A DNA stretch of 64,000 nt from Closterium sp. NIES-65 (lineage: Eukaryota; Streptophyta; Zygnematophyceae; Desmidiales; Closteriaceae): positions 1,699,501 to 1,763,500 of the forward strand of contig CANXME010000032.1 of NCBI GenBank assembly GCA_948144175.1, written 5' to 3'. Positions 1-64,000 of this stretch are shown one piece after another. The notes under the pieces were generated by a model, which worked only from the letters and a program-made list of their open reading frames with translations, was not told the DNA's origin and searched no databases. Numbering within the stretch: position 1 is the first letter of the stretch; each line of letters begins with the position of its first letter. The translations under genes were made by a program, and so were the position numbers.

Positions 1-1130
1 GCCGTCGGCTTTCAGCATGTTGACTGCTGGTGCACTCCCATACCACTTGGTCTAGTGGACCCACTGCTTGTCCTCCATAGTCGCCAGCACCCAGTTCTTC
101 ACAAGGGCGACCTGCCGCAGTGCAGTCACCCAAAACGGATCTGGCAGCCCTGCACGACCAAGGAGAGTGCGAGCTCCCTCTTGCAGGGTCCGGTTGAACT
201 GCTCAGCTACGCTGTCCTACTGAGGGTTGTAGGGCACTGTGAGCTGATGCTGGATCCCCTTCTTCTTCAGCACCGCCTAAAAAACAGTGCCAATGAATTC
301 TCCTCCATTCTCGATGCGGATCACCTTCACCTTGTATCCGCTCTCCCTTTGTGCTGTCCGCATCCACTCCTTCAACACAGCCGCTGCCACCTCCCCCTTG
401 GTCTTGAGAGTGTAGACCCACACCGCACGTGTGTGGTCGTCCACGATGGTCAAGAAGTAGCGGCTGCTCGAGAGAGAAGGGGCCCTCGTTGGACCCACCA
501 CATCCATATGCACAAGTGCGAGTGGTGCATTGACTAGTCCCGTACTACTGCTGAAAGGGAACTTGGTGAATTTCGTCTCAAGGCATGTAGGGCAGCTCCC
601 AATCTCCTTTGCTGCCCCCTTCACCTCCAACTCTTCAAACTTCCATCCTTCACCAACTTTTGCAACATAGGAATGTTGATGTGACAGAGCCTCTCGTGCC
701 ACGTCTCCCAATCGGCCTCACCACTTCCAGATGATGCCTTTGCCCATACAGCGATTGCATCCACACCAGCAAGCACCTCACCATGTGGCTTCTGTGGCTG
801 CTGCACCTTCTTGAATGCATCCAGGGCCCCATCAGTTGGTGCAGTCTCCTCTCCTCCCGCATTTGCTTTAGCCGTTGCTGCAGCCATGGCCGATGCTGGT
901 GGTTTTCCGTTCTAGGGGATGATGGGCAGCTGCCACACATCCTTGATGCAGTTGTTCTTCTCCTCCAGATCCAACAGCTTCCCAAGCTTTGCATGGCAGC
1001 TGGTTGGGCCGAAGGTCACTTTGGCCTTGCTTTTGTGCAGCCGGCGCACAGAAAGAAGGTTAGCGGACAAACCTTCAACCAACAGCATATTTCCCACCCC
1101 CCCATTGGCTCCCATCACATTGGCATTCCC
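1..1130 (-). pseudogene. copia A GAG-pre-integrase and integrase core (fragment)
   Basis: Several minus-strand frames together encode the integrase zinc region (WHERLCHINIP with a downstream CPTC, an HHCC pattern) and the catalytic core. The first Asp is in VHMDVVGP (about 480-500). The second catalytic Asp position reads IENGGEF where IR(S/T)DNGGEF is usual, so Asp appears replaced by Glu. The distal motif is NPQ*DSVAEQFNRT with an in-frame TAG at 217-219 where PQQNG is usual; the third catalytic residue, E, is present. With frameshifts and stops it cannot make an active integrase. The C-terminal integrase and RT lie outside the window. Confidence 0.85.
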
Positions 1131-1269
1131 TGTCAGAATCCCAACCACTAGACCATTGGGATAAAAGGGCTTGTTTTTGTAGCGGGTAAGTGCGCCCATA
1201 ACCCTCCAGGCCAACATGCTTCTAACCCTTCCCTAGGATCAATCGGGGATCACCAGTGGACCTCTAACA
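1131..1269 (-). repeat. TRIM 3' LTR
   Basis: 139 bp, TG...CA ends, with an internal A-box-like TGGTCTAGTGG (minus strand) at 1145-1155. It differs from the other copy by about 10 substitutions. Confidence 0.92.
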
Positions 1270-1297
1270 CCCCCCCGCACTGGGATGCCCGAAGTGC

Positions 1298-1369
1298 ACA
1301 CACCGGGATTTGAACCCGAGACCTTCGCTCTGATACCATGTCAGAATCCCAACCACTAGACCATTGGGA
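1298..1369 (-). other. tRNA-Glu-like composite with A-box and B-box (not a functional tRNA)
   Basis: On the minus strand TGGTCTAGTGG (A-box type, 1353-1363) is followed 37 bp on by GGTTCAAATCC (B-box type, 1306-1316), inside a T-arm-like stem CGGG/CCCG. Flanking bases also match tRNA-Glu genes as I recall them. The anticodon arm is replaced by the LTR end plus the primer site, so a real tRNA is excluded. Internal RNA polymerase III promotion is an inference. Confidence 0.7.
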
Positions 1370-1477
1370 TAAAAAGGCTTGTTTGTGTAGTGGGTAAGTG
1401 CGCCCATAACCCTCCAGGCAAACATGCCTATAACCCTTCCCTAGGATCAATCAGGGATCACTAGTGGACCTCTAACA
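1339..1477 (-). repeat. TRIM 5' LTR
   Basis: 139 bp. Its last part (minus strand) contains AATGGTCTAGTGGTTGGGAT, resembling the D-arm side of tRNA-Glu. The primer site follows with no spacer. Confidence 0.92.
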
Positions 1478-2666
1478 TTCCCTGCACCAATCACAGGGAG
1501 CAAAGCACCTGAAGCGGCAGCCACAAACTTGATCTTCCTAGGGGGCTTTACCTCATCAAGTAAATCTGCCCTCGTTGTCATGTGACTTGTGCAACTTGAA
1601 TCGATCACCCAGTGAGTGAGGGGGTGCATCACAACCTTCCCAACTGAACCCACATCACCCCCACTCCCTTTCACATCCTCAGCCATGAGGAACATTCCAG
1701 GGTCGGCTTTACCTTGTGCACCATCACCTTGTGCACCTGAACCTTGCACAGCGCCACCGTTTTCCATTTGGCGGCTTCATGCCTGGAGGGGCCCATCCTT
1801 TAGGCCAGCTGAAACACTTGAACTATGGGTGTCCAGCCTTCTTGCAGTACCAGCAAGCCCCCTCCATTCGGGTGCTCCCCCTGCCACCAGAGCTCCCATG
1901 CCCCTCATTATAGTCACATCGGCCTCTCTCTCTGCCAAAGGTCCTCCCACGGCCTCAACCTCTCCCACCCCCTCTTCCTCTGCTGCCTCCCGCAGCTCCA
2001 TACCCCTCAGCGGTTTTGTTGGCAGCACCACCTCCCGTGTGGCGCCTGCGGAAGTCCTCCTGCAGAATCTGCTGCCATAGCCATTCAGGCATCCACTGGT
2101 CCTGCTGAGTGTTGAGGGTGGGGATGAGGTTGTCCCACGAATTGTTGAGCACCGAGATTATCTTGGTGCACTGCTGCATCTGCGACACATTGCTGCCCGC
2201 CGCTGCCATCCTCACATAGGTGTCCTTGATCTTTGTCAAGGACCGGCTTCACATCATCTCCCGGTCGCATGGAGAGGGCAGCCAGCTCCTTCTCCAACAC
2301 AATCACCATCGGCAGCATGTTGGGCTGAATCACATCACGTAGTAGCTTCCACGCCTTCGGTCCGGAATCATCCAACGCCACCAAGTTCTTGATGTGTTGG
2401 AACATGTCGTTGTTGACCGATTGTAGGATGAGGTCGTACAGCACTGCGATCTTCTCAATCCACCAATCGCGGGCATCGCCTTCCTCCGGCATCTTCTCTT
2501 CTCCCATTGCAATTTTCGACAGCTTGTAGCGCTTGAAGGCACTCCGCATCCGCCCACTCCATTCCTCATAGTTGGAGCCATCCAATGCTTCAATCTTGGA
2601 TGGTGGCGGGTCACTCCTCTTTTCAGCTGCATCTCCACTCCCTTGACTCATCTTCTCTTCACCCAA
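1478..2666 (-). pseudogene. copia A gag, zinc knuckle and protease remnant
   Basis: Translation starts at the minus-strand ATG at 2666 (MGEEKMSQG...) and enters a UBN2-type gag domain (EALDGSNYEEWSGRM, then WKLLRDVIQP). A frameshift near 2235 moves the reading to the frame of TYVRMAAAGSNV. A CX2CX4HX4C zinc knuckle (CWYCKKAGHP*FKC, about 1815-1855) carries an in-frame TAG at 1823-1825. The protease motif is WVIDSSCTSHMT (about 1590-1615) where copia usually has DSGC, so the catalytic Asp is kept but Gly is replaced. The frame stops at the TRIM at 1477 and resumes correctly at 1130. Confidence 0.85.
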
Positions 2667-2866
2667 TCTCAGGTTTCATCTCCCCATTTGCTGTCCACAC
2701 TGAAGACGCACGAATTTTTTCACAAGTGTCAGCGCCAACAAAATTCCGGTAGAGTTTCCCTTAGCGGAAGTCCCATGCAACCTCCATAGCTCCACTTACG
2801 CACGCCCACAGGCCATGGTGGGTCTAGGAGGATCTTCACACTTCAGTAGACTCTTCACAAAGTAAT

Positions 2867-4032
2867 TGACAACGGGAGTGTTGTTAGGCCCCGTCCTCGC
2901 TTGGGCGGAGCCAACCTTGTGGTCGGATGTGCGGGGGTTGCAGCCGACTTGCGGCAGTGGGCACGGGGGCCACTGCAGGGGCGCCGAGCTGGAGGGTGCC
3001 TGGTCAGAGGGCGCCGAGCAGGAGGACATCGCCCTAGACGCCAGGTTGGCATCTCGGACGCCTGGCTGGCGTCCTGGGAAGCTGGACGCCGAGCTGGGCG
3101 TCGCCACGACTACCCGGGCTCCTGGTCGACGTCGTGGGTGCCTGCACGGCGTCCTGGAAGGCCAGACGCCGACCTAGGCGTCTGCACAGCGAGCCTAGGA
3201 GTCTGGGACGCCGCCCTGGGCGTCTGCACGGCGTCTTGGGGGCCCGAACGCCTACCTGGGCGTCCTGGGGGGCCCGGACACCGACCTGGGCGTCTGGTCG
3301 GCATCCTGGGAGGCTGGACGCCGCTCTGGAGGTCTGCTCGGCATCCTAGGTGTCTGGACGCCGACCTGGGGGTTCGGAAGGCGTCGTGGGCGCCTGGATG
3401 GCGGACTCGAGACGCTGGGCATTGGTGGTCGGCTGCGGACTGTACTGGTTGACCGAGCGTGGTTGCCCGGTCGACCGGGATACCCGGGCGACGTGCGCGA
3501 GTGTCGCCAGGGTGGAGTCTACGAGGCCGACCTCGGGGGTGGTATCGTGAGGTCGACGTGGCTGGTGGGCGCAGTCGCTGGCGTGGATTCTGCCAGGCGT
3601 CTGCACTGTGCACGTGAGAAGGAAGTGCGCACCAACCAGCTGCGCGCACCTGCGAATCAGGTGCACCGTTGTCCTGCGAGTGCAACGCTGTGCAGCCGAC
3701 TTGCTGCAGCGTTGGCACCCCATGGACTGCAACGTTGGCGAACCGCTACTCTGCAACGCTGGAGCGGTGCAAGCGCTGCTGCGCTGGAGCGCGGTCGACC
3801 GTGCTGCGTTGGAGGTCGACCAGCAGCCTAGCTAGCTCTGATGTAGTCAATGCTGCCAATGTTGTTGCAATCATGATTGTCATGTTTTCCTAGTTAAACT
3901 CTTGCCAATTCTCCCCGTGAACTAGCAAGCAGCGTGAACACAAGAAAACGACTAAGTGAACGAACGCATAGATCACACGAGCACCCGTGCCTAGCCCGTA
4001 GTCTAGCTCCGGTTGCAGCCGTTATCTCCGCA
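2867..4032 (+). repeat. element X 5' LTR (1.17 kb)
   Basis: It begins TGACAACGGGAGTG and ends GTTATCTCCGCA. The limits are set by comparison with the solo copy at 31542-32651, which has target duplications. The first half is a degenerate G+C minisatellite rich in the reverse-complementary hexamers GACGCC and GGCGTC (about 3000-3420). The second half (3830-4032) is less G+C-rich. Confidence 0.88.
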
Positions 4033-4051
4033 TGGTGCGGTGAGCGTGGAC
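4033..4051 (+). promoter_or_regulatory. element X primer-binding site
   Basis: TGGTGCGGTGAGCGTGGAC directly follows the LTR terminal CA. The minus X copy has the same sequence with one change (25559-25575, TTGTGCGGTGAGC...). It begins with TGG, as expected for pairing with a tRNA CCA end, but is unlike the initiator tRNA-Met sites elsewhere. I cannot name the primer tRNA. Confidence 0.65.
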
Positions 4052-4161
4052 GGCACACGACTTACCTTTCAGTCAGGTCGACGTAGAGGTCACTTACCTA
4101 AGTTTCTTGTAGGCTGGCAACCGTACAGGTCCCTAGCGTGCGCGTAGGTGACACCAAGGTG

Positions 4162-5564
4162 ATGGACACCCTGGAGGGACGGCTGGAGGATGCAAGGAGA
4201 CGCCATGAGGCCCAGGAGTATGGGGCGATACCCTGGGCGGTCGTCGAGGCTGGACTCCGCTCCATGTGGGCGACGGAACATCCCTCTTCTCGACCAGCTT
4301 CTCCTCGACCGGTGACTAACGAAGGCGGCGTCGACGTGGGCGTCAACGCCGGAGGTGGCAAAGTCGGCAGCAGTGCGGGAGGCACGTCGAGGCAGCGTGG
4401 TGTGATTCACACCGATGAAGTCGGCGGCGTTCAGGCGCGAGGGGTGCAGTCGTCGGCGGCTGCAGGCTCCTCGCAGGGCGACGTCGGAGGACGACGACGG
4501 GGTTTGTTGCCGATGTCGGCGACCCAGGTGACGGCGGGCGGGATTGCACAGAGCTACGGCTACTTCAAGTTCACGCCGGACAGGATCTTGGTCACCCCGC
4601 CGCTCGTTGGTCGACCAGACATTCTCACCTGGAAGGAAGCTATCGAGCCTCAGTTGGAGATGGCTGGGCTGATTGGCTTTGCCCGAGGGACCGTGGCGAC
4701 GCCAAAGGAGCACCACGCCGACTTACGGGCAGAGCTTCGCGCCGTGCAGCTGTTGACCTTCACGGTCATCTCCCGGTGCTGCTTGCCAGGCGTGAAGATC
4801 GCTTTGAAATGGTGCCAAGAGTACCTCGACGCCGGCCACCGGGCGTGGCACTTCATCGAGTCGACCTACCAAGTCACCGACGACTTGTTCATCGCCCAGC
4901 TGGAGGGGCAGCTAACTCATCTGCGTATGGGCGACGAGGAGACGACGACCGACTACTGCAACCAGGCCCGGCGAATTCTCGCCACCATCAGGATGGCCGG
5001 CGCGCAGTACTCGACGACGTCGTACGTCACCCACGTTATGCAGGGACTCTCGAGCAGCTACAACCTCCTGAAGCGGCTGTCAATAGCGCCGAGCACAAGG
5101 ACGACGCTCAACGAGGACAATCTGACCTCGTACATCCTGCAAGATGAGGCGATGCAGGAGGCTGAGCGGTCACAGGAGCTCTTGGCCCAGGCAAACTTCG
5201 TCGCCGCGGCGAAGCAAGGAGGTTGACCGGGGCAGCGCGGACAGTCCGCCTGTGGCGGTAGCAGTGGCTGGAAGCCAGCCAAGGAGGTCGACAAGAAGAA
5301 GTCGACTAAAGACAGCAGTCGAGGAGGAGGAGGTCCACGACGGGAGTGCTGGCTGTGCGGCGACCCCGACCACCTCTCCTACGAGTGCCCCAACCGCAGT
5401 GACTCCGACAACGACGACGCCAAGGGAGGCCGCGGGAGGTCTGGCAGTCGTCGTCCTCGTCGAGGAGGAAACAAGCCGCGCAAGGAGAAGCAGTCGACGA
5501 CCTCGACCTCGGCGAAGGACGCCGACTCCTGCCGACAAGAAGAGCAGTGCAAAGGGCGGCTTCC
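4162..5564 (+). pseudogene. element X gag polyprotein (broken)
   Basis: The first in-frame ATG is 4162 (MDTLEGRLEDARRRHEAQEYG). An N-terminal charged stretch precedes a gag domain (SYGYFKFTPDRILVTPPL, TWKEAIEPQLEM, then YQVTDDLFIAQLEGQLTHLR). The frame ends at 5224-5226, and a frameshift leads to a canonical CX2CX4HX4C zinc knuckle (CWLCGDPDHLSYEC, about 5340-5390) in a basic context. It would form the virus-like particle and bind genomic RNA. The gag of element E (38397-39113) is clearly related (YGQFKFGVEHIFVTPLLEG). No protease follows before the break near 5564. Confidence 0.85.
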
Positions 5565-5575
5565 GAGATAGCCCC

Positions 5576-6335
5576 CTATTGCCGGATGAGCGCCTTGTAA
5601 GGTCCCCATTCGGGGCTGAGTCCTGCGAGCACGATGGTAACGAAGATTTCTTCAGAAATTGAGCTCCCGTGCTTCGCGATTTGATCGCAACGGTTTATGT
5701 GGCTGTTTGCTTTCTCCCTAGGTCCCGTTTTAATCTCCATCAGCTCTTGGAGGAGACGGCTCGACGGTACCGAGTTCTTGGACTGGTACACTTTTCTGAG
5801 ATGCCTCCAGGCTTGGAGTGTCGGAGTAGGTGATGTCTTGTACGAAGGAATGCCTAGCTGCTCCGTCTGCGACATGTTGCAGAGCAACACGCTATACGGC
5901 ATGAGCGAGTCGCTGTAGTACTGCTCTTTGGCATTGTTAGTGTCGGCCGAGGGTCCCACGTAGCTGCCATAAAAGATATTATAAAAGACTGGTTTTTGAG
6001 ACTTCCGTATAGACTGTATCTTACTCCTATTCACCTCCATGCGTGAAACTCTACATTTCACAACAGAGTTTAACAATCTGTCGCCCATAAGTACTTGAGC
6101 ATCTCATGAATCAAATCGCGAATTTTAGGTATCGTTTTTTTGGACTTCCGCGGATCGCTGCGACTCCATCGACCCGCACTTCCCTTCGGCGCGCGCCCGT
6201 CAAGCGTACGCACCCAGTGCCCGACGCCGCCGCGTCCCGTCGCCGTGAACGCTGTTGTCACTTTTGTCGTCGCCATAAACCCTATGTCAGTCACGATTGT
6301 TTTTGGACCTGTCAGGCGGAGTCAAGAATTTCAGT
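5576..6335 (-). pseudogene. copia gag fragment related to the K element gag
   Basis: The minus-strand frames at 6294-6070 and 6088-5576 encode a UBN2-type gag stretch: LQAWRHLRKVYQSKNSVPSSRLLQEL, INRCDQIAKHGSSISEE, FVTIVLAGLSPEWGPYKALI. The K gag at 22400-22925 has the same order (NHLKNLYQENDSVNQSRLM, FVTLVIAGLGPQWRSTRAIL), so the two are homologous. The fragment ends at 5565-5576 against element X, and its upstream side runs into the 81-bp array. No LTR is recognisable. Confidence 0.75.
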
Positions 6336-6475
6336 CTGCGCGATCTAGCCTTAGCAGCGCCAGGACGCCTTAGGCAGCGCGAAATCGCCCCTTAGCAGTG
6401 CCCCGACGTCACCAGGCAGTGCGATCTAGCCTCAGCAGCGCCAGGACGCCTTAGGCAGCGCAAAATCACCCTTAG
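6336..6475. repeat. 81-bp tandem repeat array, left part
   Basis: About 1.7 units of the array described at 13374-14197, ending exactly where C1 is inserted (target CTTAG at 6471-6475). Confidence 0.88.
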
Positions 6476-6614
6476 TGTCACAGTGTAAAAATTTTACTAA
6501 AACAGAAAGTACAAACAAGATATATGCAAAACCTAGCCCTAGTGCAAGTAGAAAATAACATAAGGGAGAACACCTAGACTAGAACTACACAAACTATAGA
6601 ATTATAGTTTGACA
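6476..6614 (-). repeat. C1 3' LTR
   Basis: 139 bp, TGTCAAAC...GTGACA on the minus strand, preceded by the polypurine tract CAATGGGGGTG (6615-6625). Confidence 0.9.
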
Positions 6615-6830
6615 CACCCCCATTGTCTAGGTGACGGTAGTCCTGTAGAAACAGCAAGAGCAAGCAACGGTCACAAGACCAGTCCGCAAGAACAAGACAA
6701 ATCTCATGGTGGAGCTCAAAGGCACCACACACTTCGAGAGCAAACAAGGGGCCACAAGGCCAGTCCACATGCAGGTATATAGCAAATATAAAGAGATGCA
6801 AGAGTACAAGACATGCAAGACAAGGCATCT

Positions 6831-8421
6831 CTACGTAAGCAAGTGTGGACGGGCAGGCACAAGGCCAAGCTGGGTGCAGAAACGCTGGTGGTTACAAGAT
6901 GGCAACGCCTTGGTGAAGTCCCATGCCTGATGTACTCGCCACATACTTTGTCACCCTCTTAGTAACGGACCAGTGGAACGGTCGGTGTCTCCCAGGCACA
7001 ACAAAGCGCGCAAGAACGCTAAGAGGCAAAGCTAGGTCTGGGCGAGTTCAGGTCATGAGGTACATGAGACAACCCACCAGCTCAGGATATGGACCACTGG
7101 ACTCAAATGACTCGTCCGAAGGTGGAGCCGTGAGCCCATGATCCACAGTAAGAGGGGTGAGCTGTACCTTGGAGAACGGAAAGCAAAACCGCGTGAGGAT
7201 CTACTCGACCATATGCGACTACGTCAGCGTAATGGTGCGAGCTGCCCTGTCTCTGGTGATCTGCAGGCCAAGGTAGTGCTGCAGCTCACCAAGGTCAGTG
7301 CAAGTGTGTCTCCTCTGCAGTTCCTCCTTCACGAAGGCCAGCGCGCGTCGGTCGGGAGTGGCGAACACTAGGTCATCGACGTAGACCAGGACAAAGAACG
7401 GGGTCGAGCCACGACGGACGAACAGTGATGGGTCGGCAGACGACGGAAAGAAGTCAAGCGTTGCAAGGGTCGAGCGAAGTGTGTCGTGCTACTCACGTGG
7501 AGCCTGACGCAGGCCGTAGACTGGTCGACGCAGCTGCCACTGGGTCCTAGGTGGGAAAGAGCCAGTGAAGCCAGGCGGGCGACGCAGCCAGATCTGCTCG
7601 TGCAGGCTCCCCTGAAGGAACGCGGTGGAAAAGTCCAAGGAGTGCAACTCGTAGTCGCTCTGGGCTGCAATATGCAGCAGCACCCGAAGAGTACTCATCT
7701 TCGGGGTGGGCGCAAAGGTCTGGAAGAAGTCCACCCCCTCTTGCTGACTGAAGCCTCTTGCCACATAGTGCGCCTTGAACACCGGTGGTGATCCAGGCGG
7801 CCGCTTCACCTTGTAGAGCCATCGACCACTGACGACATTCGTCCCAGGTGGTGGGACTGCGTCGACGTAAGTGCCTGTGGACCTATAAGATGCCATCTTT
7901 GCCTCCTCAGCTGCTATCGAGTAGGAGGCCCAAGGTCCCGAGACCGCCTCAGCGTGATTGCGAGGGATCGGGATGTCAAGAGCGTCTGGATCCCCCTCAG
8001 GGGTAAGCAGCATGGCGCAGAGATGAGGAACAGCGGCCGCAAGGAAACCAAGCTCAAACTGCTTGTCCTCTAGGACCTCCAGGGGAAAGACAGGAGCACC
8101 CCCAAAGGACGGAGAATGAGCAGGGCCACTCACCAAGAGAGCGGCGTAGTCAAGGTGGTGGGAAGAGGCAAAGCCAGCGACAGTGGTAACAAGTGCTGAG
8201 ACAGACGACAGGGGTGCAATCGGGTGAGTGACCAACGCGGACAAAACACGGGAGACGACAAGACGGGAGGCACGAAGGTAGTCGGACAATGGGTCGTGAA
8301 GCACAGTGAGGGACGACTCAGGAGGCTGTGGAAGGACAGGAGGAGGTGGAACACGAGAGCGAAGAACAAGGTGGAACGGACTGTCTGCACGGTAACAAGA
8401 CTGACGACGCTCTGGGGACAC
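6831..8421 (-). pseudogene. C1 reverse transcriptase with RNase H deleted
   Basis: The minus frame 8421-7489 encodes the linker end and RT N-terminus (YVDAVPPPGTNVVSGRWLYKVKR, SLDFSTAFLQGSLHEQIWLRRP). After a break near 7489 the RT catalytic motif YVDDLVFATPD lies at about 7360-7390, followed by HTCTDLGELQHYLGLQITRDRA. Past VTKYVASTSGMGLH near 6912 the reading jumps directly to FTKALPSCNHQRFCTQLGL, the extreme pol C-terminus. The RNase H domain present in C2 and C4 is therefore missing, a deletion of roughly 0.5 kb. The stop is at 6831-6833. Confidence 0.87.
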
Positions 8422-8499
8422 CGCACGACTGAGGGGAGAACGACGAGTCCACTAGGACAAGGACAGGGACTCAACAGGGGGAACAAGAGGGGACGGTAG

Positions 8500-9563
8500 G
8501 CGACCACAAACAAAGCGTGCAGGTGCTGGGTCGGGGAGGTCGCGTAGTCGCAGTCGATGCTGCTCCGCCTCCTCTGGCGTCTACTGCAATGGTACCGGCC
8601 CCTGTTGTTGCTCCTGTGGCTCCGCCTCTGCCCTCTCCTGCTGCGACTGCAGCTGCACCCGCTGCTGCGATCGGGACTCCTGTGCTACCCTCTCCTGCTG
8701 CGGCCGTGACTCCTCCTCTACTCTCTCCTGCTGGGTCTGTAACTGCACCTGCTGCTGCGGGTGGGACTGCTGCTCTACCCTCTCCTGGTGCGGCCGTGAC
8801 TGGTCCTATACTCTCTCCTGCTGTGTCTGTAACTGCACCTGCTGCTACGGGCGGGACTCCTGCTGCTGCGGGCGGGACTCCTGCTCTACCCTCTTGTGGT
8901 GCGGTCGTGACTCCTCCTCTACCCTCTCCTGCTGCGGCTGTGACTCCTCCTCTACTCTCTCCTGCTACTACTGCGGCTGCTGCTGCTGCTGTGCCCTCTC
9001 AAACCGCTCACGCTCCTCCCTCTCCAACCTGAGGAGATGCTGCTCATGGGTCAAGAAACGTACAGTGCGCAGTGTAGGCGCCACAGTGCTAGTGCCTCCA
9101 GCTCCAGCACCCCCCGAACCAGCACCTCCACTACCGACACCCTCGGGGCCTCCAGTACCTCCCGCAGGAACACCCCCAGGCTCCGCAGCAACCGGCCGCA
9201 GAGAAGAACGAGGAGGAAAATGCTGGACGGATGGGAAGCCAGGGGGTGAGGCGGGGCGAGGCCACCGAGTCGAGGTTGTCGTGTCCTCCACAGGAGTGAC
9301 CTCCACGCCCACAACCCCTGCACCCCCAGAGCCAACACCACCAGCTCTTGCAGCCCCAGTACCCTCACCCTCCGCAACTGCACCTCCCGCACCCCCAGAC
9401 ACGACAGGGACTAGACGCTGCGGGGGGGGGGGAAGACTGCAGAGTGACATGCGACACACCTAACGGGGCAGGACGCGAGGGGGGGGGGGGGGGGGGGGGG
9501 CTACCGGGGCAACTGGTGGGGGCTCAAGGGTGAGGAACAGTGGGGGGGAAAGGCCTCAGTACC
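8500..9563 (-). pseudogene. C1 integrase-RT linker (Pro/Ala/Gly/Ser-rich)
   Basis: This is the minus-strand region between the integrase C-terminus and the RT. Minus frame 9459-8968 (GGAGGAVAEGEGTGAARAGGVG...) is low-complexity, and an EREERERFERAQQQQQ stretch lies near 8968-9030. The DNA is a degenerate minisatellite (CTCCTGCTG... units, 8620-9000) with a G20 run (9481-9500) that makes frame calls unreliable. Related linkers separate integrase and RT in C2, C3, C4 and F. The long plus-strand frames here are shadows of the biased composition. Confidence 0.65.
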
Positions 9564-10900
9564 TCAGTGGGGGCAACTCCTGTAGTAACAAACAGACTCG
9601 TCGAACGTGACGTCCCGAGAAGCGATGAGCTGGTAGGTGACCGGGTCGTAGAACACCCAGCCGGAGGCGTCCAACGGAAAGCCAAGAAAGATGCAGGCAC
9701 GAGTGCGTGGAGAAAACTTGTTCGCGCCAGGGGCACGAACGTGAGCCAGAGAATCCCAGACACGGAAGTCAGCTGCTACGCCCAGAGAACATGTCCAAAG
9801 AGAGACCGGCGTCACCCGTGGCCGTGCGTCACTGGGCCACAGGTTCAGATGGTGCACGGCGTAGCGGACTGCCTGAGGCCACAAGAACTGGGGGGCACCG
9901 GCATGGCACATGGAGGTCCGGGCAGCCTCCATGACCAGGCCGATGCGTCGCTCGGGCTACCCCGTTCTGCTGTGGTGACGCTGGTAGCGTGTAAGGCTGG
10001 ATGATCCCCCGATCGTGACAGAATGTCTCCAGGCGAGTGGAAGAAAACTCACCACCACGGTCGGAGTGTAGGCAAAGCCCACACAGGCCCTGGGCGCCAC
10101 CCCACGCTAGTAGCCACAGCTCGAGGACGGTAGGCACGTCGGCCTTCCGTCGCAAGGGGAAAACCGTGGTGTAGCAGGAGTAGTCGTCCACCACAATCAG
10201 GAAGTAGCGCTCCTGACGTGGCCCAAGGACCGAGGAGGGGCCCCAGACGTCCAAGTGCAGGGTCTGGAAGGGAGCCGTGGTGGGGGGGAACGAGGAGGAG
10301 TGAGGGGCACCGCGCTGCTGACCCTCGACGCAAGGAGTGCACAGCGGCGCAGGCGAGCGGGGAAGCGGTGCAAGTGACTCTGGGAGACCTGAGACCAGAC
10401 GGTAACGTGCCATCCTACTAAGACGCGGAAACGATGGGTGACCTAGGCGGTGGTGCCAGAGGACCGACTGGTGGGTGAGGGACCGACAGTCACACGACAC
10501 AGCAGCTAACTGAACTGACCTGACCTGACCTGACCAAGTGTGGTGGGACCTAGTGTGTAGTGAGTACAGACCAGAGCCCGGCTCCCTGTGAAAAGTGGCC
10601 AGAGGGGCCCCAGTGGTACCAACAGTGCAGGAGGCAACAGGCTCGTCGACTGGGAAAGTAGTGACTACACCTAGGTCGTGGAGGTGACTGACACCCACCA
10701 GGTTTTTGGAGAACGACGGGGTGTAGTAACCTGTGAGGAACCCAAAGGGAGCCGCCGGACACGGGAGAGTGGTGGTGCTGCGGGCAACTACACGTCCCAC
10801 AGAGGGGTCAGCCAAGGCAACAGTGAGTGGAGAGCGCAGTGGTGTGAGGTCAATACAGTCGCGAAAGAAACAGCTGGACGCTCCAGAGTCTAGGGTGAAG
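9564..10900 (-). pseudogene. C1 protease and integrase
   Basis: The protease catalytic motif LDSGASSCFFRD is near 10860-10893. The frame 10815-9829 continues through the protease (PSFSKNLVGVSHLHDLGV), the integrase zinc region (SVLWHHRLGHPS with LCTPC) and the core (LHLDVWGP, first Asp; LHSDRGGEF, second Asp; SPQQNGVA). A frameshift near 9930 moves to frame 9932-9564 (EAARTSMCHAGAPQFLWPQAVRYAVHH...DASGWVFYDPV). It would cut the polyprotein and insert cDNA, but the frameshift interrupts the core after the second Asp motif. Confidence 0.88.
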
Positions 10901-11179
10901 AATAGTTGTGCAGTCTGTGAGGTCGCACCCGAGCCAGCTACAAAGGCTGGTAGACTAGTGGTAGCTGCAGCTCCTACACAAAGACTCTCAGAAGCGCCTG
11001 GACTGGAAACAACACACGCACCAATACTGGAAACACATGTCTCTTCTCGTGGAGCCGTAACGGTCCTAGACCAGGTAGGTGAGACTCAACTGGTGCAGCA
11101 GTGCGCTGGCGAAGTCGCGAGGGCCAGTGCAGTGTAATAGCGTGAGGACCAAAACGCTCACGGTGGAGGTCGTCGAGTC

Positions 11180-11290
11180 GACGGTAGTAGCTGGACGCAG
11201 AGTGGTCAGGACTCCAACAGGTGGTGCCAGCACCAGGGCCTGTCAGGGCCCGGTACCCGCAGGGGGCGACGTCTCGCCCACTGCTAGCTG
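11180..11290 (-). pseudogene. C1 variant zinc motif (C-X13-C-X4-H-X4-Y)
   Basis: On the minus strand CGYRALTGPGAGTTC is followed by WSPDH and later RRLDDLHRERFG. This aligns with CTYV...C-X3-H-X4-C followed by R-L-x-D-A-W-R in C2, C4 and F. The last Cys is Tyr here, so metal binding is probably lost. Upstream gag sequence is not recognisable. Confidence 0.6.
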
Positions 11291-11389
11291 AGCCACTGCT
11301 GGGGGCTCCACCCTTTGGACCCGCAGGTCCCTACTGCCGGGAGTGCTGCGGCTGGCCCTGGTGCTGTAGATCTCTAGTACACGCCATGT

Positions 11390-11640
11390 GAGCCTATGCT
11401 GCTGTTGGTTCTGCTCGGGGCAGCCTAAGCTGCTACTGGTGTGCTGGGGGCAGCCTATGCTGCTGCTGGTTCTGCTGGGGGCAGCCTAAGCTGCTGCTGG
11501 TGCACTGGGGGCAGCCTATGCTGCTGATGGTGCGCTGGCGGTAGCCTAAGCTGCTGCTCGAACGCTGGGGCAGCCTATGCTGCTTCTGGTTTTGCTGGGG
11601 GCAGCCTAAACTGCTGCTACTGGTGCTGCTAGTGGCGGGT
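11390..11640. repeat. GGGGGCAGCCTAWGCTGCTG minisatellite in C1
   Basis: About eight degenerate units of roughly 30 bp alternate GCAGCCTA(A/T)GCTGCTG with GGTGCGCTGG-type spacers. It lies between the zinc motif and the leader minisatellite, where gag is expected. Confidence 0.7.
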
Positions 11641-11689
11641 TTCAGCTCTTGAGGCGGAGGATTCAGGTCATGGGGGGCAGCTCTAACGG

Positions 11690-12760
11690 TACAGGTGGGA
11701 CAGCGGGTGCGGTTCGGTGCGGTTCTGTGCAATTCAGTGCGGTTCTGCGCGGTTCTGTGCGGTTCTGTGCAGTTCTGCGGGGTGGAGAGTACCGGGTGGG
11801 GCAGCTGATTCCGGGTGAGGTGACTGGAACGGGCGGGGCAGCAGCTCTGGTTGGAACGGGTGGGGCAGCGGGTGTGGGTTCTGTGCAGTTCAGTGCGGTT
11901 CTGCGCGGTTCTGTGCGGTTCTGCGAGCTGGAGAGTATTGGGTGGGGCGGCTGATTCTGGGTGAGGTGACTGGAACAGGTGGGGCAGCAGCTCTGGCTGG
12001 AACAGGTGGGGTAGCGAGTGCGGTTCTATGCGGTTCTGTGCAGTTCAGTGCGGTTCTGCGCGGTTCTGTGCGGTTCTGTGCGGTTCTGCGGGGTGGAGAG
12101 TACCGGGTGGGGAGGCTGATTCCGGGTGAGGTGACTAGAACGGGTGGGGCAGCAGCTCTGGCTGGAACAGGTGGGGCAGCGGGTGCGGTTCTGTGCAGTT
12201 CTGTGCAGTTCAGTGCGGTTCTGCGCGGTTCTGTGCGGTTCTGTGTGGTTCTGCAGGGTGGAGAGTACCGGGTGGGGCGGATGATTCCGGGTGAGGTGAC
12301 TGGAATGGGTGGAGCAGCAGCTGTGGCTGAAACGGGTGGGGCAGCGGGTGCGATTCTGTGCGGTTCTGTGCAGTTTAATGCAGTTCTGCGCGGTTCTTTG
12401 CGGTTGCGGTTCTACGGGGTGGAGAGTACCGGGTGGGGCGGCTGATTGTGGGTGAGGTGATTGGAACGGGTGGGGCAGCAGCTCTGGCTGGAACGGGTGG
12501 GGCAGCGGGTGCAGTTCTGTGCGGTTCTATGCAGTTCAGTGCGGTTCTACGCGGTTCCGTGCGGTTCTGTGCGGTTCTGCGGGATGGAGAGTACCGGGTG
12601 GGGAGGCTGATTTCGGGTGAGGTGACTAGAACGGGTAGAGCAGCAGCTCTGGCTGGAACGGGTGGGCCAGCGGGTGCGGTTCTGTGCGGTTCTGTGCAGT
12701 TTAGTCCGATTTCTGGTGTGGCGGCGGATTTCTGCTCGTGGGGCGGCAGATCGCGGGTGA
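11690..12760. repeat. GCGGTTCTGTGCGGTTCTGTGCAG minisatellite in C1 leader
   Basis: A higher-order repeat of about 230-250 bp occurs roughly five times. Each unit has a block of GGTTCTGTGC decamers, a GGGTGGAGAGTACCGGGTGGGG block and a GTGACTGGAACGGGTGGGGCAGCAG block. Because unit lengths often keep frame, plus-strand frames of 101-183 codons stay open, but no domain is seen and they are read as by-products. Confidence 0.85.
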
Positions 12761-12989
12761 GACGACAGCTAACAAACCGGGCGGCGGGTAAGGCAACGGG
12801 TGGGGCCGCGTCTAACGGGTGGGGCGACGGTTATGACGGTGGGAAACAGGTGGGGCGACGGGTCGCTCGTGCGCGTGGCTGCTGCTGTGCGTGCGTGCGA
12901 CTAACGACGGGGCCGCGGGGAGCCTCGGGGCCCACGAACGAAGGGCCGCGGGGCCCGCTAACGAAGGGCCGTGGGGCCCGCTAACGAAC

Positions 12990-13234
12990 AGCCTTGACGG
13001 GTGACGGGCGGCGGGAAAAAAAAAAAAGGAAACGGCCGCGATCGACGGGGGGAAACGGGCGACGGGCGACTGGCGACGGGGGGGGGGGGGGGGGGGGGGG
13101 GGTCTACAGGCGACGGGACTAAGGTAAGCGCGCTACGGGCGGTCTAGGACGGGGCGCGACTAGGTGGGCCCATGATAGTCGAGTGGATTTTCATAAAGGG
13201 AAAATCTCGCTAGGGTTAACCTAGCTCTATACCA
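12990..13234 (-). promoter_or_regulatory. C1 leader start: primer site, hairpin, tRNA-complementary motif
   Basis: Primer site TGGTATAGAGC (13224-13234, minus) directly follows the 5' LTR. A 6-bp hairpin GCTAGG/CCTAGC (13209-13214 with 13220-13225) and ATGGGCCCACC (minus sense, 13163-13173) come next, then a G25 run (13078-13102 on plus). ATGGGCCCACC is complementary to the plant initiator tRNA-Met anticodon stem and CAU as I recall it. Confidence 0.7.
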
Positions 13235-13373
13235 TGTCACAATGTAAAAAATTGACTAAAACAGAAAGTACAAACAAGATATATGCAAAACCTAGCCCTA
13301 GTGCAAGTAGAAAATAACATATGGGAGAACACCTAGACTAGAACTACACAACCTTTAGAATTATAGTTTGACA
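13235..13373 (-). repeat. C1 5' LTR
   Basis: 139 bp, differing from the 3' LTR by roughly 7 substitutions, so C1 is older than C2 and C4. Confidence 0.9.
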
Positions 13374-14197
13374 CTTCGTAGCGCCCCGACGCCACCAAGC
13401 AGCGCGATCTAGCCACAGCAGCGTCATGACGCCTTAGGCAGCGCGAAATCACCCCTCAGCAGCGCCCCGACCCCACCAGGCAGCGCGATCTAGCCTCAGC
13501 AGCGCCAGGACGCCTTAGGCGGCGCAAAACCACCCCTTAGCAGCGCCCCGACGCCACCAGGCAGCGCGATCTAGCCTCAGCAGTGCCATGACGCCTTAGG
13601 CAGCGTGAAATCGCCCCTTAGCAGCGCCCAAACGGCACCAGGCAGCGCGATCTAGCCTGAGCAGCGCCAGGACGCCATAGGCAGCGCAAAATCGCCCCTT
13701 AGCAGCGCCCCGACGCCACGAGGCAGCGCGATCTAGCCTCTGCAGCACCAGGACGCCTTAGGCAGCGCGAAATCGCCCCTTAGCAGCGCCCCGATGGCAC
13801 CATGCAGCGCGATCTAGCCTCAGCAGCGCCAGGACGCCTTAGGCAGCGCGAAATCGCCCCTTAGCAGCGCCCCGACTCCACGAGGCAGTGCGATCTAGCC
13901 TCAGTATGCCAGGACGCCTTAGGCAGTGCGAAATCGCCCCTTCGCAGCGCCCTAACGCCACGAGGCAGCGCGATCTAGCCTCAGCAGCACTAGGACGCCT
14001 TAGGCAGCGCGAAATCGCCCTTAGTAGCGCCCCGACGCCACCAGGCAGCGCAATCTAGCCTGAGCAGTGCCAAGACGCCTTAGGCAGCGTGAAATCTCCC
14101 CTCAGCAGCGCCCCGACGCCACAGGCAGCGCGATCTAGCCTCAGCAGCGCCAGGACGCCTTAGGAAGCGCAAGATCGCCCCTTAGCAGCGCTCCGAC
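13374..14197. repeat. 81-bp tandem repeat array, central part
   Basis: About ten units of 81 bp. Each unit holds two diverged half-units of about 39 and 42 bp, both starting CAGCGCGA: one continues TCTAGCCTCAGC, the other AATCGCCCCTTAGC. It is bounded by C1 on the left and C2 on the right (target CCGAC, 14193-14197). No open frame or domain is seen. Confidence 0.93.
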
Positions 14198-14321
14198 TGT
14201 TAGATAATGAATGATTGAATTGAGAGAGAAGTGAGTACAAGTACCTAAACCTAGAATTGTGTACCCCCTAAAGGCTAACCCACTGTAGCCTAAACAACTA
14301 CAACATATATAATGTTTGACA
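14198..14321 (-). repeat. C2 3' LTR
   Basis: TGTCAAACATTATATATG...TAACA on the minus strand, preceded by polypurine tract CCTATGGGGGTG (14322-14333). A TATATA stretch lies near its start. Confidence 0.93.
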
Positions 14322-14497
14322 CACCCCCATAGGCGAAGTGGGGGAGAGCAAGGGGTCACAAGACCACTCAATGCAAAGGGAGGCATAACAAGCTCAGGAT
14401 GGAGCTCAGTTTGATAATATATCAAGAGATACAGTGATCTAAACCTAACAAGTGTAAGCATGCAGGTATATATATAGAGATCACAGTACAAGCAGAG

Positions 14498-16012
14498 TCA
14501 AGAAGTGAGCAAGTGAGGGAAAGTAGGCACAAGGCCTAGAACAGTACAGAAACGCTGATGGTCACAAGGCTGAAGCGCCTTGGTGAACACATCAACAGTG
14601 TTGGCCCGAGTGGCCACGTAACGCAGACGAAGGTGACCACGCTGCTGCAGCTCTAGAGCCAGGAATTACTGCAGAGCGATATTCTTCGTTCTGTGCTCCA
14701 GTCTGTGCTCCTCACACAAGGCAATGGTAGCCTTGTTGTCAACGTACAGCACTGGAGGAGAACTAGGCCGCTCTCCCAGGTCGGTCAGCAGGTAGGTGAG
14801 CCAGCGTAACTCCTGTGCAGCCATGGTTGTGGCGTAGATCTCAGCCTCACAAATGGAGCTGAGAACAGAAGATGAACGAGTAGAACGCCAAGAAACTGAG
14901 CCAGAGCCAAGGCTGAAGGTGTAACCCTGTGACGACCGCTGAGTAGCCTGGTCGTCAGCCCAAGAAGCGACTGAGTGCCTAGTGAGTACAGCTCGGTCTC
15001 GTCCTCCAAGCACTAGCCCCATGCCCGACGTCCTGCACAGGTAGCGCAACACCCTCTTAGCAGCATCCATGTGCTCCTTCCGGTGACGGCCAGGAGCTAC
15101 ATAGCGTGCAAGGATGCTAAGGGAGTATGCAAGGTCAGGTCGAGTGCAGGTCATCAGGTACATGAGGCAGCCCACAAGCTCTGGATACGGGCCACTCGGC
15201 TCTACGGACTCATCCGAAGGCAGAGCTGAGAGCGAGTGACCTGTAGGCAGAGGAGTGGACTGAGGCGAGGAGTACGTGAAGCCGAAGCGCTGAGGGACCT
15301 GCTGCACCATGTGTGACTAAGTCAAGGTGATGGTGCGCCGTGCTCTGTCCTGGGTGATCCGCAAGCCAAGATAGCTTGTCACTTCACCCAGGTCTGTGCA
15401 CGTGTGTCTTTTCTGCAGCTCGGACTTCACGTGGGCAAGTGCCGCAGTGTCAGCAGTGGCAAAGACCAAGTCGTCGACGTACATGAGGATGTAGAACGGC
15501 GGTAGCGAAGTGTCGGTGCGTAGAAACAGCGACGGGTCAGCAGTAGAGGGAGCGAACCCAAGAGCCGCAAGTGTAGTCCTCAGTGTGTCGTGCCACTCAC
15601 GCGGTGCCTGTCGGAGACCGTAGACTGGCAGGCAGAGGCTCCACTGGGTACCAGGAGGGAACGACCCAGTGAAGCCAGGTGGGCGGCGCAGCCAGATCTC
15701 CTCGTGCAGGCTGCCCTGTAGGAAAGCAGTGCTGAAGTCAAGAGAGTGGAGCTCGTAGTCACGCTGAGCAGCAACGTGCAGCAGAACCCAAAGAGTGGTG
15801 ATCTTCGGGGTCGGGGAGAAGGTCTGGAAGAAGTCCACTCCCTCTCGCTGACTGAAGCCTCGTGCAACGTAACGCGCCTTGAAGACAGGCGGAGAACTCG
15901 GCGGCCGCTTCACCCTGGAAATCCACATACCACTGACGATGTTCGCCCCAGGTGGAGGAACCTCGTCAACGTAGGTACCTGTGGACTTCCAGGAAGCCAT
16001 CTCTGCGTCCAT
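14498..16012 (-). pseudogene. C2 reverse transcriptase-RNase H
   Basis: Minus frame 16012-15317 (231 aa) starts MDAEMASWKSTGTYVDEVPPPGANIVSGMW and carries SLDFSTAFLQGSLHEEIWLRRP, YGLRQAPREWHD, the catalytic YVDDLVFATAD (about 15465-15490) and HTCTDLGEVTSYLGL. It ends at a TAG (15317-15319) where C4 has glutamine in the same ITLTQSHM context. Reading resumes at 15310 through the RNase H domain (GCLMYLMTCTRPDLAYSLS, ASWADDQATQRSSQGYTF, CEAEIYATTMAAQELRW, YVDNKATIALCEEHRLEHRTKNIAL) to FTKALQPCDHQRFCTVLGL and a stop at 14498. It copies RNA into cDNA and degrades the RNA strand. Only a few lesions separate it from an open frame. Confidence 0.93.
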
Positions 16013-16099
16013 GGTTGACTGCCACTGAGAGGAGTAGGGACTCTCGATCGCCTCAGCGTACGATCGAGGAGTCGGGATGTCTTGTGCATCCGGATCTCC

Positions 16100-18932
16100 C
16101 TAAGGGGCAACTAGCATGGACACGAGATGAGGTAAAGCAGCGGCAAAGCACTCAAACTCCTCCTGCCTGTCCTCAAGAACGTCCGTGCCAAGAGCACACT
16201 CACCCCCGACGGACGGTGGACAGACAGACTCAGACTCACCAACTAGGCTAGCGGCGTAGTCTAGACGACAGGTGGCAGGAAAGCTGACAAGCTCAGCAAC
16301 TAAGGCATACGCAACAGCGGACTCAAAGTAAGGGTCAGTGACAACAGTAGCCAGGAGACGCGTGACATTAGGACTGGTAGCGCGAAGGGAGTCGGACTCC
16401 GGGTCAGCAAGAGCAAGAAGAGATGACGCAGGAGCAGACGAGAGAGGGACACGCTGGGAATCAGTGGAAGGACGCAGAGTCATATAGTGTGTGCCGGGGA
16501 CAGCAGGAGGGCGCGCACGCGAAACAAGGCTAGCAGTGGGAGCAGCACGAACAGGTGATGCAGGACGAGACACAAGCGACACAGGACGAGACTCCGGCTC
16601 ACTACGCTCTGTAAGACCGCCTGTCGGACCAGTGTAGGGAGGAAGACCTGGAAGGGGCGAGGCAGGCGGCAGCTGTGACTGCGACTGGACAGACGGAGGA
16701 CACTCTAAGGAGGGAGGAGGAGGACGAGGAAGAGGCTGACCAAGAACCTGCTGAAGGAGCGGAACGAAGTACGGCCGCGGCCGTGGAGTGTCGCCAGAGC
16801 CAAAAGTGACACCAGCGCCAGGGTCCACAGCACCAGCAGCAGCACCAATACCCGGGTCGGCAGCACTAGTAGCAGCTCCAACGCCCGGGTCCTCAGCACC
16901 AGTAGCAGCTCCAACTCCAGGGTCAGCAGGACCAGCAGCAGCACCAACGCCCGGGTCCTCGGCACCAGTAGCAGCTCCAAAGCCTGGGTCCTCAGCACCA
17001 GTAGCAGCTCCAACGCCCGGGTCCGCAGCACAAGGAGCGCCACTCCTGAGACTGCAGCGCCGTGCGTACCACTCCCGGAGCCGCTGGGGAGAGGGCAGCT
17101 CCCGCCTAGGAGGGGAAGCACCAGCCCCAGCTCCAGCAGCACTCCTAGCTCCAGAAGCACCTCTCCTGAGGCTGCAACACTGTAAGTACCACACACGTAG
17201 CTGCTGTGAGGAGAGAGCTCCTCCAAGTGTAGCACTCCCAGGCTCAGCACCTCCAGACTCAGCACCCGCAGGCTCCGCACCCTCAGGCTCAGCACCTCCA
17301 GACTCAGCACCCGCAGGCTCCGCACCCCCAGGCTCAGCAACCCCAAACTCAGCACCCCCAGACTCCGCAACCCCAGGCTCCGCACGCTTAGGCTCAGCAC
17401 CCCTAGCAGGACGAGAGTCGACAGCTACCTCGACACCCTCAACCGAGTTTACCTGGGACACATCTGAGGGAGCGGCACCTTGATGGGGAAGGGGGTCTAC
17501 CAAAGCAGCACCTGGCACGAGGAAGAGAGGCGCGGGGGGGGGGGGGGAGCGGGGCAGTGCGGTAGGGGAAGAGGCGGTAGTAGGGCACAGACTCGTGAAA
17601 AGTGACGTCCTGAGAGGCGAGGACACGGCGCGAGGCAGCGTGGTAAAAGTGCCAACCAGACGCGTCCAGGACAAAGCCAAAGAAGACACAAGGAGCAGCG
17701 CGGAAGGAGAGCTTGTCCGCGGACGTATCGCGAACAAAAGCTCGAGATCCCCAGACCTGGAAACGCGACGCATCGCCAACCTCTCCCGTCCAACGTAATG
17801 TCGGGGAAGTCTCCGGCAAGGAGACACGGGGCCAGAGGTTGAGCTGATGCGCAGCGTATCGGACCGCAAACGGCCACAGAAAATGGGGGGCAGCCGCATG
17901 GATCAAGGAGGTACGAGCGACCTCCATGACCAAGCCAATGCGGCGCTCAGCAACCCCATTCTGCTGTGAAGTGGCCGGAAGCGTGAACGACTGGCGGATG
18001 CCGTGCTCCGCACAGTAGGCTTCCAAGAGGTCGGAGGAGAACTCACCACCTCTGTCAGAGTGCAAGTGTAGGACAGGAAAGTCCAAGTGGAAACGCTCGC
18101 TGAGCTGGAGACGAGAAGCGCGGATCCAAGGGATCAGAACATCAAGGACCTCACCTCTGGTGCGCAAGGGGAAGACCGTGGTGTAGCGCGAGTAGTCGTC
18201 AACAACTATCAGGAAGTACCTCTCCTGACCCTGACCACGGACGCGGGCTGGGCCCCACACGTCCATTTGGAGCGTCTGCAAGGGAGCAGTCGTCGGGGGA
18301 AACGAGGAGGAGTGAGGAGCGGCGCGCTGCCGCCCCTCGACACAGAGAAGACAGGGAGGAGCAGGCGAGGGTGGGAGGGGAGGGAGAACCCTGGGAAGAC
18401 CAGAGACAAGGTACCGTTTGTGCATTGCCCGAAGGCGCTGCACAGACGGGTGACCAAGTCGGTGGTGCCAGAGGACGGTCTCGTGCACCAGAGGGCGACA
18501 CAAGCAGGGGGGCGACAGCTGACGTGACGTAGACGCAGACGCAGCTACCTGAGGGGACTCAGTGGTCAGTGTGTACAGGTCCGACCCCAGCTGCCGTGTG
18601 AAGGTAGCCAGGTGACGGCCCGTCCGAGCACACATACAGTGTGAACTGGTGGACACCCCCGTCCTGGAGCGCACTACCTGCCACCAAGTTCGTAGAGAAC
18701 GAGGGGAGGTAGAGACCTGACAGTGTGCCCGACGGGACCGCAAGACAGGGGAGGACAGTGGAGGAGGTCGCAAGGACCGGACCCCCAGAGGGGTCAGCGA
18801 GGGAGACTGCAACTGGCCGAGCAAGCTGCTCAAGGGCAGTGCGGTCACAAAAGAAACAGCGGGAAGCACCTGAGTCCAGAGTGAAGGTGTGCAGTGCCTC
18901 TGTCGGCTCAGTACGAGGGGGCGCAGACTCAC
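16100..18932 (-). pseudogene. C2 integrase and Gly-Ala-Glu repeat linker
   Basis: Frame 18932-17439 (497 aa) covers the zinc region (ETVLWHHRLGHPSVQRL, PCLLC), the core (LQMDVWGPARV; VVDDYSRYTTVF; LHSDRGGEF; SQQNGVAERRIGLVMEVARTS) and the C-terminal part (DTSADKLSFRAAPCVFFGF). A G-run at 17537-17548 shifts to frame 17899-16100 (599 aa), which carries the end of integrase and a linker with many pentapeptides such as GGAEP, GGAES and VGAAT before the RT N-terminal approach (CLDYAASLVGESE...). The repeat linker is probably disordered. Confidence 0.9.
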
Positions 18933-20380
18933 TAGCAGCTAGAGCGGTAGCCTCACCAGCACCTGGGGTAGCAGACACTCTAGCACCTAGAGCGGCAGCC
19001 TCACTGGTCCGAATGCCCGGATCGGGCGGAACACGCAGGTACTGAGCACCCTCTCCACTAACAGACATCACATACATGGCGGTGAGAATAGCATCAAAGT
19101 CTAGTGCAAAGATATCAATGTTTTTCTTCATCAGATCAGCCCAATGGGGCAGCTCAGTGGCCTCAGGAAACTGAGTGCGCCAAGCGTCGTCGAGGCGAGA
19201 GAAGCAGCGCTGCGTGGGGTGAGCCCTCCCACACGTCTGACCAGTGCGGTCACTTGTGCAGATAACGTACGTGCAGCTAAGGCCACCCCCCCCCCCCCCC
19301 CCCGTGCTAAGAGTACCACTCACGGAGCTCCTGGGGCGACGGAGTGTGCTGCAGGCTCTGGCCACTGCCAGTGCCCCCAGGACCACCACTGCCGCCGCCA
19401 ACTCCTCGACCACCCCCTCCCCTGCCGCTGCCGCGTCCACCGCTGCCCCCACCACCACCCCTCCCCTGCCACCTCCCCCGCCGCTACCGCCACCACCCCA
19501 ACCGCTGCCACTAGCCCCTCCAGCCCCACCACCACCCCCACCGCCGCCACCACCCCCACCACCGCCTCCCCCGCCGTCACCTCCGTCTCCCTTGCCCCCT
19601 TTGCCCTTGCCGCTGCGGCGCCAGCTCGAAGCAGACGCAGTCCCAACCTTCTTAGCACCAAGGAGGTCAACAGCAGAAGTAGAGGCTATAGAGGGAAGAA
19701 GGGGGGAAGGGGAACACCCCTCGAAGAAAGGGGTGCGGGGGTCGCCACGAAAGGCACCTACAGCGACTATGCTAGCCTCAGCTGCAAGTAGTTCCTTCTC
19801 GAGGAGGGCAATGGTGAGCTCAGTGGGGCAGCGAGCTAGGAAGTGGTCCCTGACTGCACGCAGAGAGTCAAGGAGGCGGGTTACTAGGTGGTAGAGGGTG
19901 AGCCAGAGCGGGGGGGGGGTTCGTGACAAGAAACTCATCAGGCATTGCGGCACGAAAGCGGGCCTCACTAGTACGGAGGTGCATGATGAGGTCAGCGACT
20001 GTGTGGAAGGAGGCGAGGTCGGGGAACAGGTAGGGGAGTGAGAGACGGCCTAGCGCAGCAGAGGCAGGTGAGGAGTAGCGGGCAACGACAGCAGTGTACA
20101 GTGCCTCGGCAGTCTTATGTTGGCCAAAGTGCTCGCGCTCATCTATCGGTAGGGAGTTGCGAATAGCAAAGCGAGCGTAGGCGTCACGAGTCTGCCACTG
20201 TGAGCGGGCAGTGCTGTCAGCAGTAGCAGCAGGGGCAGTGGCATGGCCTAGAGCGTGATCGTACAGTGAGATGTCCTCCTTGGCAGTGAGCTATAGGAAG
20301 AGGTGCAGGTCATCTAGCCAGGTGTCAAACTTCACTGGGCGGCCCTCAGTATTGAAAGCTAGTACAGGAGGGCTAGCCAT
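18559..20380 (-). pseudogene. C2 gag, variant zinc motif and protease
   Basis: Start is the minus ATG at 20378-20380 (MASPPVLAFNTEGRPVKF). A TAG at 20291-20293 replaces the Gln seen in C4 (LFLQ). Gag continues with SQWQTRDAYARFAIRNSLP and SSPASAALGRLSLPYLFPDLASF. A G9 run near 19910 shifts into frame 19968-18559: VARCPTEL-type region, Ser/Gly-rich stretch, CTYVICTSDRTGQTC with GRAH and TQRC (C-X13-C-X3-H-X4-C), SRLDDAWR, then protease LDSGASRCFFCDRT (about 18850-18885) and LPSFSTNLVAGSALQDGGV. Gag packages RNA and the protease matures the polyprotein. Confidence 0.9.
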
Positions 20381-20439
20381 AGTAGCAGTAGGAGCAGCAG
20401 TATAGTAGAAGGAGCAGTAGCAGTAGGTGCACCCTAAAA

Positions 20440-21236
20440 GCAGTAGGCAACGCGACTCAGGTAGGGCGGCTCGGTACAGAAAGGCTGCTCAGTACGGGCG
20501 GCGCGGTTCGGTTCAGGTAGGGCGGCGCGGCTCGGTTCGGGCAGCGCGGCTCGGTTCGGGCTGGGCGGCTCGGTTCGGGCGGCTCGGTTCGGGCGGCCTG
20601 GTTCTGGCGGCGCCGTGGTTGTCGCGTGCGGGGCGCTAAGGGGCGGCGCGTGGGGTCGACGGGGCCGCTAGACGGTGGGCGCGCGGGGTCTACGGGGCTG
20701 ACGGGGCCGCTAAGGGACGGCGCGCGGGGTCGACGGGGCCAGCGGGGCCTCTAGGCGGGGCGCACGTGGGGTCGACAGGGCCAGCGGGGCCTCTAGGCGG
20801 GGCCGACGGGGCCTCTGGGAGGGGCGCGCGCGGGGTCAACGGGCCGACGGGGCCTCTAGGTGGGGCCGACAGGGCCTCTAGGTGGGGCGCGCGGGCCGAC
20901 GGGGCCTTTAGGTGGGGCCGACGGGGCCTCTAGGTGGGTCGCGCAGGCCGACGGGGCCTCTAGGTGGGGCCGATTGGGCCTCTAGGTGGAGCGCGCGGGC
21001 CGACGGGGCCTCTAGGTGGGGCCGACGGGGCCTCTAGGTGGGGCCGACGGGGCCATTAGGTGGGGCGCTCTCGGGGTCGACGGGCCGACGGGGCCTCTAA
21101 AGGGCGGCGCGAGGGTCGCTAAGGGGGAGGCGCTCGAGGGCGCTCCGACGGTGAGGCGCACGAGGGCGCTAGTAGGCAGTCAGCAGTGGTGGGCCCTAAG
21201 AAATCGGTCGTAGCGAAGGACCTGCTCTATATACCA
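20440..21236 (-). promoter_or_regulatory. C2 leader: primer site, GGGCCCACCAC motif, G+C minisatellite
   Basis: Primer site TGGTATATAGAGC (21224-21236, minus) directly follows the LTR. GGTC/GACC (21206-21209 with 21219-21222) could form a weak stem, and GGGCCCACCAC (minus, 21186-21196) follows. The rest is tandem GGCCGACGGGGCCTCTAGGTGG units of about 22 bp (20640-21110) and GGCTCGGTTCGGGC units (20460-20600). No gene is seen. Confidence 0.75.
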
Positions 21237-21358
21237 TGTTAGAGAATGAATGATTGAATTGAGAGAGAAGTGAGTACAAGTACCTAAACCTAGAATTGTG
21301 TACCCCCTAAAGGCTAACCCACTGTAGCCTAAACAAACAACATATATAATGTTTGACA
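21237..21358 (-). repeat. C2 5' LTR
   Basis: 122 bp, nearly identical to the 3' LTR. Confidence 0.93.
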
Positions 21359-21405
21359 CCGACGCCACCAGGCAGCGCGATCTAGCCTTAGCAGCGCCAG
21401 GACGC
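21359..21405. repeat. 81-bp tandem repeat array, right remnant
   Basis: Resumes the array after C2 with CCGACGCCACCAGGCAGCGC and breaks off inside a unit at about 21405 against element D. Confidence 0.85.
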
Positions 21406-22357
21406 GACGAGTACGAGGCCGGGTAGGGGCGGCAACGGGGCCGCGTAGGGGTGGCTACGAGGCCGCGTAGGGGCGGCGACGGGGCCGCGTAGGGAGGGGA
21501 GCGGCGACGGGGCCGCTAGGGGCGGCGACGGGGCCGCGTAGGGGCGGCGACAGGGCCGCGTAGGGGCGGCAACGGGGCCGCGTAGGGAGGTCAGCGGCGA
21601 CGGGGCCGCTAGGGGCGGCGACGGGGCCGCGTAGGGGCGGCGACGGGGCCGCGTAGGGAGGGGAGCAGCTACGGGGCCGCTAGGGGCGGCGACGGGGCCG
21701 CGTAGGGGCGGCGTAGGGGCGGCAACGGGGCCACATAGGGAGGCTAGCAGCGACGGGGCCGCTAGGGGCGGCGACGGGGCCCCTAGGGGCGGCAACGGGG
21801 CCGCGTAGGGGCGGCTACGGGGCCGTGTAAGGAGGGGAGCGGCTACGGGGCCGCTAGGGGCGGCGACTGGGCCGCGTAGGGGCGGCGACAAGGCCGCTAG
21901 GGGCCGCGTAGGGGCGGCAACGGGGCCGCTAGGGGCGGCGATAGGGCTGCTAGGGGCGGTGACGGGGCCTCGTAGGGGCGGCGATGGGGCCGCTAGGGGC
22001 CGCGAGGGGCCTGGAAGGGCGGCTACGGGGCCGCTGGGGGCGGCGACGGGGCCGCTGAGGGTGGCGCGAGGGGCCGTGAGAGGGGCCTCTAAGAGAGGTC
22101 GACAGAAGGGCAGCCCACAAGGCGCGCCTCGGGCAGGAGCGACTGTCGCTCCGGTCAGGAAAAAAAAAGGTTTCAGTGGTGGGCCCAAGGAAGCGTTCCC
22201 ACTAGGGAACCTGCTCTATACCATGTGAAGAAATGAGGAAATGAGAAATGAATGAACTAGCAAGTAGGTGGGTACAAGTAGGAAAACCTAGAAGTGTTGT
22301 ACCCCATATTGTCTACCCCACTACAGCCTACACAAACTAAAGCATATGAGTTTGACA
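21406..22357 (-). mobile_element. copia element D, 5' end only (LTR and leader)
   Basis: A 134-bp LTR (22224-22357) is preceded on plus by the primer-site complement (22213-22223), a 6-bp hairpin GTTCCC/GGGAAC (22195-22200, 22205-22210), GGTGGGCCC (22178-22186) and a G+C minisatellite of GGGGCCGCGTAGGGGCGGC units (21410-22080). No gag follows, because the element is broken at about 21405. Its LTR abuts the K gag leader directly. Confidence 0.85.
22224..22357 (-). repeat. element D 5' LTR
   Basis: 134 bp, TGTCAAACTC...CTTCACA on the minus strand, with the family core AGGCTGTAGTGGGGTA. The LTR partner is not in the window. Confidence 0.87.
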
Positions 22358-22369
22358 AGCTGTAGTCAC

Positions 22370-23860
22370 AATTCGCACACGTGCTAAAATTGCAAACGAC
22401 AACACCATTTGACAGGAATGACTTCTATATCTGGTCCTTCAAATTCAAGCTGATGATGGAGGGTGCTCAAATCATTGGTTTATTTGACGGTTCCCTGCCA
22501 TATCCAACATACGGGACACAGTACGACAAGCAGTAGTACACGTATCAATCACTGATGGCGTTCACAATTCTTCTGCGAAACGTAACAGTGCACGAGCAGC
22601 AGAATATCCGAACTTATCGCAGATACGGTAACTCCACCGAGCTTGCGTACAACCATTTGAAGAACCTGTATCAAGAAAACGACAGCGTGAATCAGAGTCG
22701 TCTCATGGCCCTTTGACAATAGTTTAAATGCAACCCATTGAAAAGGGAATGGCTTATATCAGTCGTTGCCGCGGTCTATGCGACAAACTCCTTTGGTGCG
22801 GTGGGGCACTATTCGAAGATGCCTTTGTCACCCTCGTCATTGCAGGCCTCGGTCCCCAATGGCGCTCAACCCGGGCCATTCTCCAGGCCCACGGGAGACT
22901 CTCCGAAGCAAGCCTCTGTGCATAAATTTATGCCGAGCAACAAGATATGGACGTGCACGAAGAACGACACAAGAAAAGGGCATCAGTACCAGAGTTTGCC
23001 TTTCACACTCAATGGCGCAACAACAACAACCGACAACACGAGCATCAAGCATGAAGATACGTACCACCGTTCTATCACCTCTATGAAACGTTCGGACACT
23101 CTCATGTTTACTGCCCGAATCAACAGCAATCAACACCACCACCACGTCAACTTCGGCCTTCAAGCAGTCATGTGGCCTCCACACAGCTACATTCCTCCAA
23201 CCAGGCGCAGTCTTCAACATCAACGCCGCAACCTGCACGAGGAACAAGAAACATCATAAGCTGCATGACAAGAATGACCTTCTGCATCACTGACTCACCA
23301 CTGACTTACTCACCGGAAGAATTGCTCGACGAACGCACACCTCGTCGTGAATCGCTGGAACCAAATCCAACATACGCGGCCATCGCTCAGAGCGAACCAT
23401 CTGGGCAAGACACTTGGTTCTTAGACAGCTGCTACGGAAAACGCATGTGCTCTTCAAATCGCTTTGTTCACCGGGAACAACGTCTCAACCGGGATGCTGT
23501 GATAACCATCGCCAACAATCAGAACATGCGCACATGACGACAAGGAGTGGTTCAGCTGCAGTCTCGTGAGACTAACGTTATCCTGCAGATGTCAAAGGTC
23601 CTGATTGCAGAAGGACTCGACTACAACTTACTCAGCGTCAGCCAGCTCATGGCGAGGGGGATTCACCTCGAAGCCGACAGCACCACTCAGGAGTTCAAAT
23701 TGTACCACGGAAAGGGCGGACTTTACATCGGGAAGGCGGTTAAAAAGAACAACGTCTTTGTCCTTGACGTCGTCCCAGGTCAGGCGATAGTCAATTTCAC
23801 CACTTCGACGCACTCGCCGGATCTCGACCCCGACTTCAGTTTGGGAGGCTTCTGGTATTA
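22370..23860 (+). pseudogene. K gag, protease remnant and GAG-pre-integrase
   Basis: Gag begins around LKLQTTTPFDRNDFYIWSFKF (about 22385) and has stops at 22534-22536 (TAG after DKQ, where Gln is likely) and near 22715. It continues as YISRCRGLCDKLLWCG and FVTLVIAGLGPQWRSTRAIL. The protease motif is WFLDSCYGKRMC (about 23415), a frame-damaged form of the copia DSGAS/DSGC motif with Asp kept. The frame at 23547-23861 is the region before integrase (LIAEGLDYNLLSVSQLMARG). Confidence 0.82.
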
Positions 23861-23861
23861 A

Positions 23862-24170
23862 CACACCATACCTGAAGCAGAACAAACAAGGGAGTTAACG
23901 GTAACATCGACAGAAGCAGAAGCAACAACAGCAGCAGCAGCGGCAACATCGACAGAAGCAGAAGCAACAATAGCAGAAGCAGCAGCGACATCTGCAGAAT
24001 TAGAAACAACAACAGAGACAACAGCACCAGCACCAATCACCGACACTTCATCAGCACCACCTCCCATCACCAACACCACACCGACTCCCGCTCAACAGCT
24101 GACTCCCGCTCCACGCAACATCCACAGAAGTGCCAAGATCAATACAGTCTTCTATTCCAACTCCGATCTG
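23862..24170 (+). repeat. K low-complexity Thr/Ala/Glu-rich spacer
   Basis: Imperfect GAAGCAGAAGCAACAACAGCAG repeats would read as TSTEAEATTAAAAATSTEAE in the gag-pol frame, then a Thr/Pro-rich stretch up to the integrase zinc region. Confidence 0.65.
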
Positions 24171-24834
24171 TACAGGCGATCACCTGGACATCGCGCCGGT
24201 GAATCACTATGGCATGAAAGGTTGAGACATCTCAGCAACACGACACTAAACAACACAATAAGAGCAGGAGTTCTTGACAAGGACTCACTACTCTTACCAG
24301 ATGGCAGAGAACTTCAACGAGTTTGTGGAACCTGCTTTACCTGCCCCGAAGCCGGTTTACCCCATCAACCGTTTGTCTCCCACCACAATCCGAGCGCACC
24401 AGCATATGCACCACTGGAGATGGTCTATTGTACGCCCGCGAAAGCAGACAAGGGGCTTATAACTACATCATAACGTTCATCGACGCCACCACTCGATGCG
24501 TCTTGCACCTCAACCTACCAAGTCGCGACATGGCCTTTGAAGCCTTCGTCGCATGGCTTCCAGTAGCGAAAAGGGAATCTGGAGTAAAACTAAATAGTTT
24601 CCAGTTAGATGGGGGAGGAGAATACCAGTCATAGAGGTTCAAGCAATATATGGCGGAGAGAGGCATCAATTCTATGCAAATTGACGTAACTTATGCGAAA
24701 TGCACGATACAGCTTGTACGCCTCCTTCACAAGGCAACCGGGAGGGGCTCAATCAGGCATCATGTGTAATCACAGAAATGAAAAACGATGTCGTACGAAT
24801 GCTCTGTGCACCTTACCCTGACCTTACTTTGTAG
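24171..24834 (+). pseudogene. K integrase, N-terminal part
   Basis: The zinc region SLWHERLRHLSNTTL with CGTCFTC, then APLEMVYC, ATTRCVLHLNLPSRDMAFEAF and QLDGGGEYQS*RFKQYM (second catalytic Asp at QLDGGGEY) are readable across several frames. A TAG at 24632-24634 follows YQS. The core breaks off near 24834 before unassigned sequence and the X fragment. Confidence 0.8.
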
Positions 24835-26678
24835 GTTCCGACGACACCGACATCATCGACGATGGCGACCAGGCGACAGCTGTGGGCTCAAACGAGACAG
24901 AACGAATCGCATATTGGCGCACTGGGGATGCCAGTCATAGAGGTTCAAGCAACCTTGCTCTGAGGCGCGTCGCCTTTCTGAGGTCCCCTCGACCTTGCAG
25001 CGATGCGACGGTGATCCAGTCCGGCGAGAGAATTTGAAGTAGCCATATGCCGGTGCAATCCTGCCTGTAGTCACATGCGTCGTCGCCGAGAGCCCTCCAC
25101 CACTTCGTAGAGGAGAGCGGCGTCGAACATCGATGTCGGCGCGCGAGCTGCCTGCAGTCGCCGTCGACCGCTGCACTCGCGCCTGGATTCCGTCGACACC
25201 ACCGTCGACCTTGATCACCCCTCTCTGCCTCCTGCCTTCGCTGCCGCTGACTCGTGCACCATCGTCGACCTCGTTGTCGACGCCACCTTTGTTGCGCACC
25301 GATCGAGGAGAAGCAGGACGGGAAGGGTGTTCCGTCGCCCACTGCGACTGGATGCCCAACTCGACGATCACCAAGGGGATCGTCCCGTACTCGCCATCCG
25401 CGTGGCGTCTCCTCGCGTCAGCCAAACGTGCCTCCAAGGTGTCCGCTATGCCCGCATCAACTACGGGGTCGACCATGGCGACTAACGCTGCTGCCGGCCT
25501 ACGGACAACTTAGTAGGTGCAAAAGTCGGCTCCTATCTGAAGGTATTTGCGGGGCCGTCCACGCTCACCGCACAATGCGGAGAGTCACTCTACAACGGTA
25601 GTGAGCTAAACTACGGGGGTTGGTATGAACTACTCGGAGTGATTGTAGCTTTGCTTAGTTCCTAAGTACTTCCACATTCATGGGAGTAATCGGCAAGAGT
25701 TTCCACTGGCAAAGTTGGAATTACATAATGATTCAACAAGCAATGACAACAATGACTACATCAGGCACCTAGCAACCCTGCAGCTAGCCTGGTCGACCGC
25801 CAGCACAGCTTGGTCGACCGCCTGCCAGCGTTGCGTAGAGGAGCCATGGTAGCACTGCGGAAAGGCAAATTGCCAACAGAGCAGGTCAACGGCATGCCAA
25901 CACTACAGCAGAGCGGCTGTTCAGCGTTACCCCGTAGAACACAGTAGTGCGCACGCTCGCAGATGCGCGCAGACGATTGGCCCGACTTGCCTCCTTGGGC
26001 ATCCGTCGGCTGTTGTCTGCGCCTGACGAGCCACATTGACTTCGGGATACCAGCCTGCAGTCGCGTGCGCCATCGCGACCTCAACGACGTTCGCGTCCCT
26101 CCGCACAACTCGTCGAGCAGGTTACACGGTCGACCCGGTCGACCACCAGGTGCTTCCGGTCGACCACCACTGCCTCTGGTCGACCACCAGGTCCCTCTGG
26201 TCGACCAACAGGTGCCTTTGGTCGACCACAGCTCCCGTCCCGTCGACCAGAACCGTCAGCGGGTGTCGCCGAGCTCCCCTCGTCGACTGCAGCTCACTTG
26301 TCAGGTCGACGGACTACTCCGTCGACCTCCCGGTCGAACTGCAGGTTGACAGACTGCTCCCAGTCGAGCTGCAGATCGACGGACTGCTTCCGGTCGAGCT
26401 GCGGGTCGACAGAGGCCTCGCGGTTGAGCTGTAGGTCGACGGAGGCCTTCCGGTCGAACTGCCCCTCCTTGTTGACGGCCCACCTGTCGCCCAGACCAAT
26501 CTGTTGCAGCTATTGAGCTCCCTGGTTGACAACAGCACCATAGCGGTCCCCTGCAGCTCGACGATCCCTGTCAAGCGGCTCTCCCAGTGTGAACGGTTGG
26601 CTGCTACTCCCGTACATCCGACCAAGTCGTCGGCGTTGTCCAAGCGAGAGCGGGTCCAACACTCCATTCCTGTCAACA
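24835..26678 (-). mobile_element. element X fragment (5' LTR plus gag start), inverted in K
   Basis: Minus-strand LTR 25576-26678 (1103 bp) starts TGTTGACAGG and ends CTCTCCGCA. The X primer site (25559-25575) and gag (MVDPVVDAGIADTLEARLADARRRHADGEYG at 25476, then a YGYFKFS block) follow. Gag homology stops near 24955, where 22 bp of K sequence (24625-24646) recurs at 24931-24952. The origin of 24835-24930 is unknown. No target duplication is visible, as expected for a truncated insert. Confidence 0.8.
25576..26678 (-). repeat. element X LTR (minus copy)
   Basis: 1103 bp, diverged from the other two copies, with many GTCGACC-type repeats at 26100-26480. Confidence 0.82.
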
Positions 26679-28454
26679 ATCCTCGCTTTCGAGCAACGCA
26701 TCACCGAATTTGTTGCGGATAGGAAAACTGGGCAGCACAAAAATGTTACGAGTGTTTGGTTGCATGGTATAATACCAACCCCATACTTCACGAGTCGGCC
26801 AATTCTCACAATGCGCACAGTGGGGGGACTACACCTGGGCATCGAAAAACATTACAACGCTTGGAAAATCTTCTACGTCCACTCGAAGGAACAGTAGCAG
26901 CACGTGACGTGATTTTTTACAAACGAATCACTCTCCAAACGTACCTGGACAACCTGGCAGCAGAACGAGACCTTAGGACCAGCTTCCGTGGCAACCGAGC
27001 CTTCGCCTTGCCAGCAGATGAGGCTGACTGGGATGAGCAAAACGTGGACGAAGCATCGGAGGAAGCCGGACCTCTTCTCTACTGCTCGGTACCTATTCCA
27101 ATGGATGACGACAACCCTCGCGAAAGTGTCAACGCCAAAGTCTACTACGACTTCGCGGACAACGGTTATGTTACACCCCAGCCGGTCAACACCAACGTCT
27201 CAGAACGCATAGGCCCCAATTTCATACCTGATCCAGAAGCATGAGACGAAGCAGTATATCCCGAGGATCCAAATCTCCCCCAACGCATACAGAGTGGGCT
27301 GCAGATTCTCAGCCTCGTCACCGCAGTCCATGGAGCATCACTGCCACGAGAGCCTACTACCGTGCAGCATGCTCTGGGGGGGGAGCATAAGGAAAAATGG
27401 CGCGAAGCCATGGATAGGGAGTTAAAGGCGCTGGAAGACAGAAACACTTGGAAGATAGTACCCATCGGAGTAGCACACAACAAGACCATACTCACGGGAA
27501 AGTGGGTCTTCCGGTAAAAACAAAGGCAGATGGAACTATTGACAAGTTATGGGTCGTGCGCGGTTTTGATCAAGAGCACGGACGAGACTTCACCAAAACC
27601 TTGGCGCCGGTCAGTTGACATACCTCTCTACGGATTCTCCTTCCAGTAGCCACCATGAAGCCAAAGAAACATCGCCAAATCGACATGGATAATGCCTTCC
27701 TCTACGCTCCGGTTGACGCAGAGATCTTTGTCGAGCAGCGACACAGATCCATCACAAACCCCTACCAAATTTGTCAAATATTAAAGTCACTGTACGACAT
27801 CAAGCAAGCCTCACGACTGTGGCAACAGTACCTACATGCCCCTGATTCGCATCGGCTTCCAAGAACTGCCATACGACCAAGGGATGTACAGACTCACAAA
27901 GGCAGCAGAGTACATCCTGCTCATCGTTTATGTAGACGACCTACTCTATATAGGCTCCACCGACGACATTACTACCTGGTTTGAAGGGGAGCTACAGCAG
28001 GATCTCTCGCTCACAATCTCCTCCACTGTGACCCAATACCTGGGGCTCACCATCCTTGACGAAGAGAACGCGATCTACCTCAACGCCGCAAAATACGCCG
28101 ACACCATCGCAAAACGCTTCGGACTTACTCCAGCCGCCAGCTCCACACTTTATCGCTACACCACGGGAAATCACCAGAGAGAGTCTAATCCGCTCGGACC
28201 TGCCGGCCTACGGGACTACCAGCGAAAACTAGGATGCCTGCTCTTCGCAGCCGTCACCTGCCGACGAGCCAACTCACTACCTATCTCAAAAAGCTCGAAG
28301 CAGAGCACATGGCGGAACTCGATCGCGCGCTACACTACCTCGTCAGCACACCGGCAATCGGTCTAACCTACCACAAAATTGTAACCATGACTCCGAAACT
28401 GATCGGCTATGTGGATGCCGACCACGCAGGCGACTCCGAGAACAGACGGTCGTG
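26679..28454 (+). pseudogene. K integrase C-terminus and reverse transcriptase
   Basis: Several frames read through the integrase end (ending RDVIFYKR near 26925) and a linker (ALPADEADWDEQNVDEASEEAG). RT parts are EHKEKWREAMDRELKALEDRNTWK-like (27385-27460), IDMDNAFLYAPVDAEIFVEQ (27680), LYDIKQASRLWQQYL and the catalytic YVDDLLYIGS (about 27930). The frame 27836-28366 continues through the RT thumb (YLGLTILDEENAIYLNAAKY). RNase H starts IGYVDADHAGDSENRRSC and is cut at 28455 by H2. Confidence 0.83.
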
Positions 28455-28459
28455 CACCG

Positions 28460-28598
28460 TGTCAGAATATTATTCTTATGTTCTAGCCTGTAGTGGGGTG
28501 CTCTATAGCGAGTACAACCTTTCTTGGGTTTGCTATTTGTATCCCCATTTCTACTAGTTCATTCCTTTTTTTTTTTTTCTTTCTTCAAACTTTTGTCA
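28460..28598 (+). repeat. H2 5' LTR
   Basis: 139 bp. It shares the TAGCCTGTAGTGGGGTGCTC core with H. A T14-type run makes it longer than the 3' copy. Confidence 0.93.
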
Positions 28599-29744
28599 TG
28601 CTATCAGAGCACGTCGATCCCCTTGGATCGATCCTGTGGGTGGGTTACCACCTCGCTTCCGCTGCTACTTGTTCCTCCCGCCGTGCGCCCCGAGGCGCGC
28701 GGCGGTTTTCTGCCCGCCGTGCGCCCCGGGGCGCGCGGCGGTTCTCTGCCCGCTGTGCGCCCCGAGGCGCGCGGCGGGCTTCTGCCTCGTCGGTCGCCGC
28801 GTCGCCTTCTGGAGGCGTCGCGACGGGCGACCGGGACCCTCGTCGCGGCCCCGCCCTACAGTCGCGGCCCCGCCCTACGTCGCGGCCCCGCCCCGACCGT
28901 CACGGCCCCGCCCTACGTCGCGGCCCCGCCCCGACCGTCGCGGCCCTGCCCTACGTCGCGGCCCCGCCCTGTGTCGCGGCCCCGCCCCTCAAAGCGGCCC
29001 CGCCCTACTTCGCGGCCCGTGGTGGGTCCCTTTCACCACCCCGCCCCCCCCCCCCCCCCCCCCTCCCCCTGCCATTTCCCGTCGCCCGTCGCGGCTCCTT
29101 CGGGGGCCGGGCGAGCTGTGGGGTGGCGGGTATGGGGGTGCTCGGTGTGCCTTCCTCCCTTTGCTCCTCCTCCTCCTTCGTCTCCCACTGCTGCAGCTGT
29201 CGCTGAGGGGGGTGGTTGTGTGGGAGACTGGGGTTTAGGGTTTAAGGGGGGTGCGTGGGAGTAGAGCTAGCGGTGTAGCAGTGGGTGTGTATCAGGTGGG
29301 TGGGACTGTGTGCGGGAGGATGAGCGGAGGTTGCCAGTTTGTCGTCAGCAGCACCTGTAGTCCGGGGCGCTGTCCCGGTAGCCCAGTGAGCTAGACTTCT
29401 ACGCCAGCCACCTGTGGGTCCGTTGCCCGTCCGCCGCTATTTGAGCCGCGGGGCCTGTTACTCCTGTAGTCCGGGCGCTATCCGGTAGCCGCTGTGCCAG
29501 TCTGCCTCCTGCTGCCCGTGTGTCTGCAGCTTCAGCCGTCGCCTCCTATCTCCTCTCCCCTCACTCTCCCTCCTCCTCCTCACTTGCCCGTTGTGACTAC
29601 CACTAGCTTTGCTTATAATTTGTTAACTCTAAACTATTTCTTCTTGAACTTGTGCTCAGAATGTGTGGTGACATTGTGATCCACCCTGAGCTTGTTTTGC
29701 TTTGCCTGCTCTGCTGATTACACCCCACTTTGGCTATGAGGGTT

Positions 29745-29874
29745 TGTCAGAATATTATTCTTATGTTCTAGCCTGTAGTGGGGTGCTCTATAGCGAGTAC
29801 AACCCTTCTTGGGTTTGCTATTTGTATCCCCATTTCTACTAGTTCATTCCTCTTTCTTCTTCTAACTTTTGTCA
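29745..29874 (+). repeat. H2 3' LTR
   Basis: 130 bp, TGTCAGAATATT...TTTTGTCA, ending at the CACCG duplication. Confidence 0.93.
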
Positions 29875-29879
29875 CACCG

Positions 29880-30339
29880 GGTACATCTTCCGACTTGAGC
29901 ACGTTGGTCCTATCTCGTGGCAGTCGAGTAAGCAAGAGCTAATTGCTCTCTCTTCAGCTGAAGCATAATATATTGCACTCTGCTCAGCCACCAAGGAAGG
30001 ACTGTACCCTAGCAAACTGCTGGAAGAAGCAAAACTGGCCCAGTTACCCAGCTTCTTCCGCGCGACAACCAATCGGCAATTCGTATAGCAAACAAGAACG
30101 TGTTCGCGAACCAAACGAAGCACATTGCCCTGGGATACTTCTTCGTGAAAGACGAGACCGAGAAAGGAATACTTGAGCTATCCTACTGCCCCACGTCCGA
30201 GATGGCAGCAGATCACTTGACCAAGAAACTCGGAAAGCAGAAGTTCGAATACTGCATGCTGCTGACTGGACAGGGCCACGTCACCACCAACAAAGGCAAC
30301 AACACTCCAGAAGTAAAGGGGAGTGTTGGAAACATATAG
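29880..30339 (+). pseudogene. K RNase H C-terminal part
   Basis: Reading resumes with GYIFRLEHVGPISWQSSKQELIALSSAEA and ends in TKHIALGYFFVKDETEKG, MAADHLTKKLGKQKFEYC and a stop at 30337-30339. The PPT AAGTAAAGGGGAG and the LTR follow at once. Confidence 0.88.
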
Positions 30340-30716
30340 TTCGCGCTTCTGATGTGTCGAGCGCTATAACATGAAACGAAGCAGACTCACAGCGAAGCAA
30401 CACCGAGTCAACCAAGCGGTTGACAAGGCGACAACGGCAGGAGGTTGAAGCGAAGGTCAAAGGTCAGAAACCTTTGACTTGACAAAGGCAGCACGACAGC
30501 AAGGACAGATAACTGAGTCGCTATTGAGCAGTTACCTAAGTCGTCTCTGTATCGAACCGCATTAGCAGTTACAGTCGCAGTTATTACAACCCTTCATATT
30601 CTCTGTAATCATATAATAGCCCTGTATCTCTATGCTATTACTCAACTCATCTTGTTCTCACACACCAGTGCTAGGTGGTTCAATCAGTCTTTCATTAAGA
30701 TGCTTCCGCCAATACA
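30324..30716 (+). repeat. K 3' LTR
   Basis: Starts TGTTGGAAACATATAG directly after AAAGGGGAG and probably ends AATACA at 30716 (393 bp). Only one copy is in the window, so the right end is a judgement. Confidence 0.75.
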
Positions 30717-30987
30717 TTACTATGAGCTTTAGTCTTTGAAAACGATCCTAAGGGCCTTTCTCAGCCCAAAAAGTATAGCGATTTCGAACCATGTGGCGCG
30801 GGAACCCGTTTCAAACAGGTTCCCGCCATTTTTATTTCGATTGTTTCTGCCTGCATCGGCCTCGACCGGACAATTGCTGGTGTCGATTCGATTCTTCTGA
30901 CTCCTCGTACTTGGTAAAGTCTGCTCCTATAGCGTACAGGAATGTCTTTCATAAAAGTTCATATCTCAACACTAACAAGACCCTTTT
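30717..30987. other. unassigned 271 bp with a strong hairpin; probably gypsy G 5' LTR or its flank
   Basis: No open frame or domain. It contains the inverted repeat GCGGGAACC...GGTTCCCGC (about 30798-30826). Because C3 to the right shows near-matching flanks, this sequence should have been continuous with 43819 onward, the gypsy LTR, before C3 inserted. Confidence 0.45.
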
Positions 30988-31096
30988 TGTCAAGAATAAA
31001 AGTGTTGGTTCATTGATGTGGGTTGGGGTACACATAGCAAACCCTAACATTTGTACCCCCTAAAACAAGCCTCACTACAGGCTACAACATTTGACA
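30988..31096 (-). repeat. C3 3' LTR
   Basis: 109 bp, TGTCAAATGTTG...CTTGACA on minus, preceded by polypurine tract CTATAGGGGTG (31097-31107). Confidence 0.9.
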
Positions 31097-31297
31097 CACC
31101 CCTATAGCCTAAGTGAGGGGTGTCAAGCAAAACCAAAAGTGTACGGTCACAAGACCAGTCACAAAGAAACAAAGCTCAGGGTGGATCACAACGTCACCAC
31201 ACACTCCGAGCACAAGCAACAGGGGCCACAAGGCCAGTCCAATAGTTCACAAAGGTGTACGGCAAGTGTACAAGCAAAGCAAACAGTAAACTTTAGC

Positions 31298-31541
31298 CTA
31301 CGCAAGACGAGAACCAGAGTCAACAAGACCTAACTTCACACAACACTTCTGGTGGTCACAAGGCAGAAGTGCCTTGGTGAAGATGTCTGCAGTGTTGGCC
31401 TCGGACTCCACAAACTTGAAGCGAGCCTGTCCACCTCTTTGCAACTCTCACAGAAGAAAGTATCTGACACCAATGTGCTTCACTGTGCTCTCCAGTCGCG
31501 GCTCTCGACACAAGAGAATCGACGCCTTCTTATCATTGAAC
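31298..31541 (-). pseudogene. C3 RNase H C-terminal part
   Basis: Reads FNDKKASILLCREPRLESTVKHIGVRYFLL, then FKFVESEANTADIFTKALLPCDHQKC after small lesions, and stops at 31298-31300. The part before the break lies at 32657 onward, beyond the solo LTR. Confidence 0.87.
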
Positions 31542-32651
31542 TGCGGAGATAACTGCTCGGGAGCTAGGCTACGGGCTAGGCACGTGTGCTCGTGTGATCT
31601 CTGCGTTCGTTCACTTAGTCGTTTCCTTGTATTCACGCTGCTTGCTAGTTCACTGAGAGAATTGGCAGGAGTTTCACTAGGAAAACATGATAATAATGGT
31701 AGCAACAACATTGGCATCACAGACTACTTCAGTGCTAGCTAGGCTGCTGGTCGACCTCCAGCGCAGCACGGTCGACCGCGCTCTAGCGCAGTAGCGCTCG
31801 CACCGCTCCAACGTTGCAGAGTAGCGTTGCAAGTCCACGGTGTGCCAGCACTGCAGCAAGTCGGCTGCACAGCGTTGCACCCGCAGGACAACGGTGCACT
31901 TGCTTCGCAGGTGCGTGCAGCTGGTTGGCGCTCCACACCTTGTCACGAGCACAGCACAGACGCCTGGCAGACTCCACGCCAGCGACTGCGCCCACCAGCC
32001 ACGTCGACCTCGGGATACCACCCCCGAGGTCAGCCTCGCAGACTCCACCGTGGCGACATTCGCACACGTCGCCCGGGTATTCCGGTCGACCGGGCAACCA
32101 CGCCTGGCCGACCAGCGCAGTCCGTAGCCGGCCACGCATGCCCGGCGTCCCCAGTCCGACATCCAAGCGCCCAGGACTCCTTCCGAACCCCCAGGTCGGC
32201 GTCCAGACGCCCAGGACGCCGAGCAAACCTCCAGAGCGGCGTCCCTCCTCCTAGGACGCCGACCAGACGCCCAGGTCGGTGTGTGGGCCCCCCGGGACGC
32301 CCAGGTTGGCGTCCGGACCCCCAGGACGCCGTGCAGACGCCTAGGTCGGCATCTGGCTTTTCAGAACGCCGTGCAGGCGCCCACGACGTCGACCAGGCGC
32401 CCGGGTAGTCGTGGCGACGCCCAGCTCGGCGTCCAGCTTCCCAGGACGCCGTCCAGGCGTTTGGGACGCCAACCAGGCGTCCAGGGCGGCATCCTCCTGC
32501 TCGGCGCCCTCCAGCCAGGCGCCCTCCAGCTTGGCGCCCTTGCAGTGGCCCGCGTGCCCACTGCTGCAGGTCGGGTGCAACCCCCGCACATCCGACCACA
32601 AGGTTGGCTCTGCCCAAGCGAGGACGGGGCCTTACAACACTCCCGTTGACA
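31542..32651 (-). repeat. solo LTR of element X
   Basis: 1110 bp, TGTCAACGGGAGTG...ATCTCCGCA on minus, with target duplication TGAAC at 31537-31541 and 32652-32656. It interrupts the C3 RNase H at STLF | NDKKA, and the frame is restored when it is removed. LTR-LTR recombination of a full insert is the usual origin of such a structure. Confidence 0.94.
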
Positions 32652-32656
32652 TGAAC

Positions 32657-33904
32657 AAGGTCGATGCATAGCTCGGCCGCTCACCAAGGTCGGCGAGCAA
32701 GAAGGTCAACCAACGCAGCTCCTGTGCTGCCATAGCACCAGCGTAGATCTCAGCCTCAACGGTAGAGGTCGAGACCAAGGAGGAACGCGTGGACCTCCAC
32801 GAAACAGGTCCAGAACCCAGACTGAAGCAGTACCCCTGGGTAGACCTGTGAGTCTCAGAGTCGTCAGCGTAAGAAGAGTCACAGTGACCAGTAAGTACGA
32901 CCGACTGCTGCCCTCCAAAAACCAGCCCCACGCCTGATGTCATCGCTAGGCCTCACAGCTGCCGTCCAGTAAACAGGACGGTGTCTCCCTGACGCAACAA
33001 ATCGAGCAAGGAAATTGAGAGGGAAGGCGAGGTCCGGGCGAGTTCAAGTCATCAGGTACATGAGGCAGCCCACCAGGTCTGCGTAGGGACCACAAGGCTC
33101 AAACGGCTCGTCAGGAAAGGGTCGCGTAAGTTTGTGGCCAACAGCAAGAGGTGTGCGCTGTACTGTGGAGTGTTGAAGCCCAAACCGCTGAAGGACCTGC
33201 TGCACCATGTGTAACTGTGAGAGTGTAATAGTGCGAGCAGCTCTGTCCCTGGTGATCTGCAGGCCAAGGTAGTGGCGCAGCTCACCTAGGTCAGTGCACG
33301 TGTGTCTCTTCTACGGTTCGGACTTCATGTCTGCCAAGGCAACCCCATCAGCAGTAGCAAAAACCAGGTCATCGACGTAGACAAGAACAAAGAACAGTGT
33401 GGAGCCACGACGAACGAACAGCTACGGGTCGGCAGAAGACGGCTGGAAACCAAGGCCAGACAAGGTAGAACGAAGAGTGTCGTGGCACTCACGAGGAGCC
33501 TGACGAAGACCGTAGACCGGCCGCCTCAACCTCCACTGGGTCCCAGGAGGGAAAGCGCCAGTGAATACAGAGGGACGACACAGCGAGACCTCTTCGTGTA
33601 AGCTACCCTGAAGGAAAGCAGTGGAGAATTCGAGGGAGTGTAACACGTAGTCTCTCTGTGCTGCTACGTGCAATAACACCCGAAGAGTGGTCATCTTCGG
33701 GGTAGGCACTAAGGTCTGAAAGAAGTCAACTCCCTCGCACTGACTGAAAGCTCTAGCCGCGTAACGCGCCTTGAAGATCGGAGGAGATCCCGGTGGCCGC
33801 TTCACCCTGTAGATCCACATGCCATTGACTACGTTCGCCCCAAGGGGGTGAACTTCGTCGGCGTAGGTGCCTGTGGATCTGTGGGAGGCCATCTCTGCGT
33901 CCAT
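32657..33904 (-). pseudogene. C3 reverse transcriptase and RNase H N-terminal part
   Basis: Frame 33904-33422 begins MDAEMASHRSTGTYADEVHPLG and contains SLEFSTAFLQGSLHEEV and YGLRQAPRECHD. After a stop near 33425 the catalytic YVDDLVFATAD (about 33355-33385) is intact. A TAG at 33311-33313 sits where C2 reads SELQKRHTC. RNase H resumes in frame 32943-32632 (GHCDSSYADDSETHRSTQGYCF, TVEAEIYAGAMAAQELRW). Confidence 0.88.
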
Positions 33905-35052
33905 GGCAGCTCTCTACTGAGAGGCCCAAGGCCCTGACACTGCCTCGGCGTAAGTGCGAGGAGTCGGTATGTCAAGGGCATCGGGGTCTCTCTCAGGGGT
34001 GAGCAGCATGGCACAGAGATGAGGGGAAGCGGCTGCCAGGAACTCTAGCTCAAACTGCCTGTCCTCTAGGGCGTCACAGCCAAGGGCAGACTCACCCCCG
34101 ACGGCCAGAGGACTGGTAGGAGGAGCAGCCACAAGACCGGTGGTGTAGTCAAGGCGGCGAGTAGAGGCAAGCCTAGTGACTGCGGCAGTAAGAGCGGAGA
34201 CAGAGGACAGAGAGGCATGAGGGTGGGTAACAAGAGAGTCGAGAACACGAGAGAGAACAGGACGGTACGTGCGGTAGTAGTCAGTAACAGGAGTACAGAG
34301 GGAAGTAGTGAGGGCCGACTCAGGGGGAGAAGGAAGCACAGACTGAGACAAATGAGGCGGACTAGGGAGGTAGTACGAAGGTCAGTGAGAGCGACAGGGG
34401 ACGAGGGACAAGCACGAGGAGAGCAACGAGAGGGCCAGGCGTCCAAAGGAGGAGGAGACAATGGAGTCAGAGAACGAGGAAGAACAGCTGGAGAGGAGTT
34501 AGGAGGAGGAAACGTGGGACCGTAGACAGGAGGAGAGGGGGAGGAGGAAGGAGAGGGAGAGAGGAGACTGAGGGTCCGAAGACCAGAGACAGGAGGAGGA
34601 GGTGGCGGCTGCTGCTGCTCCTGCTGCGGCTGTTACCTCTGCTCCTCCAGCGAGGCTGCTCCAGGTGCGACTGCTGCTGCTCCCGGCTGCTGTTGCTGCT
34701 GCTCCTCCTCCTCCAGCCGCTGCAACTCTCGCTCCTCTCTCTCTAACTCCAGCTGCTCCTCACGGGCACGGCGAACACGAGCCTGGTGTCGGGTCGGGTA
34801 GGGGTTGGGGGGGAGGAGTAGTGGCCAGGGCTGTGACAGCCCCAGGACCGGCCTCCACAGCACCAAGCGCACCACCCCCAGAGTCAGCACCAGCAACAGC
34901 AACACGGGCAGGCTCACCAAAAACCACTGGGGGCGCACCCGCACCCCCAGACGTAGCACCCCCAGAGTCAGCTCGACCAGCACCAGCTCTCGGAAGAGTA
35001 GAGTTTCCTGCAGCCACGGGCTCAAATCCAACTCCAGCACCCCAAGAACCAT
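33905..35052 (-). pseudogene. C3 integrase-RT linker
   Basis: Frame 34351-33914 matches the end of the linker in C2 and C4 (TRRLDYTTGLVAAPPTSPLAVGGESALGCDALEDRQFELEFLAAASPHL). A TAG near 33917 breaks the SQW(R/Q)AAMDAEM junction. Upstream (34600-35050) it is Gly/Ala/Pro/Gln-rich with an REEQLELEREERELQRLEEEEQQQQQ stretch (about 34690-34780) that could form a coiled coil. Confidence 0.75.
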
Positions 35053-35490
35053 GACCCGGGTCGCACGCTGAATTTCGTCGACGCGAAATTCGGAGCCTTG
35101 AATTTTGCCGAGCGAATTCCAATGACTGAAATTCCATAGACGAGAATTTCCGCGACAAGAATTCCGCCGACCACCGACTGTAACTCCCGTGCGAATTTCG
35201 TTGACTTCGACACTTCGCTGCCGAGTTTCAAACCGAACGCGACCCGAGATCGATTTCGCCAAACTGTCCCCAATCTGTCCCCAAACTGTCCCCAATCTGT
35301 CCTGACAAGACACATTCGGGACACTTGAATCAAAAGGTCTTCAGTTCGAAACTCGCGTGCACCATAACCAGTGCCTTAGCAGAAACTGTCCTGAATCTGT
35401 CCTGAGACACTTTCAGGACATATTTGAAGGTCACGAGTTCGAATCCCAGCGCAGACATTTTGTTGCTCATGGCAGCATTTCCTTCTAACA
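35053..35490 (-). repeat. element E 3' LTR (truncated)
   Basis: 438 bp, about 95% identical by eye to 39417-39854. It stops at GACCCGGGTC. Confidence 0.88.
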
Positions 35491-35499
35491 CGCCCCCTT

Positions 35500-36600
35500 G
35501 CTGTCAGGCTCACACTGGACCAGCCCGGCTGCTGCACAACATCGGTTGAAGGTTGCCTTGTTGAGCCGCTTCGTTAAGAAGTCCGCGGGCTGCGCCGTCG
35601 TAGGGATGTGCTGCAGCTCTTACTTCTTCGTGCGCACCATGTCCTGTAGCCACATGTGGCAACAGTCCACATGCTTCATACGCCCCTACAGCCCGCCCGC
35701 CTGGGTGAGCTGCACCGCTGACATGTTGTCGACATACAGGGTGGTGGGGCCACCCTTCTTGAGCAGATGAAACTCCCGCAGCAAGAACCTTAGCTTGCGC
35801 CCCTCCTTTCCTGCTTCCACCGTAGCCACAAGCTCGCTCTCGGTGGAGGAAAGTTTGATCGCACCCTGCAGCTTCTTGGCCTGCCATGAAATGGCAGCTC
35901 TGCCAAGCTTGAAGAGGTAGCCTCCCGAGGACGATCGGTTCTCCTTGTCGCCCGCATGATCTGCATCCGCGTACCCCACGATAGTCAAACTCTCAGGACC
36001 TCCCTTGAAAAGCAGCCCCATGTTCGGTGAGGCAGCCCAGTAGGAGAGTGTGCGGAATAGCTCATGCCAATGCGCATCCGTCCTGAGATGTGCACCTGCT
36101 GCAAGGTGGTCGGCCATGGTGCGATCGGCAAACAGCTCAGCACCCTCCATGACAAAGCTGGTAGAGGAGAGAGGGGTGATCGTCTGCTTCTTCGGTGGCG
36201 CCCCCTTGAAGAACCGCTGCTGCACCTTCGCCACGTATGCATCCTGGTGTAGGAGGAGTGTCTTGTTGGGGTGGTCATGCACAATCTGCAGACTAAGATA
36301 GCCTTCCGTAGATGACATGTATTCCACCACGAGGAGACCTTTGTCCACCACCTTGCCTTCAGGTCCGGTTAAGGTTACTCCGAGGTTGATGATGATGCTC
36401 CTCAATCCCCCTTCCTCCTCATCAGCCTCATCCAAGTACTCCACATCATAGTAGATGTCCGTGCCATAGGCACCTCCAGCAAGGAATGCAATGCCGTACA
36501 TGTTGTTGCCATCAACCGCATCCAAGGCCATCATGGTGGATGTGGGAAGCCGAACAAGTGGCATACCCTTGTTGGACCTGCTAGAATGACATGGGGGTGG
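35500..36600 (-). pseudogene. element E RT thumb and RNase H
   Basis: Frame 36564-35686 (292 aa) starts inside the RT after the catalytic region: TDIYYDVEYLDEADEEE, SLQIVHDHPNKTLLLHQDAYVAKVQQRFF, then RNase H VGYADADHAGDKENRSSSGGYLFKLG, ISWQAKKLQGAIKLSSTESELVA, LYVDNMSAVQLTQAGG. It ends near 35500 before the PPT. No YVDD motif and no palm domain are present, so there is no polymerase. Confidence 0.87.
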
Positions 36601-36609
36601 GGGAGTGGG

Positions 36610-38376
36610 CTAGAGGGGCGGAACCGTGGGTATGGGGTCCTTCCCATGAGTTGCCGCCGATTTCAGGTCCGCTGCCTCTCCTTCCTTGTCTTCATTAGCT
36701 GCACGACGTTCATCCGCAAAGGGGCCAACCTCTGGTCCCAGAGGTGCCAAGCTAGCTGCTAAGGATGGGCAGAGAGCTGGCGGTGCCATGGTTGCATTGC
36801 TGCCCAAAGGGTCAACCGAACGATCAAACGATTGTTTGCCCCCTTGCATGGACGGCACTGGGATTATGATGACGGTACGTGACGGCGGCTGATTCTGCTC
36901 AGGGCCATGGACCATCCCAAGAACCTCCCCCTCTCGCACGTCAGGCAGCGGAAGCGTTTGACGAGTGAGTTTGGCTTCTTGGGAGGAGGCGCTCAACGTG
37001 TCCTCCCCTCCTTTCTCTACGTCCATGCCTAGCATGACACTGTCTGTGGCTGTCTACTGCACCGCACCAGCATGGTCATTCTCAATGTGAGTGTGTCGCA
37101 GGTTGAGCATCGCCTCGGTCCCCACCGCATATGTTGTGAGGCTGGCCGCTTCGTCATTCTCTTCCGGCGCGCTTGACACCACCTCAGCAAATATCTTAGG
37201 CATACCATTGCCTGCCACCTCAGCCGCTGTGCCATTGCATGCCGCTGTAGCTGCTGTATTGTTGCATATTGCTGCAACCACCGTGCCTTTGCATGCCGCC
37301 ACAGCCGCCCTACCGTTGCATGCCGCCGCAGCCGCCCTGCCGTTGCATGCCGCTGCAGCCGCCGTGCCGTTGCTCGCCGCTCCACCCGCCAAATTGGTGC
37401 ATGCCACTACAGCCGCCGTGCCGTTGCATGCTGCTGCAGCCCCTGTGCCGTTGCTCGCCACTCCACCCGCCATATTGGTGCATGCCGCTTCAGCCGCCGT
37501 GCCGTTGCATGCCGCTGCAGCCGTTGCACCGTTCCTTGCTGGCCCCGGTTTCAGGTCAAGGTAGTGAAGGCGATGGCGGTATCGTGCCGTTGCAGCCACT
37601 TGACCTCCTGATGCGATGATGCGAGTGACACCTTCCTCGGTTTGCAGCTTTGCTCCCTTATCCAAGAGCTGCCCAGGGGAGACCAAGTTGGCCTTCATTC
37701 CTGGCACAAACAGGACATCATGTAGGGTCACATGCAAGCCGTTAGTGCCCTCCAGTAAAACCTCACCAGCACCGGCAACTTTCTGCATAGAACCATCAAA
37801 CCCTTTGACCGATTTCGTTGCAGATGGGTCACGGATCACCGTGAACCACTCCTTGCGGTCGGTCATGTGTTGGGAGCATCCTGAGTCAAGAAACCACAAG
37901 TCCTTGTCGTCGGCCAGCAACTTAGCAGCCGAACATGCGACAGTGAGCGACACGCCCTTCCCGTCTCCTTCAGCTACGTTCGCGGCTGCCGCAGACGTTG
38001 TATCTTTCTTCTTGTTGGGGCACTTGGCAGCCATGTGCCCCTCCTCATTGCAGTTGTAGCAGCGCCCCTTCAAGGGGGCTCGCTTCTTCTCCCACTTGCC
38101 GTCCTTCTTCTTGTCCGTCTGCTCCTGTCCCCCTTTTCCTTCCTTCCCGTTGACCCCCGTTGTAGCCACGATGGTGTTGACAGCGCCCGCAAAAGCAGAT
38201 GCATCGCTGGTGATCTGCTTGTAACTCTGTTCGATGGATAGAGTCTGCTCCTCGATCAACACCTCGCTGCACACGCGTTCCACCATCATGTCAGGGCTGG
38301 AAATATCGAGCTTGCGGCGAAGAAATCCGTACTCCAGTGGTAGGCCCTTTAGCACGTGGGCGGCAAACGTGGCCAT
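36610..38376 (-). pseudogene. element E gag C-terminus, protease and Ala/Asn-rich repeat domain
   Basis: Frame 38376-37054 (440 aa) has gag (LKGLPLEYGFLRRKLDISSP), a canonical zinc knuckle CYNCNEEGHMAAKC (about 38040-38085), protease WFLDSGCSQHMTDRKEWF (about 37850-37905) and LVSPGQLLDKGAKL. Where the integrase zinc region should start it enters about 110 residues of AACNGTAA/ACTNLAGGAASNG repeats (37220-37560). A TAG at 37054-37056 follows VQ. Frame 37035-36610 continues with a Pro/Ala-rich stretch leading into the RNase H part. Confidence 0.87.
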
Positions 38377-38396
38377 GTGGACCTCCTGTCCAATGG

Positions 38397-39113
38397 TCAG
38401 CAGCTCCGCTCGGATGGTGCGGCCCTATTGCAGTAGGATTCCGCCGTTTCATCATCTCCCTTCCTGAGTTGGGCTAACTGGGTGTGAAGTAGGGAAGCAT
38501 GGAGGGCATCACAAACTTGATAAGTAGACAAGATATATGCCCATGCTAGCTGCTCGGCTTTCTCTTGCTGAGAGAAACCAGAGATGGACATTCGGATGGG
38601 TGGAGAAACACATCGGTTCAGCACCATGAATGCAAGCATTTGGCCCTTTGTGTACTCCTCTCGTTGCAAGAGGTTGTTTGGGGCCGGGCTTGGTGCTGTC
38701 CCGTTGCAAAACTGCCACAAATCAGCACACTGGAGCTGAGGTCGGATGGCGCTGATCCACGCGGTAAGGTCGTGCCTTCCCTCCAGCAGCGGCGTCACAA
38801 AGATGTGTTCAACTCCAAACTTGAATTGACCGTAGCTCGCCCCGATCATTCCCGTGTCAATGGTCGGTGCAACAACTCCTCCGCCAATGCCCAGGGCATT
38901 TGGAGCTTTGTGCACAGCTCCTCCTACACCAGTTCCTCCTTACTGGCCACTCGCAGGTGCTTGCTCCGCCGCGCGCTCCCGAACCATGCGTAGTAGACGA
39001 CCGTCCACAATAAGGTCGACCTCATCATCACGCAAGTTAGGGTGGTGCTCACGAACGGACGCCTCCAGCTCCTGACGGGAATTCAGGCCCTCAGCACTCG
39101 TTAACCACTCCAT
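38397..39113 (-). pseudogene. element E gag N-terminal part
   Basis: Starts at the minus ATG 39111-39113 (MEWLTSAEGLNSRQELEASV). A TAA near 38943 breaks it. Frame 38915-38397 carries SYGQFKFGVEHIFVTPLLEGRHDLTAWISAIRPQL and YQVCDALHASLLHTQLAQLRKGDDETAESYCN, matching the X gag domain in order and spacing. Confidence 0.87.
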
Positions 39114-39218
39114 GCGCGGTCAAAACGAGCGTCGGCCACACCAACGTAGGAACGAAGTGACGGGAGGACGGAACAAGCTGCTAGTTGGATCGACGCAGAT
39201 AACGCAGCTCTGATACCA

Positions 39219-39854
39219 CGTCAAACTTCACTACTATAGCAGCTTGATAGAGCTTGAAAGCACAATTCCAACGAACCAAAGATTGCATGAAATGGTCCAC
39301 TATAGCCAGAGTTACACACAAACATAGCAATGATAATGACTTGGTTAATTTATGGTTTGTGCTCTCTGGTTTTATACTAGGACGCAATACAAAATAAAAA
39401 CACACAAGAAAGTGTCGACCCGGGTCGCACGTTGAATTTCGTCGACGCAAAATTTGGTGCCTTGAATTTCGCCGAGCGGATTCCATTGACTAGAATTCCG
39501 TAGACGAGAATTTCCGCGACAAAAATTCCGTCGACCACCGACTGTAACTCCCGTGCGAATTTCGTTTACTTCGACACTTCGCTGCCGAGTTTCAAGCCGA
39601 ACGCGACCCGAGATCGATTTCGCCAAACTGTCCCCAATCTGTCCCCAAACTGTCCTCAATCTGTCCTGACAAGACACTTTCTTGACACCTGAATCAAAAG
39701 GTCTTTAGTTCGAAACTCGCGTGCACCATAACCAGCGCCTTAGCAGAAACTGTCCTGAATCTGTCCTGAGACACTTTCAGGACAGATTTGAAGGTCACGA
39801 GTTCGAATCCCAGCGCAGACATTTTGTTGCTCATGGCAGCATTTCCTTCTAACA
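39219..39854 (-). repeat. element E 5' LTR
   Basis: 636 bp on minus, TGTTAGAAGG...GTTTGACG, with a TATAAAA box (39370-39376). It contains a perfect 12-bp inverted repeat (39758-39769, 39777-39788), CTGTCCCCAA repeats (39625-39660) and B-box-like GAGTTCGAATC (39799-39809, plus). The terminal CG is read as a mutated CA. Confidence 0.8.
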
Positions 39855-41103
39855 GAGCGGGGGTCAGGAAGAGGGGGGGAGGAGGAACCGGGAGACCTCG
39901 ACAGGGGTACCTGACGTAGTAGGGGACGAACTCCTCGAAACGGACGTAACGGGAGCCGAAGAACCGGTGAGAGGGAGGGTAGTAAAAGGTGAAGTCAGGG
40001 GACTCCTTAGGGAAACCGAAGAAGACACAGGGAACGGCGCGAGGCGAGAGCTTGTCCGCGGAGGTGTCGCGAACAAGAGCCAAGCAACCCCAGACATGAA
40101 ACCGCGACGCAACACCAGGGGACCCAGTCCAAAGACCGGTCGGTAAAACCTCTGGCTGAGAGACACGCGGCCAGAGGTTCAGCTGGTGAGCAGCGTACCG
40201 AACCGCATAGGGCCACAGAAAATGGGGGGCACGGGCGTGAGTCAATGAGGTGCGGGCGATCTCCATGACCAAGCCTATGCGGCGCTCAGCAACCCCATTC
40301 TGCTGTGAGGACTCTGGAAGCGTCCAGGACTGACGAATGCCCTGCTCGCGACAGAATCCAGCAAGAAAGCCGGAGCAAAACTCACCCCCGTGGTTGGAGT
40401 GAAGACAGCTGACACAACAACCACGAGTGTCCTCTGTGGTAAGCAACCACCTGATCAGCATAGAAGTCACCTATGACTTCTTTGCCAGGGGGAACACTGT
40501 GGTGTAGCAGGTGTAGTCGTCAACGACCACCAGAAAGAAACGCTCACGCTCAGGGCCAAGGCGAGGGGCGGGGCCCCAGACGTCCAAGTGGATTGTCTCA
40601 AACAGCTGGGTGGCCGGACGAAGGAAGGAGGATTGAGGGGTGGCGCGCAGCCGACCCTCAACATAGGGACCGCACGGTGGTGCAAGGGACGCCGGGAGCG
40701 ACGGCAAGACAGACAGGAGGCCTTAGACAAGACGCGGACGAGTCACAGCGCACAGACGAGTAAGGGACGGGTGCCCCATCCGGTGGTGCCACAGAACGGT
40801 GGGGTGGGCAAGCGACCGGCAGGAGCAAGACGCAGCAATTGGACCAGACGCGGGAACACGACCAGACACAGCTACCTAGGGGGACGCGGTAACCTGGTGA
40901 GACGCAAGGACCAGACGGGGGGAAGGGACAGGGGCCGGGGGCAGTAGCGGCCGCTGCGGCTGCTGCTGCTGCCGCCCACCGGGGCCAGTGTGAAGAGTGT
41001 AGAGACCGGAGCCCGGCTCAGCAGTAAAGGTGGCAAGAGGCTGGAAAGAGGCCCCGTCAACACACACTGCGGTCTCGCTAGAGGGCTCAAACCACACACC
41101 CAC
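39855..41103 (-). pseudogene. C3 integrase
   Basis: Zinc region TVLWHHRMGHPSLTRL and a CGPYV site (the second Cys of CxxC is Val here), core IHLDVWGPAPRL, VVDDYTCYTTVFPL, LHSNHGGEF (second catalytic Asp is Asn), SQQNGVAERRIGLVMEIARTS, then DTSADKLSPRAVPCVFFGF and YVRFEEFVPYYVRYP. Stops occur at 40876-40878 and near 40495. Frame 40470-39694 (258 aa) carries the C-terminal half up to the junction with E. Confidence 0.88.
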
Positions 41104-42860
41104 GTGCTAACTCACGAGAGGCCTCATGCCCACCAAGTTCCTCGAGAACGAGGGGACGTGGAACCCGGTCAGAGACCTAGAGTTGAAGAGGTGTGAGTGT
41201 CGTGCGGTCGCGGAAGAAACAGTGCGAAGCTCCAGAGTCTAGAGTGAAAGACAGCGAAGCGTCCCCCGGAGCAGCTCCTGGACTAGTGTCTACACAAGTA
41301 CCTACACTAGCAACACATCTCAACAAGACTAGCACCTAAGCTAACAACACTCGAGTAAACTGAGTCAGAAGCACTAGAGTCAACAACAGCATACATAGCA
41401 TAAGGAGCTCCTAAGAGATCAACTAATTGAGAAGCTGACATGCCCCACAAAGCAGAGCCGTACGTCTGAACTAGAGGAAACCGGTCAAGGGCAGGGCCAC
41501 CAACGGCGAAGGCCAAACGGACCGTGTCAGTAAGCTAAGCAAAGCACTGACCAGGAGGGTGGGCACGCCGACAAGGCTGGCCCCGGCGAGCACCCGTCAG
41601 AACCTGATAGGTGCACGGAGGGTGAACAACACCTTGCTGGAGCTGACGCTGTCTTGACCCCGAAGCCTGCTGCTGCCACTGCTGCTGCTGAGGCTGCGGT
41701 GAGGGGAGAGGCTGCTTCTGCTGCAGCTGCTGCTGTCGCTGAGTCAAGTACCACGCCGCTGCACCACCCACTGCAGTCGGCAGACTAGGGGGCGACTGAC
41801 AAACCCGGGCAAGGCCACCACCAGCTCCAGCAGGGGAGTCACCAGACCCTGCACTCCCGCCACCACCAGTCGCCACGCCACCCCCACCACCTCCGCCGCC
41901 GCCGCCGCCTGCACCCTGACCGCCCCTCTTGCCACCCCTACCCCGAGACAGCAAATAAGTTGTAACAGCAGTTGCGGTCACGTCAGTAGCAGCAGTGGCG
42001 AGAGAGGCAGCAAAGGTGGGCAGCTAAGGGACAGTGCACCCGTAGAACAGTGGAGGGGGCACAGTACCAGAGGCAGAGACTATGGAGCGAAGGTTGCTCT
42101 CGACGTCCTTGGGTGCTGACTCAAGGACCTCAATAGTGAGCGCGCTAGGGTGCTTCAGAAGAAGCGTGTCACGAACCGAGGCAAGGCGGTCAGGGGGGCT
42201 AGTAGCGATGAAATAAATAGTGATCGCCATGGGGGGAGGAAGCGGTGCAAGCTGTGCCTCAGTGCAAGCAGCGCAGTAGCTAGAATCGAGCAAGCGGAGG
42301 TGAGCAATCAAGTTAGCAGAGCGCTCAAATGAGGCGAGGTCAGGAAACAGTTACGGAAGGAACAGGCGACCTAGAGAGACAATGGTGGGAGTAGCGTAGC
42401 GGGCCTTGATCGCAGTTAGGAACTCACTAGCCGTGCGAACCTAAGTGAAGTGGGTCTCCTCAGACTCAGGGAGGAGGCTGCTGAGGGCAATGCAGGCCGC
42501 AGCGTCACGCGAGGTCCGCGCTGTGAGGTCAGCACGCTGGCGGGCATATCGGTCTCTGTCGGCAGAGCTAGCGTCAGCGCCTAAGGGTACAAGATCAAGG
42601 GGCCTAGGGATGTCACCAGAAGCGTGCTCCCACAAGGACTCGCTTGCTTGCACCTGACTCGCTAGGAGACTCTGCGCACGCTGAAGCCAGACGGAGAACT
42701 CGAGGGGCCTACCCTTGGCGTCAAAGCGAAGGACCCTGAGGGTCGCCACAGTGGAAGCTGAAGCTACGAGGCCGGCAAGGCGCAGCGGTAGGCGCGGCAG
42801 GAAACTCAGCGGCAGTCGTGGGCTTGGCGACAAGCATGGCAAGGAGACAGGCGGGCGGGC
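41104..42860 (-). pseudogene. C3 gag, variant zinc motif and protease
   Basis: Frame 42842-42441 (LRFDAKGRPLEFSVWLQRAQSLLASQ) is the gag N-terminus, and 42311-42024 and 41981-41535 continue it. TAG codons at 42441-42443, 42024-42026 and 41535-41537 separate these frames, each where Gln would fit. A Gly-rich stretch precedes CTYQVLTGARRGQPC with RRAH and PPGQC (C-X13-C-X3-H-X4-C). The protease LDSGASHCFFRDRTTLTPL is near 41210-41250, with its middle deleted before HVPSFSRNLVG-like sequence; TAG at 41107-41109. Confidence 0.87.
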
Positions 42861-42899
42861 AGGTAGGACTGGCGTGTGGGCGGGCGGGTGGAGAGGCGC

Positions 42900-43709
42900 G
42901 CAAGCGTGCGCAAAAGGCAGGCGCGGCGGACGGCTAGGGCGGGGCTCGTGGCGGGCCTAACTAGCAGGCTCGGCGGGCGGCTAGGTCGGGGTCCGCGGCT
43001 AGCCGAACGGGCAGGTACGGCGGGCGGCTAGGGCGGGCCCGCGACGGGCGCGAAAGGCAGGCGCTGCGGACGGCTAAGGCAGGCCCGCGACGGGCGCAAA
43101 AGGCAGGGCCCTCGACGGACCTAACGAACAAGCGCGGCGGCAGCCTAACGAGCAGGCGCGGTGGCGGCCTAACGGGAAGACACGGCGGCGCGAAGATAGG
43201 GCCCGCGGTGGGCATAATGGGCAGGCGCGGCGGCGCAAAGGCAGGGCCCGTGGCGGGCCTAACGGGCAGGCGCGGAGGCAGCCTGGCGGGCAGGCGCAGC
43301 GACGACATAACGGGCAGGCGCGGCGGCGCGAAGACAGGGCCCGCGGTGGGAAGATTGGGCAGGCGCGGCGGCGCAAAGTCAGGGCCCGCAGCGGGCCTAA
43401 CGGGCAAGCGCGGCGGCAGCCTAACGGGCAGGCGTGGCGGCGACCTAACGGGCAGGCGCGGCGGCGCGAAGACAGTGCCCGCGGTGGGCAGAACGGGCAG
43501 GCGCGGCGGCGCGAAGGCACGGCCCGCGGAGGGCCTAACGGGGCAGGCAAGGCGGCTTAACGGGCACGCGAGACCGGTCGCGAACGAGTGGGACACGGAA
43601 CGGGAGAGTGTCGACAGCTACGGCAGGGCTACGCGACAGAACGGGTGAGGCGCGTCAGGCTCGGGCGAGAGGAACGGGATCCTACATGATCCTAACCTAG
43701 GTGATACAA
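42900..43709 (-). promoter_or_regulatory. C3 leader: degenerate primer site, hairpin, G+C minisatellite
   Basis: The site directly inside the LTR reads TTGTATCACCTAG on minus, a decayed primer site. GGATC/GATCC (43677-43681, 43688-43692) forms a 5-bp hairpin; GGGCCC is absent. 42960-43560 is tandem GGGCAGGCGCGGCGGCGCGAAG-type DNA of about 60-70 bp units. The long frames there have no recognisable domain. Confidence 0.7.
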
Positions 43710-43818
43710 TGTCAAGAATGAAAGTGTTGGTTCATTGATGTGGGTTGGGGTACACATAGCAAACCCTAACATTTGTACCCCCTAAGACAAGCCTCACTAC
43801 AGGCTACAACATTTGACA
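43710..43818 (-). repeat. C3 5' LTR
   Basis: 109 bp; two differences from the 3' copy. Confidence 0.9.
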
Positions 43819-44536
43819 CTTTCTATCTACCCAAACATCCGTTGCTCCTAGATGTTTGGAGATCTCTTTCACCCTCTCTAAATCCTCCTCTTTTTTAGCA
43901 TAGACAGCTCCCCAGCCTTGCTGCTGGTTATTACTACGATAAAGGAATTACGTGTTTCTTACGTACGCCTTTGTGTTGTTGGTTTGTGTAGACCATATTT
44001 CTAGCTGCTCTAAGCTTTGCTTTACCTCGTTACTACCTTTATATAACCATAGCGAAAAATGCCACGCTGTAAGGAATAATCTCAGATTCCTTACTGGGTC
44101 ACACTGTACGCATACAACCCCTGTTTTCGGAAAACCAGGCTCGGTCCGTCGACCTCGCCTTCCGAACCATCACCGCGTCGCCTTCGGGTTTTCCAACCCC
44201 GAACCTGCACCCAACCATCTCGCGACCCCGCTAGCATTGCCATATTAGTCCTAGGCCTCGTTGTGAGACGTTGGAATCACTTCCGCGTTATTGAATATTG
44301 CGCACTCTTTCTTTCACAACTCATAACACTTGGTATCAGAGCCTACTTTCCTAGGTTACCCTCGCGTTTCCGAGGTAGTTTGTATAAGGGGAGCGATAGA
44401 CTTGGTGGGCTATAAAGCGGTTGGCCTGTGAAATAGATACGATAATTTCACTCCGACTACGATAGCGTTTACGCCTTCACCAAAGTCGTAAAAATCGCTA
44501 GTCACCCCCTGCCCGTTCGACGAAGCCTGAGGCACA
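43819..44536 (+). repeat. gypsy G 5' LTR (3' part), primer site and leader
   Basis: The LTR ends ...CATAACA at 44328. After CT the primer site TGGTATCAGAGCC (44331-44343) is complementary to the initiator tRNA-Met 3' end. The LTR start is left of C3 and not resolved. The leader to 44536 has no recognised domain. Confidence 0.72.
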
Positions 44537-44776
44537 TGGAAGGCCAAGTTTAACGAGTTCATGCAACAGTTCCGTGCGATGCAGGCCAACTTGCAGGGCA
44601 TGACTGCAGAGATGGAGCGCCTGCGGAAAGAAAATGCCGAACTACACCAGGCGCGTGGTGAAGCGCGCCAGGAGTCGCCTGTCGTCGAGGACGCAAGTAG
44701 CAGCTTCACGCCAGACGAGCGGGTCTGGAGCGAGTTAGAAGGCTCCATGGATGCGGACGATGCGAGGCAGGCACAA
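44537..44776 (+). pseudogene. gypsy G gag N-terminal part
   Basis: The frame from 44561 (MQQFRAMQANLQGMTAEMERLRKENAELHQ) is a predicted coiled coil, followed by SSSFTPDERVWSELEGSMDADDARQAQ. F interrupts it at 44777. The last 53 bp (44723-44775) recur at 50185-50237. Confidence 0.8.
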
Positions 44777-44901
44777 TGTCAAACTCATATTATATAGCTT
44801 GTTTAGGCTATAGTGGGGTAGACACTATGGGGTACAATTTCCTAGGGTTTCCTACTTGTACCCAACTTTGTGCTAGTTCATTTCATTCCTCAAATCTCAC
44901 A
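44777..44901 (+). repeat. F 5' LTR
   Basis: 125 bp, TGTCAAACTCATATT...TCTCACA, with core AGGCTATAGTGGGGTA. No second copy is in the window. Confidence 0.87.
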
Positions 44902-44947
44902 TGGTATAGAGCAGGTTCCCTCGTGGGAACTTCCTAGGGCCCACCAC

Positions 44948-45840
44948 TGAACATCCATTTTTTTTTCCTGCCCTGAGATCGAGTCGCTCCTGACCGAGGC
45001 GCGCCCTGTGAACTGCCCTCCCCTTAGCGACCCGTCACGCCGCCCTCAGCGGCCCTCCCCCTCTCTCACGGCCCCTCGCGACCCCGTCGCCGCCCTCCTA
45101 GCGGCCGTCGCGCCGCCCTATCGCGGCTCCGTCGCCGCCCTATCGCGGCCCCGTCGCCGCCCTCTTGCGGTCCCCTCGCTGCCCTATCGCGGCCCCGTCG
45201 CCGCCCTCTTGCGGCCCCGTCGCCGCCCTATCGCGGCTCTGTCGCCGCCCTATCGCGGCCCCGTCGCCGCCCTCTCGAGGCCCCGTCTCCGCCCTATCGC
45301 GGACCCGTCGCCTCCTTCTCGCGGCCCCGTCACCGTCGTTCGCGGCCCCGTCGCCGCCCGTACCAGCCCTGCAGCCGCCCCTCGCGGCCTCGTCGCCGCC
45401 CTCTCACCGCCGCGTCGCCGCTCTCTAGCGGCCCTAATCGCCGCCCTCTTGCGGCCTCGTCGCCGCCCCTCCGCGGCCCTGCTACCGCTCCTAAACGGCC
45501 TCGTCGCCGCCCCTAGGCGGCCCCGACGCCGCCTCATACGCGGCCTCGACGCCGCCTCTACCGAGCCGCCCAGCAGCAGAGCCGCCGAGCCGCCCAGCAG
45601 CAGAGCCGCCGAGCCGCCCAGCAGCTGAGCCGCCGCGCCGCCCAGCAGCCGAGCCGCCTAGCCGCCGAGCCGCCCAGCAGCCGACCCGCCGAGCCGCCAG
45701 ACAGCCGAGCCGCCCAGCAGCCAAGCCGCCGAGCCGCCCAGCACCCGACCGCCGAGCCGCCCAGCAGCCGAGCCGCCGAACCGCCCAGCAGCCGAGCCGC
45801 CGAGCCGCCCAGCAGCCGAGCCGCTGAGCCGCTACCAGTC
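44948..45840 (+). repeat. F leader G+C minisatellite
   Basis: Two tandem blocks: GCGGCCCCGTCGCCGCCCTA-type units (45070-45480) and CCGAGCCGCCCAGCAG units (45560-45830). Frames across it have no domain. Confidence 0.85.
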
Positions 45841-45907
45841 CTACCGACGCGCCCCGGCCCTACTTACTCGTACTGGTCAGCCCACTCCTTGCTAGACCTC
45901 TGCAGTC

Positions 45908-46800
45908 ATGGCAACCCCCAGTATTCTTACCCCCTGCCACTGCTGCACTGAGCCGCCTCATGCTACCGTACCTCTTCCATGACCTTGCTGCCTTTCCTAT
46001 AGTCGCTGACCTCATTACGCACCTCCGCACTAGTGACACTCGCTACCGCGCTGCGCTTCCCGCTGAAATCTGCGCCAAGAACACCCTCCCCATGTACATC
46101 GCCCTCTACTACATAGTCACCCAGCTCCCTGACTCTCTCCGCGTAGTCAGGGACCACTTCCTCTCAGTTTGCCCCACCACTCTCACCATTGACCTCCTCG
46201 AGAACGGCCTCCTAGTAGCAGAGAAGAGCATAGTCGCTGTAGGAGCCTCTCGTGGTGACCCTCGCACCCCCGTCTTTGAGGGGTGTTCCCCCTCCCCCCT
46301 CTTGCCTTCTGTTGCTTCTTCTGGTGCTGCTGACCTCGTTGGTTTCTACGGGGTCGGCGCTACGTCTACCCCTAGCGGGAGACGCCGCACCGGCAAGGGC
46401 AAGGGGGGGCAAGCGCGCTGGGGGGGCTAGCGGGGGCGGTCGAGGTGGTGGTGGAGGCTGTGGAGGGAGTGGGGGTGGTGGTGGGAGTGGTGGCGGGGGT
46501 GGCTGCGGCAGCGGCAACAGTAGAGGTGGAGGAGGCGGTGGTGGTGGTGGAGGGAGCGGAGGCGGCGGAGGTGGCGGCGGAGAAGGCGGAGGTGGAGGAG
46601 GCGGCGGAGAAGGCGGCGGCGGCGGTGGTGGAGCGGGTCACGACTCTGCGCAGAGGAGTGGGTCAGGTGGTGGTCCGCGCCAGCAGCAGCAGGGTGGTGT
46701 GACCCTGTCCCCTCAGCAGCTTCGTGAGTGGTACGCTGCGCGTCAGCATGGTGGGGGTACTGGTCCCTGCACTTACGTCCTTCGGTACCGGCGACCGAGC
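45908..46800 (+). pseudogene. F gag with N-terminal deletion
   Basis: ATG at 45908 gives MATPS, then the sequence joins the middle of gag in another frame (ATAALSRLMLPYLFHDLAAF). Compared with C4 about 0.4 kb of gag is missing. Frame 45960-46430 continues through VVRDHFLSVCPTTLTIDLLENGLLVAEKS. A frameshift at 46430 precedes the Gly-rich region (46440-46650) and CTYV, where another small lesion moves reading into the next frame. Confidence 0.83.
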
Positions 46801-49393
46801 TGGTGAGCAGTGCGGGGGCCCGCACTCCACCCAGCGCTGCTTCGGCCGCCTGATGGACGCGTGGCGTCACCAGTTCCCTGAGGCGTCAGAGATCCCTCGC
46901 TGGGGAGATCTGTCTAGGGCGGGGGTTGCCGTCTTTGATCTTAACTATGATGCTATCCTTGCTGCCATGTATTCTGTGACTACTAGTGTTGAGGGTGATT
47001 GTTACCTATCTGTACCGCCTGACCCGGGCATTGAGGTCACTGCTCTAGGTGCTGGTGAGGCTGCTGCTCTAGGTGTTAGTGCGTTTGTTGCCCTAGCTGC
47101 TAGTGCGTCTGCTGCCCCAGGTGCTGGTGAGTCTGCTCTCTCAGGTACTACGTCGGCTCAAGCCTTACACACCTTCACCCTTGACTCGGGTGCGTCCCGC
47201 TCCTTCTTTGGAGACCGCACCACTCTTACGCCGCTCAGTCGGCCGGTTGCAGTCTCCCTGGCGGACCCCTCTGGGGGTCCTGTCCTTGCTAGCTTCTCCA
47301 CTGTCTTACTGTGCCCGGCAGCCCCCTCTGGCACCCTGTCAGGTCTCTACCTCCCCTCGTTCTCCACGAACTTGGTGAGTGGAGCGGACCTACAGGATAG
47401 GGGGGTTGACCAGTTCACTCCTGCGAGTCAGCCGGTGACCCACTGCACGTGTGCTCGGACAGGCCGACACTTGGCCACGTTCACCCGTCGGCCAGGGTCG
47501 AGCCTGTACACCCTTACTACTGAGTCTCCTCCGGCTGCTGAGTCTGGCCAGGTAGCTGCGTCGAGTCAGGTGTTTGCTGCAGCGTCCAGGTCCGGTCCTG
47601 AGTCTGCTCCCTGCTCGTGTCGTCGGCTGTCCCACCAGACTCTCCTCTGGCACCACCGCCTTGGTCACCCCTCCCTGCCTCGTCTCCGAGGCATAGCCTC
47701 CCGTGTCCTTGTCTCTGGTCTCCCTCGGTCTCTCCCTCCCCTACCTCCGGGGCCTGGCCCTAGCTACGTCCCCTGCGTCGAGGGGCGACAACGCGCCGCC
47801 CCTCACTCCTCCGAGTTTCCTCCGACAGAGGCTCCGCTGCAGACCCTCCACATGAACGTGTGGGGCCCCGCCCGCGTCCGTGGGCAGGGGCACGAGCGTT
47901 ACTTCCTGTTGGTGGTTGACGACTTCTCGCGTTACACCACAGTCTTCCCCTTGCGCAGCAAGGGTGACGTCACTGAGGTGTTGATCGACAGGATCCGCGC
48001 AGCTCGTCTCCAGCTCAGAGAGAGTTTCGGCTCGGACTTTCCTGTTCTGCGTCTGCACTCGGACGGAGGCGGGGAGTTTTCCTCTGCCCGTCTGGGAGCC
48101 TTCTGTGGTGCACAGGGCATCCGCCAGACCTTCACGCTTTCGGCCTCTCCACAGCAAAATGGGATTGCTGAGCGCCGCATTGGCATGGTCATGGACGTCG
48201 CTCGTACGTCCATGATGCATGCCGCTGCCCCCCATTTTCTATGGCCGTTTGCGGTTCAGTACGCGGCGCATCAGCTCAACCTTCAGCCCCGGGTCTCCTT
48301 GCAAGAGACCTTCCCCACCTTAAGGTGGACGGGGAAGGTTGGCGATGTGTCTGCGTTTCGGGTCTGGGGATCTCGGGCGTTTGTCCGCGACTTGTCTGCG
48401 GACAAGCTGTCCCCCCGTGCTGTTCCCTGCGTCTTCCTTGGCTTCCCCCCTGATGCGCCTGGGTGGCAGTTTTACCACCCCACCTCGCGCCGTGTTCTGT
48501 CCTCCCAGGACGTCACCTTTGACGAGTCGGTTCCTTACTACCGTCTCTTCCCCTACCGCACTGCGCCCCTCCCCCCGCCGCCGCTCTTCCTTGCGCCAGG
48601 TCCTCCCCCAGTAGACCCCCTCCCCCCTCAGGGTCCTGCCCCGTCGGGTGTGTCCCAGGTAGACGCAATCGAGCCTGTCGAGGTAGCTATTGACTCTTGT
48701 GCTGCTAGAGGTGCTGAGCCTGCGGGTGCCGGGTCTGGAGGTGCTGAGTCTGGGGGTGCTGAGACTGGGGGTGCTGAGTCTGGGGGTGCTGAGCCTGGGG
48801 GTGCTGGGTCTGGAGGTGCTAAGCCTGAGGGTGCGGAGCCTGGGGGTGCGAAGCCTGGGGGTGCTGGGTCTGCTCATGTGGCCGCCGACGGTGCTTCGTC
48901 GAGGCGGGAGCCACCCTCTCCACAGGAGCTAAGCGAGTGGTTTGCGCGGCGCTGGAGCCGTGCTGCTGAAGCTGGAGGTACTACTGTTGCTGCTGGTCCC
49001 AGAGGTGCTCGTACTGGCGGTACTGGAGCTGCTGGGACTGGGGGTGCTGCTTGGGCTGCTGGAGTTGGTCTTGCTGGAGCTGCTGGCGGTACTGGAGCTG
49101 CCGATCCTGCTGGAGTTGGTGCGGCTAGAGCTGCTGGAGCTGGAGCTGCTGGGGGTGTTGGCGCTGGTGTTCCTGCTGACGCTGGTGCGTCTGGGGGTGT
49201 TGGAGTTGGCGCTGTCGGAGCTGGAGGTGCTAATGGCACTGGTGCTTCCGCTGGGGGTACTGGTGCTGTCCCTGCTGGTTCTGGAGGCGCTGCGCGGCCG
49301 CAGCCGTACTTCGTTCCGCTCCTTGAGCAGGTTCTTGGTCTCCCGCCCTCTACTGGTCCTGCTCCTCCCTTAGCGTGTCCACAGCCTGTCTAG
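46724..49393 (+). pseudogene. F zinc motif, protease, integrase and linker (889-aa frame)
   Basis: The open frame contains GDRAGEQCGGPHSTQRC (end of the variant zinc motif), LMDAWRHQFPEASEIPRW, protease LDSGASRSFFGDRTTL (about 47182-47230), zinc region TLLWHHRLGHPSLPRL with YVPC, and core LHMNVWGP (first catalytic Asp is Asn), VVDDFSRYTTVF, LHSDGGGEF, SPQQNGIAERRIGMVMDVARTS. From 48690 it becomes a GGAES/GGAEP pentapeptide linker. It ends at TAG 49391-49393, where C2 and C4 read PVQSQ or SVQSQ. Confidence 0.92.
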
Positions 49394-50033
49394 TCGCAGT
49401 CACAGTTACAGCCCGCCTCCCCCCTACGTGCTCCTTCTCCCTACACTGGTCCTACTAGAGGTCTTGCTGAGCGTCGTGAGCCTGCGTCTCGTCCTGCGTC
49501 GCCTGTTCGTGCTGCTCGCACTAGTCGCCGTGCTCCGCGTCCGCGTCTTGCTGCGGTCACAGGCACACACCAGATGGCACTGCGTCCTTCCACTGCTCCT
49601 CTGCGTGTCCTGTTGCCATCTCCTCCAAAGTCCTCTCTTCCTCTTCTTTCTGACCCTAAGTCTGACTCTCTTTGTGCTGTCAGTCCTACTATCACGCGTC
49701 TCCTGGCCACTGTTGTCACTGACCCTTCCTTTGAGTCCACTGCTGCGTCTGCCTTGGTTGCTGAGCTTGTCGACTTCGCGGCTCGCTGTCGTCTAGACTA
49801 CGATGCTGGCCTTGTGTCGGGAGCACAGACTGGAGCACAGAATGACACACATTGCTCTTTGCTACTTTCTTGCTCGTGAGCTGCAGCAGCGTGGTCAGCT
49901 GCGCCTTGCTTACGTGGCCTCTGAGGCCAACACTGCTGATATCTTTACCAAGGCACTTCCGCCTTGTGATCATCAGCGCTTCTGTACGATGTTAGGTCTT
50001 GTGCCTACTTGGCCTCACTTGCTCACTTCTTGA
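49394..50033 (+). pseudogene. F linker end fused to pol C-terminus (RT missing)
   Basis: Frame 49574-49879 matches the end of the linker (LADPESDSLRA-like, then VTDPSFESTAASALVAELVDFAARCRLDYDAGL) and joins at about 49815 to the RNase H tail (REHRLEHRMTHIALCYFLARELQQRGQL in the other frame, 49803-50033). It ends ANTADIFTKALPPCDHQRFCTMLGLVPTWPHLLTS. All RT motifs and most of RNase H, about 1.4 kb, are gone. Confidence 0.9.
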
Positions 50034-50184
50034 CCTTGCTTGTACTGTGATCTTTCTATACCTGCACTTGCTTGTTTGCCTTTATATATGATCTTGTATT
50101 TCAACTGGCCTTTTCGCCTTGCTCTTGTGCTCGGACTGTGTGGTGACATTGTGATCTACAAGAGCGTGCTGGAACTGACTGCAG

Positions 50185-51115
50185 GTCTGGAGTGAGTTAG
50201 AAGGCTCCATGGATGCGGACGATGCGAGGCAGGCACAGCAGCAACAGTCGCATGCAGCGCCGACACGTGCAGCATCGACAGCTCTGGCGACGACTGTAGT
50301 AGCGCCAACGGTTCACGCGGCATTAATGGCTTCAACAACTGTCAAAATCAAGCCGACAAACCCGCCCCTGTTTAACCTAGATGACAATATCGTCACTGTT
50401 TCTGCATGGGTGTTCGGGGTGGAGGTGTTTTTTAGTGCTGCTATGATTCATGATGATGCCACCCGCATTAACTTCGCAGTTTCATTGTTGAGAGGATCTA
50501 CGCTGGAGTGGTGGCGAAGAACGTTGCAAGACGAAGGGACTTTGGCAGGAATAGCATGTGCAAACGACGGGGGTTCGACACCTGTCACGCAACGAGCAGC
50601 TTCAATTTTTGGGACGGCTACGATACGCACATGGAGGGAGTGGGGCGCCGCCCTGCGAACCAGATTCGAGCACATATCCACCTCGGACTCTGCTCGCATG
50701 AAGCTGGTGCCTGGAATTAGCTGATTTTGGTCCAAGAATATACCAGCACATACTGCAACTTGGCGGATCAAGTGGACGACATGAGCGACGCGGAGCGGTT
50801 GGATTGCTACGTGGCTGGCCTGAAATATGAGATACAGTACGAGGTTTGACAAACACGGCCACGCAGCTCCAACGACGCTGTCCAAGAAGCCGAGTCAACG
50901 GATGCACTGATACAGTGGGCGAGATTGAGCTCCCGTGGCCCTCGATTTCGCGGACCGACTCAGCAGCCCAAGATCAACGGCGTGGATGCGCCAAGCCGAG
51001 CCCTCGGGCCGTGCTTCATATGCAACCAGCTGGGCCACCTGAAAAAAGACTGCCCGAGGCTTAAGCAGGGGAAGAAGAATGACGGAGAAGGGTCGGGAAA
51101 AGATACGAGTCAGTA
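50185..51115 (+). pseudogene. gypsy G gag and zinc knuckle
   Basis: Frame 50209-50724 (MDADDARQAQQQQSHAAP...) contains a retrotransposon gag domain (NIVTVSAWVFGVEVFFSAAMI, STLEWWRRTL, WREWGAALRTRFEHIS). Lesions near 50710-50850 break it. Frame 50925-51116 gives the nucleocapsid knuckle CFICNQLGHLKKDC (CX2CX4HX4C, about 51010-51052). It starts with a second copy of 44723-44775 differing by one base. Confidence 0.87.
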
Positions 51116-51124
51116 GCAGACGGC

Positions 51125-51770
51125 GCCCTACTGACGAGACCCTGTCGCCCGACAATCACTATCCACACCGGGTCGTGGTACCGATCAGAGCTATCGACCG
51201 CAACCGGACGAATAACGTGGGTGAACACGTGGACTACCTTGTGCTTGTGGTGGGGAGGGTTAACGGTTATAAATTAAAATATTCGTTGACGGTGGGGCGA
51301 GTCACAGCCTCGTCAACCTGGCAACGACCAAAAAATAGGGGTGAAGCTGAACATATGTCTACCGGAGATTGATGCAAGGTTGGTGGATGGGACGCCACTG
51401 GCCATCCGAGATGAAGCGCGAAAAATTCGGATCAAGTATGGCAACAATTTCGGGTTCGGCATGAAAATGTTGGCGACAACTTTGGACAGCTGCGATGTGC
51501 TGCTCAGGCGAGATTGGTTGCAAAATATCAATCCGACGATCGACTGGACGACGGGGGCGTGTGCTGTGCAAGGAAATGAAGGGCTGACGACGCTTCCGAA
51601 GTGGACAGACCTGGAGCTGGTGACAACACGTGTCAACGCCATCAACATGGCGCGGGCGATCAACAGTGGAGCTCAAGCCTATGCGGTGCACCTGTACGAG
51701 GTTGCAGCTTCCGAAAAAATCGCGGACATCAACACGTTCTGCGTGGCAGTTCCTGAGGAGTTGGCGAGCA
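51125..51770 (+). pseudogene. gypsy G aspartic protease
   Basis: Readable as VDYLVLVVGRVNGY, then after a one-base lesion FVDGGASHSLVNLATT (about 51275-51325; Ser of DSGA replaced by Gly), and frame 51341-51796 with FGFGMKMLATTLDSCDVLLRRDWLQNINPTIDW. The frame runs into H at EELAS and resumes in RT as IIRKYP. Confidence 0.83.
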
Positions 51771-51899
51771 TGTCAGAATGTTATCTTATGCTCTAGCCTG
51801 TAGTGGGGTGCTCTATAGCGAGTACAACCCTTCTAGGGTTTCCTATTTGTATCCCCATTATTGCTAGTGCAGCCCTCTTCTTTCTTTTAATTTTTCTCA
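51771..51899 (+). repeat. H 5' LTR
   Basis: 129 bp, TGTCAGAATGTT...TTTCTCA. Confidence 0.93.
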
Positions 51900-52524
51900 T
51901 GGTATCAGAGCGAGTCGATCCCCTTGGATCGATCCTGTGGGTGGGCTCACCACCTCGTTGCTTCCGCTACAACTGCTACTGCTACTCTCTGTGCCGCACG
52001 CCCCGTGGCGTGCGGCAGTTTTTTCTTCCCGCCGTGCGCCCCGAGGCGCGCGGCGACTTTCTGCCCGCCGAGCGCCCCGAGGCGCGCGGCGGTTTTCTGC
52101 CCGCCGTGCGCCCCGAGGCGCGCGACGGGTTTCTGCCCCGTCACTCGGCGCGTCGCCCCCGGGAGGCGCTCCGACGGGCGACGGGGACCCGCGCGTCGCA
52201 CCCCGTCGCCCTACCTACGGCCCCGGCCCCGTCGCCCTACCTATGCCCCGGCCCCGTCGCCCTGCCTGCGACCCCGGCCCCGTCGCCCCACCTGCGACCC
52301 CGGTCCCGTCGCCATACCTGCGGCCCCAGCCCTAGCCCCGTCGCCCTACCTGCGCCCCGGCCCCGGCCCCGTCGCCCTACCTGCGACCCCGGCCCCGTCG
52401 CCCCACCTCCGACCCCGGCCCCGTCGCCCTACCTGCGCCCTGGCCCCACCGCCCTACCTGCGTACCGGCCCCGTCGCCCTACCTACGACCCGGCCCCGTC
52501 GCCCTACCTACGGCACGTGAACCG

Positions 52525-52560
<36 letters not shown>

Positions 52561-53211
52561 TTTTCCCGTCGCCTGTCGAGGCGACCTGAGGGGCGACCTG
52601 GGGGGTGGCGGGTGTGTGGTCTCCCTTGCTCCTCCTCCTCCTCCGTCTCCCTGTGCTGCAGCTGTCGCTGAGGGGGGGTGGACGTGTTGGAGCCGGTGGA
52701 GTGGTACTATGGGGGGGTGAAGGGGGAGTGGAGCTAGCGGTGTAGCAGCGGGTGTGTGCCAGGGGGGAGTGGGATAGTTTGGGGAAGCTGAATGGAGGTT
52801 GCCGTCGTGTCGCCAGCAGCACCTTTATTCCGGGGAGTTGCTCCGGTAGCCCAGTCGTAGCCAGCTGTGCCAGCCGCCCGTGGGTCCGTTGCTCGTCTGC
52901 CGCTACTTTAGCCGCGGGGCCAGTTACTCCAGTATTCCGGAGCGTTGTTCCGGTAGCCGCTGTGCCAGTGTGCCTCCTGTTGCCCGTGTGTCTGCAGCTT
53001 CATCCGTCGCCTCCTATCTCCTCTCCTCTTACTCTCTCTCCTCCTCCTCACTTGCCCGTTGTGACTACCACTAGCTTTGCTCATAATTGTGAACTTTAAA
53101 CTATTGCTTCTTGAACTTGTGCTCAGAATGTGTGGTGACATTGTGATCCACCCTGAGCTTGTACTGCTTTGCTTGCTCTGCTGATTACACCCCACTTTGG
53201 CTATGGGGGTG

Positions 53212-53340
53212 TGTCAGAATGTTATCTTATGCTCTAGCCTGTAGTGGGGTGCTCTATAGCGAGTACAACCCTTCTAGGGTTTCCTATTTGTATCCCCATT
53301 CTTGCTAGTGCAGTCCTCTTCTTTCTTTTAAACTTTCTCA
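53212..53340 (+). repeat. H 3' LTR
   Basis: 129 bp, about four substitutions from the 5' copy. Confidence 0.93.
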
Positions 53341-54700
53341 GAGCATTATTCGGAAGTACCCCGCAATTTTCGCGGACGACCTCCCGGATGGCCTGCCCCC
53401 TCAGCGTCCAGAAGACCATCGGATCCAGCTGGAACCCGGCGCGCAACCTACTCTGCGGACGCAGTGGCGGCTCAGCCAACTAGAGCTCGACGAGCTGCGA
53501 AGCCAGCTGGATTACCTACTAGCCAAGGGATTCATACGGCCAAGCACGTCGCCGTTTTCAGCGCCGATAGTGTTCACGCCGAAGAAGGACGGGGGCCTAC
53601 GCATGTGCATCGATTATCGGGCGCTGAATCGGGTCACGATAAAGTCGCGTTACCCGATCCCTCGAACTGACGATCTGCTGGATCAACTTCGCAGAGCTCG
53701 TTATTTTTCGAAGATCGACTTGCGAGGAGGCTACCACAAAATTCGCGTGTTCGCCGACGACTGCCCGAAAACAGCTTTTCGTACACGCAACGGCAGTTAC
53801 GAATATACAGTGATGCCGTTCGGACTGACTAACGCGCCCTCGACATTCCAGCTAACCATGAACGGGATCTTCCAGGACATGCTAGAACAAAAGCCATTGT
53901 GTATCTCGACGACATCATGGTGTACAGCAAGAAGAAAGAAAGACATTTACGGGATTTGGAGGAGGTGTTCCGCCGTCTACACGAACATGGGCTGATTACA
54001 AAGGGGTTTAAGTGCGAGTTCCTGAAGTCAGAGTTGGGGTTTTTGGGGCACGTGGTTTCCGGTGACGGCATCAAAATTGACCCTCCTAAGGTGGACGCCA
54101 TCGTTAAATGGAAGCCGCCGACTAATATCCCTGAATTGCAGAGGTTTTTGGGATTTGTTAACTACGTTCGCCATTTTGTACCTAATATGGTAGGGATAAC
54201 CAAGCCACTGATCGACCTGCTGCACAAGGACACTCATTTTCGATGGGGGGAGAGGGAGCAGTCCGCCTTCGATGCACTCAAAAACATTCTGAGTTCACCC
54301 CCAGTACTCCGCCTCGCCGACCCATCTCGACCGTTCGAGGTCATCACGGACGCCAGCGATTCCGCCGTCGGCGCCGTCCTGTTACAGGACTTCGGCAAAG
54401 GACTGCAACCCGCCGCCAAATCACGCAAGATGCAGCCACCCGAGCGCAACTACCTGGTCCACGACAAAGAAATGTTGGCCATCGTCCACGCATTTGGTAT
54501 CTGGCGCTGCTACCTCACGAGAGCCGACGTGACAATCTGAACCGACCACAAATCGCTACAGTACATGCGCACGCAACCAACACTCAACCCGCGACAAATC
54601 CGGTGGTTGGACTACCTCGAGTCCAATTTTCGGTACACCATCACGTACAAGAAAGGCGCCAACAACATTGCTAACGCCCTCACCCGACGATCCATGCAGA
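53341..54700 (+). pseudogene. gypsy G reverse transcriptase-RNase H
   Basis: The connection [19 protein letters not shown] leads to [59 protein letters not shown] lesion near 53885 separates this from the catalytic [10 protein letters not shown] (about 53897-53925), GHVVSGDGIKIDPPKVDAI and FLGFVNYVRHF. RNase H: FEVITDASDSAVGAVLLQD, NYLVHDKEMLAIVHA, a TGA at 54538-54540 in front of TDHKSLQYM, then RWLDYLESNFRYTITYKKGANNIANALTRR. Confidence 0.92.
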
Positions 54701-55354
54701 ACGCGGCGGTACTAATCGCCCACACCAACCCGATGCTGACGGGACTATTCACCCACGGCTACAAGATTGACAGGTTTTTCAAGAATCAGCACCAACAGGC
54801 TGATACGGCAAAACTCTTCATCTCCACCGTCGTACGTCTACATGGGTTACCTTCGGCGATCATCAGCGATCGGGATCCGAAATTTATGTCAAAGTTCTCG
54901 CAGGAGACGTGGGCACAGTACGGGACCCGCCTACAGTTTTCGCTGTCATACCACCCACAGACCAACGGACAGACAGAACGGACAAATCAAATTATGGAGC
55001 ATCTGATTCGCACCAACTGCCCGGCCCTTCGCAAGTGGGAAGACTCACTGTCGATGCTGGAATTCGCGTACAACAACGCCCCTTCGGCCACGACTAAACA
55101 ATCGCCCTTCTACCTAAACTACGGGTTAGATCCCGTGGTACCCTCATCAACGACCCTGGACAACCCGGTACCACAATCGCAGCTGTTTGTCACGGAACTA
55201 CAAACAGCGCGCCAAAAGGCAGCTGACTTTCGTAAAGCAAATACCATGGCCAGCCGCCAGGCGGACAAGCATCGACGGGATTTACCCTTTCGAACAGGGC
55301 AAGTCGTCCTTTTGGACACCAAAAACCTACGACTGCCGCAGCCGACGAAATTAC
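54701..55354 (+). pseudogene. gypsy G integrase, internally deleted
   Basis: After RNase H the frame runs through MLTGLFTHGYKIDRFFKN directly into DTAKLFISTVVRLHGLPSAIISDRDPKFMSKF and YHPQTNGQTERTNQIMEHLIR. The HHCC zinc finger and the stretch with the first catalytic Asp are missing, while the second Asp and the Glu are present. The end (FRTGQVVLLDTKNLRLPQPTKLL) is cut at ATTAC by C4. Confidence 0.88.
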
Positions 55355-55481
55355 TGTGAAACAAGTAAACAGGAATGAATAACTAAGGAAAGATTCGGTA
55401 CAAATACAACCCTAGAAACCCTGTACCCCATATGTGCTACCCCACTATAGCCTACAGCAACTATGTCATATAAATCTGACA
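55355..55481 (-). repeat. C4 3' LTR
   Basis: 127 bp on minus TGTCAGATTTATATG...GTTTCACA, preceded by PPT CCTATGGGGGTG (55482-55493). Confidence 0.95.
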
Positions 55482-55694
55482 CACCCCCATAGGCAAAGTG
55501 GGGGAGAACAAGGGGTCACAAGACCAGTCAAGTAAAGCAAAGCAAAGCAAGCTCAGGGTGGATCACAACGTCACCACACAGTCCGAGCACAAGAGCAGGG
55601 CCAGAGGCCAGTTCACATGCAGGAGTACAGACATATATATATATAAAACTAGACAAGCAAGAGCAGGTATATATATGTCACAGTACAAGTAAAG

Positions 55695-57206
55695 TCAAGA
55701 GGAGAGCAAGTGAGGCAAGACAGGCACAAGACCCAGCTGGGTGCAGAGGCGCTGATGGTCACACGGCGCGAGTGCCTTGGTGAACACATCAGCAGTGTTG
55801 GCCTCAGAGGCCACGTACGCAAGCCGCAACTGTCCACGCTGCTGCAGCTCACGAACAAGGAAGTAGCGAAGAGCAATGTGCTTCGTTCTGTGCTCCAGAC
55901 GCTGCTCTCGACACAAGGCCAGCATGGCCTTGTTGTCTACGTACAGCACTGGAGGAGAACGAGGCGGCTCTCCAAGGTCAGTCAGCAGGTAGGTGAGCCA
56001 GCGAAGCTCCTGTGCATCCATGGCCCCAGCGTAGATCTCAGCCTCACAAGTGGAGCTGAGAACCGAAGACGAGCGAGTAGCCCGCCACGAGACAGAGCCG
56101 GAACCAAGACTGAAGGTGTAACCCTGTGACGACCGCTGCGTAGCCTGGTCGTCAGCCCAAGAAGCGTCCGCGTGCCCTGTAAGGACCACTGGACTCCGCC
56201 CTCCAAGCACTAGCCCCATGCCCGACGTACTGCACAGGTAGCGCAACACCCTCTTCGCTGCAGCCATGTGCTCTGGTCGGTGTCTCCCAGGAGCAACATA
56301 GCGTGCAAGAATGCTCAGAGGGTATGCAAGGTCAGGTCGTGTGCAGGTCATCAGGTACATGAGGCAGCCAACAAGCTCTGGGTACGGGCCACTCGGCTCT
56401 ACGGACTCATCCGAAGGCAGAGCTGAGAGCGAGTGGCGAGTAGACAGAGGAGTGGCCTGAGGCGAGGAGTACGTGAAGCCGAAGCGCTGAAGGACCTGCT
56501 GCACCATGTGTGACTGAGTCAAGGTAATGGTGCGGCGTGCTCTGTCCCGAGTGATCTGCAAGCCAAGGTAGCTGCGCAGTTCACCCAGGTCTGTGCACGT
56601 GTGTCTCTTCAGCAGCTCGGACTTCACGTAGGCGAGTCCAGCAGTGTCCGCTGTGGCAAAGACCAAGTCGTCGACGTACACGAGGATGTAGAACGGCGGC
56701 AGAGAAGTGTCGGTGCGCAGAAACAGCGACGGGTCAGCAGTAGGAGCGAACCCAAGAGCCGCAAGCGTAGTCCTCAGTGTGTCGTGCCACTCACGCGGTG
56801 CCTGGCGGAGACCGTAGACTGGCCGTCGGAGGCTCCACTGGGTGCCAGGAGGGAAAGTCCTTGTGAAGCCAGGTGGACGGCGCAGCCAGATCTCCTCGTG
56901 CAGGCTACCCTGCAGGAACGCAGTGCTGAAGTCGAGAGAGTGAAGCTCGTAGTCGCGCTGAGCGGCTATGTGCAGCAGCACCCGAAGAGTGGTCATCTTC
57001 GGGGTGGGAGAGAAGGTCTGAAAGTAGTCAACTCCCTGCCGCTGACTGAAGCCACGAGCAACGTACCGCGCGTTGAAGACAGGTGGAGAGCCCGGCGGCC
57101 GCTTCACCCTGAAGATCCACATGCCACTGAGGATGTTCGCCCCAGGAGGGGGAACTGCGTCAACGTAGGTGCCTGTGGACTTCCAGGAAGCCATCTCTGC
57201 ATCCAT
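55695..57206 (-). CDS. C4 reverse transcriptase-RNase H (intact 503-aa frame)
   Basis: Uninterrupted from MDAEMASWKSTGTYVDAVPPPGANIL to PVLPHLLSS. RT domain: FRVKRPPGSPPVFNARYVARGFSQRQGVDYF, KMTTLRVLLHIAAQ, SLDFSTAFLQGSLHEEIW, YGLRQAPREWHD, catalytic YVDDLVFATAD (residues ~175-185), RHTCTDLGELRSYLGL. RNase H: LTGHADASWADDQATQRSSQGYTF (first Asp), CEAEIYAGAMDAQELRW (Glu), YVDNKAMLALC (Asp), THREHR-like HRTKHIALRYFLVREL. The first residue is a Met inside the polyprotein; a TAG at 57219-57221 just upstream separates it from the linker. It could supply RT in trans only if expressed as part of a corrected polyprotein, which is unproven. Confidence 0.93.
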   Translation of the reverse strand: MDAEMASWKSTGTYVDAVPPPGANILSGMWIFRVKRPPGSPPVFNARYVARGFSQRQGVDYFQTFSPTPKMTTLRVLLHIAAQRDYELHSLDFSTAFLQGSLHEEIWLRRPPGFTRTFPPGTQWSLRRPVYGLRQAPREWHDTLRTTLAALGFAPTADPSLFLRTDTSLPPFYILVYVDDLVFATADTAGLAYVKSELLKRHTCTDLGELRSYLGLQITRDRARRTITLTQSHMVQQVLQRFGFTYSSPQATPLSTRHSLSALPSDESVEPSGPYPELVGCLMYLMTCTRPDLAYPLSILARYVAPGRHRPEHMAAAKRVLRYLCSTSGMGLVLGGRSPVVLTGHADASWADDQATQRSSQGYTFSLGSGSVSWRATRSSSVLSSTCEAEIYAGAMDAQELRWLTYLLTDLGEPPRSPPVLYVDNKAMLALCREQRLEHRTKHIALRYFLVRELQQRGQLRLAYVASEANTADVFTKALAPCDHQRLCTQLGLVPVLPHLLSS

Positions 57207-57218
57207 AGCTGCCTGCCA

Positions 57219-59675
57219 CTAAGACGAGTAGGGACCCTCTACGGCCTCCGCGTAAGAGCGCGGAGTCGGGATGTCTAGTGCATCCGGGTCTCCCTCAGGA
57301 GCAAGCAGTACAGACGCAAGATGAGGTGAAGCAGCAGCCAGACACTGTAACTCCTCCTGCCTGTCCTCTAGGACGTCCGTGCCAAGAGCACACTCACCCC
57401 CGACGGACGGAGGACAGACAGACGCAGACTCAGCAACAAGACTAGCAGCGTAGTCTAGACGACAGCGAGCAGCAAAGTCGACGAGCTCAGCGACAAGAGC
57501 AGACGCAGCAGTGGACTCAAAAGAGGGGTCAGTGACGACGGTAGCAAGCAGACGCGAGACAGTAGGACTGGCAGCACGAAGAGAGTCCGACTCCGGGTCG
57601 GCAAGGGCAGGAAGAGAGGACTCAGGAGGAGAAGGCAAAGGGGCACGCAGAGGAGCAGTGGACGGACGCAGAGACATCCGGTGCGTGCCAGGGACAGGAG
57701 GAGGACGCTGACGCGAACCGCGACCACTAGTGCGAGCAGCACGAACAGGCGACGCAGGACGAGACGCAGGCTCACGACACTCAGCAAGACCTCCAGTTGG
57801 ACCAGTGTAAGGAGAGGGAGCAGGCAGTGGAGAGGAAGGCTCCAACAGTGACTGTGACTGGACAGGCTGTGAACACTCTACCGGAGGAGAAAGACCAAGA
57901 ACTTGCTGCAGGAGCGGAACGAAGTACGGTCGAGGCCGCGCGGCAGCTCGAGACTCAGCAGGGACAGCACCAGCACCCTCAGCGACAGCACCAGCGCCAC
58001 CAACACCTCCAGCGGCAGGACCTCCAGCAGCACCAGTAGCAGAACCACCGCCGGGACAAACAGCAGTAGTCTCAGCACCAACACCCTCAGGAGCTCCTGC
58101 TCCAGGAGTACCCGCAGACCCAGTAGCTCCGGGACCGGCAGCACCAGCACCCTCGACGGTCGAAGAAGCTCCAGCTCCAGCAGCACGCCTCCAGCGGCGA
58201 GCAAACCACTCGCGCAGCTCCTGTGGAGAGAGGGGCTCCCGGCGAGACGCAGCAGCAGGAGAAACCCCAGGCTCAACAGCTCCAGACGTAGCACCCCCAG
58301 GCTCAGCATCTCCAGACTCAGTACCCCTAGGCTCAGCAGCTCTCGACCCAGCACCCCCAGACCCAGCACCCCCTAGCTCAGCAGCTCCAGGCACCGTACC
58401 CCCCGGCTCAGCACCCCCAGGCTCAGCACCCTCCGCAGTAGCACTCCCAGGCCCAGCACCCCCAGGCTCAGCACCCCCAGTAGCAGCACCTCCAGGCTCG
58501 GCACCCCCGCGCACAGCACCCCCAGAGTCAGCAACCCCAGGCTCAGCACCCGCAGCAGCACCAGAGTCACCAGTAACCTCGACCGGGTCAACTGCGTCTA
58601 CCTGGGACACACCTGAGGGGGCAGGAACCTGAGGGGGGAGGGGGTCTACCGGGGGGGGAACTGGCACAAGGAAGTCCGGCGGAGGGGGGAGGGAAGGAGT
58701 GCGGTAGGGGAAGAGACGGTAGAAGGGGACTGACTCGTCGAACGTGACGTCCTGGGAGGACAGAACACGACGAGAGGAGGGGTGGTAAAACTGCCACCCG
58801 GGAGCGTCTGTGGGGAAGCCAAGGAAGACACAGGGAGCAGCACGAGGGGACAGCTTGTCCGCAGACAAGTCGCGGACAAACGCCCGAGATCCCCAGACAC
58901 GGAACGCCGACGCATCGCCAACCTTCCCCGTCCACAGCAAAGCTGGGGAGGTCTCCGGTCGGGAGACTCTGGGCTGAAGGTTTATCTGATGCGCGGCGTA
59001 CCGAACCGCAAACGGCCACAGAAAATGGGGGGCAGCCGCATGAACCATGGACGTACGGGCGACGTCCATGACAATGCCGATGCGGCGCTCAGCAATCCCA
59101 TTCTGCTGTGGAGAGTCCGGAAGCGTGAAGGTCTGGCGGATGCCTCGTGCCCGACAGTAGGCTAGCAGAAGGCCAGAGGAGAACTCTCTGCCTCTGTCCG
59201 AATGCAGACGCAGAACAGGAAAGTCCGAGCCGAAGCTCCGCCTGAGCTGGAGACGAGCTGCGCGGATCCAGTCGATCAACACCTCAGGGATCTCACCCTT
59301 GCTGCGCAAGGGGAAGACTGTGGTGTAACGCGAGTAGTCGTCAACCACCAGCAGGAAGTAGCGCTCGTGACCCTGCCCACGGACGCGGGCTGGGCCCCAC
59401 ACGTCCATGTGAAGCGTCTGCATCGGGGCCTCCGTCGGAGGGAACGGGGAGGAGTGAGGGGTAGCCCGCAGGCGACCCTCGACACAGGGGACACAGGGAG
59501 GGCCAGGCCCCGGAGGAAGGGGGGGGAGGGACCGGGGAAGGCCAGAGACAAGAAGGCGAGAGGCCATGCCCCGGAGACGAGGCAGGGAGGGGTGACCCAT
59601 CCTGGAGGGTCTCGTGGGACAGGAGGCGACACGAGCAGGGGGCAGACTCAGGACCAGACCTGGACGCTGCAGCAA
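57219..59675 (-). pseudogene. C4 integrase and linker (818-aa frame)
   Basis: The frame enters after a short deletion has removed the first zinc His segment (LWHHRL): it reads PSRMGHPSLPRLRG and PCVPC, so the HHCC site is incomplete. The core is complete: LHMDVWGPARV, VVDDYSRYTTVF, LHSDRGREF, SPQQNGIAERRIGIVMDVARTS, then DLSADKLSPRAAPCVFLGF. Pentapeptide repeats (GGAEP/GGAGS) fill about 58200-58600. The approach to RT (LDYAASLVAESASVCPPSVGGECALGTDVLEDRQEELQCLAAASPHL) ends at TAG 57219-57221, in place of Gln in SSQWQ. Confidence 0.92.
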
Positions 59676-61637
59676 ACACCTGACCCGACGCAGCTACCTG
59701 ACCAGACGCAGGAGAAGGAGACGGAACAGTGAGTGTGTACAGGCTCGACCCTGGACCACGTGTGTATGTGGTCAGGTGTCGACCCGTGTCCGCGTCCGTG
59801 CAGTGGGTGACTCGTCGGCGTGCAGGGGTAAACTGGTCAACCCCTGCATCCTGTAGGTCAGCACCCGCCACCAAGTTCGTAGAGAACGAGGGGAGGTAGA
59901 GACCGGACAGGGCGCCAGACGGGACCGCAGGGCACGGCAGGACAGTGGAGTAGCGAGCCAGAACAGGACCCCCGGAGGGGTCTGCCAAGGAGACCGCCAC
60001 TGGCCGACTAAGCGGCGTGAGTGTGGTGCAGTCTCGAAAGAAGGAGCGAGACGCCCCGGAGTCAAGAGTGAAAGTGAGAGAGGGTGAAGTCGACACTGTA
60101 CCTGAGAGAGCAGACTCACTAGCACCAGAGGACTCAGACTCACTGGCACCTAGAGCAACAGCCTCACCAGCACCTGGAGCAGCAGCCTCAACAGCACCTA
60201 GAGCCGCAGTACCAATGCCCGGGTCGGGCGGGAAACACCGGTAACAGTCACCCTCCTCACTAATAGTCACAGCATACATAGCAGCAAGAATAGCATCAAA
60301 GTCAAGATCAAAGATAGCTACTCTAGCCCTAGACAGCTGGTCCCAGCGAGGGATCTCGGAGGCGTCAGGAAACTGGCGGCGCCAAGCGTCAGTCAGGCGG
60401 CCGAAGCAACGCTGGGCGGAGTGTGGACCACCACACTGCTCACCCGCACGGTCGCCAGTGCGCAGGACGTAAGTGCACGGACCAGTACCCCCACCCCGCT
60501 GACGCGCAGAGTACCACTCACGGAGCTGCTGCGGGGAGAGGGTCTCCTGACCACGCTGCTGCTGCTGGCGCTGACCACCACCGGAGCCACTCCTCCTCGG
60601 CGCGCCACGACCTCCGCCGCCTCCTCCGCCGCCGCCGCCACCACCTCCACCGCCACCGCCACTCCCACCGTCGCCGCCGCCACCGCCGCCTCCGCCTCCA
60701 CCCCCACTACCACCGCCGCTGCCGCCCCCGCCTCCACTGCCTCCGCCGACACCTCCACTCCCGCCACCCCTCCCGCTACCACCCTCACCTCCGCCGCTGC
60801 CTCTACCTCCGCCTCCACCGCCCCCGCTGCCTCCACCACCGCCCCTGCCCCCCTTGCTCTTGCCAGAGCGACGTCTCCCGCTGGGGGCAGACGCCGCTCC
60901 GACCGACTCAAAACCAACAAGGTCGGCCGTAGCAGCAGAGGCGACAGAGGGCAGGAGGGGGGAGGGGGAACACCCCTCAAAGATGGGGGCGCGCGGGTCA
61001 CCACGAGAGGCCCCTACAGCGAGAATGCTCTTCTCGGCTACGAGGAGGGACTTCTCGAGGATCTCGACAGTGAGAGTGGTGGGGCAGACTGCGAGTAGGT
61101 CGTCCCTGACTCCGCGAAGGGAGTCAGGGAGGCGGGTGACAATGTAGTAGAGAGTGAAGTACTGGGGGGGGGGGGTTCTTGGCGCAGAACTCAGCAGGAA
61201 GTGCAGCGCGGAAACGAGCGTCACTAGTGCGCAGGTGGGTAATGAGGTCGGCGACTGTGGCAAAAGCAGCAAGGTCGGGAAAGAGGTACGGTAGCATGAG
61301 GCGGCTCAGTGCAGCAGTGGCAGGGGTGGAGTAGCGTGCGATAACGGCGTCATACAAGGTCTTAGCACTCTTGTACGACCCAAAGTGCGCACGCTCAGCG
61401 GGAGGGAGGTGGCGACGCACAGCAAGACGTGCAGCAGCATTGCGTGTGGCCCACACTGAGCGAACAGTGGCATCCTCAGTAGCAGCAGGGGCGGGAGAGG
61501 CACCAGAAGTGAGATCAAAGAGAGAGAGTCCGTCAGCTCTGTCGCACTGTAGGAAAAGCAGTAGGTCGTCTACCCACACGTCAAAGTCAATGGCTCTGCC
61601 CTCAGCGTCAAAGGCGAGGACACTGGGGGGTAGCCAT
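59341..61637 (-). pseudogene. C4 gag, variant zinc motif and protease
   Basis: Start ATG at 61635-61637. A C-run indel within the first codons and a G-run at about 61162-61171 break the frame. Gag is readable as FDVWVDDLLLFLQCDRADG, VRSVWATRNAAARLAVRRHLP and SRLMLPYLFPDLAAF (frame 61579-61124), continuing in frame 61272-59341 (643 aa) with ILEKSLLVAEKSILAVGAS, a Gly-rich block (about 130 residues), CTYVLRTGDRAGEQC-GGPH-SAQRC, FGRLTDAWRRQFPDASEIPRW, protease LDSGASRSFFRDCTTL (about 60020-60070), and LPSFSTNLVAGADLQDAGV. It goes out of frame at the zinc-region deletion near 59600. Confidence 0.9.
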
Positions 61638-61689
61638 AACAGCAGTAGAGAGAGGGCAGTGCGCAGAGTAAAGCTCAGTGCTCACCAGA

Positions 61690-62540
61690 CAGGGCAGTGC
61701 AGGGAGGGCTCGGGCGGCTCGGGCGGCCCGGGCGGCTCGGGCGGCTCGGGCGGCTCGGGCGGCTCGGGCGGCTCGGGCGGCTCGGGCGGCTCGGGCGGCT
61801 CGATTGCTGGGCGGCTCGGGCGACTCGGCGGCTCGGGCGGCTCGGGCGGCTCGGGCGGCACTGCAGCTGGGGCGGCTCGGCTGCTGGGGCGGCTCGGCGG
61901 CTGGGGCGGCTCGGCTGCTGGGGCGGCTCTGCTGCTGGGGCGGCTCGGCCGGGAGATGCAGGGGCGGGGCCGTCAGGTGAAGCGGCGGGCCGCTGGGTGC
62001 AGCGGCGGGCCGTTTGGTGAAGCGGCGGGCCGCTGGGTGCAGCGGCGGGCCGTAGGGTGCAGCGGCGGGCCGGCAGGCGCAGCGGCGGGGCCGTCAGGTG
62101 AGGCGGCGGGCCGTAGGGTGCAGCGGCGGGCCGTAGGTTGCAGCGGCGGGCCGGCAGGTGCAGCGGCGGGGCCGTCAGGTGCAGCGGCGGGCCGGCAGGG
62201 CCGCGTCAGAGCAGGCGGCGGGGCCGCGACAGTGGAGGCGGCGGGGCCGCGTCAAGCAGGCGGCGGGGCCGCGTCAGTGGAGGCGGCGGGGCCGCGTCAA
62301 GCAGGCGGCAGGGCCGCGACGTAGCGGGCGGCAGGGCCGCGTTAGAGCCGGCGGCGGGGCCGCGTCAGTGGAGGCGGCGGGGCCGCGTCAAGCAGGCGGC
62401 GGGGCCGCGATCAGGAGGGGCAGCGGGGCCGCGAGGGAAATGGCGACCCGAGGGGTCGCTAAAAAAAAAAATGCGCGCCTCGGGGCGCGCTTCGGTGGGC
62501 CCTAAAAAAACGGTCCTTAGGAAGGACCCGCTCTATACCA
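61690..62540 (-). promoter_or_regulatory. C4 leader: primer site, hairpins, GGGCCCACC, G+C minisatellite
   Basis: Primer site TGGTATAGAGC (62530-62540, minus). Hairpin GGTCCTT-AGG-AAGGACC (62512-62528). GGTGGGCCC on plus (62494-62502). GCGCGCC-TCGG-GGCGCGC hairpin (62473-62490) next to an A11 run (62461-62471). Then minisatellites GGCGGGGCCGCGTCA (62090-62440) and GGCGGCTCG 9-mers (61700-61960). Confidence 0.8.
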
Positions 62541-62667
62541 TGTGAAACAAGTAAACAGGAATGAATGACTAAGGAAAGATTGGGTACAAATACAACCCTA
62601 GAAACCCTGTACCCCATATGTGCTACCCCACTATAGCCTACAGCAACTATGTCATATAAATCTGACA
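62541..62667 (-). repeat. C4 5' LTR
   Basis: 127 bp; two differences from the 3' copy. Confidence 0.95.
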
Positions 62668-62987
62668 ATTACGGCCCAGATACGTGGGACCATTTCGAAT
62701 CGTCCAGATGGTGACACCTATCATCACAAAGTTGTTTCAGCCCGACTACTGGAAGATACATGACGCGTTCCACGCTAGCCTGCTGCTCCACTATGAACAG
62801 CCGCAGTCGCCAGCTATCGCTTGGCCAACCATCGCGCCGACCACACGCCCCGTGGCGGAACCCACGCTCGAGCCTTGGAAGATTCTGAACCATCGCGTGG
62901 AGCTGACTGCCGCCAGCCGCTCGGTCAAATTCCTGCTTCGCTGGAAAGACCGCACAAGCGAGGACGACACGTATATCGCAGCTGACT
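62668..62987 (+). pseudogene. gypsy G integrase C-terminus with chromodomain
   Basis: Reads YVGPFRIVQMVTPIITKLFQPDYWKIHDAFHASLL (GPY/F-type module and following region), then WKILNHRVELTAASRSVKFLLRWKDRTSEDDTYIAA, matching the end of a chromodomain (xxILxxR...FLVKWKG...DSTWE...). Chromodomains target insertion to heterochromatin in related elements. Cut at 62988 by element I. Confidence 0.88.
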
Positions 62988-64000
62988 TGTCAGAACATAT
63001 AGCTTGTGCTTATTGTGTAGGCTATAGTGGGGTATCCCATAGGGGTTACAACCCAATTAGGGTTAGTACTTGTACCCACTTCATTCATATTTCATTCATT
63101 CGCGTTCACTTTTTCACATGGAATCAGAGCAGGTCCCCTCCTAGGGACTGTTCCCAGGGCCCACCGAAGCGCGCCCCGAGGCGCGCGTTCCTTTTTTTTT
63201 AGCGACCCTCCGTGTCGCCCCTAGCGGCCCGGTACGCCGCCCTTACCTACGCGGCCCCGCCGCCCTTACCTGCGCGGCCCCGCCGCCCTTACCTACGCGG
63301 CCCCGCCGCCCTTACGTCGCAGCCCCGCCGCCCTCACGTCGCGGCCCCGCCGCCCTCACGTCGCGGCCCCGCCGCCCTCACGTCGCGGCCCAGCCGCCCT
63401 CACGTCGCAGCCCCGCCGCCCTCACGTCGCGGACTCGCCGCCCTCACCTTTGCGGCCCCGCCGCCCTCATCTTCGCGGCCCCGCCGCCCTTACCTACGCG
63501 GCCCCGCCGCCCTTACCTACGCGGCCCCGCCACCCTTACCTACGCGGCCCCGCCGCCCTTACATCGCGGCCCCGCCGCCCTCACGTAGCGGCCCCGCCGC
63601 CTCACCTTCCCGGCCCCGCCGCCCTCACGTAGCGGCCCCGCCGCCTCACCTCCGCGGCCCCGCCGCCCTCACCTACACGGCCCCGCCGCCCTCACCTTCG
63701 CGGCCTCGCCGCCCGTGCCTACGCGGCCCCGCCGCCTTCTCCTACGCGGCCCCGCCGCCCTCACATCACGGCCCCGCCGCCCACACCTTCGCGGCCTCGC
63801 CGGTCTCCCCTCCTGCCGAGCCGCCCGAGCAGCCGCCCGCCACGCCGCCCGGTACCGGAGCAGCCGAGCCGCCGAGCCATAGTTCAGCCGAGCCGCCCAG
63901 CAGCAGCCGCCGAGCCGCCGGGCCGCCGAGCCGCAGTACAGCCGAGGCGCCCAGCAGCCGCCGCCGAGCCGCCGGACCGCCGAGCCGCAGTACCGCCGAG
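62988..64000 (+). mobile_element. copia element I, 5' end (LTR and leader), runs off the window
   Basis: LTR 62988-63118 (131 bp, TGTCAGAACATAT...TTCACA), primer site TGGAATCAGAGC (63119-63130), hairpin GTCCC/GGGAC (63133-63137, 63144-63148), GGGCCCACC (63157-63165), hairpin GCGCGCC-CCGA-GGCGCGC (63169-63186), T10 run, then GCGGCCCCGCCGCCCTCACGT repeats of about 22 bp to 63790 and CCGAGCCGCC repeats to the end. Gag is expected beyond the window. Confidence 0.88.
63190..64000 (+). repeat. element I leader G+C minisatellite
   Basis: About 27 units of 21-23 bp (GCCCCGCCGCCCT(C/T)AC(C/G)T...), then a shorter CCGAGCCGC repeat. No gene seen. Confidence 0.88.

What the first reader, a model, noticed from the sequence alone, without database searches (positions are those of the whole stretch)
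44902..44947. Second primer-tRNA complementarity: GGGCCCACC downstream of the primer site matches the initiator tRNA-Met anticodon arm
Seven copia-family 5' ends have GGGCCCACC (or a G-U compatible form) about 35-65 nt after the start of the primer site: F 44937-44947, I 63157-63165, C4 62494-62502, C2 21186-21196, D 22178-22186, C1 13163-13173, H 51943-51953. Plant initiator tRNA-Met, as I recall it, contains GUGGUGGGCCCAU in its anticodon stem and loop, so the motif pairs with it over 9-12 nt; C1 covers the CAU anticodon (ATGGGCCCACC). The first site pairs with the tRNA 3' end. A two-part primer tRNA interaction is known for yeast Ty1 (D and T arms) and for HIV-1 (anticodon loop), but I do not know of one using the anticodon stem in plant copia elements.
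Basis: partly seen in the sequence, partly recalled or inferred. Interest (0 to 1): 0.9.

Follow-up and report, generated by a model that had tools for sequence, protein, structure and literature searches.

The report
Retrotransposons gripping their primer tRNA twice
In a green alga related to land plants, many copia-type jumping genes carry, just after the usual primer site, a second stretch that matches the middle of the same start tRNA, and some carry an antisense copy of much of that tRNA, which suggests how such elements hold, and perhaps once copied, their primer.

Summary
The window is from a Closterium-like alga. Host initiator tRNA genes contain GTGGTGGGCCCAT. All seven sites are present, plus a weaker eighth. 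Genome-wide, 11,942 of 13,798 TGGTATAGAGC primer sites have exact GGGCCCACC 22-34 nt downstream, reversed control 0. In 18 diverged leaders the nine motif columns are 94-100% conserved; adjoining columns are 67% and 44%. A hairpin with paired changes lies between the sites. Cofolding with the host tRNA gives both helices in 54 of 60 leaders, 12 of 60 after shuffling. Other leaders also match the D arm (1,046 places); with that word left out, 20 of 26 distinct sequences examined still match antisense tRNA (p<=0.01). Best reading: an extended, Ty1-like primer contact centred on the anticodon stem, perhaps a remnant of a captured antisense tRNA. It is not a half-tRNA primer site: the LTR abuts the first site. 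Against: a substitution-bias test was negative, copies are related, one genome was seen, and nothing was probed. New variant of a known kind.

The parts
44902..44912 (+). F: first primer site TGGTATAGAGC (one base short of the tRNA 3' end complement)
   Evidence: genome count
44914..44931 (+). F: hairpin between the two sites
   Evidence: predicted in the complex
44937..44947 (+). F: second site GGGCCCACCAC, complement of the 5' strand of the initiator tRNA anticodon stem
63119..63130 (+). I: first primer site TGGAATCAGAGC
63132..63149 (+). I: hairpin
63157..63165 (+). I: second site GGGCCCACC
62530..62540 (-). C4: first primer site, directly next to the 5' LTR 62541-62667
62512..62528 (-). 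C4: hairpin
62494..62502 (-). C4: second site GGGCCCACC
21224..21236 (-). C2: first primer site TGGTATATAGAGC, next to the 5' LTR 21237-21359
21206..21222 (-). C2: hairpin (short stem)
21186..21196 (-). C2: second site GGGCCCACCAC
22213..22223 (-). D: first primer site TGGTATAGAGC
22195..22210 (-). D: hairpin
22176..22187 (-). D: second site TGGGCCCACCAC
13224..13234 (-). C1: first primer site, next to the 5' LTR 13235-13374
13163..13173 (-). C1: second site ATGGGCCCACC, reaching the CAU anticodon complement
13157..13181 (-). C1: inverted repeat CGACTA/TAGTCG around the second site (seen by eye; not in the predicted minimum-energy fold)
   Evidence: against:
51900..51911 (+). H: first primer site TGGTATCAGAGC, next to the 5' LTR 51771-51899
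51916..51931 (+). H: hairpin
51929..51942 (+). [quoted passage not shown]
51943..51953 (+). H: second site GGGCTCACCAC (one G-U)
51960..51968 (+). H: match to antisense D arm (GCTTCCGCT)
28599..28610 (+). eighth leader: first primer site TGCTATCAGAGC
28615..28630 (+). eighth leader: hairpin
28628..28641 (+). eighth leader: match to antisense T loop and anticodon 3' strand
28642..28651 (+). eighth leader: weak second site GGGTTACCAC
28654..28665 (+). eighth leader: 12-nt match to antisense D arm (CGCTTCCGCTGC)

Best explanation
GGGCCCACC is a second contact site for the primer. [quoted passage not shown] Between them the element RNA folds into a hairpin and the tRNA can keep its T arm, giving a four-way junction that would fix the tRNA for the start of minus-strand synthesis and perhaps for packaging. 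In TGGTATAGAGC copies the first site lacks one base and is the weaker helix, so the second site may supply much of the binding. In other leader types the match extends to the T arm and D arm in tRNA order, so the leader looks like a more or less decayed antisense initiator tRNA. Shown: sequences, conservation, host tRNA, predicted pairing. Inferred: pairing in the cell, role in priming or packaging, antisense origin.
For: Host tRNA has the complement. 11,942 of 13,798 TGGTATAGAGC sites have the exact motif, control 0. Motif columns 94-100% conserved in 18 diverged leaders, adjoining columns 67% and 44%. Both helices predicted in 54 of 60 leaders, 12 of 60 after shuffling, 11 of 39 motif-less leaders. 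Hairpin stems of 6 bp or more in 59 of 77 leaders, 18.5% of shuffles, 8 of 39 motif-less leaders, with paired changes. Second-site helix -21.4 to -26.9 kcal/mol against -12.9 for the bulged and -19.9 for the perfect first site. D-arm word at 1,046 places, reversed control 0; with it left out 20 of 26 distinct sequences match antisense tRNA at p<=0.01. H and the 28599 leader z 8.5 and 8.4.
Against: C-to-T changes (pairing kept as G-U) are no commoner per site than G-to-A changes (42.5 against 43.5 copies). Single window leaders D, C1 and I do not reach p 0.02 in the alignment test, and 20 of 60 TGGTATAGAGC leaders do not. The motif is not specially unpaired in the free leader (0.49 against 0.45). 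Of 88 TGGTATCAGAGC leaders 74 lack the motif, so it is not needed by all initiator-primed elements. For D-arm leaders the number of predicted pairs overlaps with shuffles (38-57 against up to 45). Copies are related; one genome; no probing.
Confidence: 0.78

Rival explanations
1. Half-tRNA primer site: the motif is the true primer site for an initiator tRNA cut in the anticodon loop, as in Drosophila copia and Ty5, and the upstream site is a relic.
For: The same tRNA stretch is used; half-tRNA-Met sites are reported for Osser, Bryco and part of Gymco-II (PMC6317226, passages). The first site is damaged in 13,798 places, and no tRNA with a matching acceptor end was found.
Against: In C1, C2, C4 and H the LTR ends at the first site, not at the motif; the primer in use sets that edge. 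The motif lies 24-31 nt past the first site in 77 of 81 leaders, and TGGTATAGAGC is itself shared by thousands of copies.
Confidence: 0.06
2. Dimer-initiation loop: GGGCCC is a palindrome and lets two element RNAs kiss, as retroviral dimer sites downstream of the primer site do.
For: GGGCCC is self-complementary and lies downstream of the primer site; in C1 an inverted repeat flanks it.
Against: The three bases ACC after the palindrome are as invariant as the palindrome (51 of 52 each). GGGCCC lies wholly in a hairpin loop of the predicted fold in 0 of 76 leaders. It does not explain the D-arm and T-arm words.
Confidence: 0.06
3. DNA site for TCP-type transcription factors (GGNCCCAC, recalled) that acts as a downstream promoter element.
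For: The motif contains GGNCCCAC (motif name and form recalled, no call).
Against: Position 3, free in that motif, is G in 52 of 52 distinct contexts and position 9 is C in 51 of 52. The opposite orientation occurs in the leader of 3 of 81, and a TCP-like site in the last 160 nt of the LTR of 1 of 81; 10 of 81 have a further GGNCCCAC later in the leader. No link to the D-arm and T-arm words.
Confidence: 0.04
4. Inherited relic: a captured antisense tRNA with no present function, conserved only because the copies are recent.
For: Antisense matches in several leader types; no substitution bias among inserted copies.
Against: Nine columns stay 94-100% conserved while 10-column blocks of the rest of the leader average 38-86%; a relic should decay evenly. 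The hairpin shows paired changes.
Confidence: 0.06

Closest known systems
Yeast Ty1 extended primer site (PMC4974528, passages seen)
   Same: Initiator tRNA-Met; a 3'-end site followed downstream by further complementarity to the tRNA; stated to help tRNA packaging and the start of reverse transcription.
   Different: Ty1 uses the T and D arms; here the commonest second site is the anticodon stem, after a hairpin with paired changes, and some leaders match most of the tRNA.
Yeast Ty3 split primer site (PMC5371799, passages seen)
   Same: More than one tRNA arm is paired; its primer site is reported not to be preserved by copying the tRNA, as may hold for the deleted site here.
   Different: Ty3 parts lie at opposite ends of the RNA; here all lie within about 75 nt.
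Half-tRNA-primed copia elements: Drosophila copia, Ty5, Osser, Bryco (PMC5371799, PMC6317226, passages seen)
   Same: Complementarity to the anticodon region of initiator tRNA.
   Different: There it is the primer site itself; here it lies downstream of a 3'-end site that abuts the LTR.
HIV-1 A-rich loop and primer activation signal (PMC3185550, passages seen)
   Same: A second, proposed contact with the anticodon loop or T arm of the primer.
   Different: The HIV-1 A-rich loop is upstream of the primer site and pairs with the loop; here the site is downstream and pairs mainly with the stem.

Membership tests
Ty1/copia (Pseudoviridae) LTR retrotransposons | copia-type RT (RVT_2) with integrase ahead of it | tested here: met
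   C4: RVT_2 in 55695-57206 (-), rve in 57219-59675 (-), that is upstream on that strand
Ty1/copia (Pseudoviridae) LTR retrotransposons | LTRs with a tRNA primer site next to the 5' LTR | tested here: met
   LTR pairs of C1, C2, C4, H and adjoining sites
Whole-tRNA (3'-end) primed elements | site next to the LTR complementary to the tRNA 3' end | tested here: met
   TGGTATCAGAGC matches the genomic initiator tRNA plus CCA; TGGTATAGAGC matches with a one-base bulge
Half-tRNA primed elements | anticodon-complementary site directly next to the LTR | tested here: not met
   motif lies 24-31 nt after the first site in 77 of 81 leaders
Ty1-type extended primer site | extra complementarity to other arms of the same tRNA downstream of the 3'-end site | tested here: met
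   anticodon stem in most TGGTATAGAGC leaders; D arm in 1,046 TGGTATCAGAGC places, T arm in part of those examined
Ty1-type extended primer site | extra pairing needed for tRNA packaging or start of reverse transcription | not testable with these tools
   needs biochemistry
HIV-1 type A-loop contact | anticodon-complementary site upstream of the primer site | tested here: not met
   downstream in all eight window leaders
Retroviral dimer-initiation loop | palindrome shown in a hairpin loop | tested here: not met
   0 of 76 predicted folds; prediction only

The most novel reading that the evidence does not exclude
The leaders began as an antisense copy of the whole initiator tRNA, made when the reverse transcriptase read through the primer tRNA beyond its usual stop during plus-strand synthesis. 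Families then kept different parts of it (anticodon stem alone; T arm plus D arm; nearly all), which gave multi-point primer contact at once and offers a path by which copia elements could switch between whole-tRNA and half-tRNA primers.
Probability: 0.5. Interest if true: 0.87.

Novelty: new variant of a known kind. Interest (0 to 1): 0.75.

Why it matters
How copia elements choose a primer tRNA and change between whole and half tRNA is open; PMC10886601 says that the detailed mechanism of primer-type change is unknown (passage). Here one genome holds thousands of copies with both kinds of contact, and a graded series of leaders from a nine-base contact to an antisense match over most of the tRNA. 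That makes the origin of extended primer contacts testable by comparison, in a streptophyte alga.

Tried and rejected
Rejected: half-tRNA primer (LTR edge); dimer loop; TCP site; start-codon context (ATG within 3 nt of the motif in 1 of 81); chance. A tRNA with a matching deleted acceptor end was sought for TGGTATAGAGC: CGAAACCTSGCTCTATA has 0 matches.

Led nowhere or negative: viral contigs with the two-site pattern gave 0 and 1 match; the one match, L001, looks like chance (about 3 expected by my arithmetic). No RT relatives in viral contigs. Substitution bias negative. The count of TGGTATCAGAGCN{10,40}GGGCCCACC did not complete. No scrambled-word control that keeps the primer site was run for the D-arm count; by arithmetic about 0.5 would be expected in bases of equal frequency (17,425 x 31 / 4^10). 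In the listings I saw no report of a second, anticodon-stem site in a plant or algal copia element; the library is partial, and Friant 1996 (PMC145666) is not held.

redid the test on 29 places, 26 distinct sequences, with more shuffles and with a shuffled control for the pair count that one search lacked.

Full report
WHAT IS THERE. The window is 64 kb with 59.7% G+C and many copia-type domains and short direct repeats that behave as LTRs. An RT of the window (503 aa) finds proteins whose names, in the 120 rows listed, all read Closterium sp. as I went through them (only the best 120 of 8,000 are listed). The window lies in an unnamed 874-Mb assembly. Eight leaders carry a primer site for initiator tRNA-Met, a hairpin, and GGGCCCACC or a weaker form. 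Where both LTRs were found (C1, C2, C4, H) the 5' LTR ends at the first base of the primer site. RT identity is 87% between C4 and C2 and 74% between C4 and C1.

THE TRNA. TGGGCCCATAACCCA occurs 33 times in the genome (reversed control 6); 12 places were fetched and 10 of the 12 are tRNA-Met(CAT) genes by ARAGORN. They read GTGGTGGGCCCATAACCCAC in the anticodon arm and differ among themselves in the T stem and ends. GGGCCCACC is complementary to nt 26-34 in standard numbering (my count).

IS IT MORE THAN CHANCE. TGGTATAGAGC occurs 13,798 times (reversed control 214) and TGGTATCAGAGC 17,425 times (control 8). Without regard to the motif I fetched 60 of the first 100 listed TGGTATAGAGC places and 88 of the first 100 listed TGGTATCAGAGC places (loci); the 12 left out were mostly near neighbours of places taken. 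Of the 60, 55 have exact GGGCCCACC and 5 one mismatch; none has it in two later windows or in the LTR end. Of the 88, 14 have it with at most one mismatch and 74 do not. Comparing the lists by eye, 89 of the first 100 TGGTATAGAGC places have the exact motif 22-34 nt downstream. The other 11 were all fetched: five have one mismatch (L024, L025, L041, L043, L061), one has ATGGGCCCACC nearer the primer site (L162), four have damaged forms (L163-L166; L163 with a change that breaks an inner pair), and one has none (L167). Genome-wide the exact pair is found 11,942 times, reversed control 0.

CONSERVATION. From 77 leaders that carry the motif with at most one mismatch or lie in the window, 18 with under 80% identity over 310 nt were kept. 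The motif columns are 0.94-1.00 conserved; the column just before is 0.67 (the one before that 0.94) and the column just after 0.44. In 81 motif-bearing leaders of 156 there are seven one-base departures: three at the first position, four inside, and those four keep a G-U pair.

A TEST THAT FAILED. If pairing were guarded in each copy, C to T (G-U kept) should outnumber G to A (pair lost). The genome has 170 copies with a change over four C sites and 87 over two G sites, 42.5 and 43.5 per site. There is no bias. Most such changes are probably decay after insertion; conservation between lineages is the better evidence, and it rests on related elements.

STRUCTURE. The stretch after the first site forms a stem of 6 bp or more in 59 of 77 leaders, against 18.5% of shuffled ones and 8 of 39 motif-less leaders, with paired changes between subfamilies. 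RNAcofold with the genomic tRNA gives both helices in 54 of 60 TGGTATAGAGC leaders and 8 of 8 window leaders, in 12 of 60 shuffled and 11 of 39 motif-less leaders. In F and L022 the prediction is a four-way junction: first-site helix, element hairpin, second-site helix, tRNA T arm; other leaders shown in that call pair differently between the two sites. The spacing between the sites is 24-31 nt in 77 of 81 leaders; the tRNA has 30 nt between its two paired parts (my count). The deleted first site is predicted at -12.9 kcal/mol, the perfect one at -19.9, the second site at -21.4 to -26.9. In the free leader the motif is not specially open (0.49 against 0.45).

BEYOND THE ANTICODON. Against antisense tRNA the leaders H and 28599 score z 8.5 and 8.4; 40 of 60 TGGTATAGAGC leaders reach p 0.02, 4 of 39 motif-less ones do, and the single leaders D, C1 and I of the window do not. 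The D-arm word CTTCCGCTGC follows TGGTATCAGAGC within 22-52 nt at 1,046 places, reversed control 0; in the unbiased sample 2 of 88 have it (L009, L154). I examined 29 such places: eight loci (two of them L009 and L154 again), 20 picked for variety from its list, and the window leader 28599. They hold 26 distinct sequences. With the D-arm word left out, 20 of 26 match antisense tRNA between primer site and D arm at p<=0.01 and 23 of 26 at p<=0.05. The predicted number of intermolecular pairs is 38-57 (median 48), against a median of 31.5 and a maximum of 45 after shuffling. In the six alignments printed the order is that of the tRNA. Since the series begins with TGG, the complement of the CCA that is added after transcription, the source would be mature tRNA rather than a tRNA gene; this is an inference. 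A few leaders lack the anticodon part and keep T-arm and D-arm words (for example L184), as Ty1 does.

KNOWN OR NEW. Ty1 pairs with the T and D arms of the same tRNA downstream of its primer site (PMC4974528, passages). Drosophila copia, Ty5, Osser and Bryco prime from a tRNA cut in the anticodon region (PMC5371799, PMC6317226, passages). HIV-1 has a proposed anticodon-loop contact upstream of its site (PMC3185550, passages). I saw no report of a 3'-end site followed by an anticodon-stem site in a plant or algal element, nor of a near-whole antisense tRNA leader, in the listings; the library is partial. I file it as a new variant of extended primer contact.

HOW IT PROBABLY WORKS. The element RNA would capture initiator tRNA through the strong second site, the hairpin would bring the first site to the tRNA 3' end, and reverse transcriptase would start there. 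The sequence features are shown; the order of events, the packaging role and the antisense origin are inferred. That reverse transcriptase usually stops at a modified base in the tRNA T loop is recalled, from no call.

Noticed in passing
1125-1477 (-), and sampled loci such as L002, L105, L107, L120, L137, L142, L157: A tRNA-like element: 145-nt direct repeats (93%), TGGTATCAGAGC followed by a T-arm-like stretch (GGTTCRAATCC). It resembles the tRNA-bearing TRIMs called Helenus (PMC10886601, passages) or a SINE, and accounts for part of the TGGTATCAGAGC count.
   Followed up: no
44902-44912 and 13,798 genome places: The primer site TGGTATAGAGC lacks one base of the tRNA complement, yet is kept in thousands of copies, and no tRNA with a matching end was found. 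The site may not be restored from the tRNA in each round.
   Followed up: partly
30988-43819 (-): An element with 98% identical 110-nt repeats holds another pair of 438-nt repeats (35053-35490, 39417-39854, 95%), which looks like a nested insertion; its own leader shows no second site.
   Followed up: no
21408-22070, 45054-45864, 63235-63934, 20727-21116: Leaders or nearby stretches made of tandem repeats with units of about 8, 11, 22 or 30 nt.
   Followed up: no
L082-L092 (except L087) and most of L122-L156: An abundant other family (LTR end ACAAGC, TGGTATCAGAGC) has GATCCTCG, a T-arm antisense word, 24 nt into the leader, but its score against antisense tRNA is not significant (L082 z 1.7, p 0.07).
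   Followed up: partly
L176, L180, L183 and others: In many D-arm leaders the antisense anticodon loop is missing, so that GTGGG joins CCCAC; this palindrome could pair with either strand of the tRNA anticodon stem.
   Followed up: no
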